The translations under genes and the position numbers were made by a program. This document shows, piece by piece, positions 1 through 64,000 of a stretch of DNA of 64,000 nucleotides. Where the stretch lies: NCBI RefSeq assembly GCF_004681125.1, contig NZ_SIHO01000004.1:1-64000 (forward strand). The letters are read 5' to 3'. The stretch comes from Glacieibacterium arshaanense (GTDB lineage: Bacteria; Pseudomonadota; Alphaproteobacteria; Sphingomonadales; Sphingomonadaceae). The notes beneath the pieces were generated by a model, which did no database searches, was not told the DNA's origin, and saw only the letters and a list, made by a program, of their open reading frames with translations. How positions within the stretch are numbered: the stretch's first letter is position 1; each line of letters starts with the position of its first letter.

Positions 1-39
1 TTAGGAAAATCGGCCGCCGCGACTGTTACACAAAGGTGT
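1..39. repeat. Left arm of 39-bp perfect inverted repeat flanking the integrase
   Basis: Positions 1-39 are the exact reverse complement of 1562-1600. The match stops at 40 on this side and at 1561 on the other, so the integrase gene lies between the two arms. It may continue to the left of the window. This copy carries one full TGTTACACAA motif of the kind found repeated in the integrase upstream region. It could be part of an invertible or attachment structure, or an assembly artefact if a contig starts here. Confidence 0.75.
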
Positions 40-116
40 CTTGTCGGCCGACACGCACCGAGCGCGATGGAATTATCCGTCAGTTCGGGAACCCACAATC
101 AAGCGCTGTGCCGTCA

Positions 117-1541
117 TCATCGTTTGAGATGGGATAGGTCGATATCTGCGAATTCAAGACCGTCTACAGCGTCGCTCAGCATCCTTATGCGATGACCGTG
201 GCCATAGTTTTCAGAGACCTTGTTCCGTCCCGAAGCGCCGACCGTCCACCCCCCGAGCGCCATAGCCAAATCATGGTCGATTCGGGAGGCCCTCAGCTCG
301 TCACGGAAGTTGTGCCGGAATGAATGAAAACAAGTTCGTTCGCGGCACGCTCCAGCTCGGCGCACGAACTGGGTAAACCATTTGGAAAAAGCGACCGAAC
401 GTGCACCCTTGGGCCCCGGTTCGATTTCATCGAAGAGTTTTGTTTGTTGGCCACGACCTTGGTCCGCTACGTACGCGAGGAAGCCGAGCTCGACGAGCGT
501 GCGGTGGATGGGGACGATTCTCCTGCTCGCGGCGGTCTTCAGCCTTTTATCACGGCTGCCGACAAGTGATTCACTGCGAACCGATATACAGGGGATGCCG
601 TCCAAACTCTCAATGTCCGCCACGTCGAGCTGACAGATTTCATTCAACCGCATACCAGTATGAAGTGCGAGTAGCGGCACCCAGTATCTCGCGTTCTGCG
701 GATACTCTGACCCCGGAATCGCATATCCTCGTTCACCGTTGAGGCAGCCCACGTAAAGCGGTGCGTGGAAAATCAGTCTCAATTGGTCGACGGAAAAGGG
801 ATGCCGCTTGTCCCGTTTTGCGGTTTGGTCGGGAAGCCTCAAGCCTCGCGCGGGATTTCGGTGCAAAAGCTCCTCGTTAACCGACCAGTTTATGAACGTA
901 GACAACGAGGTCAGGTAGGTATTTGCATTGGCAGTACTGATCAGACTGGGCGCCTTTTCATGCCGCATCAGATCGGCAGCCTGCCGGGGAGAAAGCGTTG
1001 GAAATCGCTTCGCGGCGTTTTTCGGCAGCAACCTGAGAACTTCGACAAATTCACGGATATGGGTCCGTGAGATATCCGCCATAGGGGTGCTGGCACCGAT
1101 GACAGAGGTCGCCACCTTTCGACAGGTCACGTAGCTTTCACGTGTTCGATCCGACCATCCTTTTGTCGGATCGTTGATATACCGGTCATACGCTTCGCCG
1201 AACGTTGGCCCCAAAACCAGACGATCTACGCGCGGTGCGTCACCGTCGCCATGAACGCCCGTTTCCATACTGATATTTTGCCAGTTCGGCGGGGCCGGAT
1301 CATTGCGACCACGATGCTCGATCAAGGGGTCCAACAACATCTGATCGACGCTCATTCCAGCGCCAAATCTGGCGCGAGCAATCAGGGATTCAACCTGCGA
1401 CGCTACACGCGGAAATCTTCGAAGCGCAGTTTCCAGACTATCGGTGTGGAGCGATCGCCAAATTTCGATCCTGCCAACAGCGAGAATTGCATCGTTGGGA
1501 ACACGGCGTCGGACATAGAATTTGCCACCGCGCAGGCACAT
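117..1541 (-). CDS. Tyrosine-type site-specific integrase (phage/island type)
   Basis: A 474-residue tyrosine recombinase expected to integrate or excise a mobile element at the neighbouring tRNA-Phe gene. The N-terminus has the short basic stretch with RRRVP typical of integrases with a DUF6538-like head. A SAM-like core-binding region follows (about 120-240). The catalytic domain shows Arg298 in GMRLNE, a likely beta-hairpin Lys near 335, His406-x-x-Arg409 in HSFRH, Trp432 in GGW and nucleophile Tyr446 in ENYGHG. The open frame runs upstream through the tRNA gene, which cannot be coding there. ATG at 1541 is chosen because the FYVRRRVP segment follows at once and the paired TTGTGTAACA motifs lie just upstream. 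All catalytic residues are present, so it looks intact. The attachment site itself is an inference. Confidence 0.85.
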   Translation of the reverse strand: MCLRGGKFYVRRRVPNDAILAVGRIEIWRSLHTDSLETALRRFPRVASQVESLIARARFGAGMSVDQMLLDPLIEHRGRNDPAPPNWQNISMETGVHGDGDAPRVDRLVLGPTFGEAYDRYINDPTKGWSDRTRESYVTCRKVATSVIGASTPMADISRTHIREFVEVLRLLPKNAAKRFPTLSPRQAADLMRHEKAPSLISTANANTYLTSLSTFINWSVNEELLHRNPARGLRLPDQTAKRDKRHPFSVDQLRLIFHAPLYVGCLNGERGYAIPGSEYPQNARYWVPLLALHTGMRLNEICQLDVADIESLDGIPCISVRSESLVGSRDKRLKTAASRRIVPIHRTLVELGFLAYVADQGRGQQTKLFDEIEPGPKGARSVAFSKWFTQFVRRAGACRERTCFHSFRHNFRDELRASRIDHDLAMALGGWTVGASGRNKVSENYGHGHRIRMLSDAVDGLEFADIDLSHLKR

Positions 1542-1553
1542 GCCGATCGGCAA

Positions 1554-1659
1554 TTTGTGTAACACCTTTGTGTAACAGTCGCGGCGGCCGATTTTCCTAA
1601 TTTTCTCGGAGGTTGTGACCAATTCTGGGGCCGAATTGTGTAACAGGGGTGTGTAGCAA
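1554..1659. promoter_or_regulatory. Repeated TTGTGTAACA motifs upstream of the integrase (possible arm-type sites)
   Basis: TTTGTGTAACA occurs at 1554-1564 and again at 1567-1577, 13 bp apart. ATTGTGTAACA occurs at 1635-1645 with a degenerate partner, GTGTGTAGCA-like, near 1649-1659, 14 bp apart. Two closely spaced pairs between an integrase start and its tRNA target fit arm-type integrase or excisionase binding sites or autoregulatory operators. No binding is proven. Confidence 0.45.
1562..1600. repeat. Right arm of 39-bp inverted repeat flanking the integrase
   Basis: Exact reverse complement of positions 1-39. It sits 20 bp upstream of the chosen integrase start and overlaps one of the TTTGTGTAACA motifs. 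Together the arms bracket the integrase coding region. Confidence 0.75.
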
Positions 1660-1720
1660 AAACGTTGAGACGACCGTCTCTTGGACGATTTCCCAATGTT
1701 TTCAATGCGATTTTGCGTAA

Positions 1721-1795
1721 TGGTGCCCGGGGGCGGAATCGAACCACCGACACGGGGATTTTCAATCCCCTGCTCTACCCCTGAGCTACCCGGGC
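1721..1795 (-). tRNA. tRNA-Phe (GAA)
   Basis: On the minus strand the sequence folds as a full cloverleaf of 75 nt including an encoded CCA at 1721-1723. The acceptor stem pairs GCCCGGG with CCCGGGC, the D arm is GCTC/GAGC, and the anticodon stem is GGGGA/TCCCC around the loop TTGAAAA, giving anticodon GAA for phenylalanine. The variable loop is GTGTC and the T arm carries TTCGATT. The 3' end faces the integrase, as expected for a tRNA used as an integration target, where the element restores the 3' end of the gene. Confidence 0.93.
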
Positions 1796-1828
1796 GCAAC
1801 CGTCCGAAGCGCGGTGCGAGCGGCGGAT

Positions 1829-2023
1829 TTAGTCTTGCCCCTCGCGCTTGTCCAGCCCGATATCATCGGGATCGACAGGATCGCCCGGCAGCGCATAGCC
1901 GTCACCCAGCCAATTGAGCAAATCGCGGTCCTGGCAACGCGGCGAACAAAAGGGCGCGAACGCCGCCAGCGTCGGCCGGCGGCAGATCGGGCACTTGGCC
2001 TCAGCGGGGGATCGTGGCGACAT
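1829..2023 (-). CDS. yacG: DNA gyrase inhibitor YacG (zinc-finger protein)
   Basis: A 64-residue protein with the YacG treble-clef zinc site Cys11, Cys14, Cys26, Cys30 (CPIC then FCSPRC) followed by DLLNWLGDGYALPG, the family signature. YacG binds GyrB and inhibits gyrase; it acts in the cytoplasm. The start overlaps the end of the RNase gene by 23 bp and the acidic C-terminus ends just before the tRNA. It is the last gene of the leftward maf-RNase-yacG unit, a common arrangement in alphaproteobacteria. Confidence 0.92.
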   Translation of the reverse strand: MSPRSPAEAKCPICRRPTLAAFAPFCSPRCQDRDLLNWLGDGYALPGDPVDPDDIGLDKREGQD

Positions 2024-3014
2024 GTCCGGCCGCGGTAGCGAGTGCAGCGTCCGCCTGCAAGCGCACGCGCGCGCCGCAACGCCGTTCGAGCTCTTCGGTC
2101 AGGTCGGCGCGCGCCGTCAGCCAGTCGATGACCGGTGGTGCTGCCGTCACCACGCGGTCACCCGCGCCGACGGCGCGCTCGCCTGCGCGCAGCAGCGCCA
2201 GTGCGGCACTGGCGACCGGCGTCGCGCGCAACAGCTCGACCAGCGAGGCGCGCTGCCGAGGCCGGACGATCTGCACGAAACCGAAGCCGTTGACGGCAGT
2301 GCGTTCGAACGGCTTGGGCAATGCGGCATCGAGCAGCTCGCCGATGCGCGTGCGTACGCCCTTGTCGGCGACAGTCGGGAAATCGATCCCAATCGAGCCC
2401 GTGATGTCGAAGCAGCGAATCGCGGCGGCGGCGGCATCAGCTGCCGAGAGCGCAAGGACTTCGAGCGCCGCCGCCCCGTCGATATCGATCACTGTCATCG
2501 CCGGCGTCGGTGAAATTGTCAGCAGTCCATGCGAAAACGCCTTATGGCCCGTGGTGGCGGCTTCGAGCGTTTCGCTCCAGCCCGCTTCTTCGAGCCGGTC
2601 GGCGCCATAGCCGCTGGTTTCAGTGACCGGCAGGCGGCGTGCGTGCAGTCGAGCTACAAGGTCGGGGCCATGACTGATTCTTCCCGGGCCGCGTATCGCC
2701 CCGGCGCGCGCAGCAACCTTGGCGAGCCGCAGCCGCCCGGCTTCGGGAATCGCCTCGCGCACCACCTCGACGCGCACCAGCGCGCCTTCGGTCAACCCTG
2801 GCGGCAGCGGTTCGAGCAGCGCTTCGGCGTCGCCTGCAAGCACGATGCCGCGCACCCCGGGCACAAGGATCTTCGCCAGCCGCGCCGCCCACAGGTCACC
2901 GGCACGCAAACCGCCGTCATCGCGTTCGACATGCGCTTCGACTACGATTTCGCCGTCGAGCACCAGCGCGCGCGTCTCGCCGATACCGATTTCGATCAAG
3001 GCTGTTTCAGACAT
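2001..3014 (-). CDS. Short RNase E/G family ribonuclease
   Basis: A 337-residue RNase E/G-type protein, much shorter than RNase G (about 490) or RNase E. Two metal-binding Asp positions of the catalytic core can be aligned: Asp177 in VIDIDG (RNase E AIDVNSG) and Asp211 in IGIDF (RNase E VIDF). The motif FVQIVRPRQRASL matches the conserved FGL-EM-RQR-R-SL stretch. An S1 RNA-binding domain and the CPxC zinc-link are not visible. ATG at 3014 was chosen because it starts the alignable region (MSETALIEIG) and overlaps the maf stop by 8 bp, implying translational coupling. It probably cleaves single-stranded RNA. Confidence 0.82.
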   Translation of the reverse strand: MSETALIEIGIGETRALVLDGEIVVEAHVERDDGGLRAGDLWAARLAKILVPGVRGIVLAGDAEALLEPLPPGLTEGALVRVEVVREAIPEAGRLRLAKVAARAGAIRGPGRISHGPDLVARLHARRLPVTETSGYGADRLEEAGWSETLEAATTGHKAFSHGLLTISPTPAMTVIDIDGAAALEVLALSAADAAAAAIRCFDITGSIGIDFPTVADKGVRTRIGELLDAALPKPFERTAVNGFGFVQIVRPRQRASLVELLRATPVASAALALLRAGERAVGAGDRVVTAAPPVIDWLTARADLTEELERRCGARVRLQADAALATAAGHVATIPR

Positions 3015-3585
3015 CGATGCCCGCTCCCGACAGCAGCGTCCGTGTTTCGAACAGCGGCAGCCCCACGACCCCCGACCATGAGCCTTGCACGCGCCGCACC
3101 AGCGCTTCGGCGCGACCCTGGATGGCATAGCCGCCGGCCTTGCCCAACCCCTCGCCGCTGGTGACATAGGCGTCGATTTCGGCAGCCGACAGACGCTTGA
3201 AGATCACCGTCGTCGTCGACATCCGGTGGTGTGGGTTGCCCGCCGCATCGACAACGGTAACGGCAGTCAGCACATCATGGCGGCGCCCGGATACCAGTTC
3301 GAGGCAGGCGCGCACCTGCGCATCCGATTCAGCCTTGGGCAGGATACGTCGCCCGACTGCAACCACTGTATCGGCGCCGAGCACAACCGCGCCGGGGTGA
3401 CGCTGCGCGACAATTGATGCCTTGGCCCAAGCCAGCCGCGCAGCGTGATCCGCGGGGCGCTCGTTACCAAACACCGATTCGTCGATATCCGCCGCATCGA
3501 CGGCATCGGCGGTGATGCCGATCTGCGCCAACAAGGCGACGCGGCGCGGGCTGGCCGAGGCGAGAATCAGGCGGGGTGCGCTCAT
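3007..3585 (-). CDS. maf: Maf family nucleotide pyrophosphatase (first copy)
   Basis: A 192-residue Maf/Ham1-fold pyrophosphatase, normal length for the family. It begins with the nucleotide-binding LILASASPRR loop. The acidic catalytic region is VLGADTVV and the C-terminal GKAGGYAIQGRAEALV segment is the standard Maf ending. These enzymes hydrolyse dTTP/UTP or modified pyrimidine nucleotides, preventing misincorporation. ATG at 3585 overlaps the upstream DUF2332 stop in an ATGA arrangement, and its own stop overlaps the RNase gene. A second, divergent Maf lies at 34949-35581, so the two probably have different substrates. Confidence 0.93.
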   Translation of the reverse strand: MSAPRLILASASPRRVALLAQIGITADAVDAADIDESVFGNERPADHAARLAWAKASIVAQRHPGAVVLGADTVVAVGRRILPKAESDAQVRACLELVSGRRHDVLTAVTVVDAAGNPHHRMSTTTVIFKRLSAAEIDAYVTSGEGLGKAGGYAIQGRAEALVRRVQGSWSGVVGLPLFETRTLLSGAGIDV

Positions 3586-4667
3586 GCGGGGCTTTCTGCG
3601 CCAAGCCAATGCACCACCGCACCATGCGGGTGCGTGCGGGCTAGCAGATATTCACCGCCGGGCCACAGTGTCAGCCGCAGCGTCGGCGGCGCGCCTGCGC
3701 TGGCGTCATCGAGTTCGAAGCGCAGCCAAGCCAACGGTGCGGCAGCGGTCGCGGTAGCGCCGGCGCTGGCCATATGTGCAGCGATGCGTGCCTGCGTGGC
3801 GGCAGGGAAATATTGATAGGCAATGCTGTGAAACACCACTGTCGCAACACCCTCTCGCGGCGCGACCAACGATTCGACCCAGTCTGCGGCGTCGGCCTTG
3901 TCGAGCGCGACGGGGTCGGCAACGAACGCTGCAATCGCGGCCTCGAGGCGATGCACGCGCTCGACCTGTTCCGGCCAGACAAACGCCAGCAGCTTCTCGC
4001 GCGTCGCGGGATCGCGCAGATCGAGCGGATTGAGATCGACGCCGCGCCGCGCGACGACCTTGAGCGGCGCTGCAGGCGGCGGTGCGCCGTCCCACCGCGG
4101 CGCCAGCGTCAAGGGAGCATCTTCCCGGCCGAATCGCTGCCCGCCGAGCACATAGCCATAGTCATCGAGCCGCAGGTTCAGCCCGGCGCTGGCCCCGAGT
4201 TCGAACAGCGCCAACGGCAATCCGGTCTTGTCCGCAATGAACAGCAGCCCCGGCATTAGAACGCCAGAACGCGCTACCTCGTTGGTTTGCGGCGCACCGG
4301 CAAGCCAGTCGAGTAGCCGGTCGTCGCGCAGGCCGTCGGCAAGTGCGGCTGAGAGCGCGGCGTCAGACGGTGTCGGATTTGGCGGATAGCAAGCAGCCAG
4401 CGCGGGTAGGTTACCGCGCCGCGCCAGCGCGTTGAGCCCGCCGGTCAGGCGCATTGGCAGCGCATCGGCGAAGCCGTCGCCGGACCAGCCCAACACCGCG
4501 CGGCCGGTGGGCGTCGAATCGTCGAGGACGCGCGCCAGCGTGTCGCAGACGCGGCCCATAAGCGGCGCGTCGAGGCGCCGGCACCAATCGCCCTGTTTGG
4601 CGAACACCGTACGCACATCCGCTTCCGCCACATCGACCTCTTTGCCTTGGAGTGCCCGTAGTGGCAC
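3582..4667 (-). CDS. DUF2332 domain protein
   Basis: A 361-residue cytoplasmic protein recognised as DUF2332 from its layout: an N-terminal helical stretch with QGDWCRRLDAPL, a central FELGASAGLNLRLDDYGY motif that looks like a nucleotide or SAM-binding GxSAG-N loop, and a C-terminal VVFHSIAYQYFPAA segment. The biochemical role is unknown; the fold suggests a methyltransferase-like enzyme. It heads the leftward DUF2332-maf-RNase-yacG unit and is divergent from hisG with a 47-bp gap. GTG at 4631 is an alternative start, because the first ten residues are not obviously part of the domain. Confidence 0.82.
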   Translation of the reverse strand: MPLRALQGKEVDVAEADVRTVFAKQGDWCRRLDAPLMGRVCDTLARVLDDSTPTGRAVLGWSGDGFADALPMRLTGGLNALARRGNLPALAACYPPNPTPSDAALSAALADGLRDDRLLDWLAGAPQTNEVARSGVLMPGLLFIADKTGLPLALFELGASAGLNLRLDDYGYVLGGQRFGREDAPLTLAPRWDGAPPPAAPLKVVARRGVDLNPLDLRDPATREKLLAFVWPEQVERVHRLEAAIAAFVADPVALDKADAADWVESLVAPREGVATVVFHSIAYQYFPAATQARIAAHMASAGATATAAAPLAWLRFELDDASAGAPPTLRLTLWPGGEYLLARTHPHGAVVHWLGAESPA

Positions 4668-4714
4668 CCTGATGCTGGACGCGCAACCGCCGCGCGGGTA
4701 GAGCCTGCGCCATC

Positions 4715-5374
4715 ATGACCGACGAGATCATCATCGCGCTGCCCAAAGGCCGCATCCTCAAGGAAGCGCTGCCGGTGCTGGCGCGCGTCGGCATCACCCC
4801 CGAGCCGGCCTTTTCGGACGAGAACAGCCGCGCGCTCAAGTTCAGCACCAACGTCCCCGGCATCGCGGTGATCCGCGTCCGCGCCTTCGATGTCGCGACC
4901 TTTGTCGCGCATGGCGCCGCGCAGCTGGGCATTGCCGGTAACGACGTGCTGATGGAGTTCGACTTTTCCGAAATCTACGCACCGGTCGATCTCTGCATCG
5001 GACGCTGCCGCCTGTCGGTCGCCGAGCCCGCCGAGCAGGCGGCGAACGACGATCCGCGTAGCTGGAGCCATGTCCGCATCGCCACCAAATATCCCAACAT
5101 CACCCGCCAGCATTTCGCCAAGCGCGGCGTGCAGGCCGAATGCGTCAAATTGAACGGCGCGATGGAGCTGGCACCGTTGCTCGGGCTCAGTTCGCGGATC
5201 GTGGATCTCGTTTCGACCGGCGTGACGTTGCGCGAAAACGGCCTCGCCGAAGTTGAAGTCATCACCGAAATCAGCTCACGGCTGATCGTCAACCGCGCGG
5301 CGTTCAAGACCAATCCGGCGGTGGTGCCGCTTGTCGAGAAGTTCCGCCGGGCGGTGGCCGATGCAGCGGCTTGA
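4715..5374 (+). CDS. hisG: ATP phosphoribosyltransferase, short form (HisG)
   Basis: Catalyses the first step of histidine synthesis, joining ATP and PRPP. The 219-residue length is the short form without the C-terminal regulatory domain; such enzymes need the regulatory subunit HisZ, which is not in this window. Seen motifs are [11 protein letters not shown] at the N-terminus, GIAGNDVL in the middle and [14 protein letters not shown] in the PRPP-binding segment. Its end overlaps hisD by 14 bp, so the two are co-translated. Confidence 0.95.
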
Positions 5375-6644
5375 CGCGCGCGACGCCGGATTCGCCGCAG
5401 CGTTCACCGCGCTGGTCGAAGCACGACGTGAAAGCGATGCAGGTGTCGCCAACGACGTCGCAGCGATCATTGCCGATGTCCGCGCCCGCGGCGACGCAGC
5501 ACTGTTTGAACTGACCGCGAAGTTCGACCGCATCGATCTGGCAACCAGCGGTATTGAAGTCAGCGTTACCGAAATTGCCGCAGCGCGCGCGCAAGTGCCC
5601 GCCGCGACGACTGCCGCGCTCGAGCTTGCGGCGACACGCATCCGTGCCTTCCACGCCGCACAGCGCCCCGCCGACCATGACGCGACCGACGCTGCGGGCG
5701 TCCGCGCCGGCTACCGCTGGTCGGCGGTCGAAGCCGCAGGTCTGTATGTGCCCGGCGGGCTGGCGAGCTATCCGTCATCGGTGCTGATGAATGCCATTCC
5801 CGCCAAGGTTGCCGGCGTCGAGCGGCTGGTGATGGTCACGCCGACCCCCGCCGGCCGGCTCAACCCGCTGGTGCTGGTCGCCGCCGAACTCGCCGGCGTC
5901 GACAAGGTCTACCGCATCGGTGGCGCACAGGCGGTCGCGGCACTCGCCTATGGCACCGCCAGCATCGCGCCCGTCGACAAGATCGTCGGCCCCGGCAACG
6001 CCTGGGTCGCCGAGGCCAAGCGCCAGCTCTACGGCACCGTCGGCATCGACATGGTCGCCGGCCCCAGCGAGATCGTCGTCGTCAGCGACGCCAAGTCGAA
6101 CCCCGAATGGGTTGCCGCCGACCTGCTCAGCCAGGCCGAGCATGACCGCACAGCCCAGTCGATCCTGATCACGGACTCGGTCCAGTTTTCGGAAGCCGTC
6201 GAGGCAGCCGTCGAACACCAGCTCGCCGCGCTTTCCACCGAGGCGACGGCACGCGCCAGCTGGGACGCGTTCGGGGCGATCATCATCGTGTCCGATTTCG
6301 ACGCGGCGTTGCCGTTGATCGACCGGTTGGCACCCGAGCATATCGAACTGATGGTCGACGCCCCCGATGCACTGTTCGCGCGCATCCGCCATGCCGGCTC
6401 GGCGTTCCTCGGGCGCCACACCCCCGAAGCGGCGGGCGACTATGTCGGCGGCCCGAACCATGTGTTGCCGACCGGGCGGCGCGCGCGTTTCTCCTCTGGT
6501 CTGTCGGTCACCGACTTCATGAAGCGCACGACTTTCCTCGACTGCGGTGCTGCCGGATTGGCCGTGATCGGGCCTGCGGCGGCGGTGCTGGCGGATGCCG
6601 AAGGGCTGCCGGCGCATGCAAATTCAGTGAGAATCAGACTCTAA
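5361..6644 (+). CDS. hisD: Histidinol dehydrogenase (HisD)
   Basis: Final two oxidations of histidine synthesis, histidinol to histidine with NAD and zinc. Normal length at 427 residues. Visible landmarks are [51 protein letters not shown] and the zinc/catalytic segment [11 protein letters not shown] at 5361 inside the end of hisG gives the expected N-terminus. The TAA stop at 6642-6644 touches a palindromic element directly, so the hisGD message probably ends there. Confidence 0.95.
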
Positions 6645-6764
6645 CGGCCTCCGGCGGGCAGGGGCTTGCCCCTGCACCTGTTTGTTTGTCGTCGCGACCT
6701 TGGCTAATGTAGCGCCAACCCAGAATTCGGGTGCAGGGTTCACCCCTGCCCGCCGGAGGCCCTT
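6645..6764. repeat. Palindromic element R1 (paired units, REPIN-like)
   Basis: Left unit 6645-6680 and right unit 6729-6764 face each other. The outer stem is GGCCTCCGGCGGGCAGG against its complement. The left inner hairpin is GGGGC-TT-GCCCC and the right one is GGGT-TCA-CCCC-like. The left edge follows the hisD stop codon with no gap, and the right edge ends in CCCTTTT, a terminator-like tail. The 48-bp centre is not shared with other copies. Confidence 0.85.
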
Positions 6765-6781
6765 TTATCCATGGACTTAGC

Positions 6782-8434
6782 ATGACCACCGGCAAACACA
6801 TCCTGCTCGACCTGTTGGCGAGCGAAGGCGTCGACACGATTTTCGGCAATCCCGGCACCACTGAATTGCCGCTGATGGACGCGATGGTCGTCGAAAAGCG
6901 CATCCGCTACATCGTCGGCTTGAACGAGGTCATCGTCATGGTGATGGCCGATGGCTATGCGCAGGCATCGGGGCGGCTCGCTGTTTGCAACCTGCATGCA
7001 GCGCCCGGTCTCGGTAACGCGATGGGCATGCTCTACAACGCCAAAAAGGCCGGTTCGCCGGTGCTAGTGACGGCGGGGCAGCAGGACACCACGATCGCAC
7101 TGACCGAGCCATTGCTGTGGGATGACCTGGCCACGATGGCGCGGCCGCTGTGCAAATGGTCGTATGAGGTGACGCGGCTCGAAGACCTGCCGCGCGCCGT
7201 TCGCCGCGCCGCCAAAGTTGCACTGACGCACCCGACGGGGCCAGTTTTCCTGTCGATTCCGGGTGATTTGCTGACCAATTCGATCGAAAACCTCGATCTT
7301 CTGGCACCAACGCGCGTCGCTACGGGCGTGCGCGGCGACACTGCCGCGATCAACCTCGCCGCCGAAATGATTGCGCACGCGGAAAACCCGGTGATCTTCG
7401 CCGGCGACGCCGTGCCGCGCAGTGACGCCTACGCCGAACTCGCCGAACTCGCCGAACTGATCGGCGCGCCGGTGTATTTGGAGGGCATGGCGAACACCGC
7501 CGCCTTCCCGGCGTCGCACCGACTCTACGGCGGCAGCATCCCGCGCATGACGCCGGCCTATCGCGCTGCGCTCAAGGATTATGACCTCGTCATTTCGGTC
7601 GGCGCCGACCTGCTGACCCAAAGCCAAGCCGCCGGCATCGAGGCGCTGCCACCCGGCATGCCGCTGGTCCACATCGACACCGACGCCTGGGAAATCGGCA
7701 AGAACTTCCCCGCTGCCGCCGCGATCCTCGGCGAGCCCAAGGCAACGCTCCCCGACCTGACCAGCGCCGTCGCCAGCCTGATGGCGCCCGCGACCGACCG
7801 CTCCGACGCCGTCGCCGCCAAGCTCGCCGCGACCAAGGCAGCACTCGTCGCCAAGGCCGAAGCCGAGGCGCAGCTGCTGCCGCTGCGCCCGATGCCGGTC
7901 ATCCACGCCATCGGCCAACTGCTCCCCGACGACGCCATCGTCATTGAAGAAGCACTGTCGAGCGGCATGAACTTCATCCGCCACCTCATTCCGTCGAACC
8001 ACCCCGACAGCTATTTTGGCATGCGCGGCGGCGGCATCGGCATGGGACTGCCACAGGCCATCGGCGCCGCGCTCGCCAAACCCGGCCGGCCGGTGGTGGC
8101 GCTTTCGGGCGACGGCAGCGCGATGTATTCGGTCCAGGCGCTATGGACCGCCGCGCACTACCGGCTGCCGCTGGTCTTCGTCATCCTCAACAATCGCAGC
8201 TACCGCATCCTCAAACAACGCACCCGCGCCATCGGAGACCACAGCGCGCGCGAAGACGTGTTTGTCGCAATGGACTTCACCGACCCGCCTATCGACTTTG
8301 TCGGACTGGCCGAAGCACAGGGTGTCGCCGCGGTGCGCGTCGAAACGCTCGATGGGTTGCGCGAGGCTTTGGCGCGCGGGCTGTCGACCAATGCGCCATT
8401 GCTGATCGACGTGGTGATGGATTCCACGGTTTAA
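6782..8434 (+). CDS. ThDP-dependent decarboxylase (benzoylformate decarboxylase/acetolactate synthase family)
   Basis: A 550-residue three-domain thiamine diphosphate enzyme. The N-terminal PYR domain has GNPGTTELPLMDA, catalytic Glu in GLNEVIVMVMADGYA and the HAAPGLGNAMG motif with a conserved His, closest to benzoylformate decarboxylase. The C-terminal PP domain has the ThDP/Mg motif GDGSAMYSVQALW ending in NNRSYRILK. The likely reaction is decarboxylation of a 2-oxo acid; the exact substrate cannot be told. ATG at 6782 is preferred because the upstream in-frame codons come from element R1. The stop codon touches element R2. Confidence 0.85.
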   Translation: MTTGKHILLDLLASEGVDTIFGNPGTTELPLMDAMVVEKRIRYIVGLNEVIVMVMADGYAQASGRLAVCNLHAAPGLGNAMGMLYNAKKAGSPVLVTAGQQDTTIALTEPLLWDDLATMARPLCKWSYEVTRLEDLPRAVRRAAKVALTHPTGPVFLSIPGDLLTNSIENLDLLAPTRVATGVRGDTAAINLAAEMIAHAENPVIFAGDAVPRSDAYAELAELAELIGAPVYLEGMANTAAFPASHRLYGGSIPRMTPAYRAALKDYDLVISVGADLLTQSQAAGIEALPPGMPLVHIDTDAWEIGKNFPAAAAILGEPKATLPDLTSAVASLMAPATDRSDAVAAKLAATKAALVAKAEAEAQLLPLRPMPVIHAIGQLLPDDAIVIEEALSSGMNFIRHLIPSNHPDSYFGMRGGGIGMGLPQAIGAALAKPGRPVVALSGDGSAMYSVQALWTAAHYRLPLVFVILNNRSYRILKQRTRAIGDHSAREDVFVAMDFTDPPIDFVGLAEAQGVAAVRVETLDGLREALARGLSTNAPLLIDVVMDSTV

Positions 8435-8473
8435 GGGCCTCCGGCGGGCAGGCCTGAGGCCTGCACCCGATTG
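8435..8473. repeat. Palindromic element R2 (single left unit)
   Basis: Starts immediately after the stop codon of the ThDP enzyme gene. It contains GGGCCTCCGGCGGGCAGG, inner hairpin GGCC-TGA-GGCC and CCTGCACCCGATTG. No facing unit follows directly; the next one is R3 at 9158-9192, on the far side of the TonB-like gene. Confidence 0.85.
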
Positions 8474-8522
8474 TTTGGTGGGCGCTTGAATTTGCCGGCG
8501 GCGAATCGCACCTGCACGGTAC

Positions 8523-9158
8523 ATGACCGACGCATCCCCTCGCCGCTTCGGCATCGCCGTGATCGTGATCGCGGTGCATGTGACGTTGCTGACGCTGCTG
8601 TTGCGGTCGGTCGTGCCGGCCGCACAGCCACCGACGTCCGCGATCGAACTGGCCAACATCGCTGCGCCGCCCCCCACGCCGCCACCGCCGCCCACCGCAG
8701 TGCCCGCGACACCGGCCAAGGCCGCCGTGCCGGCACCGTTACCCGCTGCATTGCCGCCGATCGCCATACCTGTTGCCGACGCCGCACCGAGCGCACCGAC
8801 CGTTGATGGCGCCACTGGCAGTGCCGCCGTTGGCGGTGGCACCGGCAATGGCAGCGGCGGCGGAATCGTCCGCGCACGCTGGGCAAGCGGCAGCATCAGC
8901 AACGGCGACTATCCGAAGGCGGCGCGCGCCGCAGGCGTTGGCGGTGCAGTAACGGTACATTTCGACGTGCGCGCCGACGGCGGCGTCGAACATTGCCACG
9001 TGGTATCCTCAAGCGGCTCGGCGATACTCGATGAAACGACCTGCCGGCTCATCGAAGCCCGTTTCCGCTACGTCCCGGCGCGCGACGCCGCGGGAGCCGC
9101 CATCACCGACATCGCCGGCTGGCGCCAGGACTGGTGGCTAGGTGCGCCAAAACAATAG
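8523..9158 (+). CDS. TonB family energy-transducer protein
   Basis: A 211-residue protein with the TonB layout. It has a short cytoplasmic start, one membrane anchor (about 10-30, IAVIVIAVHVTLLTLLL), a Pro/Ala-rich periplasmic spacer (about 45-90), a Gly-rich linker and a C-terminal TonB-like domain beginning at SNGDYPKAARAAGVGGAV and carrying VTVHFDVRADGGVEHC. Such proteins pass energy from the inner membrane to outer-membrane receptors. No exbB/exbD lies nearby. The gene is bracketed by two facing repeat units (R2 and R3) and its TAG stop shares a base with R3. Confidence 0.85.
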   Translation: MTDASPRRFGIAVIVIAVHVTLLTLLLRSVVPAAQPPTSAIELANIAAPPPTPPPPPTAVPATPAKAAVPAPLPAALPPIAIPVADAAPSAPTVDGATGSAAVGGGTGNGSGGGIVRARWASGSISNGDYPKAARAAGVGGAVTVHFDVRADGGVEHCHVVSSSGSAILDETTCRLIEARFRYVPARDAAGAAITDIAGWRQDWWLGAPKQ

Positions 9159-9192
9159 GGTGCAGGGGTCACCCCTGCCCGCCGGAGGCCCT
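9158..9192. repeat. Palindromic element R3 (single right unit)
   Basis: Right-type unit GGGTGCAGG ... CCTGCCCGCCGGAGGCCC with inner hairpin GGGGTCACCCC. It sits between the convergent TonB-like gene and priA and overlaps both stops: TAG at 9156-9158 and priA TAG on the minus strand at 9191-9193. Confidence 0.85.
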
Positions 9193-11383
9193 ACAAAAAC
9201 GAATGCGGATCGATATCCACCGCCACCCGCACAGCGCTCGGCACCTCGATGCCGCCGAGCCAGCCGCGAATCATACCCTGCACATCGGCGCTGCGGCGGG
9301 CGTGGACGAGCAAGCGGAAGCGGTAGCGGCCGCGCAGCATCGACAGCGGTGCGGGGGCGGGGCCCAGCACATTGATGCCGTCGATCTTGGGTGCGGCGCG
9401 GCCGATGGCGCGCGCGGTGGCGCTGGCCTGGGCTTCGTTGGGGCCGGAGATTATGATCGCGGCGAGGCGGCCGAACGGCGGCATGCCGAGCTCTTCGCGT
9501 TGCGCGGTTTCGGCGGCGTAAAAGCCTTCGGCGTCATAGTGGACCAGCGCCTGCATGACGCGGGCTTCGGGCTGGTGGGTTTGCAGCAGCACACGGCCGG
9601 GCTTGGCGCCACGGCCGGCGCGACCCGAGACCTGGGCGATTTGCTGGAAGGTGCGTTCACCGGCGCGCAGATCGCCGCCGGCGAGGCCGAGATCGGCATC
9701 GACGACGCCGACCAACGTCAGATTTGGGAAGTGGTAGCCCTTGGTCACCAGCTGTGTGCCGATCAGGATGTCGATGTCGCCGGCGTCGACCGATGCGATG
9801 AGCGCGGCGGCGCGCGCCGGCGAGTAGATGGTGTCCGACGTCACCAGCGCGACGCGGGCGTCAGGGAGGACTTGCGCGACTTCCTCGGCGACGCGTTCGA
9901 CGCCGGGGCCGCACGGCACGAGCATGCCCTCTGCACCGCACGCCGGGCAGGCCGGCGGCGGCGGCGTCTGATAGCCGCAATGGTGGCACATCAGTCGTTG
10001 GGTGAGGCGATGTTCGACCATCCAGGCGGTGCATTGCGGGCATTCGATGCGTTCGCCGCACGCCCGGCACAGCGTCATCGGCGCATAGCCGCGGCGGTTG
10101 AGGAACAGCAGCGACTGTTCGCCGATCTGCAGGTTGTTACGCAGCGCCGCGAGCAGCGGCGGGCTGATCCAGCGGCCGCGCACCGGCGGGTTGCTGCGCA
10201 GGTCGATGGTGTCGATGTCGGGAAGTTGTGCGCCGCCGAAGCGGCTGGGCAGTTTGAGTTCGGTGTAGCGGCCGCGTGCGACCTGAACGCGCGTTTCAAT
10301 CGCCGGGGTGGCAGTGGCGAGGATGATCGGGATGTTTTCGGCCTGTGCGCGCATCACCGCAACGTCGCGCGCGTGGTAGCTGACGCCGTCTTCCTGCTTA
10401 AAGCTCGCTTCATGGGCTTCATCGATAACGATGAGGCGCAGGTTGACGAACGGCAGGAACAGCGCCGAGCGCGCGCCGACGACGACGCGTGCGCCGCCAT
10501 CCGCCACCGCGCGCCAAGCGCGGCGGCGCTCACTGGCGCGCAAATCGGAATGCCACGCCAGTGGCGCGCAGCCGAAGCGCGCGGCAAAGCGTTCGAGCCA
10601 CGGCGCGGTCAGTGCGATTTCGGGGACGAGCACCAGAATTTGCCCGCCCAACCCGTCATCGGCGGCGCGCAACGCCGCGGCGACAGCTTCGAAATAGACT
10701 TCGGTCTTGCCCGAACCCGTCACGCCGTCGAGCAGGAAAGGCGCGAAGGCGTGCGCATCGACGGCCGCGACGAGATCAGCAGCAGCGACCGCCTGTTCAT
10801 AGCTAAGCACGGGCTGCGCGAAATCGGCATCGGGCTGCGGCGGTGCGCGTTCGGGGCCAGCGTCAACGGCAACCAGCGTGCCACCGGCGATCAGCCCGCG
10901 AATCACCGCCTCGGAGACCTCGGCAGCAGCGGCGAGTTCGCGCGGGCTGCCCTGGCGGCCTTCGAGGCGCTCGATGGCCTGCAGCCGCTGCGGTGTCGCC
11001 CGCGTCGGCAGTGCGCCGCCGAGCCGATACTCGATCAGCTTGCGCGCCGGTTCGAGCGCGGTCAGCGACAGCGCCATACGCAGCACCGACGCCGGCGGCG
11101 CCATGTAATAGTCCGCGACCCAGTCGATCAGCCGCCGCATCTGCGCGGGTACGGGCGGTACGTCATAGCGTCCGCGCACCGCGCGCAACTTCGCGTCGGG
11201 CACTTCGTTCGCCGCCAGCGCCTCGGTTTCCCAGACGACGCCGACGATTTCGCGCGGCCCCAGCGGCACACGCACGATATCGCCCGGCGCCAGCGCCATT
11301 TCGGGCGGCGCGGCATAGTCGAGCGCGCCCAGCCCGTGCTGCAGAACGAGGACACGGACGCGGGGAATCGGGGAATTGGTCAC
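9191..11383 (-). CDS. priA: Primosomal replication-restart helicase PriA
   Basis: A 730-residue superfamily 2 helicase that reloads the replisome at collapsed forks. The 3'-end-binding domain covers about 1-110. The helicase core has Walker A GVTGSGKTEVYFEAV, Walker B as IDEAHE and motif III ATATPAIET. A paired zinc site follows with Cys residues in LCRACGERIECPQC and MCHHCGYQ ... CPACGAEG. Motifs V/VI are ILIGTQLVTKGYHFPN and QVSGRAGRG. Its TAG stop is formed at the edge of element R3. It is transcribed alone, divergent from fsa. Confidence 0.96.
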   Translation of the reverse strand: MTNSPIPRVRVLVLQHGLGALDYAAPPEMALAPGDIVRVPLGPREIVGVVWETEALAANEVPDAKLRAVRGRYDVPPVPAQMRRLIDWVADYYMAPPASVLRMALSLTALEPARKLIEYRLGGALPTRATPQRLQAIERLEGRQGSPRELAAAAEVSEAVIRGLIAGGTLVAVDAGPERAPPQPDADFAQPVLSYEQAVAAADLVAAVDAHAFAPFLLDGVTGSGKTEVYFEAVAAALRAADDGLGGQILVLVPEIALTAPWLERFAARFGCAPLAWHSDLRASERRRAWRAVADGGARVVVGARSALFLPFVNLRLIVIDEAHEASFKQEDGVSYHARDVAVMRAQAENIPIILATATPAIETRVQVARGRYTELKLPSRFGGAQLPDIDTIDLRSNPPVRGRWISPPLLAALRNNLQIGEQSLLFLNRRGYAPMTLCRACGERIECPQCTAWMVEHRLTQRLMCHHCGYQTPPPPACPACGAEGMLVPCGPGVERVAEEVAQVLPDARVALVTSDTIYSPARAAALIASVDAGDIDILIGTQLVTKGYHFPNLTLVGVVDADLGLAGGDLRAGERTFQQIAQVSGRAGRGAKPGRVLLQTHQPEARVMQALVHYDAEGFYAAETAQREELGMPPFGRLAAIIISGPNEAQASATARAIGRAAPKIDGINVLGPAPAPLSMLRGRYRFRLLVHARRSADVQGMIRGWLGGIEVPSAVRVAVDIDPHSFL

Positions 11384-11497
11384 CCCGCCTAGGTAGGAAG
11401 TGCGCGGGCCCGATGCAAAGAAAAGCTCTGCGGCCGTAGTAGCGCCGCGCGCCGTGGCGCGTTACAAGGGCGGCATTCCAGAAAGGTCGCGCCCGCC

Positions 11498-12151
11498 ATG
11501 AAATTCTTCGTCGATACCGCCGATACTGCCGAAATTGCCGATCTGGCGGCCACCGGCCTGCTCGACGGCGTCACCACCAACCCGACGTTGATTGCCAAGT
11601 CTGGGCGCAAGTTCCTCGAAGTCATCGCCGAAATCGCCAAGCTGGTCGATGGGCCGGTGAGCGCCGAGGTTGTCGCGACAGACACCGACTCGATGCTGCG
11701 CGAAGCGGCGAAGCTGCTGACGCTCGGCGACAATATCTGCATCAAGCTGCCGCTGACCTTCGACGGGCTGAAGGCGTGCAAGCGGCTGACCGATGACGGC
11801 GTAAAGGTTAACGTGACGCTGTGCTTTTCGGCGACGCAGGCGCTACTCGCGGCCAAGGCCGGCGCGTCGTTCATTTCGCCGTTCGTCGGCCGTCATGACG
11901 ATGTCGGGTTCGACGGCATGGATCTGATTGCCGACATCAAGCAGATCTACGACAACTACGATTATCGCACCGAAATCCTTGTCGCCAGCATCCGCCACCC
12001 GGTGCATGTGCTGCAGGCCGCGAAGATCGGCGCCGATGTCTCGACGATGCCGCCGAACGTCATCCGCCAGCTTTTCAAGCACCCGCTGACCGATAACGGC
12101 CTCAAGGCGTTCCTTGAGGATTGGGCGAAGACGGGTCAGTCCATCCTGTGA
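11498..12151 (+). CDS. fsa: Small transaldolase / fructose-6-phosphate aldolase (TalC/FSA type)
   Basis: A 217-residue class I aldolase of the short transaldolase family. It starts [13 protein letters not shown] and contains [11 protein letters not shown], the Schiff-base lysine in [15 protein letters not shown], and SPFVGRHDD. It transfers dihydroxyacetone units between sugar phosphates in the non-oxidative pentose phosphate pathway, or cleaves fructose 6-phosphate; sequence alone does not separate the two. It is translationally coupled to xerC by a GTGA overlap. Confidence 0.92.
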
Positions 12152-13059
12152 GCAAGCCGGCCACCGCACTGGTGGTCGAATGGCTTGATAGCCTGACGCA
12201 TGCGCGGCGGCTTTCACCGCATACGGTGCGCGCGTACGCTGCCAGTTTGCACAGCTTTGTCGCGTTTCTGGTCGACCATATCGGTGGGCCGGTGAATGAC
12301 GGGGCGCTCGCCGCGCTGACGCAAAATGACTTCCGCGCCTATCTCGCACACCGCCGCACCGACGGGCTGGCCAATATTTCGGTGGCGCGCGAGGTTTCCG
12401 CGCTGCGCAGCTTCTTTGCTTGGGCGGCGCGTCAGCACGGCATCGTCTGCGAGGGGCTGGCCGGGCTGGCATCGCCGAAGATTCCGCGCCGCGTCCCGCG
12501 CCCGGTGACACCCGCCGACGCGGTCGCGCTCGCCGACGGTGCGGGCGACACGCACGACGAAGCCTGGATCGCAGCGCGCGACACCGCAGTGCTGCTGCTG
12601 CTCTACGGCGCGGGATTGCGCATTGCCGAAGCGCTGGCGCTGACCGGCGCGGCGCTGCCGCTCGGCGAAACGCTGACGGTGTCCGGCAAGCGCAACAAGA
12701 CCCGCGTTGTGCCGCTGCTCGCACAAGTACGCGCCGCGATCGACGCCTATGTTGCGCTGTGCCCCTATGCGACGGGATCCGCGCTGCCGCTGTTTCGCGG
12801 CGCGCGGGGCGGGCCATTGGCGCCTGAGTTGGTGCGCCGCGCGATGGCGGCTGCCCGCACGGCGCTCGGTCTTCCGGCCAGTGCTACACCACACGCGCTG
12901 CGCCACAGCTTTGCAACGCATCTGCTGGCGCGCGGCGCTGACCTGCGCGCGATCCAGGAATTGCTGGGTCATGCCAGTCTTTCATCAACGCAGATCTATA
13001 CCGCCGTCGATGCCGCGCGGCTGCTCGATGTCTACCGCGACGCGCATCCGCGCGCCTGA
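12148..13059 (+). CDS. xerC: Tyrosine recombinase XerC
   Basis: A 303-residue chromosome-dimer resolvase acting with XerD at dif. The N-terminal SAM-like domain includes [13 protein letters not shown]. The catalytic set is complete: Arg158 (GLRIAEAL), Lys181 (SGKRNK), His249-x-x-Arg252 (HALRH), His275 (LLGHASLS) and Tyr284 (TQIYTAVD). The GTG start at 12148 overlaps the fsa stop. It is clearly different from the element integrase at the left edge: shorter, with XerC-type motifs. Confidence 0.94.
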
Positions 13060-13311
13060 ACGGCGCCGGCAAAGAGGCGGGAAAATCCGACGAACCGAAT
13101 CGACATTGGTTCCACGCATAATGTGAATCTTTCATCCGATTCGGACCGATTCGCAGTCCAATCCGGCGTGAACTGGTTAACGCAGCAACAAAAATTCCCG
13201 TCTTTACAGCGACTTTGAAAGGTTAATTGTCACGATTGTCACTTTAATTGTGCATTCGCTTGTGGATAGTTTGATCATAGCGCGGTTTGTTATGCGCCAG
13301 GGAGCATATTG
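13060..13311. promoter_or_regulatory. AT-richer upstream region of a PEP-CTERM gene with ATTGTCAC repeats
   Basis: A 252-bp spacer, visibly AT-richer than its flanks. ATTGTCAC occurs twice, at 13226-13233 and 13235-13242, 9 bp apart, followed by ACTTTAATTG. A Shine-Dalgarno-like GGAG lies at 13301-13304. TTGTCAC also occurs upstream of the PEP-CTERM gene at 38380, so a shared regulator is possible. No clear -35/-10 pair can be assigned. Confidence 0.35.
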
Positions 13312-14196
13312 ATGTTTGGGAAAAAACTAACGGCAGTTGCTGTGGGGGCGGTGCTGTGCTCGACGGTTCCGGTACATGCCGCAACCTGGCTTTCAGCAAT
13401 CAGCGACGCCGATTTTGCGGCGCAGAATTCAACGAACACATTTACGACCTATGGTAGCGCCGTGATGCAATGGGGCAGCACCACGACCTACGAACATGCC
13501 GTCCTGGACGCTACGGGCAGAGTCCTGCAAAGCGGTGACGTCAAATGGGCATCGACCAACACGCTCAACCCGGCCGGCACGACACCGCTGCTGGCCTATA
13601 CCAGCCTCGGCAAGCTCACTTCCACCTTCGTCAGCGGCAGCTGCCCCAACGCGACGGGCGTCATCACGTCGTGCAAATATGCCAAATCGGGCACCGTCAC
13701 CAAGGGCGCCGATACGCTGTGGATCCGCGGCGTTATGCCGACGGGCGCCTATGCGACTTCGGTTGTCCTGGTCGGGCTTGAAATCAAATATGGCACCAGC
13801 GCCTGGACCTCGCTCGATTTCCTCGATTCAACCTCGGATGGCGCCTATATCGGCTTCAGCGACCCGCTGCTCGCCAACGGCTTTTCGCTGCGTTACTCGT
13901 TCGGCTATTTCAATAACGTCAAATACACGGGCGGCACATATGCCGGTGGCGCCTCGATTCCGGCGTTCGAGTTTATCGTCGGCAAATATGCGACGCCGCT
14001 TGATCCGAACCTGCAGCCCGGCACCTATTCGGCTGACCCGGGGCTGTTTGGCGACATCGGTCCGGCGAACATGATGGGCGTCGAAATGGACACCGCCGCG
14101 GTTCCCGAACCCGCCAGCTGGGCGATGCTGGTTGCCGGGTTCGGCGTCATGGGTGGCACGCTGCGCCGCCGCCGCGTCGCCGTCGCCGTCGCCTGA
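13312..14196 (+). CDS. Secreted PEPxxWA-CTERM protein of unknown function
   Basis: A 294-residue exported protein with a signal peptide ending at VPVHAA (about residue 24). The extracellular body is rich in Ser, Thr, Gly and Tyr, with a possible disulfide pair in SGSCPNATGVITSCKY. The C-terminal sorting signal is VPEPASWAMLVAGFG then RRRR, the sphingomonad-type PEPxxWA-CTERM that is recognised by an exosortase-like enzyme. The fold is not recognised. ATG at 13312 has GGAG 7 bp upstream; a TTG directly before it also opens the frame. An intrinsic terminator follows at 14224-14260. Confidence 0.85.
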   Translation: MFGKKLTAVAVGAVLCSTVPVHAATWLSAISDADFAAQNSTNTFTTYGSAVMQWGSTTTYEHAVLDATGRVLQSGDVKWASTNTLNPAGTTPLLAYTSLGKLTSTFVSGSCPNATGVITSCKYAKSGTVTKGADTLWIRGVMPTGAYATSVVLVGLEIKYGTSAWTSLDFLDSTSDGAYIGFSDPLLANGFSLRYSFGYFNNVKYTGGTYAGGASIPAFEFIVGKYATPLDPNLQPGTYSADPGLFGDIGPANMMGVEMDTAAVPEPASWAMLVAGFGVMGGTLRRRRVAVAVA

Positions 14197-14223
14197 ACTC
14201 ACTGCGGCCGAACGGCCAAACAG

Positions 14224-14260
14224 CGGGGCGTCGCAGTGTGCGGCGCCCCGTTTGCTTTTT
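14224..14260 (+). terminator. Rho-independent terminator after the PEP-CTERM gene
   Basis: Stem CGGGGCG (14224-14230) plus CGCA (14232-14235) pairs with TGCG (14239-14242) plus CGCCCCG (14244-14250), with single-base bulges and a GTG loop. It is followed by TTTGCTTTTT. Confidence 0.8.
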
Positions 14261-14339
14261 GGCGCGACGGTTCAAACCCTGTTCAAGCGCATGCGTTACT
14301 TCTAGGCAGCATGCACCACCGCCGGGAGTCGCCGTTACC

Positions 14340-14960
14340 ATGAACCCATTGCGCCTGCGCCTAGCTGCGGCTGCGCTGCTGTTGCTGCCCGTCGCGCTGC
14401 ACGCCGCGGAGCCCGCATCGCTCGAAACCGTGCGCGGATCGCTGCGTGCCACCACCACGATGACGGCGGATTTCGTGCAGACCGCCGCCAATGGCACCCA
14501 ACTCGCGGGCACATTGTCGCTGGCGCGGCCCGGCAAGATCCGTTTCCAATACGCCAAGGCGCCGATCCTCATCGTCGCCAATGGCAACTGGCTGAGCTTC
14601 ATCGACTATGAAGTCAGCCAGGTCTCGCAATGGCCGATTCGCAACACGCCGCTCGGCGTGCTGATCAATGCCGATTCGGACCTGGCGCGCTTCGCCCGCA
14701 TCGTCGACGGCCCGCCGGGACTGATCGCCGTCGAAGCGCGTGACCCCAAGCACCCCGAATATGGCGCCATCACCCTGGCCTTCCGGCCCGACTCCGCCGC
14801 ACCCGGCGGACTGCGACTGCTCGGCTGGACCGCGCTCGATGCGCAGAACAACCTCACCGAAGTCCGGTTGGAAAACATTCGCTACAATGTCGAAATTCCC
14901 AAGGCGCGCTTCACCTTCCGCGATCCGCGCCCGAAGGTCGTACCGGGCAAGACGCACTGA
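14340..14960 (+). CDS. lolA: Outer-membrane lipoprotein carrier LolA
   Basis: A 206-residue periplasmic carrier that takes lipoproteins released by LolCDE to the outer membrane. The signal peptide covers about residues 1-21 (ends LHAAE). The beta-rich fold is marked by TMTADFVQTAANGTQLAGTL, RPGKIRFQY and a late LTEVRLENIRYNVEIPKARFTF, all characteristic of LolA. ATG at 14340 follows immediately after a spacer and gives the correct signal peptide; longer in-frame starts run into the preceding terminator. Element R4 follows 14 bp after the stop. Confidence 0.9.
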   Translation: MNPLRLRLAAAALLLLPVALHAAEPASLETVRGSLRATTTMTADFVQTAANGTQLAGTLSLARPGKIRFQYAKAPILIVANGNWLSFIDYEVSQVSQWPIRNTPLGVLINADSDLARFARIVDGPPGLIAVEARDPKHPEYGAITLAFRPDSAAPGGLRLLGWTALDAQNNLTEVRLENIRYNVEIPKARFTFRDPRPKVVPGKTH

Positions 14961-14974
14961 GCCATTAAGCACTA

Positions 14975-15106
14975 AGGGCCTCCGGCGGGCAGGGCCTTGC
15001 CCCTGCACCCGATAATTGGGCCGGTGCACAGATTCCCAGCGCATCTATTTGTACACCGACGCAATCATATGGGTGCAGGGCCAAGGCCCTGCCCGCCGGA
15101 GGCTCT
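14975..15106. repeat. Palindromic element R4 (paired units)
   Basis: Left unit 14975-15012 with inner hairpin GGGCCTTGCCCC; right unit 15071-15106 with inner hairpin GGGCC-AA-GGCCC. The outer stem is the family 18-mer. The centre of about 58 bp is unrelated to other copies. The right edge reads GGAGGCTCTT, a variant of GGAGGCCCTT. Confidence 0.85.
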
Positions 15107-15405
15107 TCTGCCAAATCTGCCGGCTCCGAAAAAATCGCGGCCGCGCAAAGATTTCTAAAAATGTCGTGTTTGTTCATTCAGGGGCAAGGTGGGCGGTCGT
15201 ATTTAGAAACTACGGCAAGCGAATCGGCCCGGGATTGCCCCCCTGTTGCCCGCGTCGACATTGCTGCCGTTGCGTGACGAGCGCAGACCGGCCCCCGCTC
15301 CATGCCCCCGGAGCGGGGGCCATACTGTTTCTGGGGCCTGGCATCATCGGACAGCGCCTTGAACATTCGGGGTGACGCGCGCGCGCTGTGTCCCTAAATC
15401 AAGCC
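15107..15405. other. Non-coding spacer between R4 and xth with a strong hairpin
   Basis: About 300 bp without a recognisable gene. It contains an AT-richer patch (about 15150-15180) and a perfect 12-bp stem at 15290-15301 and 15310-15321 (GGCCCCCGCTCC and its complement, 8-nt loop). There is no T-run after it on either strand, so it is not a classic terminator. It may be a leader-RNA structure for xth or part of an unannotated small RNA. Confidence 0.4.
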
Positions 15406-16200
15406 ATGACCAACGCCATCACCGTCGCGAGCTGGAACATCAATTCGGTGCGCTTCCGGCTCGACATCGTCGAGCGCTTCCTGCGCGAGCATGCGCCCGA
15501 TGTGTTGTGCCTGCAGGAAACCAAGGTCATCGACAATGACTTCCCGCACGCCGCGTTCGAAGCGTTGGGCTATACTTACCGCCTGCTCAACGGCCAGAAG
15601 ATGCACCACGGCGTCGCGATGCTATCGAAGCTGCCGCTGATCGAAGACCGCCGCTATGACTGGCAGGACAATGGCGAGGCGCGACATATCGGCGCGCGGC
15701 TGCCGAATGGGCTGCTGGTCGAGAACGTCTATGTGCCCGCCGGCGGCGATATCCCCGATACCGCGAAGAATCCCAAATTTGCGCAGAAGCTGGCGTTTCT
15801 TGAGCGCATGACGCGCTGGTCGGCAAATTTGCGCGAGCCGACGCTGATTGTCGGTGATTTCAACATCGCACCGCTCGAATCGGACGTTTGGAGCCACAAG
15901 GCGCTTCTCGATGTCGTCAGCCACACGCCGATCGAGGTCGAGCATCTGGCGCGGCTCGCCGCTGCGCACGACTGGGTCGATCTCGGCCGGCGCTTCGTAC
16001 CGGCACCGCAGCGCCTCTACACCTGGTGGAGCTACCGCGCTGCCGACTGGAAGGCCTCCGACCGCGGCCGCCGCCTCGATCACATCTGGGCCAGCCCGGC
16101 GATTGCCGACAAGGCGACGCGCTTCGAAATCGTCGAGGACGCGCGCAACTGGGGTAAACCTTCCGACCATATCCCGCAGCTTGTCGAGCTGGCGCTGTGA
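15406..16200 (+). CDS. xth: Exodeoxyribonuclease III (Xth)
   Basis: A 264-residue AP endonuclease / 3' exonuclease of base-excision repair. Signature motifs are SWNINSVRFR, LCLQETKVID with the metal-binding Glu, the YVPAGG segment, GDFNIAPLESDVW, and DHIWAS plus catalytic SDHIPQLVEL. ATG at 15406 is chosen; a GTG six codons upstream also opens the frame. Its stop overlaps ribA by GTGA, giving an xth-ribA-L,D-transpeptidase unit. Confidence 0.95.
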   Translation: MTNAITVASWNINSVRFRLDIVERFLREHAPDVLCLQETKVIDNDFPHAAFEALGYTYRLLNGQKMHHGVAMLSKLPLIEDRRYDWQDNGEARHIGARLPNGLLVENVYVPAGGDIPDTAKNPKFAQKLAFLERMTRWSANLREPTLIVGDFNIAPLESDVWSHKALLDVVSHTPIEVEHLARLAAAHDWVDLGRRFVPAPQRLYTWWSYRAADWKASDRGRRLDHIWASPAIADKATRFEIVEDARNWGKPSDHIPQLVELAL

Positions 16201-17303
16201 GCGCGACTGCAAAGACCGGCGCGCAGCAGGTCGCGCGCGCCGTCGATGAATTGCGCCGGGGTCAACCCGTCACGCTGACGGACGCGGGTGCTGCGCTGAC
16301 GGTGCTCGCCGTCGAACTGGCCGACAGCGCCAGCCTCGCTGCGCTCGACGCCGGGACGCGCGCCGACCTGCTGATCGCGCGCCCGCGCGCCGCGCTGCTC
16401 CACATCACCAACCAGCGTGCCGCCGAAGGCACCAGCGTCGTCCGCATCGCGCGCGCGCCGTGGATGGACCTCGCCGCCAGCGTCGCCATTGCCGATCCGG
16501 TGCGCGATCTCGATTCGCCGTTCAAGGGCCCGTTCCGCGCCGTCGAACTCGGCGACCAGGCAAATGCCGCCGCCGCGGCGATCCGGCTCGCGAAGGCCGG
16601 TGGGCTGCTGCCGGCACTGTTCGCGGTCGATGGCGAGCGTGGCGACGCCCTGACCGTCAATGTGGACGCTGTGCTCGGCTACGTCCGCGCCGAAAGCCTG
16701 AAACTGGTAACGCGCGCGCGGCTGCCACTTGACGGCGCCCCCGATACCGAAGTCGTTGCATTCCGGCCATTGGAAGGCGGCCCCGAGCATCTGGCGCTAG
16801 TCATCGGCCCGGTGTTCGCCAGCGACCGCGCGGCCGGCGAGCCCGCGCCACCGGTGTTGACCCGGCTCCATTCAGCGTGCCTGACCGGTGACGTGCTCGG
16901 CTCGCTCAAATGCGACTGCGGGCCGCAGCTACGCGCCGCGATTGCCGCAATCGCCGACGCCGGTGGCGGCATATTGCTGTATTTGCAGCAGGAAGGCCGC
17001 GGCATTGGCCTGATCAACAAGCTGCGCGCCTATGCGCTGCAAGACCAGGGCTTCGACACTGTCGACGCCAACCTGCGCCTCGGCTTCGAATCGGACGAGC
17101 GCGATTTCGAACTCGCCGCACGCATGCTGGCGCTGCTCGGCGTCGATCGCATCCGGCTGCTCACCAACAACCCCGACAAGGTCGCGGCGCTGACCGAGCG
17201 CGGCATCTCCGTCACCGAACGCGTCGAGCACAAAATGCCGCCCAACCCGCACAACGTCGCCTATCTCGCCACCAAACGCGACCGCAGCGGGCATCTGCTG
17301 TGA
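16197..17303 (+). CDS. ribA: GTP cyclohydrolase II with N-terminal extension (RibA)
   Basis: First committed step of riboflavin synthesis, GTP to the diaminopyrimidine. The C-terminal half (from about residue 170) is RibA. The zinc cysteines are in HSACLTGDVLGSLKCDCG (C-x10-C-x-C), QQEGRGIGL is the catalytic region, and the C-terminus has LLTNNPDKV and MPPNPHN. The first 170 residues form an extra domain in the position RibB takes in fused enzymes, but no clear RibB catalytic motif is seen, so it is probably a degenerate or regulatory partner domain. It is coupled to its neighbours by GTGA overlaps on both sides. Confidence 0.92.
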   Translation: MSATAKTGAQQVARAVDELRRGQPVTLTDAGAALTVLAVELADSASLAALDAGTRADLLIARPRAALLHITNQRAAEGTSVVRIARAPWMDLAASVAIADPVRDLDSPFKGPFRAVELGDQANAAAAAIRLAKAGGLLPALFAVDGERGDALTVNVDAVLGYVRAESLKLVTRARLPLDGAPDTEVVAFRPLEGGPEHLALVIGPVFASDRAAGEPAPPVLTRLHSACLTGDVLGSLKCDCGPQLRAAIAAIADAGGGILLYLQQEGRGIGLINKLRAYALQDQGFDTVDANLRLGFESDERDFELAARMLALLGVDRIRLLTNNPDKVAALTERGISVTERVEHKMPPNPHNVAYLATKRDRSGHLL

Positions 17304-17803
17304 CCCTGCGCGTCGATACGTCGGCGCGCACGCTGTCGGCCTTCGGTGAGACCTGGCCGTGCACCATCGGCCGCAGCGGTGCCATTCCGGCAGACGCCAA
17401 ACGCGAAGGTGACGGCGCTACACCGCTCGGGCACTGGCCGCTGCGCACGCTGCTGCTGCGGCCCGACCGGGTCGCGCTGCCCGCGACGTCATTGCCGTGG
17501 CGCTGGCTGCGCCCCGATGACGGCTGGTCCGATGACAACGTCGACCCCGCCTACAACCGCCCGGTGCGCCATCCGCATGGTCATTCCGCCGAACGCCTGT
17601 GGCGCGACGATGGGCTTTACAACGTCATCGTAACGCTCGGCCACAACGACACACCGCCCGTCGCTGGTGCAGGCAGCGCGATTTTCCTGCATTGCGCCGC
17701 GCCCGACGGTAAACCGACCGAAGGCTGCGTGGCCTTGCCGCGCGCGGTGTTGTTGGGGCTGGTCGAGCGGCTGGCGCCGGGAGATTCCATCGAGATTTTT
17801 TAA
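17300..17803 (+). CDS. L,D-transpeptidase catalytic-domain protein (YkuD family)
   Basis: A 167-residue protein that is almost entirely the YkuD catalytic domain. The substrate-side segment is KREGDGATPLGHWPL. The catalytic motif is His in IFLHCAAP followed by Thr-Glu-Gly-Cys in PTEGCVALP, the nucleophile being that Cys; Thr in place of Ser is common in this subfamily. No signal peptide is visible, which is usual for this small cytoplasmic-looking group, so a true peptidoglycan role is uncertain. The GTG start at 17300 overlaps the ribA stop. The TAA stop abuts element R5. Confidence 0.85.
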   Translation: MTLRVDTSARTLSAFGETWPCTIGRSGAIPADAKREGDGATPLGHWPLRTLLLRPDRVALPATSLPWRWLRPDDGWSDDNVDPAYNRPVRHPHGHSAERLWRDDGLYNVIVTLGHNDTPPVAGAGSAIFLHCAAPDGKPTEGCVALPRAVLLGLVERLAPGDSIEIF

Positions 17804-17882
17804 GGGCCTCAGGCGGGCAGGCCTGAGGCCTGTACCCAATTGTCGGGTGCAGGGACGAGTCCCTGCCCGCCGGAGGCCCTTA
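17804..17882. repeat. Palindromic element R5 (compact pair)
   Basis: Left unit 17804-17840 with one change in the outer stem (CTCAGGCGGGC), right unit 17845-17880 with inner hairpin GGGA-CGAG-TCCC. Only a few bases separate the units. It lies between convergent genes and touches both stops: TAA at 17801-17803 on the plus strand and TAA at 17882-17880 on the minus strand. Confidence 0.85.
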
Positions 17883-18206
17883 TCCTAGCCCCTGTGCACT
17901 CGCCATGATCGTCCGGATGCCGATGACGCGGTCGAGCGCGATGCTCTGGTCATGGCCGCCACGACGCGACGCGGTCAGCGCGATGGGGACGTCGACCCGG
18001 ATGAAGCGCACGCCGGACACATGGCCGCCGTCGCGCAATTCGATATCGACGCACGCGACATCGGCGCGTTGCAGCAGCCGGCTGGCGCTGAGCAGCAGCC
18101 GCTCGCCAGCAACATAGGCGAGTTCGTCGCTGGTCAGTCGTTCGGGTGTCGCACGGCGGTCACTGGCACCGCCGATAACGAAATGTTCCTGACCCGATAG
18201 ATCCAT
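17880..18206 (-). CDS. Small conserved-looking protein of unknown function
   Basis: A 108-residue soluble protein, no signal peptide, no membrane segment. It has SDRRATPERLTSDELAYVAGERLLLSASRL followed by alternating hydrophobic residues (DVACVDIELRDGGHVSGVRFIRV), which looks like a small beta-rich domain reminiscent of PilZ-like folds, but no family motif is secure. ATG at 18206 is the likely start; it follows the siroheme synthase gene on the same strand after a 64-bp gap. The stop codon is formed at the R5 edge. Confidence 0.6.
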   Translation of the reverse strand: MDLSGQEHFVIGGASDRRATPERLTSDELAYVAGERLLLSASRLLQRADVACVDIELRDGGHVSGVRFIRVDVPIALTASRRGGHDQSIALDRVIGIRTIMASAQGLG

Positions 18207-18270
18207 GCGACGCCTCCTCCTGCTCCACCATTGACGGCGGCGGCGGCGCGCAGTTGCGGCGTTTACGACG

Positions 18271-19038
18271 TTAACGCAGCCAGATGCTCCGCCCGGGCGG
18301 CAAGTCGGCTGGCGGTTCGCCGCAGACGCGGATGGCATCGCGGCGCGCGCGGTCGAGAATCGCCGGGGTGACGCCCGGGCCGTGGAACAGTGTGTCGGCC
18401 TGGTTGAGGTGGCGCAACTGGCGCAAGGTCAGGTCATCGGGGTCGGCGGAGGCGAGCTCAATGATGACGAGCGTCGCACCACCGTCAGCCGCTGTGCCGG
18501 CAACTGCCGCCGCGACCGCCGCATCGGCGTCGCCCGCTGCCGCGAACGGATCGAGCCGGCCACCTGGCGCGAGCGCGGCGTCCCAGAACCGGCGCCGGTC
18601 GGCGGGCGTGGGGTGGCGTGTCGTGACGGCGCCGCGGGCGCCGCGAATTGCCCGCGCCAGATCGCCGAGTGTTGCTGGCAGCAGCGCCTCAAAGCGTTCA
18701 CGCAACGCCTTGGCGAGCGTTGCCGATGCGCCACCGGTGCCGATGGCGACGAGCACCGGCGAACGATCGACGATGGCGGGCACGGTAAAATCGCAAAGCG
18801 CGGGCCGGTCGACGACATTGACCAGCAGGCCTGCGGCTTTGAGTTCGCCCGCAGCGGCGGCTGCGGCGGCTTCGTCATCGAGCGCGACAAACGCCAGCCG
18901 CACGCCGGACGCGACATCGCGCACGATGCTGCCGCCCGCAGCTTCGATCAGCCGCGCCTTGGCCTCCGCGGCCTCGCCGTCGCCGACCAACAGTACCGGC
19001 TGTCCGGCAAGGCGCACGAAGATCGGCAGGGCTTCCAT
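18271..19038 (-). CDS. Siroheme synthase N-terminal type: precorrin-2 dehydrogenase / sirohydrochlorin ferrochelatase
   Basis: A 255-residue protein of the CysG N-terminal / Met8 type, without the methyltransferase domain. The Rossmann start is LPIFVRLAGQPVLLVGDGEAAEAKARLI (NAD site GDGEAA). It is followed by the VDRPALCDFTVPAIVDRSPVLVAIGTGGASATLAKALRERFE segment typical of the dimerisation/ferrochelatase part. It oxidises precorrin-2 and inserts iron to make siroheme for sulfite or nitrite reduction. The C-terminal 80 residues (from about 175) diverge. ATG at 19038 fits the family start. Confidence 0.85.
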   Translation of the reverse strand: MEALPIFVRLAGQPVLLVGDGEAAEAKARLIEAAGGSIVRDVASGVRLAFVALDDEAAAAAAAGELKAAGLLVNVVDRPALCDFTVPAIVDRSPVLVAIGTGGASATLAKALRERFEALLPATLGDLARAIRGARGAVTTRHPTPADRRRFWDAALAPGGRLDPFAAAGDADAAVAAAVAGTAADGGATLVIIELASADPDDLTLRQLRHLNQADTLFHGPGVTPAILDRARRDAIRVCGEPPADLPPGRSIWLR

Positions 19039-19085
19039 GGCCCCATGCTTAGCAGCAGTTCGGTGTCGCGCCAAAGCGCGCGCGT

Positions 19086-19652
19086 TCAGGCCGTGCGATA
19101 ATGTCGGCGGCGCAGCGCAGCACCGGTCATGCCGAAGCCGGCAATCATCAGTGCCCAGCTTGCCGGTTCAGGCACCGCGCCTTCACGCAGCACTTGCAGC
19201 GTCGCGGTGCTGCCATCGCTCGAAGTGATATAGGCTTGGCCGTACAGCAAATCAGAATAGCTCGCGCAAAGGTCGCCGTAATCGGCGTAGGCCGCCTTGG
19301 CGATGTCGCAGCGGTCGAAGCTGGCGGGCACATAGACCGAGAAGAAAAATTGCGTCGGCGTCGTCACCATCCGGCGGAAATCATAGCTGCAATGGCCGCC
19401 GAGCGAATCGCAGTCGACGTCGTTCTCGATGCTGTAGAAGAAAATATCGGGTACGCTCGGGTCGTATTCGTAGCGGACGTTGACATCGAGCCCGCTGACT
19501 GTGGCAAACTCCAGCGTGCCGCCGACGGCGCTAATAACATAGTCGCGGAAATGGCCCGAAGCCGGTGTCGGCAAGAGTTCGAAAGTCTCGATCTGCGCCA
19601 TGGCGGGCGCTGCGGCCGCAACAACGGCGGCAACGAGGTAACGGGCAATCAT
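19086..19652 (-). CDS. Secreted PEPxxWA-CTERM protein of unknown function (second copy type)
   Basis: A 188-residue exported protein. The signal peptide ends near APAMAQ (residue 20). The body has four Cys residues, two in DVDCDSLGGHCSYDF and two in RCDIAKAAYADYGDLCASY, fitting two disulfides. The C-terminus is VPEPASWALMIAGFG then a basic RRR tail, the exosortase sorting signal. It is not related in body sequence to the other two PEP-CTERM proteins here. Monocistronic by position. Confidence 0.82.
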   Translation of the reverse strand: MIARYLVAAVVAAAAPAMAQIETFELLPTPASGHFRDYVISAVGGTLEFATVSGLDVNVRYEYDPSVPDIFFYSIENDVDCDSLGGHCSYDFRRMVTTPTQFFFSVYVPASFDRCDIAKAAYADYGDLCASYSDLLYGQAYITSSDGSTATLQVLREGAVPEPASWALMIAGFGMTGAALRRRHYRTA

Positions 19653-19720
19653 GGCAATTCCCCTGTTATGCTGGCTCCATGCCGGAGCTTGGGGATCATA
19701 CCATAATTACGCGGGCATGA

Positions 19721-20596
19721 TTAGCCGTTGGCCAGCCCATCGATATAGGCGCGCACCGCCGGCCCGACATCGTCGCGTTCGAGTGCCAGCGCGATGTTGG
19801 CGATGATATGCCCGGCCTTGTCGCCGCAGTCGTGGCGGACGCCGTCGAAGGTGTAGCCATGAAACGGCTGCTTGCCGATCAACTGCGCCATCGCGTCGGT
19901 GAGCTGGATTTCGCCGCCGGCGCCTTTGCGATGCTCGCCGAGGATGGTCATGACTTCAGGCTGCAGGATGTAGCGGCCGATGACGGCAAGATTCGACGGC
20001 GCGACATCGGGTTTCGGCTTTTCGACGAGGCCCAGCACCTCGGTCATCCGGCCGTCGCGCTTGCCCGGCGTGACGATGCCGTAGCTGCCGGTGCGTTCGT
20101 GCGGGACTTCCTCGACGGCGATGACGTTACCGCCGACCTTGGCATAGGCATCGACCATTTGCTTCAAACAGCTGACCTTGCTGTGCATCAGGTCATCGGC
20201 AAGCAGCACCGCGAACGGTTCATTGCCGACGATGTTGCGCGCGCACCAGACGGCATGGCCGAGCCCGAGCGGCGCCTGCTGACGGATGTAGGCGATGGCG
20301 CCGGGGACCAGCTGCGTGCCGTCGAGCGTCGCCAGCATTGCGGTCTTGCCGCTGGCGGTCAGGCTGTTGACCAGCTCGCCGGCGATGTCGAAATAGTCTT
20401 CCAACGCGCCCTTGCCGCGTGCGGTGATGAAGACGAAATGTTCGATACCCGCTTCGAGCGCTTCATCGACGGCGTACTGCAGCAGCGGCCGATCGACGAC
20501 GGGGAGCATTTCCTTGGGCACCACCTTGGTCGCGGGCAGGAAGCGCGTGCCCATCCCACCGACCGGGAAAACAGCGGTTCGAACAGGCTTGATCAT
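19721..20596 (-). CDS. galU: UTP-glucose-1-phosphate uridylyltransferase (GalU)
   Basis: Makes UDP-glucose for exopolysaccharide, glycolipid and LPS precursors. Normal length at 291 residues. The nucleotidyltransferase signature is VGGMGTRFLPATKVVPKEML. Further conserved parts are ITARGKGALEDYFD, LGLGHAVWCA, VLLADDLMH and LVEKPKPDVAPSNLAVIGRY. It lies 3 bp downstream of lysA on the same strand. Confidence 0.95.
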   Translation of the reverse strand: MIKPVRTAVFPVGGMGTRFLPATKVVPKEMLPVVDRPLLQYAVDEALEAGIEHFVFITARGKGALEDYFDIAGELVNSLTASGKTAMLATLDGTQLVPGAIAYIRQQAPLGLGHAVWCARNIVGNEPFAVLLADDLMHSKVSCLKQMVDAYAKVGGNVIAVEEVPHERTGSYGIVTPGKRDGRMTEVLGLVEKPKPDVAPSNLAVIGRYILQPEVMTILGEHRKGAGGEIQLTDAMAQLIGKQPFHGYTFDGVRHDCGDKAGHIIANIALALERDDVGPAVRAYIDGLANG

Positions 20597-20599
20597 TGG

Positions 20600-21889
20600 T
20601 CAGCTCTCGTTGGCTTGTGGTTTCAACCAGGGGGCAATCACATCTAACGCAAGCAATGCGTCAATATCGAGACGCGGCCGCACGACGGCATAGCTGTCGC
20701 CGTCGACCAGCACTTCGGGGACCAGCGGCCGCGAGTTGTAGGTCGAGGCCATCGTCGCGCCATAGGCACCGGCGGTCATGAACGCCACCAGATCGCCGGC
20801 TTGCAGCGGGGTCAGCACGCGGTCTTCGGCAAAGGTATCGCCGGTTTCGCAGATCGGCCCGACGACCGTCGCCGTCATTTCGCCGGCACGCGGCGCGATC
20901 GCAAGGATGTCGTGCCATGCGCTGTAGAACGCGGGGCGCAGCAAATCGTTCATCGCCGCATCAACGACAACGAAGCGCTTTGCAGCGCCGGTCTTGGTCA
21001 GGATGACGCGGGTCACCATGATGCCGGCGTTGCCGACGATCATCCGGCCGGGCTCGAACATCAGCCGGACGTTCCAGCCGCGCGTCGCTTTGGCGACCAT
21101 CGCACCATAATCGGCGGGGCTGGGCGGCGCGGGTTCATCACGCTTGTAGGGGATACCGAGTCCGCCACCGAGATCGACGCGTTCGACGCTTTGCCCAGCG
21201 GCGCGCAGCCGCGTCACCAGGTCGCCCAACCGCGCAAAGGTTGCTTCGAGCGGTGCAAGCTGTGTCAACTGGCTGCCGATGTGAGCGCTGATGCCCATGG
21301 CGCGGATGCCGGGGGTCGTCGCAGCCAACGCATAGGCGGCTTCGGCACGCGCCAGCGGGATGCCGAACTTGTTCTCGTCCTTGCCGGTCGAGATCTTGGC
21401 ATGCGTCAATGCATCGACGCCGGGGTTGATTCGCAGCGCCACCGGCGCGACATGGCCGAGTGCGCTCGCCACCGCGCCGAGCGTCGCCAGTTCCTCTTCG
21501 GATTCGACATTGAACTGGTAGATGCCCGCCGCCAGCGCCGCCGCCATTTCGTCGCGGGTCTTGCCGACGCCCGAAAACACGATGCGGTTCGCGGGCACGC
21601 CGGCCGCAAGCGCGCGGCGCATTTCACCGCCCGACACGACATCGGCGCCCGCACCGGCGCGCGCCAGCGTGGCGATGACGCTGAGGTTGGGGTTGGCCTT
21701 GACCGCATAGGCGACCAGCGGCGGCTCGGTTGAATCGACCTGCGCCAGCGCTTCGACAAAAACGCGGTAGTGGCGTTCAAGCGTCGCGGTAGAATAACAA
21801 TAGAAGGGCGTACCGACGGCTGCCGCGAGCTTGTCGAGCGCAACGCCCTCGGCGTGCAACACGCCGCCTCTGGGTTCGAAATGGTCCAT
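20600..21889 (-). CDS. lysA: Diaminopimelate decarboxylase (LysA)
   Basis: A PLP enzyme converting meso-diaminopimelate to lysine. 429 residues. The PLP lysine is in VAYAVKANPNLSV. GAGADVVSGGEMRRAL, HIGSQLT and DLGGGLGIPY line the cofactor site, and the C-terminal CETGDTFAEDR and AYGATMASTYNSRPL segments bring substrate-binding residues of the dimer. lptM lies 2 bp upstream, in a galU-lysA-lptM-argH transcription unit read leftward. Confidence 0.95.
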   Translation of the reverse strand: MDHFEPRGGVLHAEGVALDKLAAAVGTPFYCYSTATLERHYRVFVEALAQVDSTEPPLVAYAVKANPNLSVIATLARAGAGADVVSGGEMRRALAAGVPANRIVFSGVGKTRDEMAAALAAGIYQFNVESEEELATLGAVASALGHVAPVALRINPGVDALTHAKISTGKDENKFGIPLARAEAAYALAATTPGIRAMGISAHIGSQLTQLAPLEATFARLGDLVTRLRAAGQSVERVDLGGGLGIPYKRDEPAPPSPADYGAMVAKATRGWNVRLMFEPGRMIVGNAGIMVTRVILTKTGAAKRFVVVDAAMNDLLRPAFYSAWHDILAIAPRAGEMTATVVGPICETGDTFAEDRVLTPLQAGDLVAFMTAGAYGATMASTYNSRPLVPEVLVDGDSYAVVRPRLDIDALLALDVIAPWLKPQANES

Positions 21890-21891
21890 GG

Positions 21892-22128
21892 CTATTGCGG
21901 TGGCAGGTTGAAGCGGTCATCAGGCCGCTCTTCGGATTTCTTGACCGGATCATCGACGCGCTGCGGCGCCGCCTGCACCGGCACGACGAGCATCTGCGCC
22001 GGCGTCGGTGCCACTGTCTGGCCGCGCTGCGCCACCGGCATCGCCGCCGGCGGTACTGGTTCGAGCGGGCCCTTGAGGCCGCACGCGCCAAGCAGCAGCA
22101 GCGCGAGAAGCGGCGCGTAACGCATCAT
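21892..22128 (-). CDS. lptM: Small LptM-type outer-membrane lipoprotein
   Basis: A 78-residue lipoprotein with signal peptide [16 protein letters not shown], lipobox LGAC and the mature start CGLKGPLEP, the hallmark of LptM (YifL), which helps oxidative maturation of the LptDE LPS export complex. The rest is Pro/Gln-rich and disordered. The ATG at 22128 overlaps the argH stop (ATGA), and lysA follows immediately. The argH-lptM-lysA order is typical of proteobacteria. Confidence 0.88.
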
Positions 22129-23486
22129 GCGCCGCGCAGTGCAGCGATGCGCGCACGGACATTGGCCGGCGCGGTACCGCCCAGGCTGGTGCGGCTGGCG
22201 ACCGAAGCCTCGACGCTGAGCACTTCGTAGACGCGCTTGTCGATGCGCGCATCGATAGCCACCAGCGTTTCGAGCGGGAGGTCGGCAAGCAAGCAGCCGG
22301 CGGTTTCAGCGGCCTTTACGGCGCGGCCGGTGATGTGGTGCGCCTCGCGGAACGGCACGTCGGCGACGCGGACCAGCCAGTCGGCGAGGTCGGTCGCCGT
22401 CGAATATCCCTGTGCGGCGGCCGCGCGCATCCGCGCCGTGTCGAAGCTCAAAGTTTCGACCATGCCGGTCATCGCGGCGATGCTGAGTGCCAGCAAATCA
22501 TAGGCTTCGAACACCGGCGGCTTGTCGTCCTGCATGTCCTTTGAGTACGCCAGTGGCAGGCCCTTCATCGTCACGTTGAGCGCAGTCAGGCAGCCGAGCA
22601 GCCGCCCCGAATGGCCGCGCACCAGTTCGGCGGCGTCGGGATTGCGCTTCTGCGGCATAATCGACGAGCCCGTCGAAAACGCATCGGGCAATTTGACGAA
22701 GCCGAACATCTGGCTCGCCCAGATGATGATTTCCTCGGCCAACCGCGACAGATGCAGCCCGGTCATCACCACGCAACTGAGGAATTCGAGCGCGAAGTCG
22801 CGGTCCGAAACGCTATCGAGCGAGTTCGCCGTCGGCCGGTCGAATCCCAGTGCCGACGCCACCGACGCACGGTCGAGCGGGAAGCTGGTCCCGGCGAGCG
22901 CTGCCGACCCCAGCGGACATTCGTTCATCCGCGCACGGGCATCGGCAAAGCGGCTGCGGTCGCGCCGCGTCATTTCGACATAGGCGAGCAGGTGATGGCC
23001 CAGTGTCACCGGCTGCGCGACCTGCAGATGTGTGAAGCCAGGCATGACACTGTCGGCATGTTCCTCGGCGCGCGCCAGAAGCGCCGCTTCAAACGCGCCG
23101 AGCCCGGCGTCGATGGCATCGACCGCGTCACGCACCCACAGCCGGAAGTCGGTCGCGACCTGGTCGTTGCGCGAGCGCGCGGTGTGCAGTCGGCCGGCGG
23201 CAGGACCGATCAGCTCGGCCAGCCGCGTTTCGACGTGCATGTGGATGTCTTCGAGTGCCGCATCCTCGACCAGCCCACCGGCGGCATATTCGGCTTCGAT
23301 CTGCTCGAGCCCGGCCAGAATCGCCTCGATATCCGCGGTCGCGACAATGCCCTGGCGACCAAGCATCGCGGCATGTGCCTTGGAGCCCGCAAGGTCTTGT
23401 TGCCACAGCCGCTTGTCGAAGCCGATGGATGCGTTAATGTCGCGCATCACGGCAGACGGGCCCGCCCCGAAGCGGCCGCCCCACAA
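22125..23486 (-). CDS. argH: Argininosuccinate lyase (ArgH)
   Basis: Last step of arginine synthesis. 453 residues with the opening [27 protein letters not shown], catalytic-loop signature [18 protein letters not shown] and [11 protein letters not shown]-like [14 protein letters not shown] at 23486 is the first plausible start; family members often carry a few extra residues (SNQLWGGRF) and the frame is open upstream, so the real start may be further up. It is divergent from the thioredoxin gene with almost no gap. Confidence 0.93.
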
Positions 23487-23502
23487 TTGATTGGACTTTG
23501 AT

Positions 23503-24063
23503 GTGCGCGTCGTAATCGCAACGCTCCTGCTGACAGTTTCGCTTCAGGCCTGCGGGGCTAGCACCCCGGCAACGGATGGCAACGCCGATACGGCAAAGGC
23601 CGGCACCCCGCAAGCCAGCGCCGCCTCCACCGTCGCAGTCGATCGCAGCCACGCAGGCACGCCGGCGCCGACATTTGCGTTCGAAGGCCGCGGCGGCGCC
23701 ATCAAGCATATGTCCGATTTCGGCGGTACGCCGGTGCTGGTCAATCTGTGGGCAAGCTGGTGCGCACCCTGCGTCGCCGAACTGCCGGCGCTCAACGCGC
23801 TCGCCATCGCCAAGACCGACCAGCTGACCGTGCTGCCGATTTCGCAGGACATGGAAGGCTGGAAAGCCGTCGACAAGCGCTTCAAGCCCGACGCGTTTTC
23901 CAAGCTGACACCCTATCTCGACCAGCCCAACAACTTTGCGATCGCCGTCGGCGCCAAGGGACTGCCAGTGTCGATCCTGTACGACGCCGCAGGCAAGGAA
24001 GTCTGGCGCGTGGCGCGGCCGCTCGAATGGAACAGCCCCGAAGTGCGGGCGCTGCTGCCCTGA
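23503..24063 (+). CDS. TlpA-like thioredoxin-fold lipoprotein
   Basis: A 186-residue periplasmic thiol-disulfide protein. The N-terminal segment [18 protein letters not shown] contains lipobox LQAC, so it is membrane-anchored. After an Ala/Thr-rich linker comes a TlpA/ResA domain with [20 protein letters not shown] and redox pair WCAPC, and a cis-Pro region GLPVSILYD. It probably reduces disulfides in exported apoproteins, for example in cytochrome maturation. GTG at 23503 is preferred; TTG at 23491 is an alternative start four codons earlier. Either way its promoter must overlap argH. Confidence 0.87.
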
Positions 24064-24069
24064 AGATTT

Positions 24070-24102
24070 AAGAGCCTCAGGCCTGCCCGCCGGAGGTCCT
24101 TC
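24070..24102. repeat. Palindromic element R6 (truncated unit)
   Basis: Reads AGAGCCTC fused to AGGCCTGCCCGCCGGAGGTCCTT, as if a left edge and a right half-unit were joined by deletion of the middle. It lies between the convergent thioredoxin gene and the metallopeptidase gene, and its bases encode the last eight residues and stop of the latter. Confidence 0.7.
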
Positions 24103-24823
24103 CGACCCAGTGCAATGCCGCCCCATGCGCCGTCAGCCAGCGCCGCGACGTGCCGGGATCGACATCGGCGAGCGACCGCGCCAGTGCCCAGAAGTCGGGG
24201 CCGTGGTTGTGGTGGACGAGGTGTGCGACTTCGTGCGCGACGACGCTCTGGCGGATCCACGCCGGCGCCAAGATCAACCGCCAGCTGTAAGTTATGACGC
24301 CGGTCGACGAGCAACTGCCCCAGCGCGACGCCGGATCGCGCACGCTGACTGCGCTGACGGACTTGCCAGCAGCGGCGGCGAGTGCGCGGGTTTCGGGTTC
24401 GAGCCGGTCGAGCGCCTGCGCACGCAGCCAGCGCGTCGTGCGGCCGGAGAGCGTTGATAATGGGCCGCCCACGCGCAAGACTGTGTCCATGCGTCGCACA
24501 CCGCGCGGATGATCTTCGTGCCAGTCGAGCAGCATTTCGCCGCCTTCGAACGGAATTCGGGCACCCGGCACGAACGGCTGCGGCCGCGGCCAGCTGGTGA
24601 CGCGCGCCGCGATCCAGCCGCGTTGCGCATCGAGTAACGCCAGTCCTTCGCGAATCGGCGCGCGCGGCGGCAACGTCAGCCGGACGACGCCGTGGACCGC
24701 ATCGGCACGCAGCGATATACGCCGCGCACGGGCGTTGCGGACGACCGCGACGGCGACCTGGCGGCCGCCAATGTCGATATCGGGGACCGCGTCGGGAGTC
24801 TTGCGGCGGAACAACCCGAACAT
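24077..24823 (-). CDS. YgjP-type zinc metallopeptidase (SprT-like/DUF45)
   Basis: A 248-residue cytoplasmic putative zinc peptidase. It has the DUF45 order: VRNARARRISLRAD, a central KSVSAVSVRDPASRWGSCSSTGVITYSWRLILAP block, then zinc motif HEVAHLVHHNHGPDFW with HExxH and a third His downstream. Substrate unknown; related E. coli YgjP is poorly characterised. The last residues GRTSGGQA and the stop are encoded by repeat unit R6, so the C-terminus was altered by that element. ATG at 24823 precedes FGLFRRK; upstream frame runs into ycgN. Confidence 0.85.
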   Translation of the reverse strand: MFGLFRRKTPDAVPDIDIGGRQVAVAVVRNARARRISLRADAVHGVVRLTLPPRAPIREGLALLDAQRGWIAARVTSWPRPQPFVPGARIPFEGGEMLLDWHEDHPRGVRRMDTVLRVGGPLSTLSGRTTRWLRAQALDRLEPETRALAAAAGKSVSAVSVRDPASRWGSCSSTGVITYSWRLILAPAWIRQSVVAHEVAHLVHHNHGPDFWALARSLADVDPGTSRRWLTAHGAALHWVGRTSGGQA

Positions 24824-24827
24824 GGGG

Positions 24828-25274
24828 TTAGCGCCCCGGCTCGATGATGTGATCTTCGAGCGGACCGGCGTCGTCTTCGCTAATCGTCCAGCCGCGCACC
24901 GAGATGCCGGCGCGGTGCACCGATTCGGGGTCGCCACTGACCAACGGGTGCCAGTCAGCGAGGCCCTGGCCACGCTGCAGTCGCAGATAGGCACAGCTGT
25001 CGGGCAGCCAGTCGAGCGTTTCGACCTTTTCAGGCGTCAGCCGCACGCATTCGGGGACGTGAGCGCGACGATTGCGGTAGTCGCTGCATTGCCCCGTCCG
25101 CCGGTTGAGCAAGCGGCAGGCGACGTTGGTAGCGTGGAGTTCGCCGGTTTCCTCGTCCTCGAGCTTGTGGACGCAGCATTTGCCGCAGCCGTCGCACAGG
25201 CTTTCCCATTCGCGGCGGTCCATTTCGCGCAGCGTCTTGGTTTCCCAGAACGGCTTTGGCGTATCAGCGGACAT
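24828..25274 (-). CDS. YcgN family cysteine-cluster protein (UPF0260)
   Basis: A 148-residue protein with the UPF0260/YcgN pattern: [32 protein letters not shown] then CRLL ... CSDYRNR ... CVRLTPEKV and LPDSCAYL. The eight or so conserved Cys residues suggest metal or Fe-S binding. Function is not known. It overlaps the end of the SCO gene by 11 bp and precedes the peptidase by 4 bp, so all three are likely in one leftward operon. Confidence 0.9.
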
Positions 25275-25881
25275 ATTTATCGAGGTCGGCAGAGATCTGG
25301 TCAGCGGTGCCGGTATGGTCGGTAAAGCTGATCGGCGCGCCGTCGGGGCCCATCAGATAGATCATCGCGGTGTGATCAACCAGATAGTCCTTGCTACCTT
25401 CAGGGCCGGCCTTTTTGGCATAGACGCGGAAGGCCTTTTTGGCGGCGTCGACCTGCGCGACGCTGCCGCCAAGCCCGACGAGCCGCGGGTGGAACGCCGT
25501 GACGAATTCCTTGAGCACCGGCGTCTTATCGCGCTCGGGATCGACGGTGATGAACACCGGCACGACCTGTGCAGCGCGGGTGGGGTCTTGCTTCTCGAAC
25601 GTCCGCATCGCTGTCGCCAGCTTCTGGACATCGAGCGGGCAGACATCGGGGCAGAAAGTGTAGCCGAAATAGACCAGCATGTAGCGGCCGGCGAAGTCCT
25701 TTTCGGTGACGGTGCGGCCGTTCTGGTCGACCAGCGTGAACGGTCCGCCGATCTGCGCGCCGGCCAGCGGGCCCGCCGGCGCGCGCGGCGACTGCACCGC
25801 CCACAGCACCAGACCGCCAAGCGCGCAGAGTAGCAGCAGCACGATAGCCGCTGTCTTGAACGACAGGCGTTGCTTGCTCAT
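25264..25881 (-). CDS. SCO1/SenC family copper-handling protein
   Basis: A 205-residue membrane-anchored periplasmic protein. The anchor lies at about 10-30 ([19 protein letters not shown]) and a thioredoxin fold follows, with the copper-binding CxxxC in [12 protein letters not shown] and the distal His in [14 protein letters not shown] proteins deliver copper to the CuA site of cytochrome oxidase or act as thiol sensors. Its position next to a RegB-RegA pair recalls the senC/prrC linkage in Rhodobacter. ATG at 25881 gives the expected short cytoplasmic start. Confidence 0.93.
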
Positions 25882-25954
25882 GTGCGGCTGTTCATCGGCG
25901 GTTGCTCTGGCTAGTATAGGTGCGTGCAAGGTTTCATAGGTTGGACAGGCTCGA

Positions 25955-26557
25955 ATGTCGATTATCTGGAGGCGGCTTACAGTCGCGCTGATGCTGGTGG
26001 TGGCCGCAGCGCCGGCTTCCGCACAGTTTTCGGACTCTTACACGTTCCTCAAGGCGGTGACCGACAAGGACGTCGCCAAGGCGCGTGAAATCATCGACAA
26101 GCCGGGGACTACCGTCGTCAATGCCCGCGACCGCGACACCGGGGAAACGCCGCTGATCATCGTCGTCAAGCGCAGCGACCTGCCATGGATGGGCTTCCTG
26201 CTGCAGGCCGGTGCTGACCCCAATCTGCGCGATAACGACGGCAATGCACCAATTCTGCTCGCGGCAATTTCGGGCTTTTCCGAAGGCGTGCGCGTGCTGC
26301 TGATCGTCAAGGCGCGCGTCGATACGCAGAACAACCTTGGTGAAACCGCGCTGATCAAGGCCGTGCAGCGGCGCGATGTGGTCACCGCGCAGATGCTGCT
26401 CGATGCCGGTGCCAACCCCGACATCGCCGATCACGCCAGCGGCTATTCGGCGCGCCAGTATGCCGCGCAGGATCCGCGCGGCGGTGCGATTGCCAAGCTG
26501 CTCAAGGACGCGCCGGCGCGCAAACTCAGCCCGCAGCAGCAGGGCCCGTCGCTCTAG
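25955..26557 (+). CDS. Exported ankyrin-repeat protein
   Basis: A 200-residue protein with a signal peptide (cleavage near APASAQ, residue 24). It has about four ankyrin repeats: GETPLIIVVKRSDLPWMGFLLQAGADPN, DGNAPILLAAISGFSEGVRVLL, GETALIKAVQRRDVVTAQMLLDAGANPD and GYSARQYAAQDPRG. A periplasmic protein-protein adaptor is likely. It is divergent from the SCO gene and 61 bp upstream of regB, so possibly co-transcribed with the two-component pair. Confidence 0.87.
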   Translation: MSIIWRRLTVALMLVVAAAPASAQFSDSYTFLKAVTDKDVAKAREIIDKPGTTVVNARDRDTGETPLIIVVKRSDLPWMGFLLQAGADPNLRDNDGNAPILLAAISGFSEGVRVLLIVKARVDTQNNLGETALIKAVQRRDVVTAQMLLDAGANPDIADHASGYSARQYAAQDPRGGAIAKLLKDAPARKLSPQQQGPSL

Positions 26558-26618
26558 GCCGCGCCACGCGCGCCTTGTCGCATGGCCGCGGCGAAAGCGG
26601 CGCGCTATAACCCCGGCG

Positions 26619-27908
26619 ATGGACAAATCGCGCTCTCTCGTTGCCGACGCGCTCGAACGTTCGGGCGTGCGCGTCCAGACGCTGGTGTTGTTGCGCTGGA
26701 TCGCGATTACCGGCCAGCTCGCGACGATCGCCTTTGTCGGGCTTTACCTGCAGTTCCCGCTGCCCTGGGCGGCGCTGATTTCGGCGATTGCCGCCGCGGC
26801 CGTGCTCAATGTCGGGCTGGCGACACTGTATCCGCGCAACGCCCGGCTCGAAGGCCGCGAGGCGTTGCTCCACCTGATGTTCGACATGGCGCAGGCCGGC
26901 ATCATGCTGTTCCTGACCGGCGGCCTGACCAATCCGTTCGCGGTGCTACTGCTGGTGCCGATCACCATTTCGGCGACGCTGCTGTCGGCGCGCGCCATGC
27001 TGCTGATGATGGCGCTGGGGTTGACCGTGCTGGTCATCGAATCGCGGATGCCGCTGCCGTTGCCGTGGCGCGGCGCTCCGATCGAGATGCCCGAAATCTA
27101 CCATTTCGGCATCTTCATCGCGATCGCCAACGGCATGATCTTCATCGCCGGCTATGTCTGGCTGGTATCGGCTGAATCGCGGCGGCGAGCCCAAGCGCTG
27201 ATCGCCACGCAGGCGGCATTGGAGCGCGAATCGCGGCTGTCGGCACTCGGCGCACTTGCGGCGGCGGCAGCGCATGAACTCGGCGGCCCGCTCGGCACGA
27301 TCACGCTGATCGCGCACGAACTCGTCGAACAGCTCGGCAATGATCCCGATTTCGGCGACGACGTGCGGCTGCTCGAGGCCGAAGCCGCACGCAGCCGTGC
27401 CATATTGGTCGGCATCGCACGCCGCGCCGAGGCCGAGGACCCGTTCCCGCTGCTGACCATAGATGCGCTGCTGCACGAAGTCGTCCATGGCGTCACGCCG
27501 TCGCGTGTCCCCATCGTCATCGACACCGCGCAAGCCCCCGAGCTGCGGCTGCGCCGCACACCTGAGCTGCTACATGGCCTCAACAATCTGGTGTCGAACG
27601 CCGTGCGCCATGCCGGATCGAAGGTCGAAATCCGGCTCGAAGCCAATTCGAGCGAAATCCGGCTGCGCGTCAGCGACGATGGCGCCGGCTTCGACCGCGA
27701 ACTTTTGCCGCACCTAGGTGAACCGTATCTCGGCCCGTCGCGGTCACGGTCGGGGAGCACCGGGCTGGGCATTTTCATCGCCACCACGCTCCTTGAACGC
27801 ACCGGGGCGCACCTTGAATTCGGCAATCGCCCGCACGGCGGCGCGCGGGTCGACATTCGCTGGCAGCGCTCCCATATCGAAGCCACGACACCGCTCAACG
27901 TCCCCTGA
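26619..27908 (+). CDS. regB: RegB/ActS/PrrB-type sensor histidine kinase lacking cysteine
   Basis: A 429-residue membrane kinase with six predicted membrane segments (about 25-185). It carries the RegB quinone-site motif GGLTNPF at 101-107. The cytoplasmic linker leads to the H-box AAAAHELGGPLGTITLIAHEL with phospho-acceptor His219, then N-box LNNLVSNAVRHA and G-box DDGAGF ... GSTGLGIFIATTLLERTGA. RegB proteins sense respiratory redox state; in Rhodobacter a cysteine near the H-box contributes. This protein contains no cysteine at all. ATG at 26619 is chosen because upstream codons overlap the ankyrin gene. The response regulator gene follows 26 bp later. Confidence 0.92.
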   Translation: MDKSRSLVADALERSGVRVQTLVLLRWIAITGQLATIAFVGLYLQFPLPWAALISAIAAAAVLNVGLATLYPRNARLEGREALLHLMFDMAQAGIMLFLTGGLTNPFAVLLLVPITISATLLSARAMLLMMALGLTVLVIESRMPLPLPWRGAPIEMPEIYHFGIFIAIANGMIFIAGYVWLVSAESRRRAQALIATQAALERESRLSALGALAAAAAHELGGPLGTITLIAHELVEQLGNDPDFGDDVRLLEAEAARSRAILVGIARRAEAEDPFPLLTIDALLHEVVHGVTPSRVPIVIDTAQAPELRLRRTPELLHGLNNLVSNAVRHAGSKVEIRLEANSSEIRLRVSDDGAGFDRELLPHLGEPYLGPSRSRSGSTGLGIFIATTLLERTGAHLEFGNRPHGGARVDIRWQRSHIEATTPLNVP

Positions 27909-27934
27909 CCTGAACGACCAACAGGACCAAGAAG

Positions 27935-28516
27935 ATGACCATGACCGACACCGCCCAACCGACTGCCACCGCCGATGCCGCTGTGCGCATGCCGCTGCTG
28001 CTCGTCGACGATGACGCGCCGTTCCGCCAGCGCCTGGCGATGATGCTCGAACGGCGCGGCTTCGCCGTCACCGCCGTTGCCAGCGTCGCCGAGGCGCGCA
28101 GCGCGATCGCCGGCTTTACCGCCGAAAACTACCCCAGCCATGCCGTTGTCGATATGCGGCTGGGTGATGGCAACGGTCTCGACCTCGTCGCCGAACTGCG
28201 GGCCCGCTGGCCCGAAACGCGCGTTGTCATCCTGACCGGCTATGGCAACCTCGCCACTGCAGTTTCTGCGGTGAAGGCCGGCGCAGTCGACTATCTCGCC
28301 AAACCCGCCGACCCCGAAGACATTATCGGCGCACTGCTCGCCACCGGCACCACCGCCGAAGCCCCCGCCGAGCCGATGTCGGCCGACCGCGTACGCTGGG
28401 AACACATCACCCGCGTCTATGAACTTTGCGACCGCAACGTTTCCGAAACCGCGCGGCGGCTGAAGATGCACCGGCGCACGCTGCAGCGGATTCTCGCCAA
28501 GCGCAGTCCGAAGTAG
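27935..28516 (+). CDS. regA: RegA/ActR/PrrA-type response regulator
   Basis: A 193-residue two-domain regulator. The receiver domain (about 18-130) has DDD near residue 25, phospho-acceptor Asp73 in AVVDMRLGDGNGLDLV and Lys in DYLAKPADPEDI. A Pro/Ala linker leads to the Fis-type helix-turn-helix at the C-terminus, NVSETARRLKMHRRTLQRILAKRSPK, which is the highly conserved RegA DNA-binding helix. RegA-type regulators control respiration, nitrogen and carbon genes in response to redox. A second ATG two codons on is an alternative start. Confidence 0.94.
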   Translation: MTMTDTAQPTATADAAVRMPLLLVDDDAPFRQRLAMMLERRGFAVTAVASVAEARSAIAGFTAENYPSHAVVDMRLGDGNGLDLVAELRARWPETRVVILTGYGNLATAVSAVKAGAVDYLAKPADPEDIIGALLATGTTAEAPAEPMSADRVRWEHITRVYELCDRNVSETARRLKMHRRTLQRILAKRSPK

Positions 28517-28518
28517 CT

Positions 28519-29172
28519 TTGGCGTTGCTTTCGCTTGTGGCAGCGGCGGCGGTGGCAACAACGCCGGTGCCGCCGCCGCCAAGCGTGTCAGGCAATTGGT
28601 CGGCCGAGGCCATTTTGGCTGCGCGGGTCGACTGCACGCGTTTGCTGGCCGGGCTTGATGTCACCGCCAAGCCAGTGCCGCCGATCGGTTCAGCCGACAG
28701 CTGCGGCGCCCCCGCGCCGGTCGAAGTCACCGCGATTGCCCGCGTCAAACTGGCACCCGCCGCGACGCTTACCTGCTCGATGGTGGCGGCGTTGCATCAT
28801 TGGGTGACGGGCACGCTGCAACCGCTTGCGCAGTCGGTGTTGGCAACGCGCGTCACCAGCATCGCCAACGCCTCTTCCTACGTCTGTCGCAGCCGCAACC
28901 ACATCGCCGGCGCCAAGATCAGCGAGCACGCCCGCGCCAATGCGCTCGACATGGCGTCCTTCACCTATGCCCGCGCCGATCTGCCGGCGGGCTGGGCGCA
29001 GTGGCTCGGTGCCGATGGCAAGCCGGTGGCCGGTAGCTTTATCGAGCGCGTGCGGTTAGGCGCTTGCAGCGACTTCACGACGGTGCTCGGGCCAGGGGCG
29101 GACGTGTATCACGGCGACCATTTCCACCTCGATATGCTGGTGCGCAAGAACGGCTACAGAATTTGCCAGTAG
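28519..29172 (+). CDS. Extensin-like C-terminal domain protein
   Basis: A 217-residue protein of the extensin-like family found in many alphaproteobacteria. After a hydrophobic start (ALALLSLVAAAAVATTP, probably a signal peptide) comes DCTRLLAGLDV, a Cys pair, TCSMVAALHHWV and the C-terminal SRNHIAGAKISEHARANALDMASF ... YHGDHFHLDM block. His and Asp residues in the last part resemble LAS-type zinc peptidases, suggesting a cell-wall hydrolase-like enzyme. No ATG exists near the start; TTG at 28519, two bases after regA ends, is the best choice. The gene may be coupled to regA. Confidence 0.78.
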   Translation: MALLSLVAAAAVATTPVPPPPSVSGNWSAEAILAARVDCTRLLAGLDVTAKPVPPIGSADSCGAPAPVEVTAIARVKLAPAATLTCSMVAALHHWVTGTLQPLAQSVLATRVTSIANASSYVCRSRNHIAGAKISEHARANALDMASFTYARADLPAGWAQWLGADGKPVAGSFIERVRLGACSDFTTVLGPGADVYHGDHFHLDMLVRKNGYRICQ

Positions 29173-29180
29173 GCGAAGAA

Positions 29181-29290
29181 AGGGCCTCCGACGGGCAGGC
29201 CTGAGGCCTGCACCCGATTGAAGAGCGCCAAACAAATGGGTGCAGGCCTCAATCTTGAACAAGAGCTGGCCTGCCCGCCGGAGGCCCTAA
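29181..29290. repeat. Palindromic element R7 (pair with enlarged right hairpin)
   Basis: Left unit 29181-29220 (inner hairpin GGCC-TGA-GGCC). The centre GATTGAAGAGCGC...AACAAAT is shared with R13 and R14. Right unit 29238-29288, whose stem GCAGGCC/GGCCTGC holds a 19-nt loop that itself contains CTTG-AA-CAAG. It overlaps the mmcB stop codon (CTA at 29287-29289). Confidence 0.85.
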
Positions 29291-29742
29291 AGAAGCTCTC
29301 CCATACCCAAAAGCCGGCTCGCCGCCCGCCGCGCAAACCGCAGCGTTTCCGATTTGCGGCGCGCGGCGTTCATCGGCACCCAGGCGGCATCGCGCAGCGC
29401 GGCGGCTTCCCAGCGATCGGCCACGAGCAGCCCGGCACGGTTGGGCTGGAACCAGGGTTCATCAAAGGGTGCTTGCGGGAAACCGAACGGCACCGCCCAG
29501 AAGTAGCGGTCGCAGTGGTCGAGATATTCGGGCCATTTGAGGTCGCCGCGCAGGTCGGCCATCGATACCTTGATTTCGACGAGCGTTATGCGGCCGTCGG
29601 CGCCGAGGCCGAGCACGTCGGCGCGGCGGTTGTTGTTCAGCGGGACTTCGGTGAGCGTCGCGATATTGTGGTCGTAGAACCAGCGCGCGACGCCGCGCGC
29701 GACGTCTTGCGCGGTGAGAATGTCGGGGGGAGTGCTCGCCAT
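29287..29742 (-). CDS. mmcB: MmcB family DNA-repair protein
   Basis: A 151-residue protein matching MmcB (mitomycin C sensitivity, Caulobacter). It starts with an N-terminal ILTAQDVARGVARWFYDHNI, then RRADVLGLGADGRITLVEIKVSMADLRGDLKW, which has the PD-(D/E)xK-like nuclease core (D, ExK), and DHCDRYFWAVPFGFP. It is likely a nuclease-fold DNA-damage protein of the LexA regulon in relatives; no LexA site was identified here. The TAG stop is formed at the R7 edge. Confidence 0.9.
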   Translation of the reverse strand: MASTPPDILTAQDVARGVARWFYDHNIATLTEVPLNNNRRADVLGLGADGRITLVEIKVSMADLRGDLKWPEYLDHCDRYFWAVPFGFPQAPFDEPWFQPNRAGLLVADRWEAAALRDAAWVPMNAARRKSETLRFARRAASRLLGMGELL

Positions 29743-29828
29743 GCGCGCGAGAATAGTAGAACAAGTGGGGAACGGGAAGGGGCTTCACCCGCTCGACGGG
29801 TTACGTCATAGCAAAGCCACAAGCCTGT

Positions 29829-29872
29829 GCCCCGGCGCAGGCCGGGGCGGGTTCGGCGGGAGGTTCCCGCCG
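29829..29872 (-). terminator. Tandem hairpins downstream of the cell-wall hydrolase gene
   Basis: Two perfect 8-bp stems in a row: GCCCCGGC/GCCGGGGC at 29829-29848 and CGGCGGGA/TCCCGCCG at 29854-29872. They lie just after the stop of the leftward hydrolase gene. No T-run follows, so they may be an mRNA-stabilising or factor-assisted end rather than a classic terminator. Confidence 0.5.
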
Positions 29873-29879
29873 GCTGCGC

Positions 29880-30569
29880 CTACTTATAAAATACGTGGTT
29901 CCCGATGCGGCTGACCAGACGGCGGTCATTCCAGTTGGGGGCAACGCGCGTTGCGTGGAATGCCATCGCCTTGGGTGCAACGTCACGGTAGCCATCGGTC
30001 AGCGCGATCAGCGCGATAGCCTGGGCGACTTTCCAGTCGTTCGAGCCGTACGCCGGCGACCGGTTATGGGCGAAAGTGAACTGGCCGGGCTGGTAGACCA
30101 CGCCGCAGATGCTGTTGGCGTAGCGGCCCGATTCGACGCGGTTCTTGATGACCTGCGCAACGGCGAGCTGGCCTTCGAGCGGTTCACCGCGCGACTCGAA
30201 ATAGACTGCAGTGGCGAGGCACTTGAAGTCTTCGGTCATTTCGATCGGCACTTCGTCGGCACCGGTGGTGGCGACGAGCTTCGACAAATGTGCCGGCTGC
30301 GGCTCATCGTCGATACGAAAGTGCGGTTCGTTGTTGGCGGAAACGATTGAATCGGATTCGAGCGGCACGGCGGCGGCGCGGAGCTGCGCGGTGCGGGCGT
30401 CGATGGCGGCGAGATCCTCGGCAGTGAGGTCGGTGCCAGCTACATCGGCATAAACGGTATCATTGGTATCACCGACCGCATTGATCTGCGGTTCGGACGG
30501 CATCTGGCCTGCGGCGAGAAGCGCAAAGCTGGCAAGAGCCAAGGCGAGTACACGGCGTTTAATGGTCAT
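29880..30569 (-). CDS. SleB-type cell wall hydrolase
   Basis: A 229-residue exported hydrolase with a signal peptide (about 1-21, LALASFALLAAGQ). A linker of about 90 residues precedes the Hydrolase_2 (SleB) domain, which starts at DFKCLATAVYFESRGEPLEGQLAVAQVIKNRV, with the catalytic Glu in YFESRGE, then GVVYQPGQFTF and THYHA-like MAFHATRVAPNW. It probably cleaves glycan strands during growth or division. Monocistronic, with a hairpin pair behind it. Confidence 0.9.
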   Translation of the reverse strand: MTIKRRVLALALASFALLAAGQMPSEPQINAVGDTNDTVYADVAGTDLTAEDLAAIDARTAQLRAAAVPLESDSIVSANNEPHFRIDDEPQPAHLSKLVATTGADEVPIEMTEDFKCLATAVYFESRGEPLEGQLAVAQVIKNRVESGRYANSICGVVYQPGQFTFAHNRSPAYGSNDWKVAQAIALIALTDGYRDVAPKAMAFHATRVAPNWNDRRLVSRIGNHVFYK

Positions 30570-30756
30570 TCACTCAACTGCTACCCACGTCCGGTTTTCT
30601 GTCCGCGTTGGTTTCGGCATCAATCCCGATGTTGTGGGAGCCGAAACGCGCTGGGCTGAACAAAGTCCGGGCCGCTTGGGTTAAACTTGCTGGTCCCGCC
30701 CAAGGGGCCAGCATGCGTTAATGTGCAGGTGAGCGACCGCGCCGTTAAGGTCAAGT
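30570..30756. other. Upstream spacer of the cell-wall hydrolase gene
   Basis: No gene seen. The only structure is an inverted GTTTCGGC / GCCGAAAC pair about 20 bp apart (near 30611-30650), which on the minus strand lies in the hydrolase leader or promoter region. Confidence 0.35.
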
Positions 30757-31080
30757 TCAGGCGATCGGTTCGTCGATGAACCGTGCAGGATCGGGGGTGT
30801 CCAGTTCAATTACCCATAGATCGGGGTCGAATCCACGCTGGCGTTTGACCCAGTCGGCGACGGCTTCACCCTGTGCCGCGATGCGCCAGCGGTAGTCGCC
30901 GTCGGCCGCGATGGCGCGCTGGAACGCGGTCTCGGCACCGTCGCGGGCGCGGTGAATCAGGATGACCGCCCCGCTGATATCGTCGCCGCGGTGGAGCACG
31001 GTGGCAAAATCGCCGGCCGCTGACACCCGTCGCAGCAACGCGCTGGTCCAGGTCTTGGCGGTAAGGCGCGGCCCGGTCAT
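30757..31080 (-). CDS. DUF1491 family protein
   Basis: A 107-residue alphaproteobacterial protein of unknown role. The family pattern is seen in PRLTAKTWTSALLRRVSAAGDFATVLHRGDDISGAVIL near the start and RWRIAAQGEAVADWVKRQRGFDPDLWVIEL near the end. Small and soluble, with a mixed alpha/beta look. It lies 21 bp after ptsN on the same strand, so it is the last gene of the hpf-ptsN-DUF1491 unit. Confidence 0.9.
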   Translation of the reverse strand: MTGPRLTAKTWTSALLRRVSAAGDFATVLHRGDDISGAVILIHRARDGAETAFQRAIAADGDYRWRIAAQGEAVADWVKRQRGFDPDLWVIELDTPDPARFIDEPIA

Positions 31081-31101
31081 CGTCTGCGGCCGCGTGTCGC
31101 G

Positions 31102-31569
31102 TCAGGCCGCGCGGTCTTGGACCGCGACACCGACGCCGAGCAGCTTCGCCAGTGCCTCGGCCGACGGCGCTGCGCGCAGCTTTTCGACCAGTGCCGCATC
31201 GCGCAACAGCCGGCTGATGCGCGCCAGCGCCTTGAGCGGCTCGGCCCCGGCTTCAATCGGCGCGAGCAGTAGCACGACAAGGTCGACAGGCGCACCGTCG
31301 AGCGCGCCATAGTCGACGGGTGTGGCAAGCGTCGCCAGCACCGCGACCATGTGATCGAGCCCGGCAAGGCGCGCGTGCGGAATCGCGATGCCGCCGCCAA
31401 AGCCTGTAGTGCCGAGCAGTTCGCGCGCATCCACCGCTTCGGCAATGCGCGCCGCATCGATGGCGCAAAACTGCGCGGCGTGGCTGGCCAATGTCGCCAG
31501 CAGTGCCGGCTTGTCCGCCGCCGACACGCCGTGGAGAACCGCCCCGGGGGGCAGCAAATCGGTAATCAT
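31102..31569 (-). CDS. ptsN: Nitrogen-type PTS regulatory protein IIA (PtsN)
   Basis: A 155-residue EIIA-Ntr. The phospho-acceptor is His65 in GIAIPHARLAGLDHM. Other conserved parts are ELLGTTGFGGG before it and LLLAPIEAGAEPLKALARISRLLRD after it. It regulates potassium and nitrogen/carbon balance rather than transporting sugar. ATG at 31569 yields MITDLLPPGAVL, the standard start. It follows hpf by 28 bp, a linkage found throughout proteobacteria. Confidence 0.94.
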   Translation of the reverse strand: MITDLLPPGAVLHGVSAADKPALLATLASHAAQFCAIDAARIAEAVDARELLGTTGFGGGIAIPHARLAGLDHMVAVLATLATPVDYGALDGAPVDLVVLLLAPIEAGAEPLKALARISRLLRDAALVEKLRAAPSAEALAKLLGVGVAVQDRAA

Positions 31570-31597
31570 GTTAAATCCGCTTCGGGTATTCTTGGTG

Positions 31598-32188
31598 TCA
31601 GGCGCGTGGTTCGACCCAGCCGATCGTGCCGTCTTCACGGCGATAGACCATGTTGTGCGCGCCGGTACGGCTGTTCTTGAACATCAGCGCGCCGGTGTTG
31701 CGCAGATCGAGCATCATCACCGCATCCGAAACGCTGGCATCGGGAATATCGACGCGGGTTTCGGCAATGACAACAGGGTTGTCCGCCACATCGACTTCGG
31801 CCTCTTCGGGCGCAGCCTGGAGGATGTGATAATCGGCATTGTCGAGCGCTGCGGCCGCGGCGCGCTCACCATTGCGGTCAGCGCCGGGACCGTGGCGATC
31901 CTTGAGCCGACGCATGTAGCGGCGCAGCTGCTTTTCGATGCGGTCGGCGGCGGCATCGAACGCGATATGCGCGTCGGGCGCGCGCGCCGAACCCTTCAGA
32001 ATCAGGTCGGACATGACGTGCATGACGATATCGACGTTGAACGCGCTCTGCGGGGCATTCGACAGCGTCACATGCGCCCCGACGGCGCGCGAAAAATACT
32101 TGTCGGCAATCGCGTTCAATCGGGTCGAGACATGCGTGCGGAACGCTGCCCCGGTATCGACCTGATGGCCTGAGACCCGGATTTCCAT
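31598..32188 (-). CDS. hpf: Ribosome hibernation factor HPF, long form
   Basis: A 196-residue two-domain protein. The N-terminal S30AE domain (MEIRVSGHQVDTGAAFRTHVSTRLNAIADKYF) blocks the mRNA/tRNA channel. After a linker, the C-terminal dimerisation domain (SVSDAVMMLDLRNTGALMFKNSRTGAHNMVYRREDGTIGWVEP) joins two ribosomes into 100S particles in stationary phase. ATG at 32188 has AAGGAG a few bases upstream. The gene heads the hpf-ptsN unit. Confidence 0.95.
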   Translation of the reverse strand: MEIRVSGHQVDTGAAFRTHVSTRLNAIADKYFSRAVGAHVTLSNAPQSAFNVDIVMHVMSDLILKGSARAPDAHIAFDAAADRIEKQLRRYMRRLKDRHGPGADRNGERAAAAALDNADYHILQAAPEEAEVDVADNPVVIAETRVDIPDASVSDAVMMLDLRNTGALMFKNSRTGAHNMVYRREDGTIGWVEPRA

Positions 32189-32301
32189 TGCGTTCTCCTT
32201 CACGGTTGCGGCGGAGACTCGCGGGTCACCGCCAAGGCTGAAAACATCATGCGCCCATCAAAGGGCAAATCCTAGTTATACTACGGCATGAGCACTTAAA
32301 T

Positions 32302-32967
32302 TCATGCTAGCCACACCGGGTCTTTCAACTTGGTGACGAAAGCCGCGTGTCGCTCGAGCTCTTCGGGCGAAGCGTGGTGTGCCCGCGCCGGAACGAGCGT
32401 CCGCTCGACAGCCGCCGCTTCGGGCTCGGCGGTTGCGGCCAGATCGAAGCCAATCTGCCGGCCACCGGTCAGTTCGACATAGACCCGCGCCAGCAATTCG
32501 GCATCGAGCAGCGCGCCATGCTTGGTGCGCGCCGACAGGTCGATCCCGTAGCGGTTGCACAGCGCATCGAGCGTGTGCTTGGCGCCCGGATGCTTCTTGC
32601 GGCTGATCTCAAGCGTGTCGATGGCGCGCGTCGGCGGTAGTTCCTTCATGCCGGCGCGGCGCAGCTCGAAATTGAGGAATGCCATGTCGAACTGGGCATT
32701 GTGCGCGACCAGCGGCGAATCCTCGATGAACGCCAGGAAGTCGTCGATCACCGCCTCGAAAATCGGCTGGCCGGTCAGGAATGCCGTCGACAGGCCGTGG
32801 ACGTTTTCGGCGTCCTTGGGCATCGAACGGCATGGATCGATATAGGTGTGATAGGTGCGGCCGGTGGGCACGCGGTCGATCAGTTCGAGCGCGCCGATTT
32901 CGACAATGCGGTGGCCGTCGCCGGGCATGATGCCAGTGGTTTCGGTGTCAAAAACAATCTCACGCAA
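32302..32967 (-). CDS. dnaQ: DNA polymerase III epsilon subunit (proofreading exonuclease)
   Basis: A 221-residue DEDDh 3'-5' exonuclease. ExoI motif IVFDTETTGI (metal Asp and Glu), ExoII VAHNAQFDMAFLN, ExoIII with KHGALLDAELLARVYVEL (His and Asp). Downstream of the exonuclease, the alpha-binding tail is short. It edits replication errors as part of the core polymerase. TTG at 32967 is chosen because it directly precedes REIVFDTETTG; no ATG fits. It is last in the leftward ppsR-maf-aroE-DUF5360-coaE-dnaQ cluster. Confidence 0.94.
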   Translation of the reverse strand: MREIVFDTETTGIMPGDGHRIVEIGALELIDRVPTGRTYHTYIDPCRSMPKDAENVHGLSTAFLTGQPIFEAVIDDFLAFIEDSPLVAHNAQFDMAFLNFELRRAGMKELPPTRAIDTLEISRKKHPGAKHTLDALCNRYGIDLSARTKHGALLDAELLARVYVELTGGRQIGFDLAATAEPEAAAVERTLVPARAHHASPEELERHAAFVTKLKDPVWLA

Positions 32968-32990
32968 GGCGCATCTTCTACTGGAGGCAA

Positions 32991-33596
32991 CTATAGACCC
33001 CGATATCGGCGCTTGGGGTCCTGTAGGCAAGAGACCAGGCGCTTCACAGCGCGCCATGTGGCAATTTTTCCATCGCCGGTCGGGATTACGACATCGGCAC
33101 GCGCGCGCTTTTCGGCATCGGGCAGCTGGGTCTTGATAATCGCGTCGAACTTTTCGGGCGTCATCCCCGGCCGTGCCAGCACGCGTTCGCGCTGCACCTC
33201 ATACGGCGCCGAGACCACCACCGTCAGATCGCAGCCCTTCCAGCCGCTGCCTTCGAACAGCAGCGGAATGTCGAGCACCACCATCGGCTTGCGGCGATTC
33301 CGGCGCCGGAACGCCAGCTGCGCCTGCCCGACCAGCGGGTGAATGATGCGCTCGAGCGTCTTCAACGCTTCCTTGTTGCCGAACACCGCCGCACCAAGCT
33401 TGGCGCGGTCGAGCCCCTGGTCCGACGTCGTGCCCGGAAACGCCGCCTCAATCAGCGGCAGTGCCGCACCCCCGCGCGCCTGCAGCTTGTGCACCTGCGC
33501 ATCGGCATCGAACACCGGCACGCCTAGCCGCCGGAACATTGCCGCCACGGTGGATTTGCCCATGCCGATCGAGCCGGTGAGACCGATGATAATCAT
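32991..33596 (-). CDS. coaE: Dephospho-CoA kinase (CoaE)
   Basis: Last step of coenzyme A synthesis, adding the 3'-phosphate to dephospho-CoA. 201 residues. P-loop [17 protein letters not shown], then [26 protein letters not shown] and the lid region with [15 protein letters not shown] at 33596 overlaps the stop of the membrane-protein gene by 4 bp (ATGA). Confidence 0.95.
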
Positions 33597-34000
33597 GCAA
33601 GCTCCCTGATGAGACGCGGCAACCAGTACAGCGGCAGCGCCATGAGCAACAGATTTGGAATCCACCATGAAACGTCGAAGTCGCCGGTCAAGGCCCAAAA
33701 GCTGACCGCCATAAGTCCGGCGCAGCCGGTGAGTGCCAGCGACACGATCGCCAGCCCACGCCAGCGAGCGTCACCGCGCGCCGCCAGTCGCACGCTCGCC
33801 AGTCCGGTCAGCGCGAACAACATATCCAGCGGCGCGAACGACCAGTTCCATGCATCGACAAGTGGCGTGCCATAGCCACGATACATGCTCGACGCCGGCA
33901 AGGTGATGAAACCGGTCAGCGCTAGGGCCGCTACGGACCAATACGCCAACATCGTGATATCAACCACGGCAAGCGACAGGCGCAGGCCAGACGGCATCAT
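33593..34000 (-). CDS. DUF5360 (YvaD-like) small membrane protein
   Basis: A 135-residue protein with four predicted membrane segments (about 10-30, 55-72, 82-103, 112-130). The segments [23 protein letters not shown] and [28 protein letters not shown] match the DUF5360/YvaD pattern known from Bacillus. Function unknown. It is inserted between aroE and coaE with 4-bp overlaps on both sides, so it is translated with them. Confidence 0.78.
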
Positions 34001-34803
34001 TTGGTCAGCAGCGCCCGAAGTTCGGCGTCATGCATGCGCGGCGCTTCAGCCCCATAGAACAGCGCAAATGCCGCCGCTGCCTGGCCAATCAGCATAGACA
34101 GCCCGTCAATCGTCGCAAGTCCGCGGGCGCGCGCCGCCTTTAGCAATGGCGTATCGAGCGGCGCATAGACACAATCGAAGACGCAGGCATCGGGCGAGAG
34201 TGGCGCGAGATCGATATCGAGCGGCGGTTGGCCGGTCATGCCGAGGCTGGTGGCGTTGATCAGCAGCGCCGCCGCCGGCAGAGTGGTGCCGGGCACCTGC
34301 ACCGTGCCGACGGTCTGCATTTCGGCCAGCAACGCCGTCGCGCGGTCAGCGCTGCGGTTGACGAGTGTTACCGGTCCGCCGAGTTCCCGTGCCACCGCCA
34401 AAGCGGCGCGCGCTGCACCGCCGGCACCCAGTATCACCACCGGCCGGCCCGCAAGCGCCAGATGCGCAATCGGCCCGGCAATGCCAGCAACATCGGTGTT
34501 GTAGCCGACCAGTCCGTCGGCCGTGGCGTGCACGGTGTTGACCGCACCCACCGCCGCCGCGCCGGCATCGATCCGGTCGAGATGCGCCATCACCGCGACC
34601 TTGTGCGGAATCGTGACATTGACGCCGCGAAGGCCGAGCGCGGGCAGCGCGCGGATTGCGGTGCCGAGATTGTCGGGGTGGACGGGGAAGCGGCTATAGT
34701 CGCCGTCGAGTCCGAGTTTGGCCAGCCAGAAGCGGTGGATCCTCGGCGATTTCGAGTGCGCGACGGGCCAGCCGATAACGCCGGCTGAGGGGGGAAGAAT
34801 CAT
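33997..34803 (-). CDS. aroE: Shikimate dehydrogenase (AroE)
   Basis: Reduces 3-dehydroshikimate with NADPH in the aromatic pathway. 268 residues. N-terminal substrate site GVIGWPVAHSKSPRIHRFW, catalytic Lys in GVNVTIPHKVAVM, and Asp in GYNTDVAGI. The NADP site is ILGAGGAARAALAVA with NRSADRATAL. C-terminal DGLSMLIGQAAAAFALF. Upstream, between it and maf, lies element R8, which could affect read-through from ppsR-maf. Confidence 0.95.
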   Translation of the reverse strand: MILPPSAGVIGWPVAHSKSPRIHRFWLAKLGLDGDYSRFPVHPDNLGTAIRALPALGLRGVNVTIPHKVAVMAHLDRIDAGAAAVGAVNTVHATADGLVGYNTDVAGIAGPIAHLALAGRPVVILGAGGAARAALAVARELGGPVTLVNRSADRATALLAEMQTVGTVQVPGTTLPAAALLINATSLGMTGQPPLDIDLAPLSPDACVFDCVYAPLDTPLLKAARARGLATIDGLSMLIGQAAAAFALFYGAEAPRMHDAELRALLTK

Positions 34804-34806
34804 TCA

Positions 34807-34939
34807 GGGCCTCCGGCGGGCAGGGCCTTGGGCCCTGCACCCGAATATTGGGTTGGTGCCGCATAGGCCAGTGCCGGGTCATGATGCACGGGCAAAATCC
34901 GGGTGCAGGGCCCAAGGCCCTGCCCGCCGGAGGCCCTTT
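34807..34939. repeat. Palindromic element R8 (pair inside a same-strand gene cluster)
   Basis: Left unit 34807-34845 with inner hairpin GGGCC-TTG-GGCCC; right unit 34901-34939 with GGGCCC-AA-GGCCC. The centre is about 55 bp. Unlike most copies it lies between two codirectional genes (maf upstream, aroE downstream, both leftward), 3 bp from the aroE start codon and 9 bp from the maf stop. Confidence 0.85.
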
Positions 34940-34948
34940 GAACACTTC

Positions 34949-35581
34949 TCATATCGCCAACACGCCGCGCGTGCGGAGGAAATCGAGCACCGCGAGTAGC
35001 GGCAGGCCCTGGATGGTGAAATGGTCACCGGCAACGCGCGTGAACAGTTGCGCGCCGAGGGCTTCGATGCGGTAGGCGCCGACGCAGTGGATGACGTGGT
35101 CGGCTTCGGCGTCGAGGTAGCCTTCTACAAACGCGTCGGACAGCGGGCGCATGGTCAGACGGGCGGTGTCGATCTTGCGCCAGACAGCTTCGCCGTTCTG
35201 GGCGATAACGGCGGCGGAGACGAGCTGGTGTTGTTTTCCCATTAAGCTGCGCAGTTGCGCGGCAGCACGGTCGCGGGTCCCGGGTTTGTCGAGGATTTGC
35301 CCGTCGGCGGTGACGAGGATCTGGTCGGCGCCGAGGACGAGCGCAGTTGGGAATCGCCGTGACAGTTTGACCGCCTTGGTTTCGGCAAGCGCATCAGCAA
35401 TGTCGCGTGGCGGTGCGCCGCGCGCGAGCAGCGCATCACGGATACCCTCCTCATCAACGTTGGGCGACACGGCCTCGAACGCCACTCCGGCAGCGCTCAA
35501 CATCGCGCGCCGCGCCGAAGACTGAGAAGCCAGAATCAATGTGTCCAGCTTCAAGCTGGCCGCCGGAGGCTCTTGAATCAC
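34949..35581 (-). CDS. Maf family nucleotide pyrophosphatase (second copy)
   Basis: A 210-residue Maf protein. The nucleotide-binding loop is ILASQSSARRAML, the catalytic acidic region is ALVLGADQILV, and the C-terminus has GAYRIEALGAQLFTRVAGDHFTIQGLPLLAVLDFLR, the YceF-like ending, so it probably acts on 7-methyl-GTP or another nucleotide than the first Maf. The ATG overlaps the ppsR stop (ATGA). The first 11 residues (IQEPPAASLKL) are extra to the family and are encoded by a degenerate repeat unit, R9. Confidence 0.92.
   Translation of the reverse strand: MIQEPPAASLKLDTLILASQSSARRAMLSAAGVAFEAVSPNVDEEGIRDALLARGAPPRDIADALAETKAVKLSRRFPTALVLGADQILVTADGQILDKPGTRDRAAAQLRSLMGKQHQLVSAAVIAQNGEAVWRKIDTARLTMRPLSDAFVEGYLDAEADHVIHCVGAYRIEALGAQLFTRVAGDHFTIQGLPLLAVLDFLRTRGVLAI
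35545..35573. repeat. Palindromic element R9 (degenerate unit inside maf coding sequence)
   Basis: Read on the minus strand it is GAGCCTCCGGCGGCCAGC then TTGAAGCTGG: the family left edge, with an inner palindrome CCAGCTT-GAAGCTGG in place of GGCAGG-CCTGCA. It follows the ppsR stop directly and supplies the N-terminal codons of the second maf. Confidence 0.6.
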
Positions 35582-36420
35582 TTCGCGCCTTCTTGGTCTT
35601 CCCGCGCCTGAACCAGATTAATGATCGCAGCGGCGGTTTCCTCGATCGAGCGGCGGGTGACATCGATGACGGGAATATCGTGGTCGGCGAACAGCCGGCG
35701 CGCGAAGGCGACTTCGGCGGCGACGACATCATTGTCGACATAGTCGGTATCAGGGGTTTGGCCCATCGTCAGCAGGCGGTTGCGGCGGACGGCGACGAGG
35801 CGGTCGGTCGAGGTGGTGAGGCCGACGAGCAGCGGCTTAGTCAGCCGGAACAGTTCGGGCGACGGCGGTGACTGTGTAACGATCGGCATGTTGGCGGTCT
35901 TGTAGCCGCGGTTGGCGAGGTAGATTGAGGTGGGGGTTTTGGACGATCGCGACACGCCGATGAGCACGATATCGGCTTCATTCCAGTCGTCCTGTCCGGC
36001 GCCATCATCGTGCGCCATCGTGTAGTTGATGGCATCGACACGGCGGAAATAGGCGGCGTCCATGATGTGCTGACGGCCTGGGCGGGTGGTGGCGGTCTGG
36101 CCGAGCAGCAGCGACAGTGCGTTGATCGTCGGGTCGAGCGCCGAGACGAACGGCAGTCCCAACGCGATGCAGCGCGATTCGAGCAGGTTGCGAACGCCGC
36201 CGTTGACCAAGGTGTAGAGCACCAGCCCGGGGCGCTTGGCGACTTCGTCGAGGACGCGTTCGAGATGGCCTTCGGAGCGCACCATCGGCCAGAAATGCTT
36301 GATCGCCTCGACCCCCTCGAAGCGCGCCAGCCCGGCCTTGGCGACCGACTCGAGCGTTTCGCCGGTCGAGTCGGAGACCAGGTGCAGGTGCAGCCGCGTC
36401 GTCAAATCGGGAGTCTCCAA
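35578..36420 (-). CDS. ppsR: PEP synthase regulatory kinase/pyrophosphorylase (PpsR/DUF299)
   Basis: A 280-residue bifunctional enzyme that phosphorylates and dephosphorylates PEP synthase or PPDK. Key parts: LHLVSDSTGETLESVAKA, AALDPTIN-like VSALDPTINAL, RRVDAINYTMAHDDG, P-loop GVSRSSKTPTSIYLANRG, and TTSTDRLVAVRRNRL. No ATG fits the family start; TTG at 36420 (giving METPDLTTRLHLHL) is the best choice and TTG at 36405 is possible. It lies beside the putative origin with hemE divergent on the other side, as in other alphaproteobacteria. Confidence 0.9.
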   Translation of the reverse strand: METPDLTTRLHLHLVSDSTGETLESVAKAGLARFEGVEAIKHFWPMVRSEGHLERVLDEVAKRPGLVLYTLVNGGVRNLLESRCIALGLPFVSALDPTINALSLLLGQTATTRPGRQHIMDAAYFRRVDAINYTMAHDDGAGQDDWNEADIVLIGVSRSSKTPTSIYLANRGYKTANMPIVTQSPPSPELFRLTKPLLVGLTTSTDRLVAVRRNRLLTMGQTPDTDYVDNDVVAAEVAFARRLFADHDIPVIDVTRRSIEETAAAIINLVQAREDQEGAK

Positions 36421-36440
36421 AAATGGCCGCCGCACAAGGC

Positions 36441-36449
36441 TGTGGATAA
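36441..36449 (-). promoter_or_regulatory. DnaA box (perfect TTATCCACA)
   Basis: TGTGGATAA on the plus strand, the exact complement of TTATCCACA. Confidence 0.8.
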
Positions 36450-36519
36450 GCACTGCGTGACGACACTGGCGCCGGTTGTGCAACGCCGGGCTTGCCAACG
36501 TCAACGCAGCGACGGCGAT

Positions 36520-36528
36520 TTATCCACA
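36520..36528 (+). promoter_or_regulatory. DnaA box (perfect TTATCCACA)
   Basis: Exact consensus on the plus strand, 79 bp from the first perfect box and in opposite orientation. Confidence 0.8.
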
Positions 36529-36776
36529 GCGCTTCAACAGGTGAAAGAATCCACAGAAGCGCCTGTGGACAACGGGGACAGTTTTCGCGACTCGCCGAGT
36601 CTGCGCGATTTGAACGACGCTTTCACTGTGGGTTGAATCGGGCATGGGACAAGACAGGGCTTTGTCCACAGCACTACAACCTTCACTAGAATCTATTTCT
36701 AGAATCAGATTGAAGTGGTGCGGTGGTGACTCGGCTCGGGGCTTGACGGCGGGCAGCGTGTGCGGTGAGGAAAGCT

Positions 36777-37808
36777 ATGAACCAGAATCCGTCTCCCCTG
36801 CTTGCCGTGCTATCTGGCGAACGCATCGATCCACCGCCGGTGTGGCTGATGCGCCAGGCGGGTCGCTATCTGCCCGAATACCGGGCGTTGCGCGCCGAAA
36901 AGGGCGGATTCCTCAATCTCGTTTATGACAGCGAGGCGGCCGCCGAAATTACCCTGCAGCCGGTCAGGCGCTTCGGTGTCGATGCGGCAATCCTGTTTTC
37001 GGACATTCTGATCGTCCCGCATGCGATGGGTCAGGCACTGAGCTTCGGCGTCGGTGAAGGGCCCAAGCTCGAACCGGCGCTGCTCGATGGCGGCTTCGAA
37101 GCACTGACGCCGGCACCGCGCCATTTCGCGCCGATCTATGAGACCGTGCGCCGCGTACGTGCCGCGCTGTCGCCCGAAACCGCGCTGATCGGTTTTGCCG
37201 GCAGCCCGTGGACGGTCGCAACCTATATGGTCGCCGGCCACGGCAGCAAGGATCAGGAAGCCGCGCGGCGGCTGGCCTATCGCGACCCGATGGCGTTCCG
37301 GTTGCTGATCGACCGCATCGTCGCGGTCACTGTCGATTATCTGTCGGGGCAGATTGAAGCTGGCGCGCAGGTCGTTCAGTTGTTCGACAGCTGGTCGGGC
37401 AGCCTCGCACCCGCCGAATTCGAACGCTGGGTCATCGCCCCGACTGCCGATATCGTCGGCCGGCTGATGGTCCGCCACCCGCAAATCCCGGTCATCGGCT
37501 TCCCCAAGGGCGCCGGCGCCAAGCTCGGCGCCTATGCCGCGCAAACAGGCGTTGATGCCGTCGGGCTCGACGAATCCGTCGATCCGGCATGGGCGGACGC
37601 GATCCTGCCGCCAGGGCTGCCGGTGCAGGGCAATATTGATCCACTGGCACTGATCGCCGGCGGTCGTGCGCTTGCTGAAAATATCGCACGGATCCGCGCG
37701 GCGTTCGACAAGCGTCCGCATATCCTCAATCTCGGTCATGGGATTTTGCAGGATACGCCGATTGCGCATGTCGAGCAGCTGCTCGCGCAGGTGCGCGCGA
37801 ATGCTTGA
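36777..37808 (+). CDS. hemE: Uroporphyrinogen decarboxylase (HemE)
   Basis: Decarboxylates uroporphyrinogen III to coproporphyrinogen III in heme synthesis. 343 residues. N-terminal signature PPVWLMRQAGRYLPEYRALR with substrate Arg residues, FSDILIVPHAMGQ with catalytic Asp, GFAGSPWTVATYMVAG, and GFPKGAG / GNIDPLAL in the C-terminal half. ATG at 36777 has AGGAAAG just upstream. hemJ follows, so both heme genes are probably co-transcribed across element R10. Confidence 0.97.
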   Translation: MNQNPSPLLAVLSGERIDPPPVWLMRQAGRYLPEYRALRAEKGGFLNLVYDSEAAAEITLQPVRRFGVDAAILFSDILIVPHAMGQALSFGVGEGPKLEPALLDGGFEALTPAPRHFAPIYETVRRVRAALSPETALIGFAGSPWTVATYMVAGHGSKDQEAARRLAYRDPMAFRLLIDRIVAVTVDYLSGQIEAGAQVVQLFDSWSGSLAPAEFERWVIAPTADIVGRLMVRHPQIPVIGFPKGAGAKLGAYAAQTGVDAVGLDESVDPAWADAILPPGLPVQGNIDPLALIAGGRALAENIARIRAAFDKRPHILNLGHGILQDTPIAHVEQLLAQVRANA

Positions 37809-37809
37809 A

Positions 37810-37860
37810 GGGCCTCCGGCGGGCAGGCCAGTCACTGACAAAGACCGGGCCTGCACCCGA
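37810..37860. repeat. Palindromic element R10 (single unit with enlarged loop)
   Basis: GGGCCTCCGGCGGGCAGGCC, then a 17-nt insert of AGTCACTGACAAAGACC, then GGGCCTGCACCCGA. The stem GGCAGGCC/GGGCCTGCAC still pairs around the insert. It fills the hemE-hemJ gap: one base after the hemE TGA, and its last bases contribute the A of the hemJ ATG. Confidence 0.75.
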
Positions 37861-38300
37861 TGATTGGCTGGTTGGGCGGCGCGTACCTATGGGTTAAGGC
37901 GTTTCACGTTATCTTCGTGATTTTCTGGATGGCGGGGCTGTTCATCCTGCCGCGCTATCTGGTGCATCATACCGCGACTGTGCCGGGATCGCCTGAAGAC
38001 GCCGAATGGATCAAGCGCGAAATGCTGTTGCGCCGGATGATCCTCAACCCCGCCAGCATCCTGACCTGGGCACTGGGGCTCTGCCTCGCCGGCAGTCTGG
38101 GGTTCGACTATCCGTGGCTGTGGGCGAAGTTTGGGTTCGTCGTGCTGCTCACCGGCTATGACCATTGGGCCGTCGCAACGTCAAAAAAACTGGCGCGCGG
38201 ACTACGACCCTATGCCGAACGCCGGCTGCGCATGCTCAACGAAGTGCCGGCGCTGTTGATCATCGCCATCGTTATCATGGTGGTGGTCAAGCCAAGCTAA
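37860..38300 (+). CDS. hemJ: Protoporphyrinogen oxidase HemJ
   Basis: A 146-residue four-helix membrane enzyme oxidising protoporphyrinogen IX to protoporphyrin IX. Conserved parts are WVKAFHVIFVIFWMAGLFILPRY with heme-ligand His, HHTATVPGSPEDAEWI, RRMILNPASILTWALGL, and a C-terminal LRMLNEVPALLIIAIVIMVVVKP. It carries out the heme step two after HemE and lies next to it. The ATG sits on the edge of element R10, and no Shine-Dalgarno other than repeat sequence precedes it. Confidence 0.93.
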   Translation: MIGWLGGAYLWVKAFHVIFVIFWMAGLFILPRYLVHHTATVPGSPEDAEWIKREMLLRRMILNPASILTWALGLCLAGSLGFDYPWLWAKFGFVVLLTGYDHWAVATSKKLARGLRPYAERRLRMLNEVPALLIIAIVIMVVVKPS

Positions 38301-38379
38301 TTTAATTTGTCACAAGTTTCCGATTGACGGCGCGCATGCTGGCACTACGAATCAAGCAGTTGTTAAAATGGGGGAAAAT

Positions 38380-39564
38380 ATGAAGATTCAGTTTACAATA
38401 GCTGCTGTTGCGGTTGCCTTGCTTGCGTCCGCAGCGCCGGCGCTTGCCGTGAAGCATTACAAGATCGTCGACCTCGGAATTCCCGCTGGAAGCCAGAGCT
38501 CGGTGGCACGCGCCATCAGCAGCAGTGGCGTCATTGCGGGCGAAGCCGGCGCGGGACAGGGCGCCAATACCGGTTACCGGATGGATGGTGGCTTGACGGT
38601 GTTGCCGACACTAAGCGGCGGCACCAATTTTGTGACGCGCGGCGTCAATGACGCCGGTGTCGTCGCGGCGACGGTTCAGGGTGTCGGTCTTGACGATCGC
38701 GCCGTGCTGGCGACCACCGGCGGGGTCACCCAGCTCGGCAACGTTGCCGGCTTTGCAGCCGCGGGCGCGCTCGATGTCAACAACAGCGGCATCGCTGTCG
38801 GCTATGTGCTGGACAGTGGTTCCAATGGCGGCATCGAAGGCAATTTGCCGCTAATGTCAAATTTCGTCGGAAGTCAGAAGGCTACGGTTTGGACGGGTGG
38901 TACCGGAACCACGCTGTCGGGCGTGGCTGGATCAGTCAACAGCATTGCAGTTGCGCTCAATGATGCCGGTCAGGTTGCCGGCATGTACAGGACCAGCACC
39001 AATCGCACTCAAGGCGTGATCTGGAACGGTGGAGTCGCTTCGGCACTGGCCAATCCTGTCGGCCAGTCGCAGGCGCGCATTCGTGCGATCAGCGAAGCGG
39101 GTTGGGTCGCCGGCCAAACAAGTGGTACGCTGGGCTTTCACGGTACGGTCTGGTCGCCGACGGCGTCTTATCTGCTGCCGATGTTCACCAACCCCAACAA
39201 CGAAGTCGATAACGCTCGCGGGATCAACAGTGCGGGTACGGTTGTCGGTTTTGCGCAGCAGTTTGATGATAATGGCGATCAGATTGCGCAGATCCACACG
39301 CTGTGGGATTTCGATGGTACCAGCTACACCGCCTATGATTTGACGTCGTTGATCGTCAATTTCACTGGTTGGAGCTTTGCTGCCGGCGCGCCGCAGGCCA
39401 TCAACGATAGCGGTGATATCGTCGGCTTCGGGCTGGCGCCCGATGGATTCGAGCACGGTTATCTGCTGACCGCGGTTCCCGAACCAGCAAGCTGGGCGAT
39501 GATGATTGGCGGCTTCGGCATGATCGGTGGTGCGCTCCGCCGCCGCCGCGTTGCTGTTGCCTGA
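38380..39564 (+). CDS. Secreted HAF-repeat protein with PEPxxWA-CTERM
   Basis: A 394-residue exported protein. The signal peptide ends at APALAV (about residue 23). The body is built from repeats of the HAF type, each with a INDAG/VNDAG-like core: ISSSGVIAGEAG, GVNDAGVVAATVQG, VNNSGIAVGYVL, LNDAGQVAGMY, SEAGWVAGQTS, INSAGTVVGFAQ and INDSGDIVGFGL, forming a predicted beta-propeller or solenoid on the surface. C-terminal sorting signal VPEPASWAMMIGGFG plus RRRR. ATG at 38380 with GGGGGA just upstream; TTGTCAC occurs in the upstream region, as for the PEP-CTERM gene at 13312. Confidence 0.87.
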   Translation: MKIQFTIAAVAVALLASAAPALAVKHYKIVDLGIPAGSQSSVARAISSSGVIAGEAGAGQGANTGYRMDGGLTVLPTLSGGTNFVTRGVNDAGVVAATVQGVGLDDRAVLATTGGVTQLGNVAGFAAAGALDVNNSGIAVGYVLDSGSNGGIEGNLPLMSNFVGSQKATVWTGGTGTTLSGVAGSVNSIAVALNDAGQVAGMYRTSTNRTQGVIWNGGVASALANPVGQSQARIRAISEAGWVAGQTSGTLGFHGTVWSPTASYLLPMFTNPNNEVDNARGINSAGTVVGFAQQFDDNGDQIAQIHTLWDFDGTSYTAYDLTSLIVNFTGWSFAAGAPQAINDSGDIVGFGLAPDGFEHGYLLTAVPEPASWAMMIGGFGMIGGALRRRRVAVA

Positions 39565-39570
39565 TTGAAT

Positions 39571-39646
39571 GGGTGCGGGGCCCCTGTGCCCCGCACCCAC
39601 CCAAACAAATGGGTGCAGGGGCAAGCCCCTGCCCGTCGGAGGCCCT
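39571..39646. repeat. Palindromic element R11 (variant pair)
   Basis: The left part 39571-39598 is an atypical hairpin GGGTGCGGGGCCCC...CCCCGCACCC without the GGGCCTCC edge. The right unit 39611-39646 is normal (inner hairpin GGGGC-AA-GCCCC), with one change in the outer arm (CCCGTCGGAGG). It lies between the HAF-protein gene and rho. Confidence 0.75.
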
Positions 39647-39768
39647 TGACGCCTCCCATCTTCGCGCCTATCGCGACCGTAGCGCCGCCATCCTGGCGGC
39701 TCGCTCCCCCGGCCATCGCTATTCCCCATAGACGAAAGCGCCCGGGCATCTGACGAGACCAGACCCAC

Positions 39769-41025
39769 ATGCATCTTAGCGATTTGAAGCGCAAAACTCC
39801 CGCCGAACTGGTGGCCATGGCCGAAGAACTCGGCGTCGAAAACGCTTCCACCCTGCGCAAGCAGGACATTTTATTCTCGATTCTCAAGGCGTTGGCCGAT
39901 AACGGCACGCTTATCATGGGCAGCGGCACGATCGAGGTCATGCCCGACGGCTTCGGCTTCCTGCGTTCGGCGGAATCGAACTATCTCGCCGGCCCCGACG
40001 ACATTTACGTGGCGCCCGTGCAGGTCCGCAAATTCGGCATGCGCACCGGCGACACCATCGAAGGCGAGATCCGCGCGCCCAAGGACGGCGAGCGTTATTT
40101 CGCGCTGACCAAGCTGATTGCGATCAACTTCGACGACCCTGATGTTGTCCGCCACCGCGTCAATTTCGACAACCTGACGCCGCTGTACCCGGATGAAAAG
40201 CTGCGCCTCGACACGCTTGATCCGACGATCAAGGACAAGAGCGCGCGCGTCATCGACATCGTCAGCCCGCAGGGCAAGGGCCAGCGCGCGCTGATCGTGG
40301 CGCCGCCGCGCGTCGGCAAGACCGTGCTGCTGCAGAACATCGCCAAGGCGATCAGCCACAATCACCCCGAAGTTTACCTGATAGTGCTGCTGATCGACGA
40401 GCGCCCCGAAGAAGTCACCGACATGCAGCGTTCGGTGGTCGGCGAAGTCATCAGTTCGACGTTCGACGAACCCGCGCAGCGCCACGTCCAGGTCGCCGAA
40501 ATGGTCATCGAAAAGGCCAAGCGGCTCGTCGAGCACAAGCGCGACGTGGTGATCCTGCTCGACTCAATCACCCGCCTGGCACGCGCCTACAACACCGTGG
40601 TGCCGAGTTCGGGCAAGGTGCTGACCGGCGGTGTCGACGCCAACGCACTTCAGCGCCCGAAGCGCTTCTTCGGCGCGGCGCGCAACATCGAAGAAGGCGG
40701 TTCGCTTTCGATTATCGCCACCGCGCTGATCGACACCGGCAGCCGCATGGATGAAGTCATCTTCGAAGAGTTCAAGGGCACCGGTAACAGCGAAATCGTC
40801 CTCGACCGCAAGATCGCCGACAAGCGCGTCTTCCCGGCGATCGATATCGGCAAGTCGGGCACCCGCAAGGAAGAATTGCTCGTCGACAAGAACGTGCTGT
40901 CGAAGATGTGGGTGCTGCGCCGCATACTGATGCAGATGGGCACGATCGATGCGATGGAGTTCCTGCTCGACAAGATGAAGGACTCGAAGAGCAACGAAGA
41001 CTTTTATGATGCGATGAATCACTGA
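39769..41025 (+). CDS. rho: Transcription termination factor Rho
   Basis: A 418-residue hexameric RNA helicase. N-terminal RNA-binding domain with [20 protein letters not shown] and the primary site GFGFLRS; Walker [23 protein letters not shown]-loop and R-loop [21 protein letters not shown]; Walker [18 protein letters not shown]-terminal [31 protein letters not shown]. About 120 bp of leader with no gene precedes it, where Rho often regulates itself. It follows the hemE-hemJ group as in other alphaproteobacteria. Confidence 0.97.
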
Positions 41026-41334
41026 CGAGGCGCGGCGCGCACCAAGGTGAAATTTGCGCTTCGCTAATTTCGACTTGGGGCGTGACTCGCGCCCGTCCGG
41101 CCGGCGAGGCGGGCGGCGCACTTGCCGCCCGAACTCGGCCGACGGCGTGGCTTGGCCACGCTCTTCCTTACTTCCTACCTGCCTTCTCACCCCATTCCGG
41201 CAAACACCCCGCGTACCCGCGGCGCGGCTTTGCCGCGCCCCAAACCCACCCCGCCAAATCAACATTGCATCGCCGCACATAACCCCTAGGATACCCCCAT
41301 AAACCCGCACAAAGCGGCCACTAAGGGGTACCCA
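41026..41334. other. Hairpin-rich spacer between rho and the M20 peptidases
   Basis: A 309-bp spacer without a gene. Three stem-loops are visible: 41049-41071 (GAAATT..AATTTC with inner GCG/CGC), 41110-41131 (CGGGCGGC/GCCGCCCG) and 41221-41239 (GGCGCGGC-TTT-GCCGCGCC). None has a strong U-tract. A good Shine-Dalgarno AAGGGG precedes the next gene. It may hold a promoter and termination signals or an unrecognised small RNA. Confidence 0.45.
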
Positions 41335-42744
41335 ATGTCACCAGTCGCGCGCGCCTTCGGCGCCGTCATCGCCACGTTGCTCGCCGCCCAAACCCAGGCG
41401 CAAACGTTGCGCCCCGACCAGACCCAGTTCCGCGCGCTCTACAAGGAACTCGTCGAAACCAACACGACGCTGTCGGCCGGCAGCTGCACGCTCGCGGCGC
41501 AGCGCATGGCGGCGCATCTCAAGACCGCCGGCTTCAAGGACAGCGAACTCAACGTCTTCAGCGTGCCGACCAACCCCAAGGAAGGCGGCCTCGTCGCGGT
41601 GCTGCCGGGCAGCGACCCCAAGGCCGGCGCGATCCTGCTGCTCGCCCACCTTGATGTCGTCGAGGCCAACCGCGCCGACTGGACGCGCGACCCGTTCGTG
41701 CTGGTCGAGGAGAATGGCTGGTTCTATGCGCGCGGCGCGTCCGACGACAAGGCGCAGGCGGCGATCTTTACCGACACGATGGCGCGCCTCAAGGCCGGCA
41801 AGCCGCCGCACCGCACGCTCAAGTTGGCGCTGACCTGCGGCGAGGAAACCGGCGGCGCGTTCAACGGCGCCGAGTGGCTGGTCAAGAACCACAAGGACTG
41901 GATCGCCGCCGATTTCGCGTTGAACGAAGGCAGCGTCGGCATCCGCAACAAGGAAGGCAAGCATGTCTCGCTCGGCATGCAGGCTGGCGAAAAAGTCTAT
42001 CAGGACTTCCGCATCGAGGCGACCAATCCCGGTGGACACAGCAGCCGGCCGCGCCCCGACAACGCCATTTACGAACTCGCCGCGGCGCTGGTGCGGATCG
42101 GCCAATATGAATTTCCGGTGCAGTTCAACGACACGACGCGCGCCTATTTCACCGAGACCGCCAAGCTGACCGGCGGCGAAACCGGCGCTGCGATGACGGC
42201 GCTGCTCGCCAACCCCAACGACGCGGCGGCCAATGCCATCGTGTCGAAGGACCCGACTTTCCATTCGATGCTGCGCACCACCTGCGTTGCGACTGAGCTC
42301 GATGGCGGTCACGCCAAGAACGCGCTGCCGCAGCGCGCCGGCGCCAACATCAATTGCCGGATGTTCCCCGGCGACCCGATCGAGAACGTCCGCGCACAGC
42401 TGGTCAAGGCTGCTGCCGATGCGTCGATGACGGTCAAGCCGACCGGCGAAATCAGCCCGACGCCGCCGCCACCGCCGCTGACGCCGTTGGTCTATGGCAC
42501 CGCCAAGACGATCGCTGCCAAGCACTTCCCCGGCGTGCCATTGCTGCCTGCGATGTCGACCGGCGCCACCGATGGACGCTTCCTCAACGCCGATGGCATC
42601 CCGACCTACGGCGTGCCGGGGCGGTTTTCCGACCCCGACGGCAACGGCGTCCACGGCCTTAACGAACGCAAGTCGGTCGCTGGCCTCTATGCCGAGCGCG
42701 ACTATTTGTATGACCTGATCGTCGCTTATGCGGCGGCGCCGTGA
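41335..42744 (+). CDS. Secreted M20 family metallopeptidase (first of three)
   Basis: A 469-residue exported zinc peptidase with a signal peptide ending near AAQTQAQ (residue 23). M20 landmarks are metal ligands His105 and Asp107 in LLAHLDVVE, bridging Asp in GASDDKAQ (about 137), catalytic and metal Glu170-Glu171 in CGEET, then the dimerisation lid NPGGHSSRP, NINCRMFPGD and final His in GVHGLNERK. A Pro-rich stretch (TPPPPPLTP, about residue 378) links to the second half. It likely releases amino acids from peptides in the periplasm. It heads a tight cluster of three related genes. Confidence 0.92.
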   Translation: MSPVARAFGAVIATLLAAQTQAQTLRPDQTQFRALYKELVETNTTLSAGSCTLAAQRMAAHLKTAGFKDSELNVFSVPTNPKEGGLVAVLPGSDPKAGAILLLAHLDVVEANRADWTRDPFVLVEENGWFYARGASDDKAQAAIFTDTMARLKAGKPPHRTLKLALTCGEETGGAFNGAEWLVKNHKDWIAADFALNEGSVGIRNKEGKHVSLGMQAGEKVYQDFRIEATNPGGHSSRPRPDNAIYELAAALVRIGQYEFPVQFNDTTRAYFTETAKLTGGETGAAMTALLANPNDAAANAIVSKDPTFHSMLRTTCVATELDGGHAKNALPQRAGANINCRMFPGDPIENVRAQLVKAAADASMTVKPTGEISPTPPPPPLTPLVYGTAKTIAAKHFPGVPLLPAMSTGATDGRFLNADGIPTYGVPGRFSDPDGNGVHGLNERKSVAGLYAERDYLYDLIVAYAAAP

Positions 42745-42764
42745 TTGGGTTCGAGGGGAACACA

Positions 42765-44174
42765 ATGTTGAAGCTTCTAGGTACCGCGCTGTTCGCAGCG
42801 GCACTGGCGCTGCCCGTAGCGGCGCAAACGCCGCGCCCCGATCAGGCGCAGTTCCGCGCGCTCTACAAGGAGCTGGTCGAGACCAACACGACGCACAGCA
42901 CCGGCAGCTGCACGCTGGCGGCGCAGCGCATGGCGGCGCACCTGAAGACTGCAGGGTTTGCCGATGCCGACCTCAATGTCTTCGTGCCGCCGGGATTTCC
43001 GCTCGACGGTGGGCTGATCGCGACGCTACCCGGCAGTGACCCCAAAGCGGCGGCAATCATCCTTCTCGCGCATCTCGATGTCGTCGAGGCCAAGCGCGAG
43101 GACTGGACGCGCGACCCGTTCGTGCTGATCGAGGAGAACGGCTATTTCTATGGCCGCGGCAGCATCGATGACAAAAGCCAGGCGGCGATCTTCACCGACT
43201 CGATGGCGCGCTTGAAGGCCAAGAAACCACCGTTGCGCACGATCAAGCTGGTGCTGACCTGCGGCGAGGAAAGCGGCGCGCGCATCAACAATATCCGCTG
43301 GCTGATCGACAACCACCGCGACTGGCTGAACGCCGCGTTCGCGCTCAACGAAGGTGGCAGCGGCACGCTCGACGCGCAGGGCAAGCCGCAGACGCTGGGC
43401 TTCCAGGCCGGCGAAAAGGTCTCGCAGAACTTCCGGCTCGAAGCGACCAACCCCGGCGGCCACAGCAGCATGCCGCGCCCCGATAACGCCATTTATGACC
43501 TGTCGCGCGGGCTGGTCGGGCTCGCGGATTACCAGTTCCCGGTGATGTTCAACGACACCACGCGCGGCTATTTCGGCGCAATGGCGGGGATCGTCGGCGG
43601 CGACACCGGCAAGGCGATGACCGCGCTGCTCGCCAACCCGCAGGATGTGGCCGCAGACGCCATCGTCTCGAAGAACGCCGCCTGGCATTCGATGCTGCGC
43701 ACGACCTGCGTCGCGACGCTGACCGAGGGCGGCCATGCCATCAACGCACTGCCGCAGCGCGCCAGCGCCAACGTCAATTGCCGGATGTTCCCCGGCGATC
43801 CGGCGGCGAATGTGCAGGCACAGTTGGTCAAGGCAATGGGCAGCACCGGCGTGACGGTCACCGCGGTGCCGCCGGTCAACCCGACACCGCCGCCACCGCC
43901 GTTGACGCCGCTGGTGTTTGGCACCGCCAAACATATCGCGGCCAAGCATTTCCCCGGCGTGCCGGTGCTGCCGATGATGCTGACCGGCGCCACCGACGGC
44001 CGCTTCCTGACCGGTGCCGGCGTGCCGACCTACGGCGTGCCCGGTGCCTTCCTCGCCGAAGACAGCGGCATGCACGGGCTCAACGAGCACGTCAGCGTCG
44101 CCGGGCTGTATGCGCAGCGCGACTATCTGTTCGACCTTATCCAGGCCTATGCCGCAACCAAGGATACGCAATGA
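42765..44174 (+). CDS. Secreted M20 family metallopeptidase (second of three)
   Basis: A 469-residue paralogue of its neighbours. The signal peptide ends at PVAAQT. It has the same metal set (LLAHLDVVE, GSIDDKSQ, CGEES) and NPGGHSSMPRPDN lid, NVNCRMFPGD, and GMHGLNEHV at the C-terminus. The Pro stretch TPPPPPLTP is kept. Differences near the active site (GSIDDK for GASDDK, RINNIRWL for AFNGAEWL) suggest another specificity. ATG at 42765 follows the first gene by 20 bp; the third overlaps its stop. Confidence 0.92.
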   Translation: MLKLLGTALFAAALALPVAAQTPRPDQAQFRALYKELVETNTTHSTGSCTLAAQRMAAHLKTAGFADADLNVFVPPGFPLDGGLIATLPGSDPKAAAIILLAHLDVVEAKREDWTRDPFVLIEENGYFYGRGSIDDKSQAAIFTDSMARLKAKKPPLRTIKLVLTCGEESGARINNIRWLIDNHRDWLNAAFALNEGGSGTLDAQGKPQTLGFQAGEKVSQNFRLEATNPGGHSSMPRPDNAIYDLSRGLVGLADYQFPVMFNDTTRGYFGAMAGIVGGDTGKAMTALLANPQDVAADAIVSKNAAWHSMLRTTCVATLTEGGHAINALPQRASANVNCRMFPGDPAANVQAQLVKAMGSTGVTVTAVPPVNPTPPPPPLTPLVFGTAKHIAAKHFPGVPVLPMMLTGATDGRFLTGAGVPTYGVPGAFLAEDSGMHGLNEHVSVAGLYAQRDYLFDLIQAYAATKDTQ

Positions 44175-45565
44175 CCTTCAAAGCCCTGCTGCTTGCCGCG
44201 TTGATCGCCGCACCGGCGACCGCGCAGCCGATCCGCCCCGATCAGGCAGCATTCCGCGAGCTCTACAAGGAGCTGGTCGAAACCAACACGACGCTGTCAT
44301 CGGGCAGCTGCACCGATGCGGCGGCGAAGATGGGCGCGCGACTTAAGGCGGCCGGATTCAGCGACGCCGACATCACTTACTATTCGACCTCCGAAAAACC
44401 CAAAGAGGGTGGGCTGGTAGCGGTGCTGCGCGGCAGCGATCCGCACGCCAAGCCAATGCTGCTGCTCGCGCATATCGATGTCGTCGAAGCCAAGCGTGCA
44501 GACTGGACGCGCGACCCGTTCACGCTGGTTGAGGAAGGTGGCTATTTCTATGCGCGCGGCGCCACCGACGATAAAGCCCAGGCAGCGATCTGGACCGACT
44601 CGCTGATCCGCTACAAGCAGAGTGGCTACAAGCCGGCGCGCAGCATCAAATTGGCGCTCACCTGCGGCGAGGAAACCACCAGCGCCTTCAACGGCGCGCA
44701 GTGGCTGGCGACCAACCGCCCCGACCTGATCGCGGCCGAATTCGCCCTAAATGAGGGCGGCGGCGGCATGCTCGATGCGAGCGGTCGTCCGGTGCTGCTG
44801 GCGATGCAGGTCGGTGAAAAGGACGTGCAGAATTACTGGCTCGAAGTCACTAACCCGGGCGGCCACAGCTCGCGCCCCGTGCCCGAAAACGCCATCTACC
44901 GTTTGGCGGCAGCGGTGACCAAGGTCGGCGAGCATGAATTCCCGGTGACCTTCACGCCGACCACGCGCGGCTTCTTCGGCGGTATGAGCAAGATTCTTGG
45001 CGGTGAAACCGGTGCCGCGATGACGGCATTGCTCGCCAACCCGAATGATGCGGCGGCGAATGCCATCGTGTCGAAGGACCCGAGTTTCCATTCGATGCTG
45101 CGCACGACGTGTGTCGCAACTTTGCTCGATGCCGGTCACGCCAACAACGCGCTGCCGCAGCGCGCCCGTGCCAACATCAACTGCCGCATCATCCCCGGTG
45201 AAACCAAGGCTAGCGTTCAGGCGGAACTGGCGCGGGTCATCAATGATCCGAAGGTCAGCATCACTCCCGAAGCTACAACGCGGCCGGTCGCGACCGAACC
45301 CAAGCTGGACCCGAAGATCGTCGACCCGGCGAAGACGCTTGCGGCCAAATATTTCCCCGGCGTGCCGATGCTGCCGGTAATGTCGACGGGCGCCACCGAT
45401 GCCATCTTTCTGACCGGCATCCCGACCTATGGCGTCCCCGGCGTGTTCGGCGACCTGGACGGCAACGGCGCGCACGGCCTGAACGAGCGCATCCGTGTCA
45501 AATCGGTCTACGAAGGCCGCGACTATCTGTACGACCTGGTAAAGGCCTACGCCGGCGGCAAGTGA
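44171..45565 (+). CDS. Secreted M20 family metallopeptidase (third of three)
   Basis: A 464-residue paralogue. The signal peptide ends at APATAQ. Metal motifs are LLAHIDVVE, GATDDKAQ and CGEET; the lid is NPGGHSSRPVPEN; NINCRIIPGE and AHGLNERIR follow. It lacks the poly-Pro stretch of the other two, having TRPVATEPKLDPKIV there, so it diverged earlier. ATG at 44171 overlaps the second gene's stop (ATGA). Confidence 0.92.
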   Translation: MTFKALLLAALIAAPATAQPIRPDQAAFRELYKELVETNTTLSSGSCTDAAAKMGARLKAAGFSDADITYYSTSEKPKEGGLVAVLRGSDPHAKPMLLLAHIDVVEAKRADWTRDPFTLVEEGGYFYARGATDDKAQAAIWTDSLIRYKQSGYKPARSIKLALTCGEETTSAFNGAQWLATNRPDLIAAEFALNEGGGGMLDASGRPVLLAMQVGEKDVQNYWLEVTNPGGHSSRPVPENAIYRLAAAVTKVGEHEFPVTFTPTTRGFFGGMSKILGGETGAAMTALLANPNDAAANAIVSKDPSFHSMLRTTCVATLLDAGHANNALPQRARANINCRIIPGETKASVQAELARVINDPKVSITPEATTRPVATEPKLDPKIVDPAKTLAAKYFPGVPMLPVMSTGATDAIFLTGIPTYGVPGVFGDLDGNGAHGLNERIRVKSVYEGRDYLYDLVKAYAGGK

Positions 45566-45578
45566 CGCGGTAGCGCGA

Positions 45579-47048
45579 TCACGGCCTGAAGCACTGCCAG
45601 TCGGTCAGTGCGGCGACGTTGCGTTCGACCAGCGTCATCAGCAGGCGATCCTCGGCGTCGCCGGCGGGTACGGCCAGCACCGCGCCGGCTGAAAAGTGCA
45701 GCGCGATGGGCAGGCACGCCTTGAATTCGGCGCGAGCCCGGTCGAGCGAATAGCCGGGATCGACACGCGCGATGATCGCCTGGTGCGCGGCGATGAGATC
45801 GTCCTCGATCGCGCGGCGGTCTTCGGGTGAGACCGAGCCGGCAAGGAAATAGGCGAGGTCGAACATCGGGCTGCCATAGTCGGCAAACTGCCAGTCGATC
45901 AGCCAGGCGCGGTGCCCGTCGGTCAGGTCCTCGAACAGTACGTTATCGACGCGGGGTTCACCATGGATCAGCGTCGCCCCGTCGGGAAGCTCGCGCACGA
46001 TGCTTTCGGCGTGCACCGCAAAATGATCGATCGCATCGAGGCACGCCGGCGCAATCCGTCCCGCGAAGCGTTCGCGGAACACCGGTGCCGCGGCAAGCTG
46101 CGTCTCGGCTGCCTGTGCAGCACTGTTCTTGCGGTCGAACAACCAGCTCGCCGCGGCCAGGTCGGAATGCTGCCAATAGGCCGCGTGCAGCTTGGCGAGC
46201 TCTGCACCCACCGCGCGCGCCTCGGCGCGGGTGCAGCCACTGACCTGATCGACGGCGCGGGTCTGGCCGGTGAGGTCCTGCAGCACCAGATTGAGCGTGC
46301 GGCCATCGGCGCCGGCGTTGCTCCAATAGCAGCGCGGTGTCGCCAGTGGCGGCTCGGCGCCCAAGAAGGCGTAAACCGCCGCCTCACGTTGATAGACGCT
46401 CTGCGCCGCTGCGATATCCGCCACGCCGGCAGTGGTCGAGGTCAGTTTGCATACCACCGATCGTACCGCCTTTTCGGCATTGGCGTTGTAGGTGATGGCG
46501 GTGCGGCCGGTGATCGACAGAAAGCCATGGCCGATAGGCACCGATCCGGTGATCGAAATCCGAGGTACCGTGACGCCGGCGTGGTGGAACACCGCCTGCA
46601 GCCATTCGGGTGTGACCTGATCAAGGCGCGAAATCATCGGCGGCTCGGCGTAGTGGCTCGCCACCGATGCGTCGCCTTTGCGGCCCCAGCGGCCGGCGAC
46701 ATAGCTCGAGTTCCAGCAATCGGTGAACTTGCCGTCGACAGCCTTGAAGACTTCGATACCGCAAAGCTCGATGCGGTCGCCCTTGCGCGTGTGCATGTTC
46801 CAGACCGAAGTGACATATTCGTCGTCGGCCAGCAGCACTTCATGTTCGAAATAGGGTTCGGAAGACGCGCTCTGCTGGCGCACGCGCGCGATCTGGTCTT
46901 CCAGTGACAATTCGGTGGTGCTGCCGGGGTCGTGACGGATGATCGGATCGGCGCAAAGCTCGCGGATCATGTCGGCGTTGCGATTGTTCCAGACCTCCGC
47001 CCAATACAGTTCGATAAGCTCGCGCGGACTGCGATGGGCCACGATCAT
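45579..47048 (-). CDS. NTF2-like domain fused to an aminoglycoside-phosphotransferase-type kinase domain
   Basis: A 489-residue cytoplasmic fusion. Residues about 1-130 form a SnoaL/NTF2-like alpha+beta barrel (ELIELYWAEVWNNRN, then VSVWNMHTRKGDRIELCGIEVFKAVDGKFTDCWN). Residues 140-489 form an APH/EcKL-type kinase fold with GHGFLSITGRT in the nucleotide loop, LIHGEPRVDN at the catalytic loop (His362, Glu364, Asn369) and metal site LIDWQFADYG (Asp385). Glu364 replaces the usual catalytic Asp of HGDxxxxN. Substrate unknown. The gene is convergent with the M20 cluster. Confidence 0.82.
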   Translation of the reverse strand: MIVAHRSPRELIELYWAEVWNNRNADMIRELCADPIIRHDPGSTTELSLEDQIARVRQQSASSEPYFEHEVLLADDEYVTSVWNMHTRKGDRIELCGIEVFKAVDGKFTDCWNSSYVAGRWGRKGDASVASHYAEPPMISRLDQVTPEWLQAVFHHAGVTVPRISITGSVPIGHGFLSITGRTAITYNANAEKAVRSVVCKLTSTTAGVADIAAAQSVYQREAAVYAFLGAEPPLATPRCYWSNAGADGRTLNLVLQDLTGQTRAVDQVSGCTRAEARAVGAELAKLHAAYWQHSDLAAASWLFDRKNSAAQAAETQLAAAPVFRERFAGRIAPACLDAIDHFAVHAESIVRELPDGATLIHGEPRVDNVLFEDLTDGHRAWLIDWQFADYGSPMFDLAYFLAGSVSPEDRRAIEDDLIAAHQAIIARVDPGYSLDRARAEFKACLPIALHFSAGAVLAVPAGDAEDRLLMTLVERNVAALTDWQCFRP

Positions 47049-47217
47049 TTCCCCGATTGATTGTTGTTGGGCGAACTATCAACAGCATGCGGCAACCCCG
47101 TCAAGCATGCCGCTCGCTTGCACCACACGGCGCACACCGCGCTGCGACAGGCTCTAAATCGGCTAGCGACACTGCCGGGGCTTGCGCGACCGCGCGGCTT
47201 GGGCGACAGCAGCAGCC

Positions 47218-47877
47218 ATGGATTTCGCTTCACTGTTCACGCCTGCCGCGCTGGCTGCTTTCGGGCAGGTGGTGCTGATCGACGTGGTGCTAGCCGGCGA
47301 CAATGCGATTGTCGTCGGCGCATTGGCCGCCGGGCTGCCGCCGGCGCAGCGCAAGAAGGTCATCATGATCGGCATCGCCGCCGCGCTGGTGCTCCGCATC
47401 ATCTTTGCGCTGGCGGTGAGCTGGTTGCTGCAGGTCGTCGGGCTGATCCTCGCCGGCGGTTTGCTGCTCATGTGGGTGGCGTGGCGCATGTGGCGCGAAC
47501 TGCGCCATGAGGGAATCATCGCCGGCGACAGTCCGGTCGAGGATTTCGACATGGGTGTCGGCGATGCCGCACCGTTGAAGTCACCCAAGAGCTTTGCCGC
47601 AGCTGCCTGGTCGGTCGCACTCGCCGACGTCTCGATGAGTCTCGACAATGTGCTCGCGGTCGCAGGCGCGGCGCGCGACCATCCCGGCATCATGGTCGCC
47701 GGGCTGCTGTTGTCGGTGGCGCTGATGGGCCTCGCCGCCAACATCATCGCGCAATACATCGAACGCTACCGCTGGATCGCCTATGTCGGGCTGGCGGTGA
47801 TCGTCTGGGTGGCGATCAAGATGATCTGGGAAGGCTGGCACGAGGTCGCACCGCACGTCGCGCCGTTGTTCGGTTAA
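47218..47877 (+). CDS. TerC family integral membrane protein
   Basis: A 219-residue TerC/Alx-type transporter with about seven membrane segments. The two symmetry-related acidic motifs are IDVVLAGDNAIVVGAL near the start and VALADVSMSLDNVLAVAGAA in the middle, where Asp residues line the ion path. Related proteins export manganese or calcium or help metal-loading of exoenzymes. ATG at 47218 is chosen because upstream residues are not membrane-like. The stop is 3 bp from element R12. Confidence 0.9.
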   Translation: MDFASLFTPAALAAFGQVVLIDVVLAGDNAIVVGALAAGLPPAQRKKVIMIGIAAALVLRIIFALAVSWLLQVVGLILAGGLLLMWVAWRMWRELRHEGIIAGDSPVEDFDMGVGDAAPLKSPKSFAAAAWSVALADVSMSLDNVLAVAGAARDHPGIMVAGLLLSVALMGLAANIIAQYIERYRWIAYVGLAVIVWVAIKMIWEGWHEVAPHVAPLFG

Positions 47878-47880
47878 GTA

Positions 47881-47964
47881 AAGCCTCCGGCGGGCAGGGC
47901 CTCAGGCCCTGCACCCGAATTCAAAAAGGGTGCAGGCCTCTGGCCTGCCCGCCGGAGGCCCTTT
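47881..47964. repeat. Palindromic element R12 (compact pair)
   Basis: Left unit 47881-47920 (inner hairpin GGGCC-TCA-GGCCC), right unit 47928-47964 (GGCCTCTGGCC), centre only about 8 bp (ATTCAAAA). It lies between convergent terC-like and quinone oxidoreductase genes; the right tail reads CCCTTTT and the oxidoreductase TAG stop follows 2 bp on. Confidence 0.85.
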
Positions 47965-47965
47965 T

Positions 47966-48940
47966 CTAACACATCAAAAGCGTCGACCCCGTGGTCGCCC
48001 GCGCCTCAAGGTCACGGTGCGCCTGCGCGGCGTCGCCGAGCGCGTAACGCTGGTCGATCCGTACATCGAGCACTCCGCGCGCCACCAGGTCGAGCACGCG
48101 CCCGGCGTAGCGTTCGATCTCGTCGCGGTTGGTGTAGTAATCGAACAGCGTCGGGCGTGTCGCAAACAGCGAGCCCTTGCGCGCCAGGATGGCGAAGTCG
48201 ACTGCGCCGACAGGCCCGCTGGCGTTACCGAAGCTGGCGAGCAGCCCACGGCGTTTGAGCGAGTCGAGCGAGCCTTCGAACGTCGATTTGCCGACGCCGT
48301 CGAACACGACGTCGACGCCGCGGCCGTCGGTAAGTTCGCGGACGCGTGACGCCACCGCGTCGCGGCTGTAGACGATCATCGCATCGGCGCCGGCGGCGGT
48401 GGCCAGTGCGGCCTTGGCGTCGCTGCTCGCGGTGCCGATGACGCGGGCGCCGATGTGCTTGAGCCATTGCACCAGCAGCAACCCGACGCCGCCGGCGGCC
48501 GCTTGCACCAGCACCGTCTGCCCTGCTTCGACCTTGCCGCAGCGTTCGACGAGGAACTCGGTGGTGCAGCCCTTGAGCAGGACGGCGGCGGCAACTTCAT
48601 CCAATACACCGTCGGGCAGTTTGACGACGCGGTCGGCAGCGATCAGTCGGTGCGTGGCATAGCCGCCAATCGGGCCCCAGCAATAGCCGACGCGGTCGCC
48701 GACGCGCAGGGTATCGACGCCTGCGCCGACGGCTTCGACAACCCCCGCACCTTCCAGTCCGATGCCGCTCGGCAACGGCATCGGATACAGGCCGGTGCGG
48801 TGATAGGTGTCGATATAGTTGAGCCCCGCGACGGTCTGGCGCAGGCGGATTTCACCGGGGCCCGGATCGCCGACTTCTACATCCACTAGCCGCAGCACTT
48901 CGGGGCCACCAATCGCGTCAAATCGTATCGCCTGTGCCAT
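47966..48940 (-). CDS. qor: Zinc-independent quinone oxidoreductase (QOR type)
   Basis: A 324-residue MDR-superfamily NADPH:quinone reductase. GLNYIDTYHRTGLYPMPLPSGIGLEGAGVVEAVG is the QOR N-terminal signature. The NADPH-binding stretch is VLVQAAAGGVGLLLVQWLKHIGARVIGTASSDAKAALA, and DGRGVDVVFDGVG follows. No catalytic zinc cysteines are present. It reduces quinones or enones in the cytoplasm. It precedes a GNAT gene by 2 bp in the downstream direction of that unit, so it is third after the hydrolase and acetyltransferase genes. Confidence 0.92.
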   Translation of the reverse strand: MAQAIRFDAIGGPEVLRLVDVEVGDPGPGEIRLRQTVAGLNYIDTYHRTGLYPMPLPSGIGLEGAGVVEAVGAGVDTLRVGDRVGYCWGPIGGYATHRLIAADRVVKLPDGVLDEVAAAVLLKGCTTEFLVERCGKVEAGQTVLVQAAAGGVGLLLVQWLKHIGARVIGTASSDAKAALATAAGADAMIVYSRDAVASRVRELTDGRGVDVVFDGVGKSTFEGSLDSLKRRGLLASFGNASGPVGAVDFAILARKGSLFATRPTLFDYYTNRDEIERYAGRVLDLVARGVLDVRIDQRYALGDAAQAHRDLEARATTGSTLLMC

Positions 48941-48942
48941 GT

Positions 48943-49437
48943 TCAGTCCTTCAGAGTCAGTTGCATGAATACCAGATCGAGCCAGCGTTCGAACTTCCAG
49001 CCGACTTCCGGCATGCGGCCGGTTTCGACAAAGCCCAGCGCTGCATGAAAGGCAATGCTGGCGTCATTCGAGCCGTCGATACCGCCGACCATGACATGCC
49101 GGCCATCGGCTTTGGCTGCAGCAATCAGCGCCAGCATCAGCGCGCGACCGACACCTTTGCTGCGGTCATGCTGCGCAACATAAACCGAATGCTCGACCGT
49201 TGCGGCATACGCCGGGCGGGCGCGAAACGGCCCGTAGCTGGCGAAGCCGATTGTATCGCCATCGACATCGGCAACCAGCACCGGCCAGCCGCCGGCGTTG
49301 CGTTCAGCCAGCCAGCCAGCCTGCTCGTCGAGCGTGCGCGGTTCATATTCGAACAGCGCGGTGCTGTTCAGTATTGCGTCGTTGACGATGTCGAGGATCG
49401 CCGGCACGTCCCGTGCCTGCGCGGCGCGAACGATCAC
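48943..49437 (-). CDS. GNAT acetyltransferase, phosphinothricin-acetyltransferase type
   Basis: A 164-residue N-acetyltransferase. It starts VRAAQARDVPAILDIVNDAILNSTALFEYEPRT, the PAT-family pattern. The acetyl-CoA loop is HDRSKGVGRALMLALI, and the C-terminal GGIDGSNDASIAFHAALGFVETGRMPEVGWKFERWLDLVFMQ is typical of PAT/methionine sulfoximine acetylases. The physiological substrate is probably an amino-acid analogue. The ATG overlaps the upstream hydrolase stop (ATGA). Confidence 0.9.
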   Translation of the reverse strand: MIVRAAQARDVPAILDIVNDAILNSTALFEYEPRTLDEQAGWLAERNAGGWPVLVADVDGDTIGFASYGPFRARPAYAATVEHSVYVAQHDRSKGVGRALMLALIAAAKADGRHVMVGGIDGSNDASIAFHAALGFVETGRMPEVGWKFERWLDLVFMQLTLKD

Positions 49438-50117
49438 CGCAGATGTGCTGCGAAAAAGTCGCGCGACCGCGCATCGGCGATTTCGGCGAGTGCCGGCACA
49501 CGTGAACTGCCACTGTGGCGCGCGAAGGCGTGATCGGCGTCATAGTCGTGGATGGTTACGTGGCGGTTGCCATCCAGTGCTGCATGAATCGCCGCTTGTG
49601 ATGCTGCCGGCACGAAGCCGTCTGCCGTGGCGATGTGAAGCATCAACGGCTTGCCGATGGCGTGTTGCTCATCGAGCCGGGTATCGATGCTGACGCCGTA
49701 ATAGCCGATGCTGGCATCGCTGTCGGTCCGCGTCGCGCACAGATAGGCGAGGAAGCCGCCGAGGCAATAGCCGATGACGCCGACTTTGCTGCAGCCTTTG
49801 CTGCGCAGCAATTCGATCGCCGCCTCAATGTCGGCGACCGCTTTGGTGCCGTCGAAACGCTCCATATGGCCGAGTGCGCGTTGGAACTCCGCGGGCACAT
49901 CGGCGTCGAGTTCGATGCCATGTTCCTGGCGCCAGAACAGGTCGGGTGCAATCGCGTGATAACCCAGTGCCGCCCAGTTTTCGACCATCGCGCGGATGCC
50001 GGCGTTGATGCCGAAAATATCCTGGATGACCACGATGCCGGCGGTGCCGCTGCCGGCCTCATAGGCCTTGAAACTGCCACTGCCATCAAGTGCGTCGAGT
50101 TGGGTAAATGCGCCCAT
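49434..50117 (-). CDS. Dienelactone hydrolase family protein
   Basis: A 227-residue alpha/beta hydrolase. The nucleophile is Cys in VGVIGYCLGGFLAYLCA, Asp lies in ATADGFVP and His in DADHAFARHSG, giving the Cys-Asp-His triad of dienelactone hydrolases. An early conserved segment is GIVVIQDIFGINAGIRAMVENWAALGY. The real substrate cannot be deduced. It heads the leftward hydrolase-acetyltransferase-oxidoreductase unit and is divergent from the DUF6489 gene. Confidence 0.91.
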   Translation of the reverse strand: MGAFTQLDALDGSGSFKAYEAGSGTAGIVVIQDIFGINAGIRAMVENWAALGYHAIAPDLFWRQEHGIELDADVPAEFQRALGHMERFDGTKAVADIEAAIELLRSKGCSKVGVIGYCLGGFLAYLCATRTDSDASIGYYGVSIDTRLDEQHAIGKPLMLHIATADGFVPAASQAAIHAALDGNRHVTIHDYDADHAFARHSGSSRVPALAEIADARSRDFFAAHLR

Positions 50118-50254
50118 TATGCGTCTCCACTGCGTGCGGTCGGGATAGCCGCTTTATGGCACATTTCGCGCGCCTGCTGCCACCGGTGTGTCGTCACTTG
50201 GCGATCCGCGGCGCGACCGTTAGACTGAGCGCCGCATCCAGGAGCACGGCCGCC

Positions 50255-50491
50255 ATGAAGATCACCTTCGATATTGATTGCACACCGCAGGAGGCGCGCA
50301 CCCTGATGGGCCTGCCCGACCTCGAGCCACTGCACGAGCTTTATCTCGAACGCATGCGCGGCTTCATCACCGAGGGGCTGACGCCCGCCGATTTCGAGCG
50401 GCTGGCGCGCAACTGGTTGCCCGGCATGGCCGACGGTTTCGAAAAGTGGCGCAGTGTCTTCCTCGGCGGTGCCGGCAAGACAAAGAGCTGA
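50255..50491 (+). CDS. DUF6489 family small protein
   Basis: A 78-residue protein, MKITFDIDCTPQEARTLMGLPDLEPLHELYLERM then PADFERLARNWLPGMADGFEKWR. It resembles the phasin-like DUF6489 group found in sphingomonads just before mnmE. Soluble, helical, possibly binding a partner through its Asp/Glu-rich face. A GGAG motif precedes the ATG by about 10 bp. mnmE starts 15 bp after the stop. Confidence 0.8.
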   Translation: MKITFDIDCTPQEARTLMGLPDLEPLHELYLERMRGFITEGLTPADFERLARNWLPGMADGFEKWRSVFLGGAGKTKS

Positions 50492-50506
50492 GCTGCGGCG
50501 ACGGCA

Positions 50507-51817
50507 TTGGCGCCCCGGCATGAAGACACGATCTACGCACTTTCGTCGGGCAGACCGCCCGCCGGCGTAGCTTTGGTGCGCATTTCTGGTGCGCAGGCGA
50601 CGGCGGCGCTGGCCGCACTGACCACGACGCTGCCGCCGCCACGCCAGGCGGCGCTGCGGACACTGCGCGATCCCAGCGACAGCAGCATCCTCGACCGCGC
50701 TATGGTGCTGCGCTTTGTCGGTCCCGCCAGCGCCACCGGGGAGGACGTCGTCGAGCTTCATCTGCATGGTGGTCCTGCCGTCGTCGCGGCGATGTTGCGG
50801 GTGCTGGGCGCACTCCCGGGTTTGCGTCTTGCCGAGCCGGGTGAGTTCACCCGGCGCGGCTTCGACAATGGCCGCTTCGACCTCAGCCAGTCGGAAGGCC
50901 TTGCCGACCTCATCAATGCCGAGACCGAGGCGCAGCGGCTGCTGGCACTCGACCAGGCTGGCGGGCGGCTGCGCGACAAGGTCGAGGGCTGGCGCGAGGC
51001 GATCATTGCGTTGCGCGCCGAGGCCGAGGCCTGGCTCGACTTCGCCGAGGCTGAAGATGATGTCGAGGCCGGGCTGGCGAGCACTGCCAAGGCGGTCGCA
51101 GCGATTGCCCGGCTGCGCGCTGACATCGCCGCCACGCTGGACGATGCCGGGCGCGGGATGCGGCTGCGGGACGGGCTGGCCATTGCTGTGGTCGGCGAGC
51201 CTAACGTCGGAAAATCGAGTTTAATCAATACGTTGTCAAGACGTGATGCCGCCATTGTGTCCGAGCACGCCGGCACGACCCGCGATTTGATCGAGCTGCC
51301 TCTGGTCATCGCAGGGGTTGGCGTGACGCTGATCGACACCGCTGGCCTGCGCGACACAAATGACCCGGTCGAGGTTGAGGGCATACGCCGCGCGCGTGCT
51401 CGCGCAGCGCAGGCCGATTTGGTCCTGCATATCGCGATAGCGCCACCAGAGACACCGCTCGGGCAGGTGGTCATCAACAAGATCGACCGCAGCGGCCTGA
51501 CAGCGGGCGTCTACGACGGCGTCATTCAAGTCTCGGCGACTACGGGTGCTGGTATTGCCGCATTTGAAGTCTGGCTCGAAGACTGGGTCCGGACGGCGGT
51601 ACGGCCGGGTGAAGCGGTACTGGTAACGCAGCTGAGGCACCGTCAGGCGCTGGCGGCTGCGCTTGATGATATTGATGCGGCAATGGCCACCGACGATTTG
51701 GTACTCCGCGCCGAATCGCTGCGATTGGCATCACGGGCACTCGGCCGGATCACCGGCACCGTCGGGGTCGAGGATGTACTCGACGCTATATTCGGGCGCT
51801 TCTGCATCGGAAAATGA
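50507..51817 (+). CDS. mnmE: tRNA-modifying GTPase MnmE
   Basis: With MnmG it installs the (carboxymethyl)aminomethyl group on wobble uridine of tRNAs. 436 residues. N-terminal tetrahydrofolate-binding domain (DTIYALSSGRPPAGVALVRISG ... LHLHGGPAVV). G domain with GEPNVGKSSLINTLSRRDAAIVSEHAGTTRD (G1-G2), DTAGLRDT (G3) and NKID (G4). C-terminal CIGK ending with the catalytic Cys. The TTG start at 50507 gives MAPRHEDTIYALSSG; no in-frame ATG is nearby. Confidence 0.95.
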   Translation: MAPRHEDTIYALSSGRPPAGVALVRISGAQATAALAALTTTLPPPRQAALRTLRDPSDSSILDRAMVLRFVGPASATGEDVVELHLHGGPAVVAAMLRVLGALPGLRLAEPGEFTRRGFDNGRFDLSQSEGLADLINAETEAQRLLALDQAGGRLRDKVEGWREAIIALRAEAEAWLDFAEAEDDVEAGLASTAKAVAAIARLRADIAATLDDAGRGMRLRDGLAIAVVGEPNVGKSSLINTLSRRDAAIVSEHAGTTRDLIELPLVIAGVGVTLIDTAGLRDTNDPVEVEGIRRARARAAQADLVLHIAIAPPETPLGQVVINKIDRSGLTAGVYDGVIQVSATTGAGIAAFEVWLEDWVRTAVRPGEAVLVTQLRHRQALAAALDDIDAAMATDDLVLRAESLRLASRALGRITGTVGVEDVLDAIFGRFCIGK

Positions 51818-51972
51818 CCGCGAAAGCCGCGCGTCTACAAGCCAGAAGGCAATTATTGCCTATAATATCAATATCTTAGATAAGACTCCGCGCTCTTGTC
51901 GATTGTCTTCGCCCGGATGTTCCACGTGGAACATTTTGACTCATGCAAGGCCGCGGCTGTATCGTCTAGGCC
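51818..51972. promoter_or_regulatory. AT-rich mnmE-mnmG spacer with palindrome and TATAAT
   Basis: A 155-bp gap. It contains the palindrome AGGCAATTATTGCCT at 51847-51861, TATAAT at 51861-51866 (a perfect -10 hexamer), a further AT-rich run to about 51890, and then a parS site. No convincing -35 was found 17 bp upstream, so the promoter call is tentative. The palindrome directly before the -10 could be an operator. Confidence 0.45.
51918..51933. promoter_or_regulatory. parS: parS centromere site 1
   Basis: TGTTCCACGTGGAACA, a perfect 16-bp palindrome, 18 bp with flanking A and T. It is a close variant of the bacterial parS consensus TGTTTCACGTGAAACA and identical to the second copy inside rsmG. 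About 15.4 kb from the putative oriC, which fits ParB loading near the origin. Confidence 0.88.
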
Positions 51973-53817
51973 ATGCTCAACTATGACGTCATTGTCGTCG
52001 GCGGAGGCCACGCCGGTTGCGAAGCTGCGGCTGCTGCTGCGCGCCTTGGCGCGCGGACCGCGCTCGTGACATTGCGTATCGAGGACCTTGGCACCCTTTC
52101 CTGCAACCCGGCGATTGGGGGGCTCGGGAAGGGGCATCTGGTACGCGAGATTGACGCACTCGACGGCCTGATGGGACGCGTTGCCGACGCTGCCGGGGTT
52201 CAGTTTCGTTTGCTCAATCGCCGCAAGGGTCCGGCGGTACAAGGGCCGCGCGCGCAAGTCGACCGCAAGCTTTATCGCCAGGCCATGGTCGCAGCGATTG
52301 CAGCGCAGCCAAATCTCGATGTCATTTGCGCCAGTGTCGAATCTTTGCTGGGTGATGCGGCCAACGTGACAGGGGTTATGACCTCGGCCGGCGAAATTCA
52401 TGCGCCGGCGGTTGTGCTGACAACCGGCACATTCCTCGCAGGCAAGATGCATATTGGCGACCAGCAGTCTGACGGCGGTCGTGTTGGCGCGCCTGCGTCG
52501 CGGTCGCTCGCAGCGGATTTGCGCGCGCGCGGCTTGCCCATGGGGCGTCTGAAGACCGGCACACCGGCGCGACTCGACGGCCGAACGATTGATTGGGCCG
52601 CGCTGGAGTGGCAATTCGGCGACGACGATCCGGTGCCGTTTTCAGCGCTGACAACACAGATCCAGCAGCCGCAGTTGCCCTGCGCTGTTACGCGGACAAC
52701 GCAAGCGACGCATGACGTGGTTCGCGCCAATCTGGCATCTTCGGCGATTCACGCGGGCAACATCACGGGATCCGGACCGCGCTACTGTCCGTCAATCGAG
52801 GACAAGGTGTCACGTTTTGGCGACCGGGACGGGCACCAGATATTTCTCGAGCCGGAAGGTGTCGATGATTTTTCGATTTATCCCAATGGGATATCGACAT
52901 CACTGCCGTTCGATGTGCAGCGCGCCATGCTGGTCACAATTCCCGGCCTGGAGCGCGTCGAGATCCTGCGTCCGGGCTATGCGATAGAATATGATCATAT
53001 TGACCCGCGTTGCCTCACCCCCGGCCTCGCATTGTCGAGTGTAAGGGGCTTGTGGCTAGCGGGGCAGATCAACGGGACAACCGGCTATGAAGAGGCCGGC
53101 GCGCAAGGTTTGGTCGCGGGCATCAATGCGGCGCGTTTCGCCGGCGGTAGTGCCGAAATGCATTTCGATCGCTCGACGTCGTATCTCGGTGTGATGATTG
53201 ATGATCTGACGACGCAGGGCGTCAGCGAGCCGTATCGCATGTTTACCTCGCGGGCCGAGTATCGGCTCAGTCTCCGTGCGGATAATGCCGATCTGCGGCT
53301 GACTCCACTTGGATTGGGATTGGGGCTGGTCGGTACCGAGCGGCGCGAGGTTTTCGAGGCGCGCCAGCAGGCAATGGATTTTGCTCGCACGATGGCGACG
53401 ACCCTCGGCGCGACGCCGGCCCACCTGGCGCGCCATGGCGTTACAGTCAGTCAGGATGGAGTACGACGCAGCGCCTTCGAGTGGATGCGTTTTCCAGTTG
53501 TTGATTGGGCCAAGGCGATCAACATCTGGCCAGAACTGGCTGAAATTGACCCGGCAATTGGCGCAAGTGTTGAAACCGATGCGCGCTACGCGGTCTATTT
53601 GGAACGTCAAAACGATGATGTTGCGGCATTCCGCCGTGATGAATCGCTGATCTTGCCAACCGATTTGCGCTACGGCGAGATTGCAGGACTATCTGCTGAA
53701 ATGGTTGAACGGCTGTCGCGCGCCCAGCCGGCTACCATCGGCGCGGCCAGTCGCGTGGCCGGCGTTACAGCCGGTGCATTGACGGCATTGCTCGCTTATG
53801 CACGTCGCGCCGCGTGA
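51973..53817 (+). CDS. mnmG: tRNA uridine-modifying FAD enzyme MnmG (GidA)
   Basis: Partner of MnmE. 614 residues. N-terminal FAD site [23 protein letters not shown]; signature [44 protein letters not shown]; catalytic Cys in YCPSIEDK; the second FAD motif [29 protein letters not shown]; and the C-terminal MnmE-binding helices ([20 protein letters not shown]). It overlaps rsmG by GTGA. Confidence 0.96.
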
Positions 53818-54431
53818 CGACCCGCGACGCGTTTGCAGCAGAATTCAATGTTCCACGTGGAACATTGGCGAAGTTTGATCTCTACGCGGACATGCTGATT
53901 GACTGGCAGTCCCGGATGAATCTTGTCGGGCCGTCGACGCTGCACGATATCTGGGGGCGCCATTTCGCCGATTCAGCGCAGCTTTATACGCTGGGTGCGG
54001 GCCGTTCCGGGCCGTGGATCGACCTTGGCAGCGGGGCCGGCTTTCCGGCGCTGGTGGTTTCGTTGCTTGGCGCACCCAACGTTCACCTCGTTGAATCGAC
54101 AGCGAAAAAGTGCCGCTTCCTTGAAGCGGTGCGCGACGCACTGGGTTTGGAAGGCGTGACGATTCACAACAAGCGCGTCGAAGCACTGGCGCCGATGGCC
54201 GCTGATGTCATCAGTGCGCGCGCGTTGGCGAACCTAAGCCAGCTTTTTGAATGGGGGCTGCGCTTTGCGACGCCGAGAACCCTATGGGTGCTGCCAAAGG
54301 GCGAAGCAGCCAGCGACGAAATTGCCGCGGCGCGTCTAAAGTACAACTTCGACGTTGATCTGGTGCCGAGTCGTTCCGACCCGCGCGGCAAGATCGTGAT
54401 CGCCGGTAGAGTGAGAAGGAAGGCCGTATGA
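53814..54431 (+). CDS. rsmG: 16S rRNA methyltransferase RsmG (GidB)
   Basis: Methylates G527 in 16S rRNA using SAM. 205 residues. N-terminal cap [25 protein letters not shown] motif [47 protein letters not shown]; and VLPKGEA near the end. The coding region contains a parS site that encodes residues NVPRGT near position 12, a known feature of gidB in other bacteria. Its GTG start overlaps mnmG and its end overlaps parA (ATGA). Confidence 0.94.
53849..53864. promoter_or_regulatory. parS: parS centromere site 2 (inside rsmG)
   Basis: TGTTCCACGTGGAACA, identical to site 1. Here the palindrome extends to 22 bp (53846-53867, CAA...TTG). It lies in frame in the rsmG N-terminus and encodes NVPRGT, 1.9 kb from site 1. 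Confidence 0.88.
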
Positions 54432-55222
54432 CGCACAAGCCGACATGCATTGCCATCGCCAACCAGAAGGGCGGGGTGGGCAAGACGACCACGGCGATCA
54501 ACCTGGCGACGGCGCTCGCTGCGGTCGGGCACAGTGTTGTGCTGATCGATCTCGATCCGCAGGGTAACGCCTCTACAGGGCTGGGCATCGACCGGCGCAC
54601 GCGCGAGACCTCGGTCTATGACGTGTTGCTGGGTGATGCGACGCTGGCCGAGGCGATGGTGGCGACGCGCGTGCCGGGACTGTCGGTAGTGCCGTCGACG
54701 GTGGATCTGTCGGGCGCTGAAGTCGAGCTTGTGGGTGTCGAGCAGCGTTTGCACCGCCTCAAGACCGCGATTGACGCCATGCCGGCGCCCGATTTTACGC
54801 TGATTGATTGTCCGCCGTCTCTCGGTATGCTGACGCTCAACGCGTTGGTTGCGGCAAACTCGCTGCTGGTGCCGCTACAGTGCGAATTCTTTGCGCTCGA
54901 GGGGCTTAGCCAACTGCTCGGTACCGTTGAACTGGTGCGGTCAGGCCCGAACCCGAAACTGACGGTTCTCGGGGTCGTATTGACGATGGTCGATCGCCGT
55001 AACCGGCTGTCAGATGCCGTGTCGAAAGACGTGCGCGCCGTGATGGGGACGCAGGTTTTCGAAACGACAATCCCGCGCAATGTGCGGCTGTCCGAAGCGC
55101 CGAGCCACGGCCTGCCGGCGCTGCTCTACGACATGAAATGCTCAGGATCAGTCGCCTATATGGCGCTGGCCCGCGAACTTTTGGCACGGCAAACACCGCC
55201 GGCAACACGCCGCGCGGCCTGA
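54428..55222 (+). CDS. parA: Chromosome partitioning ATPase ParA
   Basis: A 264-residue Walker-type ATPase that moves ParB-parS complexes apart. Deviant Walker A IANQKGGVGKTTTAINLATAL; DLDPQGNASTGLGI; VVPSTVDLSGAEVELV; FTLIDCPPSLGMLTLNALVA; and C-terminal PRNVRLSEAPSHGLPALLYDMKCSGS. The short N-terminus is typical of chromosomal ParA. It is coupled to rsmG upstream and followed by parB 26 bp later. Confidence 0.95.
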   Translation: MTHKPTCIAIANQKGGVGKTTTAINLATALAAVGHSVVLIDLDPQGNASTGLGIDRRTRETSVYDVLLGDATLAEAMVATRVPGLSVVPSTVDLSGAEVELVGVEQRLHRLKTAIDAMPAPDFTLIDCPPSLGMLTLNALVAANSLLVPLQCEFFALEGLSQLLGTVELVRSGPNPKLTVLGVVLTMVDRRNRLSDAVSKDVRAVMGTQVFETTIPRNVRLSEAPSHGLPALLYDMKCSGSVAYMALARELLARQTPPATRRAA

Positions 55223-55248
55223 CGACTTGGACTTGGGGTGGAATTGAA

Positions 55249-56142
55249 ATGATTGAAAAGAAAAGACAATCTGGCCTCGGCCGCGGGCTTTCGGCGCTGC
55301 TCGATGAAGTCAGCAGCAGCACCGCCGACCGCGGCACGACGGCCGCACCGACGCGCTTGCCGCTGGCACAGATCGTCGCCAATCCGCAGCAGCCGCGGCG
55401 CCAGTTCGATGCGGCGGCGATGGATGAACTCGTCGCATCGGTGCGCGAACGCGGGCTGTTGCAGCCAATCCTGGTGCGGCCGCTGCCCGGTGGGCGCTAC
55501 GAAGTCGTCGCCGGCGAACGCCGCTGGCGCGCAGCGCAGGCCGCACAACTCCATGAAGTGCCGGTGGTGGTGCGTGAGCTTGATGACAGCGCGGCGTTCG
55601 AAATCGCGCTGATCGAAAACATCCAGCGCGTCGACCTCAACGCCATCGAAGAAGCTGAAGGCTTCGCGCGGCTGATGCGCGACTTTGGCCACACCCAGGA
55701 AGCACTCGCCAAACTGGTCGGCAAGGCGCGTAGCCATGTCGCCAACCTGCTGCGCCTGCTCGACTTGCCCGAAGCCGTGCGCGCGATGGTCATCGAACGC
55801 AAACTGACCATGGGCCACGCCCGCGCGTTGGTCAGTGCGCCCGACCCGGTCGGCCTCGCCAATCGCATCATCGCCGAAGGCCTGTCCGTGCGCGCCACCG
55901 AAGCGCTTGCCAGCGCCAGCCAGCCCGCTGCCGGCACGGCGCGCGCACCACGCACCAAGTCGCGCGATGCCGAAATGGACGCCAACGTCATTGCGCTCGA
56001 AAATCAATTGGCGGACGCCATTGGCGTGCCGGTGTCGATCACTATGTCGACGGTCGACTCGGGCTCGGTGACGCTGCGCTTTGCCTCGCTCGATCAGCTC
56101 GATCTGATTTCGGCGCGTGTGGCTGGTGAGGCGTTGATTTAG
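55249..56142 (+). CDS. parB: Chromosome partitioning protein ParB (Spo0J)
   Basis: A 297-residue CTPase that spreads from parS. Lys-rich start KKRQSGLGRGLSALLDEV. ParB/Srx nucleotide-binding domain with ANPQQPRRQFD, GLLQPILVRPL and CTP motif VVAGERRWRAAQAAQL. ENIQRVDLNAIEEAEGFARLM; HTH for parS binding in HTQEALAKLVGKARSHVANLLRLLDLP and ERKLTMGHARAL. C-terminal dimerisation part. ATG at 55249 is chosen for MIEKKRQSGLGRGLSALL; a long upstream frame overlaps parA. Element R13 follows 13 bp after the stop. Confidence 0.95.
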   Translation: MIEKKRQSGLGRGLSALLDEVSSSTADRGTTAAPTRLPLAQIVANPQQPRRQFDAAAMDELVASVRERGLLQPILVRPLPGGRYEVVAGERRWRAAQAAQLHEVPVVVRELDDSAAFEIALIENIQRVDLNAIEEAEGFARLMRDFGHTQEALAKLVGKARSHVANLLRLLDLPEAVRAMVIERKLTMGHARALVSAPDPVGLANRIIAEGLSVRATEALASASQPAAGTARAPRTKSRDAEMDANVIALENQLADAIGVPVSITMSTVDSGSVTLRFASLDQLDLISARVAGEALI

Positions 56143-56155
56143 AAGCTGAATTTAA

Positions 56156-56250
56156 GGGCCTCCGGCGGGCAGGCCTGAGGCCTGCACCCGATTGAAGAGC
56201 GCACAACAGTTGGGTGCAGGGCCTGAGGCCCTGCCCGCCGGAGGTCCTTA
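56156..56250. repeat. Palindromic element R13 (pair with the conserved centre)
   Basis: Left unit 56156-56193 (GGCC-TGA-GGCC), centre GATTGAAGAGCGC...AACAGTT, right unit 56212-56250 (GGGCC-TGA-GGCCC). The centre matches R7 and the complement of R14. It lies between convergent parB and holA; the holA TAA stop is formed by its right edge. Confidence 0.87.
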
Positions 56251-57282
56251 ACGCTTCGGCGCCATCAATGTCGCAATCCCCAGAATCGCCTGTCGCGCCA
56301 GCACATCACCGGCGCTGGCGCTGGTCTTAATCTCGCGTTCGGCGCCGAGCAGACGGTCGAGCGCGTTGCGGATCTGCGGGACGCGGGTGCGGCCGAGCTG
56401 GCTGGTGATCGCCGGTTTGGCCTTCCAGAACACCGGCGGGCGGGCGCCATCGACGGCGCTTTGCGGTGAAAGTCCGCCTTCGACGGCGAGGCGCAGTTCA
56501 AGCAGTAGCCAGAAGCGCCGTGCGATACCGCGCAGCATGACGATGCCGGGGATGTTGGCTTCGGCCAGCCGTGCCATCTGCTGGTCGGCAATATCGGGGC
56601 GGCCGGCCGATACCGCTTCGACTAGCGCGTTGATCTCAGAGTCGCCGAGGTCGGCGCCGATGGCGGCTAGAGCGGCGGGTTCGAGCGTCGCAGGCGCTTC
56701 GGGCGAGGCGTCGAGATAGAGTGCAAACTTCTGCAGTTCGGCCCGCAGCACGCCGCGATCACCGCCGGTGGCGGTGGCGAGCGACCTTGCGACGCCGCGC
56801 GCCAGTCGCAGCCCGAATTCGGTTGCGGCGGCGTCGGCAACAGTATCCCAGTCGCGGCCTTCGGCGGCGTAGTTGATGACGCTCAACGTAACCGGCGAAC
56901 GTTCCGCAAGTGACTGTAATTTAGAACCTTTTTTGAGTTCACCGGCCACCATCAGTACCGGATTGCCGGCCACTTCGGCGTTAAGCAACATCGTCACGGC
57001 ATCGAGTACCTCGTCGCCGGCATCATCGACCCGGACTAGGGTGCGGTCGCCGAACATTGAGACTTCGGCGGCGGCTGCCGCGAGCGCTGACGGGTCATCC
57101 TTGAGCGTTGCGGCGGCAATCAGCGTCTGTGCCAGCGGATTGTCGGCAGCATCGAACTGGCGCGCGATCTGGCGTGCCATGTCGCGCGATGCGGCCTCGT
57201 CGCGGCCGTGCAGCAGCACCAGCCGCAGTTTCGGGTCGAGCCGGGAAAGGTTGGCTGCAAGCTGTTGCTTGTCGGCCTTCAT
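56248..57282 (-). CDS. holA: DNA polymerase III delta subunit (HolA)
   Basis: Clamp-loader subunit that opens the beta ring. 344 residues. N-terminal LRLVLLHGRDEAASRDMARQIARQF with a degenerate P-loop; SMFGDRTLVRVDDAGDEVLDAV; a LAERSPVTLSVINYAAEGRD segment; and helical collar FWLLLELRLAVEGGLSP ... LGRTRVPQIRNALDRLLGAEREIKTS. Its ATG overlaps the lptE stop. Leftward leuS-lptE-holA is a common proteobacterial order. Confidence 0.93.
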   Translation of the reverse strand: MKADKQQLAANLSRLDPKLRLVLLHGRDEAASRDMARQIARQFDAADNPLAQTLIAAATLKDDPSALAAAAAEVSMFGDRTLVRVDDAGDEVLDAVTMLLNAEVAGNPVLMVAGELKKGSKLQSLAERSPVTLSVINYAAEGRDWDTVADAAATEFGLRLARGVARSLATATGGDRGVLRAELQKFALYLDASPEAPATLEPAALAAIGADLGDSEINALVEAVSAGRPDIADQQMARLAEANIPGIVMLRGIARRFWLLLELRLAVEGGLSPQSAVDGARPPVFWKAKPAITSQLGRTRVPQIRNALDRLLGAEREIKTSASAGDVLARQAILGIATLMAPKR

Positions 57283-57803
57283 TTGGCGGCTGCGGGCACC
57301 AGTTGGCCGCTCTTGGCAAATAGCGTCAGCCGCTGCGCGATCTGCTGCGCGACGACAATCGACAGCCGTTCGATGGCCGAGGTTTCGGCCGCCACGGTCG
57401 CGTAGTCCGAGCTGCTGACGTTGTCGATCGACATGTCCGACCCGGTGGTGGCGAGCAGCAGCACCTTACCATTGGCGTCCTTGAGCTCGTAACGCGCGCG
57501 CAACGTGATGCGTTCGGCAGCGATGGTGTTGTTATCGCGAATACCGAAGCCGAGGATTTGCTCTTCGAGTTCGATTTCGATGCGGAACTGCGGGTTGGCA
57601 TTCACCGGCCCGAGTTCATGGCGCAGCGCGGTGCTGACCAGATAGCCTTTGCCGTTTGCAATCGGCGCAATGGCGATATCGCTCATCGCGGTCGCCACGG
57701 TACCGGTGTTGCCGCCGCTGTACACCGGCTGCAGGCCGCAGCTGCCCAACATCAGCCCGGCCGCGAGCAGCGCGCCTGCCATCAAGGCGCGCACGCGGCT
57801 CAT
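57279..57803 (-). CDS. lptE: LPS-assembly lipoprotein LptE
   Basis: A 174-residue outer-membrane lipoprotein that plugs LptD. Signal with lipobox LGSC followed by [10 protein letters not shown]. The body, [25 protein letters not shown] ... [39 protein letters not shown], is the LptE beta-alpha-beta pattern. Overlaps of 4 bp with leuS upstream and holA downstream show translational coupling. Confidence 0.92.
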
Positions 57804-60319
57804 GCGACGAGATTGACCAGCCGGTCGGGGACGACGATGACCTTGCGCGGCGGCTTGCCGTCGAGTGCGCGCACGATCTTTTCGTGGGTCAGCACCGCCG
57901 CTTCGACCGCCTCGCGCGGGTGGCCCTTGGGCAGGTCGAGCGTCAGCTTGAGTTTGCCGTTGATCTGCACCGCGATGGTGACGCTGTCATCGACCAGCAG
58001 CGCCGGATCGGCGACCGGCCATGGCGCGTCGATGACCATGTTGCCATTGCCCAGCGTCGCCCAGCATTCTTCGGCGAGATGCGGCATCATCGGCGCCGCC
58101 AGTTGCACCAGCGTGGCAATCGAGGCGCTGCGTGTCGCACTGGCGGACGCGCGTTCGATGGCGTTGGCGAGTTCGTACAGCCGCGCGACGGCCTTGTTGA
58201 ACTGCAGCTTGTCGATGTCGGCGGTAACGCCGGCGATGGTCTTGTGCGTCAGCCGCACCAGCGGCAGGTCGTCGCCAGTGGCGGCGGCGTCATTGCCCTG
58301 CACAAGGCGCCAGACGCGCTGGACATAGCGCCAGGCACCCTCGATCCCGGCTTCGGACCAGGTCAGGTCGCGTTCGGGGGGCGAGTCGGACAGCATGAAC
58401 CAGCGCACGGCGTCAGCGCCGTACGCGGCGATGATGGCATCGGGATCGACAACGTTCTTCTTCGACTTCGACATCTTTTCGATGCGGCCGAGTTCGACGG
58501 CGGCGCCGCTGGCGACTTCGACCCATGCACCGTCACGGCGTTCGACCGCGGTGGGCTCGAGCCATTGGCCGGCGGCGTTCTTGTAGGTCTCGTGCGTCAC
58601 CATGCCCTGCGTGAACAGGCCCTTGAACGGCTCGGCGATGTCGATCATGCCGATACGGCGCAGTGCCCGCGTCCAGAAGCGCGCGTAGAGCAGGTGCAGA
58701 ATCGCATGCTCGACGCCGCCGATGTACTGCGCGACGGGCAGCCACGCCTTGATCATTTCAGGGTCGAACGGCCGGTCGGCAGGCGCACTGGCGAAGCGCA
58801 GGAAATACCAGCTCGAATTGACGAAGGTATCGAGCGTGTCGGTTTCGCGCCGCGCCGGCTTGCCGCAGCTCGGGCAATCGACCAGCTTCCATGTCGGATG
58901 GCGGTCGAGCGGATTGCCCGGTGCGTCGAACGTCACGTCTTCGGGCAGTACGACGGGCAATTGCGCGCGCGGCACCGGCACCGCGCCGCAGGCGTCGCAG
59001 TGGATGATCGGGATCGGCGTGCCCCAGTAACGCTGGCGCGACACGCCCCAGTCGCGCAAGCGCCAGACCGTGGTGCCGGTGCCCCAGCCTTCGGTTTCGG
59101 CGCGCGCGATGACTGCGGCCTTGGCGGCGTCGACGCTCATGCCGTTCAGGAAGCGCGAATGCACCAGTGTGCCGGGGCCGGTATAGGCCTCGTCGCCAAT
59201 GGGCGCGTCGGCTTCGCCTTCGGGTGCGACGACGCGTGGCACCGGCAGCGCATATTTGCGTGCGAAATCAAGGTCGCGTTGGTCGTGCGCCGGGCAGCCG
59301 AAGATCGCGCCGGTGCCATAGTCCATCAGCACGAAGTTCGCGACGAACACCGGCAGGCGGATGCTTGGGTCGAGCGGGTGGACGACCGACAGTCCGGTGT
59401 CGAAGCCCTTTTTCTCCTGTGCCTCGACTTCGGCGGCGGCGGTGCCGGTGGCACGGCATTCGGCGTTGAACGCGGCGAGCGCCGGGTTGTTCTCCGCCAG
59501 CGCGAGGCTCAGCGGGTGGTCAGCGGCAATCGCGGCAAAGCTCGCGCCGAACAGCGTGTCGGGGCGCGTGGTGAAAACTTCGAAGCCGTCATGGCCGACG
59601 GCGGCTTCGGCCAGCGCAAAGCGGAACCGCATGCCCTGCGACTTGCCGATCCAGTTTTCCTGCATCAGCCGCACCTTGTCGGGCCAGGCATCGAGCGTCG
59701 CCAGTCCGTCGAGCAGTTCGTCGGCGAAGTCGGTGATCTTCAGGAACCACTGGTTCAGCTTGCGCCGTTCGATGGTTGCGCCTGAGCGCCAGCCCTTGCC
59801 GTCGATGACCTGCTCGTTGGCGAGCACGGTGTTGTCGACCGGGTCCCAGTTGACCGAGCTTTCCTTGCGATAGACCAGCCCGTGCGCCAGCAGGTCGAGG
59901 AACAGCGCCTGTTCCTGACCGTAATAGTCGGGCTCGCAGGTCGCCAGCTCGCGGCTCCAGTCGAGCGCGAAGCCCAACCGCTGCAGCTGGCCGCGCATCG
60001 TTGCGATATTGGCGCGCGTCCAGGTGCCGGGGTGGCTGTTCTTTTCGAACGCGGCGTTTTCGGCGGGCATGCCGAACGCGTCCCAGCCCATCGGGTGGAG
60101 CACTTCAAAGCCCTGCGCGCGGCGGACGCGCGCAATGACATCGCCCATCGAATAGTTGCGGACGTGCCCCATGTGGATGCGTCCCGACGGATAGGGAAAC
60201 ATTTCAAGCACATAGGTCTTGGGCTTGGGGCTGGCGTCGTTCGCGACATAGCTGCCCGCGGCAGACCATGCGGCCTGCCAGCGGGCTTCGGCGGCCGCGG
60301 GGTTGAACCTGGTAGACAT
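57800..60319 (-). CDS. leuS: Leucyl-tRNA synthetase (LeuS)
   Basis: Charges tRNA-Leu. 839 residues, standard bacterial size. HIGH-type motif [21 protein letters not shown] near the N-terminus; CP1 editing domain with [12 protein letters not shown] and [16 protein letters not shown]; catalytic KMSKS as [15 protein letters not shown]; anticodon-binding helical region and C-terminal domain [20 protein letters not shown] at 60319. The gene heads the leuS-lptE-holA unit; DUF3576 lies 15 bp upstream on the same strand. Confidence 0.97.
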
Positions 60320-60334
60320 GAATTTTTCCGGTAA

Positions 60335-60790
60335 CTAGCTCGGCAATTGCGATTGGCGGAGGCGGCGCGCGCGCTCGAGGATGGTTTCCTCAAGCTTCTG
60401 CACGGTGCCGGCGCGGACCGGGGCATCGACCCAGCCGGCGGCGCCGAGTTCCTGGCGGTTGACCGACACGCGCAGCGCATCGGCGCGCAGATCGGTGTCG
60501 AGAATGGCGACCGACACCTTGACGCGTTCGCTGGGCGACTGCGGATTGACGTACCAGTCGGTAACGATGACGCCGCCGTTCGAATCGACCTGTGCCAGCG
60601 GCATGAAGCTCAATGTTTCAAGGCTGGCGCGCCACAGATAGGCGTTGACGCCGATCGCGGTGACGCGCGACGGCGCCATCGCCGGTGCTGCGCTGGCGCT
60701 CGCCGCCTTGGCTTTCTTGTTGGAGCAACCGGGCGCGGCAACAATGATTGCCATTGCCGCCAAGGCCGTCGCTACGCGCACTACAGTCAT
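60335..60790 (-). CDS. DUF3576 family lipoprotein
   Basis: A 151-residue exported protein. Its signal peptide ends in VAAPGC, a lipobox-like site. The mature part RVTAIGVNAYLWRASLETLSFMPLAQVDSNGGVIVTDWYVNPQSPSERVKVSVAILDTDLRADALRVSV is the DUF3576 domain, an alphaproteobacterial family found next to leuS-lptE. Function unknown; envelope location is likely. It is the first gene of the leftward leuS group. Confidence 0.9.
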   Translation of the reverse strand: MTVVRVATALAAMAIIVAAPGCSNKKAKAASASAAPAMAPSRVTAIGVNAYLWRASLETLSFMPLAQVDSNGGVIVTDWYVNPQSPSERVKVSVAILDTDLRADALRVSVNRQELGAAGWVDAPVRAGTVQKLEETILERARRLRQSQLPS

Positions 60791-61019
60791 GAAACACTCC
60801 CGAAACCGCTAAACCTGACGTTCAGTTGGCCGCTGTTATAGGCAGCCATGCCCGTGACGGAAAGGCCCGAACGTAGCAATAGCCGGCGCGGGCAATGCTG
60901 GTGCGATGGAATGGGGAATCATGGCAGAATCGCCACACTCCTTGTATTATTTCTGTAGCATCAACACACTAGTGCAATTGGTGGGTTCGCGACTCCGATT
61001 CGCGTTGATATGAGGAAGC
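60791..61019. other. Intergenic region, divergent promoters expected
   Basis: About 230 bp between divergent genes. No RNA gene or ORF stands out. AT-richer DNA at 60935-60985 (CTTGTATTATTTCTGTAG) and a GAGGAAGC Shine-Dalgarno at 61011-61019 serve the rightward gene. Confidence 0.4.
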
Positions 61020-61826
61020 ATGATCGCGGCTAAACAGCGACGCACGGGCACTGCTCAAATGGGCACTGCACGCAGCCTGGGGACAACAGCATTGCTGTTG
61101 GTCGCCGGTCTGTGCCTGCCGTCGATCGCTGCCGTTGCCGCGACAAAGGCCAAGACAACGCACGAGCGCGTGGTCGTTCAGAGCGATACTTCGGGCGAGC
61201 GCCTGCGCGCGAACAGCCTCGGATCGTTCACGCCACCGGTCTTCGACAGCAAGTTCAGCTTCACCGCGCCGGGCAAGTCAGCCGCCACTGCGCGTGCACA
61301 AACAATTGAAAACGCTTACAACTTCACGCCGTCGGGGCGCAACAACCGCAAGGCGCTGACACTGGGCGTGACGTCGCGCGTCGTCGCGCCGGTCACCGAC
61401 ACGTCGCGTGCCGCAGCACCTTCGGAATTCCTGGTGACCACGCCGGCCGGCTATGGTGTCGACCTCGCGGTCGGCTGGAAGGGCTTTGCCGTGTCGGGCG
61501 GCTACAGCCGCGTCGATGCCGTCGCACCCGCCAGCCTCAACCCGGTGCGTCGCGAAGCCGTCGATGTCGGCGTGAGTTACCGCTTCAAGAGCTGGAAGAC
61601 CAGCTTCCAGCTTGGTGCCGAATCGGGTGGCACGCTGCCGCTCAGCCCGCTGTCGAGCGCTGCCGACCGTCGCTACACCGCCGAAGTCGGTGCCGCCTAT
61701 GCGGTGTCGCCGCGTCTGTCGCTGTCGGGTGGCGTCCGCGCCCAGACCATGCAGATGGCGCCGGGCGTGCTCGATCCCAATCGCATCGATTCGTCGGTCT
61801 ATCTCGGATCCGCGTTCAGCTTCTGA
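61020..61826 (+). CDS. Exported beta-barrel-like protein of unknown function
   Basis: A 268-residue protein with a signal peptide (about 1-41, TTALLLVAGLCLPSIAAVAA). The C-terminal half shows alternating strands typical of outer-membrane proteins: GYGVDLAVGWKGFAVSGGYSRVD, EAVDVGVSYRFKSWKTSFQLGAES, YTAEVGAAYAVSPRLSLSGGVRAQ, and it ends in SAFSF with a terminal Phe, the usual BAM signal. No family is recognised; related sequences are expected in sphingomonads. ATG at 61020 follows GAGGAAGC. Confidence 0.72.
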   Translation: MIAAKQRRTGTAQMGTARSLGTTALLLVAGLCLPSIAAVAATKAKTTHERVVVQSDTSGERLRANSLGSFTPPVFDSKFSFTAPGKSAATARAQTIENAYNFTPSGRNNRKALTLGVTSRVVAPVTDTSRAAAPSEFLVTTPAGYGVDLAVGWKGFAVSGGYSRVDAVAPASLNPVRREAVDVGVSYRFKSWKTSFQLGAESGGTLPLSPLSSAADRRYTAEVGAAYAVSPRLSLSGGVRAQTMQMAPGVLDPNRIDSSVYLGSAFSF

Positions 61827-61859
61827 CGCTGGCGCGACCGTTCCCAACCGATTTTCAGC

Positions 61860-62534
61860 ATGACCAGCACCGATTCCACCGCGGCCAGCCGCTTGTCCGA
61901 CGTGCGCGCCGGTATCGCGCGAGCCGCGCGCATCGCCGGCCGCGATGCTGCTGGCGTGACGCTGATCGCAGTGTCGAAAACTCACCCCGCCGATATAATC
62001 CGGCCGCTGCTCGACGCCGGCCAGCGCGATTTTGGTGAAAACCGCGTTGCCGAAGCCGCCGACAAATGGCCCGGCCTGCGTGCCGACTATGACGACATCC
62101 GCCTCCACCTCGTCGGCCAGCTCCAGTCGAACAAGGCCGAAGACGCCGTGGCGCTGTTCGATTACATCCACAGCGTCGATCGCCCTTCGCTGGTCGCTGC
62201 GCTCGCCAAGGCGATGACGGCGCTGGCCAAGCGGCCCGATTGCTTCATTCAGGTAAACATCGGCGATGAACCGCAGAAGGGCGGCTGCCCGCTTGCCGAC
62301 CTGCCGGCGCTGCTCGATACGGCGCGCGCCGCCGGTCTGCCGGTCATCGGGCTGATGTGCGTACCGCCCGCCGATATCGAAGCCGCGCCGTTCTTCGCGC
62401 TGCTCGCCAAGCTGGCGCGCGACCACGCGCTGCCGGCGATCAGCATGGGCATGTCGGGCGACTACGAAACCGCGGTGATGCTCGGCGCGACGCATGTGCG
62501 CGTTGGAAGTGCGTTGTTCGGGGCTAGAGATTAA
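61860..62534 (+). CDS. PLP homeostasis protein YggS (PLPBP)
   Basis: A 224-residue PLP-binding TIM-barrel protein without known catalysis, controlling vitamin B6 and amino-acid levels. The PLP lysine lies in TLIAVSKTHPADII. Further marks are DFGENRVAEA, LHLVGQLQSNKAEDAV, QVNIGDEPQKGGCP, ISMGMSGDYETAVMLGATHVRVGSALFG. Normal length. The TAA stop touches element R14. Confidence 0.94.
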   Translation: MTSTDSTAASRLSDVRAGIARAARIAGRDAAGVTLIAVSKTHPADIIRPLLDAGQRDFGENRVAEAADKWPGLRADYDDIRLHLVGQLQSNKAEDAVALFDYIHSVDRPSLVAALAKAMTALAKRPDCFIQVNIGDEPQKGGCPLADLPALLDTARAAGLPVIGLMCVPPADIEAAPFFALLAKLARDHALPAISMGMSGDYETAVMLGATHVRVGSALFGARD

Positions 62535-62630
62535 GAGCCTCCGGCGGGCAGGGCCTCAGGCCCTGCACCCAAATGTTATGCGCTCTTCAATCGGGTGCAG
62601 GCCTCAGGCCTGCCCGCCGGAGGCCCTTTA
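62535..62630. repeat. Palindromic element R14 (pair, inverted orientation of the conserved centre)
   Basis: Left unit 62535-62572 (GGGCC-TCA-GGCCC), right unit 62593-62630 (GGCC-TCA-GGCC). The centre, read on the minus strand, is GATTGAAGAGCGC...AACATTT, as in R7 and R13, so this copy is inverted relative to those. It lies between convergent yggS and HNH genes, touching the yggS stop and 1 bp from the HNH stop. Confidence 0.87.
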
Positions 62631-62631
62631 C

Positions 62632-63240
62632 CTAAGCCTCCAACTCCGCATCCCAATACAAATAATCCCGCCACGTCGAATGCAGGTAATGCGGCGGGAA
62701 CGCGCGCCCGTGCTCCTGCAGCTCGAACGTCGCGGGTTTGTACGGCCGGTGGCGCAGCGCCATGTGCGCCTCGGTCGGCGTGCGGCCGCCCTTGCGCAGG
62801 TTGCACGGCGCGCAGGCAGTGGTGACATTCTCCCAGGTCGTGCGGCCGCCATAGGCGCGCGGGATGACATGGTCGAAGGTCAGGTCGTGGCGGGCGCCGC
62901 AATACTGGCAGCTGAAGCGGTCGCGCAGGAACAGGTTGAAGCGCGTGAACGCCGGGTGCGACGCCGGTTTGACGTATTGGCGCAGCGCGATCACCGACGG
63001 CAGCTTCATCGCGAACGACGGCGAGCGGATTTCGCGATCATATTCGGCAACGATATCGACGCGTTCGAGGAAGGCAGCCTTGATCGCCGTCTGCCACGGC
63101 CAGATCGACAGCGGGTAATACGACAGCGGCGTATAGTCGGCGTTGAGTACCAGCGCCGGGCAGCTTTCGGGCGCGGCTTGTGCACCGCTCACGAATTTGG
63201 TGGCCCCCAAGTGATTGGGCAGTAAATCAGGATGATACAT
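62632..63240 (-). CDS. HNH endonuclease family protein
   Basis: A 202-residue HNH protein. The start MYHPDLLPNHLG and VLNADYTPLSYYPLSIWPWQTAIKAAFLERV are features of a bacterial group of HNH proteins conserved in sphingomonads. The nuclease module is RFSCQYCGARHDLTFDHVIPRAYGGRTTWENVTTACAPCNLRKGGRTP: structural zinc Cys pairs (CQYC, CAPC), catalytic His in FDHVIPR and the N/H positions after it. DNA cleavage is expected; the role is unknown. ATG at 63240 is favoured over the longer frame. Confidence 0.9.
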   Translation of the reverse strand: MYHPDLLPNHLGATKFVSGAQAAPESCPALVLNADYTPLSYYPLSIWPWQTAIKAAFLERVDIVAEYDREIRSPSFAMKLPSVIALRQYVKPASHPAFTRFNLFLRDRFSCQYCGARHDLTFDHVIPRAYGGRTTWENVTTACAPCNLRKGGRTPTEAHMALRHRPYKPATFELQEHGRAFPPHYLHSTWRDYLYWDAELEA

Positions 63241-63551
63241 GCGCTCGCCCGCTCCCTTGCCGGAGCAACACGCGAACCTTTGGGCCCTGTCGCACGCAAG
63301 ACCGCATCGGATGCGGTCGCTCGAAATCAACTCGATGACATACGCTCTACAACACATCGTATGTCAACCGCATGACACCACTTGATATAGCGGTTCGTCA
63401 AGGCCGATTGCTGAATCGCATCCACGAATCGTCCTGCGCGGCTGTGCCGCGCGACAACATGACATGGTTGCGAACGGATGCGACCGCGCGCATGTGAAGC
63501 TCGATAATAGCGTATTTGGCCGTGCTCGGCCCCGGAAAGGCAGTTTCAGCC
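63241..63551. promoter_or_regulatory. Divergent promoter region with inverted repeats
   Basis: A 311-bp gap. GACATACG at 63337-63344 and CGTATGTC at 63358-63365 form an 8-bp inverted repeat with a 13-bp spacer. TTGACA on the minus strand (63367-63362) overlaps its outer arm, and a GTATGT-like -10 lies 17-18 bp downstream in the other arm, so an operator may cover the HNH promoter. A separate hairpin, GACCGCATC-G-GATGCGGTC, lies at 63300-63318 in the HNH leader. Confidence 0.45.
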
Positions 63552-63752
63552 ATGATGCAGACGGTTTTGATCATCCTGATGATCGTTTCGGCGCTCGCCA
63601 CCCTGGGTGTGCTGGCGCGCGGCATCTTCATCATGGCGAGCGGCAAGGACATTACCGGCGTCAAGTCGAACAAGATGATGAGCTACCGCGTCGCCTTCCA
63701 GGCGCTGGCAATCCTGTTCATCATAATCCTGTTTGCGGTAAATCGGCCGTAA
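63552..63752 (+). CDS. Twin transmembrane protein (HIG1-like)
   Basis: A 66-residue membrane protein with two hydrophobic segments, MMQTVLIILMIVSALATLGVLARGIFIMA and VAFQALAILFIIILFAV, separated by SGKDITGVKSNKMMSYR. It is the small twin-transmembrane protein that precedes the PduO-type adenosyltransferase in alphaproteobacteria and resembles HIG1-type respiratory-complex assembly proteins. Function not established. The adenosyltransferase gene starts 1 bp after the stop. Confidence 0.85.
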   Translation: MMQTVLIILMIVSALATLGVLARGIFIMASGKDITGVKSNKMMSYRVAFQALAILFIIILFAVNRP

Positions 63753-63753
63753 T

Positions 63754-64000
63754 ATGGTCAAGCTCAACAAAATCTACACGCGCACCGGTGATGATGGCTC
63801 GACCGGACTCGTCGATGGCTCGCGCCGCGCCAAGTTCGATGCGCGCATCGACGCCTATGGCACCGTGGATGAGGCCAATTCGGTGCTCGGCATCGTCCGG
63901 TTGCATACCGCGGCCACCGATGCCGACGCCATGCTGGCACGTATCCAGAACGACCTGTTCGACGTCGGCGCCGACCTTGCGACCCCCGGCGACGATTTCA
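63754..64000 (+). CDS. ATP:cob(I)alamin adenosyltransferase, PduO type (partial)
   Basis: The first 82 codons are present; the gene runs off the window. KLNKIYTRTGDDGSTGLVDGSRRAKFDARIDAYGTVDEANSVLG is the PduO/MMAB N-terminus with the ATP-binding TRTGDDGST loop, and IQNDLFDVGADLATPGDD follows. It makes adenosylcobalamin for B12-dependent mutases. Co-transcribed with the twin-transmembrane gene. Confidence 0.94.
   Translation, partial: MVKLNKIYTRTGDDGSTGLVDGSRRAKFDARIDAYGTVDEANSVLGIVRLHTAATDADAMLARIQNDLFDVGADLATPGDDF

Follow-up and report, generated by a model that had tools for sequence, protein, structure and literature searches.

What kind of DNA does an integrase gene belong to when it is bracketed by two perfect inverted copies of a 39-bp sequence, one of which begins at the very first nucleotide of a contig? 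This question is raised by contig C5 of the alphaproteobacterium Glacieibacterium arshaanense, whose first 64,000 nucleotides (C5:1-64000, hereafter the window) were analysed. The genome assembly consists of 10 contigs totalling 3.26 Mb, and position 1 of the window is a true contig start. A reading of the sequence alone had proposed either an invertible cassette that flips its own recombinase gene or an assembly artefact. Comparison with related genomes makes it likely that the locus belongs to a family of integrative elements in which the integrase gene lies on a self-invertible segment and, beside the target tRNA gene, is cut off from the leader on the attP side.

The inverted repeat and the integrase gene

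Positions 1-39 are the reverse complement of positions 1562-1600 (39 nt, 100% identity, arms 1,522 nt apart), and the match stops at position 40. With equal base frequencies, a given 39-mer is expected about 2e-19 times in 64 kb. The perfect repeat around the integrase described in the sequence-only reading is thus confirmed, with an open reading frame at 1541-117 between the arms. When the assembly was searched with window positions 1-1800 (E ≤ 0.001), the 39-mer was found at these two sites only, five small contigs of the assembly reading as N.

The gene between the arms (117..1541, minus strand), identified by its reading frame and by domain search, encodes a tyrosine integrase of 474 aa with DUF6538 and Phage_integrase domains, and its match to PF00589 (E = 5e-11) places it among the tyrosine recombinases/integrases. 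Residues R298, K332/K335, H406, R409, W432 and Y446, which we take to be the catalytic-type residues of tyrosine recombinases, are unchanged across 15 aligned integrases. An ATG, GTG or TTG codon is present near the expected start in some of the integrases, including that of the window; in L010 and L044 none of the three occurs from the upstream stop to position +50.

Of the right arm, read as an inverted P' arm, C5 contains just the first 39 nt (1..39, plus strand), the contig starting inside it. The left arm, composed of the P' arm and core of attL, extends over 176 nt in all (1562..1737, minus strand); its segment 1562-1600 is present in both copies, and the comparable arms of relatives predict that 1601-1737 is repeated as well. 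Each arm holds one TGTTACACAA/TTGTGTAACA motif, at 24-33 (TGTTACACAA, plus strand) and at 1568-1577, and further occurrences lie at 1555-1564, straddling the edge of the arm to the right of the integrase gene in the window, and at 1636-1645. The motif had previously been noticed in each arm and upstream of the integrase, as is indeed the case at 24-33, 1568-1577 and 1636-1645. On the plus strand, the TTGTGTAACA-type motifs form a pair with a spacing of 13 nt (1555..1577) and a second pair (1636..1658) exactly 81 nt from the first, a distance that is the same or nearly so in several relatives. These motifs are candidate arm-type sites, to which the integrase would bind. Since the integrase-proximal pair (1555-1577) lies only partly inside the second arm, the two sites are not equivalent.

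Integration into a tRNA-Phe gene

A tRNA-Phe (GAA) gene (1721..1795, minus strand), absent from the sequence-only reading, lies directly upstream of the integrase gene and is the integration target. The last 17 nt of the tRNA constitute the attL core (1721..1737, minus strand) and are identical to C3:23-39 of the same genome, which provides the attR. Contig C3 starts with CGACC...GGGCACCA, that is, 22 nt followed by the 17-nt core (39 nt together), and leaves the attL sequence exactly at the end of the core. The genome of the window therefore contains an attL and a matching attR, as a tRNA-targeting integrative element does. Beyond attR, a polysaccharide-deacetylase-like gene, named from its translation rather than by a family search, is located at C3:156-2078. 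Inside the arm, just past tRNA-Phe, a short stem with a T-rich tail (1680-1667) is possibly the terminator of this gene; the search for such structures gave one site compared with 2.5 in shuffled sequences, which by itself is no evidence.

The two contigs break at corresponding points, C5 beginning exactly 39 nt inside the arm and C3 exactly 39 nt ahead of the end of the core, at the position where relatives place the edge of the P-flank repeat. To judge from these sequences, C3 would be the far side of the gap from C5, with the missing part of the element between them. C3 probably begins in a repeat; of its first 39 nt, only the 17-nt core occurs twice in the assembly, and the P flank was found only once in the genome. 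Of the second site, the window has 39 nt without the core, and by comparison with relatives this piece presumably belongs to an internal attP.

The island body was sought in the readable contigs of the window's genome with two proteins of the relative G299 described below. Its ATPase-like protein gave no match in the genome, an empty result that by itself proves nothing, and neither this protein nor the resolvase matched any of seven pieces of the genome, all of C6 included. An empty site was sought in 40 genomes by means of the gene beyond attR, which matched none of the 39 genomes other than its own (E ≤ 1e-60). The starts of C1 and C4 (L090/L093) are much alike over the 120 nt compared and constitute another repeat-limited break in this assembly.

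Occurrence of the repeat in related genomes

The sequence-only reading had called for a comparison with related genomes. Some match to the integrase was present in 106 of 298 genomes of the family, of which the best 30 were located, and the contig search yielded 33 loci encoding relatives. The repeat test comprised 34 chosen loci (nearly all full-length, with at least 39% identity) and the window. An inverted repeat linking the regions upstream and downstream of the integrase gene was detected in 29 of these 35 loci, or in 27 of 32 when the window and the rows repeating a genome (L041, L042) are set aside. Three of the latter were untestable because of short flanks (L018, 64 nt upstream; L025, 6 nt upstream; L046, 194 nt downstream), so that 27 of 29 testable non-redundant relatives bear out the repeat. 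The two others, L022 and L028, have no inverted arm despite 10 kb on each side and are true negatives.

The repeats are 37-404 nt long (130-190 nt in 21 of 27), with arms 100% identical in 20 of 27. Most of them span the region from the tRNA 3' end to near the integrase start, those of L027 and L029 extending into the gene, and in most relatives the arm thus takes in the tRNA 3' end, that is, the attachment core. The second copy is inverted and lies 10 nt to 6.3 kb beyond the integrase gene. The tRNA genes targeted by elements of this layout include those for Leu, Gly, Lys, Arg and Ala; the carriers range from Sphingomonas to Azospirillum, and the identity of their integrases falls to about 40%.

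Among 26 loci outside this set, mostly more distant or of part length, the repeat was present in one (L052); the 25 integrase loci lacking it, several with short flanks, include the part-length close matches L032 and L036 (60 and 63% identity), and L030 and L031 have too little upstream sequence for the test. Ten extra stretches comprised four loci already counted, two with a repeat (L205, 144 nt; L210, 30 nt) and four without. Viral contigs contained one truncated relative, with no repeat in its 15 nt of upstream sequence. Sixty plasmid records matched the integrase, with at most 31.3% identity among the 20 matches listed.

These data bear directly on the possibility that the 39 bp correspond to no biological repeat and were produced by an assembler error or by a read that was chimeric or folded back. 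Position 1 is indeed a contig start and the repeat reaches exactly that end, as the sequence-only reading had suspected. However, a full-length repeat occupies the same place in the 27 relatives, including assemblies of one to four contigs (G289, G010, G292, G178), and C3 starts with the matching attR 39 nt before the end of the core, an outcome predicted by repeat-limited assembly but not by a random chimera. We consider such an artefact extremely unlikely: the repeat is real, and to judge from the relatives the contig stops on running into it. In an element integrated in the tRNA-Phe gene, the attL arm would recur in inverted orientation, and the 39 bp would be the part of this second copy that can be seen, and C5 most likely stops 39 nt into an inverted attP that the assembler was unable to pass. 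Contigs elsewhere likewise end in or beside these arms or flanks (L008, L017, L019, L020, G312, G314). The layout accounts for several short contigs that break just past the integrase, and such breaks hide the structure.

Complete elements with an inverted attP

In three genomes (G299, G036, G292), the whole element is found on one contig and consists of attL, integrase, cargo, a complete inverted attP, body and attR, with the cores of attL, inverted attP and attR oriented in the same respective way in all three. The P flank and core of the inverted attP correspond to those of attR over 2,420 nt at 99.96% in G299 (L015), over 1,397 nt at 100% in G292 and over 207 nt at 93.2% in G036. The G299 and G036 elements adjoin a tRNA. 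No tRNA was detected at the G292 element, which adjoins a tRNA fragment; its integrase gene is fragmented, and its left site is preceded by 46 nt that repeat another core region at a distance of 3 kb. A free-standing, insertion-sequence-like unit of 1.6 kb was also considered and is ruled out, these three relatives showing a larger island with an attR.

Core searches covered 20 distinct genomes. In G312, G314 and G304, an attR-type piece is located on a separate contig and its flank corresponds to the one adjoining the inverted attP, with full identity over 127 nt, full identity over 95 nt and 94.0% identity over 331 nt, respectively. Contigs C2 and C34 of G312 begin with exactly 127 nt in common, a break of the kind seen at C5 and C3 in the window's genome, and a contig start in G307 is P-like. 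No third core, that is, no attR, was found within the mismatch limits in G010, G104, G081, G298, G303, G305 and G308 or for the tRNA-Leu locus of G304, where attL and the inverted core only are present. G301, the genome of L007, has an attR-like half core, and one exact core each was found in G311 and in G313, the genome of the negative locus L022. Third cores also occur in G302 and G310. At the start of contig C1 of G300, an attR-like piece with a P-like flank (L186:67-83) runs counter to the direction that the tRNA-associated core of this contig would predict.

The body of the G299 element includes a type IIG restriction-modification gene. A serine resolvase gene (Pfam Resolvase) with 71-79% identity to that of G299 is found close to the P flank in L007, L009, L010 and L011; in G292, by our own reading, a resolvase-like frame lies almost entirely inside the repeat. 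An ATPase-like protein with a GAGKT motif, also our own reading, is common to L007, L011, G299 and G036. Such a protein of about 490 aa (L127:9469-10947, L177:5139-6626) has no Pfam or NCBIfam match and corresponds to PHROGs of unknown function only, e.g. 2467. Pfam scans of nine proteins, eight from G299 and one from G036, revealed no relaxase or conjugation genes.

The order of parts in these elements would thus be tRNA/attL, integrase, in some cases a cargo gene, complete inverted attP, island body and attR. This anatomy is well supported in the relatives and fits both contig ends, C5 and C3, of the window's genome, and by homology the element of the window probably has the whole family layout.

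Evolution of the arms

Within a genome, the two arms are at least 99% identical in 24 of 27 cases (one genome counted twice), the exceptions being L026 (98.2%), L029 (91.8%) and L023 (87.9%). The best match of an arm in another genome covers 3-96% of its length, the repeated genome being left aside. The arms are thus homogenized within genomes while diverging between them, a pattern of concerted evolution seen in the sequences.

The integrase frame contains no stop in 25 of 27 arms (one genome again counted twice; two stops in total), as against 14, 61, 66, 49 and 23 stops in the other five frames, one forward frame of which is open in 16 of 27. Similarly, among 22 loci, an ATG-started frame in P that stays open through core and arm is that of the integrase in 15, versus 5 and 2 for the other two frames, these loci being kin and hence not independent trials. 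By our own reading, the P frame and the integrase of L007 are in different frames. Differences at the three codon positions were nevertheless even in the arms and not in the first 60 codons of the gene (ungapped): 270/253/269 versus 170/102/473 in the largest group and 124/94/120 versus 76/59/185 in the second larger one. The hypothesis that the arm encodes a conserved peptide was rejected, there being no codon-position bias though the integrase frame is open. An open leader in the arm is only possible.

The inverted attP could instead be a historical relic without a regulatory role, left by aberrant integration, for instance of a dimer or of a second circle, and maintained in identical form through gene conversion. 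At 100-2,400 nt, the repeats have sufficient length for homologous conversion, and the arms bear no sign of coding constraint. The seven genomes without a recognizable attR fit this scenario too, as do the integrases of L049 and L026, which are broken into several frames, and that of G496, which has an in-frame stop. Against it, the layout recurs at five other kinds of tRNA gene, in genera as far apart as Sphingomonas and Azospirillum and with widely divergent integrases, and arms that differ between genomes are identical inside most of them. We regard a relic as possible but rather unlikely.

Orientation of the integrase segment

The core and the P' arm are common to attL and the inverted attP but run in opposite directions, which should enable the integrase to flip the segment that carries its own gene. 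The arms and cores are inverted in the relatives, as in invertible segments of the inverton or shufflon type. Nevertheless, the integrase points away from the tRNA in all 28 relatives with a detected tRNA (of 34 examined; 26 without repeated genomes).

The opposite isomer was found in L007, which belongs to another species and has no tRNA alongside. Here, the integrase start is joined to a flank of P type, which has homology to those of L009, L010, L011, L015 and L023 (five of nine compared), while the other side shows a match only near the core (two of nine compared). At the sequence level, this arrangement is the product expected from recombination between attL and inverted attP. In the same genome, a tRNA-Leu (L126:7227-7313) lies 78 kb away and is followed by a different integrase-like gene (named by eye), which suggests stacked islands; a rearranged history of L007 is possible instead. 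The invertible cassette of the sequence-only reading thus stands as an architecture, with full arms in relatives and one natural isomer, whereas flipping itself is not reflected in the tRNA-linked loci, which all have one orientation. From the layout and the L007 isomer, we infer that inversion is active.

Beside the tRNA, the integrase gene would be held apart from the P flank, and it would be joined to P in the flipped isomer or at the attP of the excised circle. P may supply the promoter and perhaps also the translation start. If P is the promoter source, the orientation beside the tRNA would be a latched 'off' state, and we propose as a hypothesis that orientation controls integrase expression.

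The gap between the integrase gene and the inverted arm exceeds 0.5 kb in 18 of 27 non-redundant loci and is 10-24 nt in the other nine. All 13 gaps examined among these 18 contain open reading frames, the main one being read from the armR side in L008, L014 and L015 and in the orientation of the integrase in the other 10. This slot between integrase and inverted attP carries a DRT4/DRT6-like reverse transcriptase in L011 (11422-13050), a RhuM-family protein in L010 (11530-12561) and a UvrD-like helicase in L008 (5536-7707), and thus houses defence-type cargo in several relatives. Inversion might therefore serve mainly the gene in the slot, which would be read alternately from the P side. The size of most gaps, their coding content, the defence-like cargo and the three genes read from armR are consistent with such a cargo switch. 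It is argued against by the 10 of 13 main frames that share the orientation of the integrase and by the nine gaps that leave no room for cargo, and we find it very unlikely.

Comparison with known systems

Among the papers that our search of an open-access collection turned up, no title or abstract beginning described an integrase lying between attL and an inverted attP. The elements resemble tRNA-targeting islands with tyrosine integrases, of the sort collected in Islander (PMC4383910), in having an integrase beside the tRNA, an attL that restores the tRNA 3' end and a direct-repeat attR at the far end, as in G299, G036 and, beside a tRNA fragment, G292. They differ from such islands by the complete inverted attP that persists inside the integrated element, the integrase lying between opposed sites. 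In Thermococcus, Int-pTN3 is a tRNA-targeting tyrosine integrase; when its site is present in two inverted copies, it inverts the DNA between them in vitro (PMC5495485). There, the activity is tied to chromosome rearrangement between tRNA genes, whereas here the inverted sites are built in around the integrase gene.

A further analogy, quite unlikely in our opinion, is that the islands are bacterial counterparts of the yeast 2-micron plasmid with its FLP/FRT system. In this plasmid, double rolling-circle replication can be started by way of the FRT sites in its 599-bp inverted repeats (PMC3147054). The two repeats, which hold the target sites of the recombinase, separate the plasmid circle into two unique parts, as those of the islands would do in an excised circle. 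In the islands, however, an integrase takes the place of the recombinase, the element is chromosomal, and circle and amplification are hypothetical. Recombination of attL with attR in the three-site elements would yield a two-site circle with the integrase on one part. The excised circle would hold two inverted attP in homogenized repeats, each made up of P flank, core and P' arm and reaching about 2.6 kb in G299; one of the two unique arcs would carry the integrase and the other the body. Inversion driven by the integrase during replication might then let the forks chase each other and amplify the circle, the serine resolvase in or near the P flank would resolve multimers, and insertion beside a tRNA would latch the integrase off.

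How the integrase of an integrated island is silenced and yet kept recoverable is an open question for many elements. An integrase on its own flippable segment, with the attP flank kept ready in the chromosome, offers a simple hypothesis, namely that orientation sets expression. In ICEclc, Pcirc reportedly acts across the joined ends of the circle, and we know of no inverted internal attP in that element. Pcirc is given as the promoter of intB13 (PMC2892462), and the present elements would be alike in that a far-end promoter would reach the integrase only once the ends join. In contrast to ICEclc, this joining could here also occur in place, by inversion.

Follow-up and report, generated by a model that had tools for sequence, protein, structure and literature searches.

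The chromosomal origin of Caulobacter, at hemE and a COG1806 gene (ppsR), has been established experimentally, and the same location has been proposed for Rickettsia and others (PMC1914354). For the Sphingomonadaceae, most DoriC entries are stated to place oriC close to hemE (PMC4741004). The DNA analyzed here (the window) comprises the opening 64 kb of a 174-kb contig, C5, from a draft host genome of 3.26 Mb in 10 contigs. Within it, an intergenic gap (36406..36776, no strand assigned) separates ppsR, encoding a Kinase-PPPase (COG1806/DUF299; 35578..36405, minus strand, probably starting with a TTG at 36405; PF03618, 298 bits), from the divergent hemE gene for uroporphyrinogen decarboxylase (36777..37808, plus strand; TIGR01464, 383 bits). 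This gap shares its flanking genes, DnaA boxes and AT-rich region with Cori of Caulobacter crescentus (PMC1914354) and has the same neighbourhood, with DnaA boxes and a duplex unwinding element (DUE) in the gap, as the Sphingomonadaceae origins represented by Sphingopyxis granuli TFA and the DoriC entries (PMC4741004). The first-pass annotation had placed oriC between ppsR and hemE and had likened the hemE neighbourhood to that of Caulobacter. The likeness holds, with ppsR divergent from and adjoining hemE in 105 of 111 sphingomonad loci (L014-L124), and the placement is supported by a genome-unique cluster of DnaA boxes, by this conserved synteny and by the location of hemE opposite dif in relatives. 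We are highly confident that the gap is the chromosomal oriC of a sphingomonad, presumably opened by DnaA beside hemE. Because the hemE-ppsR interval is already a known origin location in sphingomonads, the origin itself is ordinary, and the call is useful chiefly in annotating and positioning a draft genome. Scanned against Rfam, the 64-kb window returned one tRNA and nothing else.

Two perfect and two one-mismatch DnaA boxes had been reported within 230 bp, and all four were located over exactly that span. The perfect matches, TTATCCACA, lie at 36441..36449 (minus strand) and 36520..36528 (plus strand), and the boxes with one mismatch, TTGTCCACA, at 36564..36572 (minus strand) and 36662..36670 (plus strand), the last adjoining the AT-rich block. 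A weak DnaA-like site with two mismatches, GAATCCACA, occupies 36547..36555 on the plus strand and overlaps a GANTC site. When counting TTRTCCACA across the 3.26-Mb genome, we found 20 occurrences, four of them in the ppsR-hemE gap; the remaining ones are all solitary, with no other two within 30 kb of each other. With one-mismatch sites included, the number of boxes in the window as a whole is unremarkable (6 found, 3.75 expected), and it is the clustering of the boxes, not their number, that exceeds chance. The congeneric loci L015 and L044 match the host at every one of the 36 box positions, whereas only 310 of the 359 columns are identical over the whole gap. Counting against the oriC reading, many relatives have few strong boxes, the median being one exact TTRTCCACA per sphingomonad locus as opposed to the four strong boxes of the host.

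The presumed duplex unwinding element is an AT-rich block at 36670..36718 (no strand assigned), where the best 45-mer, starting at 36670, is 67% AT and two copies of the repeat CTAGAATC, each containing GAATC, begin at 36686 and 36699. The AT-rich repeat block described by the first-pass annotation is real but modest, which counts against the oriC reading: a more AT-rich 50-mer exists elsewhere in the window, and other stretches are equally AT-rich. The 105 relatives likewise have their most AT-rich stretch adjoining hemE, the median distance to the start of that gene being 33 bp. The E. coli oriC 13-mer starts with GATC, and one sequence in the block, GAATCTATTTCTA (36687-36700), resembles this 13-mer with GANTC replacing GATC, a similarity that may be due to chance.

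The gap also holds a dense group of GANTC (CcrM) sites, absent from the first-pass annotation, with seven between 36547 and 36732 (at 36547, 36589, 36597, 36635, 36689, 36702 and 36728) and one more at 36411, near the ppsR start. This is the densest such group in about 1.3 Mb of the host genome (8 in 250 bp from 36547; the next best has 6). Of 339 intergenic regions, the gap has the highest GANTC count. Every one of 105 sphingomonad ppsR-hemE gaps contains at least one GANTC, and density across these loci, which are related so that their counts are not independent, rises from 1.9/kb in the flanks to 15.8/kb in the gaps, a ratio of 8.3. In 81 of the 105 loci a GANTC is located within or at the 40-mer of highest AT content. 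In other families of the class (40 genomes), the gap is GANTC-enriched in most but not all cases, and several AT-rich genomes have little or none. The host encodes a CcrM homologue of 358 aa with N6_N4_Mtase and RAMA domains, which matches NF050803 over its full length at 617 bits, below the curated cut-off of 830, and gcrA is present in the genome. A second N6/N4 methylase of 606 aa (L226; G000:C1:842746-843864), at about 843 kb on contig C1, resembles a mobile-island modification gene, and the stretch sampled around it from 840 kb has a low GC content of 0.569. By eye, we also noticed the short sequence GCGACTCGCC (36585-36605; L016-L018, L045-L047), often accompanied by an inverted second GANTC, which recurs in neighbouring genera just after a strong DnaA box.

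Granting that oriC is real, we put the chances at about even that its GANTC cluster is a by-product of promoters or of base composition with no role in replication control. Such a reading agrees with the situation in Caulobacter, where Cori carries GANTC and CcrM is nonetheless not needed for initiation control, cells lacking it initiating normally (PMC3973325), and with a general GANTC enrichment of intergenic DNA in Alphaproteobacteria (PMC8116508, citing Gonzalez et al. 2014). Against it stands the size of the enrichment: the 70 loci whose flanks were long enough show 14.4 GANTC/kb in the oriC gap, 2.8/kb in other intergenic DNA and 2.6/kb in other divergent regions, an approximately 5-fold difference between the gap and other intergenic DNA of the same loci. 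Base composition was ruled out as the source, both by seven control palindromes of the same composition (five with ratios of 0.64-1.09, one of 1.23, and AGNCT with 3.7, compared with 8.3 for GANTC) and by a dinucleotide model that predicted 141 +/- 9.5 sites where 519 were observed. An echo of DnaA-like boxes was likewise discarded, as only 27 of the 519 sites overlap NNNTCCACA. The bases flanking GANTC differ widely between loci, which suggests that it is the methylase site itself, and not a longer shared sequence, that has been kept.

To place the locus on the chromosome, the relatives serve better than the host draft genome. The host has a weak GC skew, and the cumulative curve of C5 has a local minimum near 28-30 kb, about 7 kb from 36.5 kb, which counts against the gap as origin; the curve rises from this minimum to 86 kb and then falls, and is not V-shaped. 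Because the skew is weak and the genome is split into 10 contigs, it neither proves nor refutes oriC at this site, and host GC skew alone was dropped as an origin locator. From 86000 to 174000 on C5 the skew is negative again, 50 kb past the origin, as would not be expected of a clean replichore; a strand bias of the genes, an inversion or a join made during assembly may account for this. The host has a dif-like site at C1:1053651, and the strand preference of the KOPS-like octamer GGGNAGGG flips there, and not on contigs C3 or C4. One possible contig order would join the left part of C1, C4 and the left part of C5 on one side, and the right part of C1, C3 and the right part of C5 on the other, leaving the origin, at C5:36.6 kb, between arms of approximately 1.64 and 1.59 Mb. 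In seven one-contig sphingomonads, each with a single dif-like site, the hemE-to-dif distance is 0.41, 0.47, 0.47, 0.48, 0.49, 0.52 and 0.55 of the chromosome (six of the seven lengths being rounded to 0.1 Mb). For one of the seven (G038; 3,364,212 bp), skew was sampled end to end at 20 kb in every 57 kb. Its cumulative skew, counted from dif, is at its minimum from 3.098 to 3.135 Mb, and hemE lies at 3.143 Mb; the lowest value follows the 3.078-3.098 Mb sample, directly before the one holding hemE, and the maximum falls at the dif-like site (1.507 Mb), in agreement with the polarity of the KOPS-like octamer.

It is very improbable that the boxes and GANTC sites serve instead to regulate transcription from the divergent hemE and ppsR promoters, with DnaA and GcrA/CcrM as the transcription factors, and that the origin is elsewhere, for example near dnaA on C3. 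In favour of this reading, promoters are targets of GcrA and CcrM in Caulobacter (PMC3973325), and the weak GC skew of C3 turns from slightly negative to positive in the 600-720 kb stretch, where dnaA is located (639.6 kb). Against it, the KOPS-like polarity of C3 is plus on both sides of 600 kb, C3 has solitary DnaA boxes only and no parS, hemE is opposite dif in the relatives, other divergent intergenic regions have just 2.6-3.4 GANTC/kb, and dnaA is not kept near ori in Sphingomonadales (PMC8116508). As an origin marker, dnaA was rejected for its location on C3, far from any box cluster.

Gene direction flips at the gap, from 10 minus-strand genes (29287-36405) to 6 plus-strand genes (36777-44174), bearing out the strand-bias switch that had been noted earlier. 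The same is true of the earlier statement that parA, parB and parS lie 15-20 kb away. Two copies of the perfect palindrome TGTTCCACGTGGAACA, to which no strand is assigned, were found as parS sites at 51918..51933 and, inside the start of gidB, at 53849..53864; both are on C5, and a search allowing up to two mismatches to the consensus gave no further match in the genome. The genes parA (54428..55222, plus strand) and parB (55138..56142, plus strand) are beside them, together with gidA and gidB. Among other features of the contig, the hemE-rho gene run includes a predicted exported protein (38368-39564) with a PEP-CTERM-like C-terminal sorting signal (VPEPASWAMMIGGFGMIGGALRRRR), and two M20-family peptidase genes are adjacent and in tandem at 41335-44174. 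The sequence GGGCAGGG occurs on C5 in plus/minus pairs about 90-110 bp apart (G000:C5 6656/6751, 14987/15094, 34818/34925 and 83189/83280) and is possibly a dispersed inverted repeat.

On the oriC reading, DnaA would occupy the gap at its four strong boxes and at some weaker sites, and would open the AT-rich block beside hemE, where the helicase would be loaded. Two forks would then depart in opposite directions from the hemE-side opening, and ParB at the parS sites, 15-17 kb away, would separate the new origins. Given a GANTC cluster this dense, which CcrM would be expected to methylate, the origin should become hemimethylated on firing. A further reading is that sphingomonad origins, lacking the CtrA motif that contributes to blocking re-initiation in Caulobacter, use the GANTC cluster within and beside the unwinding region to lock out re-initiation in a methylation-dependent manner; the sites would stay hemimethylated until CcrM appears late in the cycle and would meanwhile block a second firing. 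We regard this proposal as speculative and rather unlikely to be correct. Because Caulobacter initiates normally without CcrM, such a lock is live but unproven in sphingomonads, and for GANTC at the sphingomonad oriC a role of methylation more generally is likewise possible but unproven.

Compared with known systems, the GANTC cluster is a modest addition to a known origin location. Several GANTC motifs have been reported in Cori of Caulobacter and its relatives (PMC3973325, citing Shaheen 2009). A survey of methylase-site clusters at origins covers GATC, TTAA, CTCGAG and an archaeal CTAG system and does not list GANTC (PMC4752239), the accessible part of PMC4741004 makes no mention of a GANTC cluster for the Sphingomonadaceae oriC, and our literature search, which covered few subscription journals, found no earlier report of a sphingomonad-wide cluster at the origin. 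Caulobacter Cori differs in having the CtrA motif TTAA-N7-TTAA; the full motif is absent from 36401-36780 in the host, with N6-8 spacing included, and present in only 1 of 105 sphingomonad loci. Its absence fits the finding that CtrA is dispensable in Sphingomonas melonis, where it nevertheless influences replication (PMC8116508). The strict form of the IHF consensus is also absent from the plus strand of 36401-36780. The repABC origins of Alphaproteobacteria are similarly rich in GANTC (PMC6090056), but they depend on RepC and lie inside repC, whereas the host has a chromosomal origin with DnaA boxes. The part of the comparison most worth following is that the cluster is found in every sphingomonad origin examined, with unconserved neighbouring bases and the CtrA motif missing, and this combination makes a once-per-cycle role of CcrM outside Caulobacter directly testable. 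A parallel is E. coli oriC with its clusters of Dam GATC sites (PMC4752239), where the targets of an orphan adenine methylase are likewise crowded together and some lie in the AT-rich block; E. coli couples Dam and GATC to control by SeqA, whereas the host has CcrM and GANTC, and a methylation-dependent lock in sphingomonads would be the GANTC counterpart of the Dam/SeqA system.
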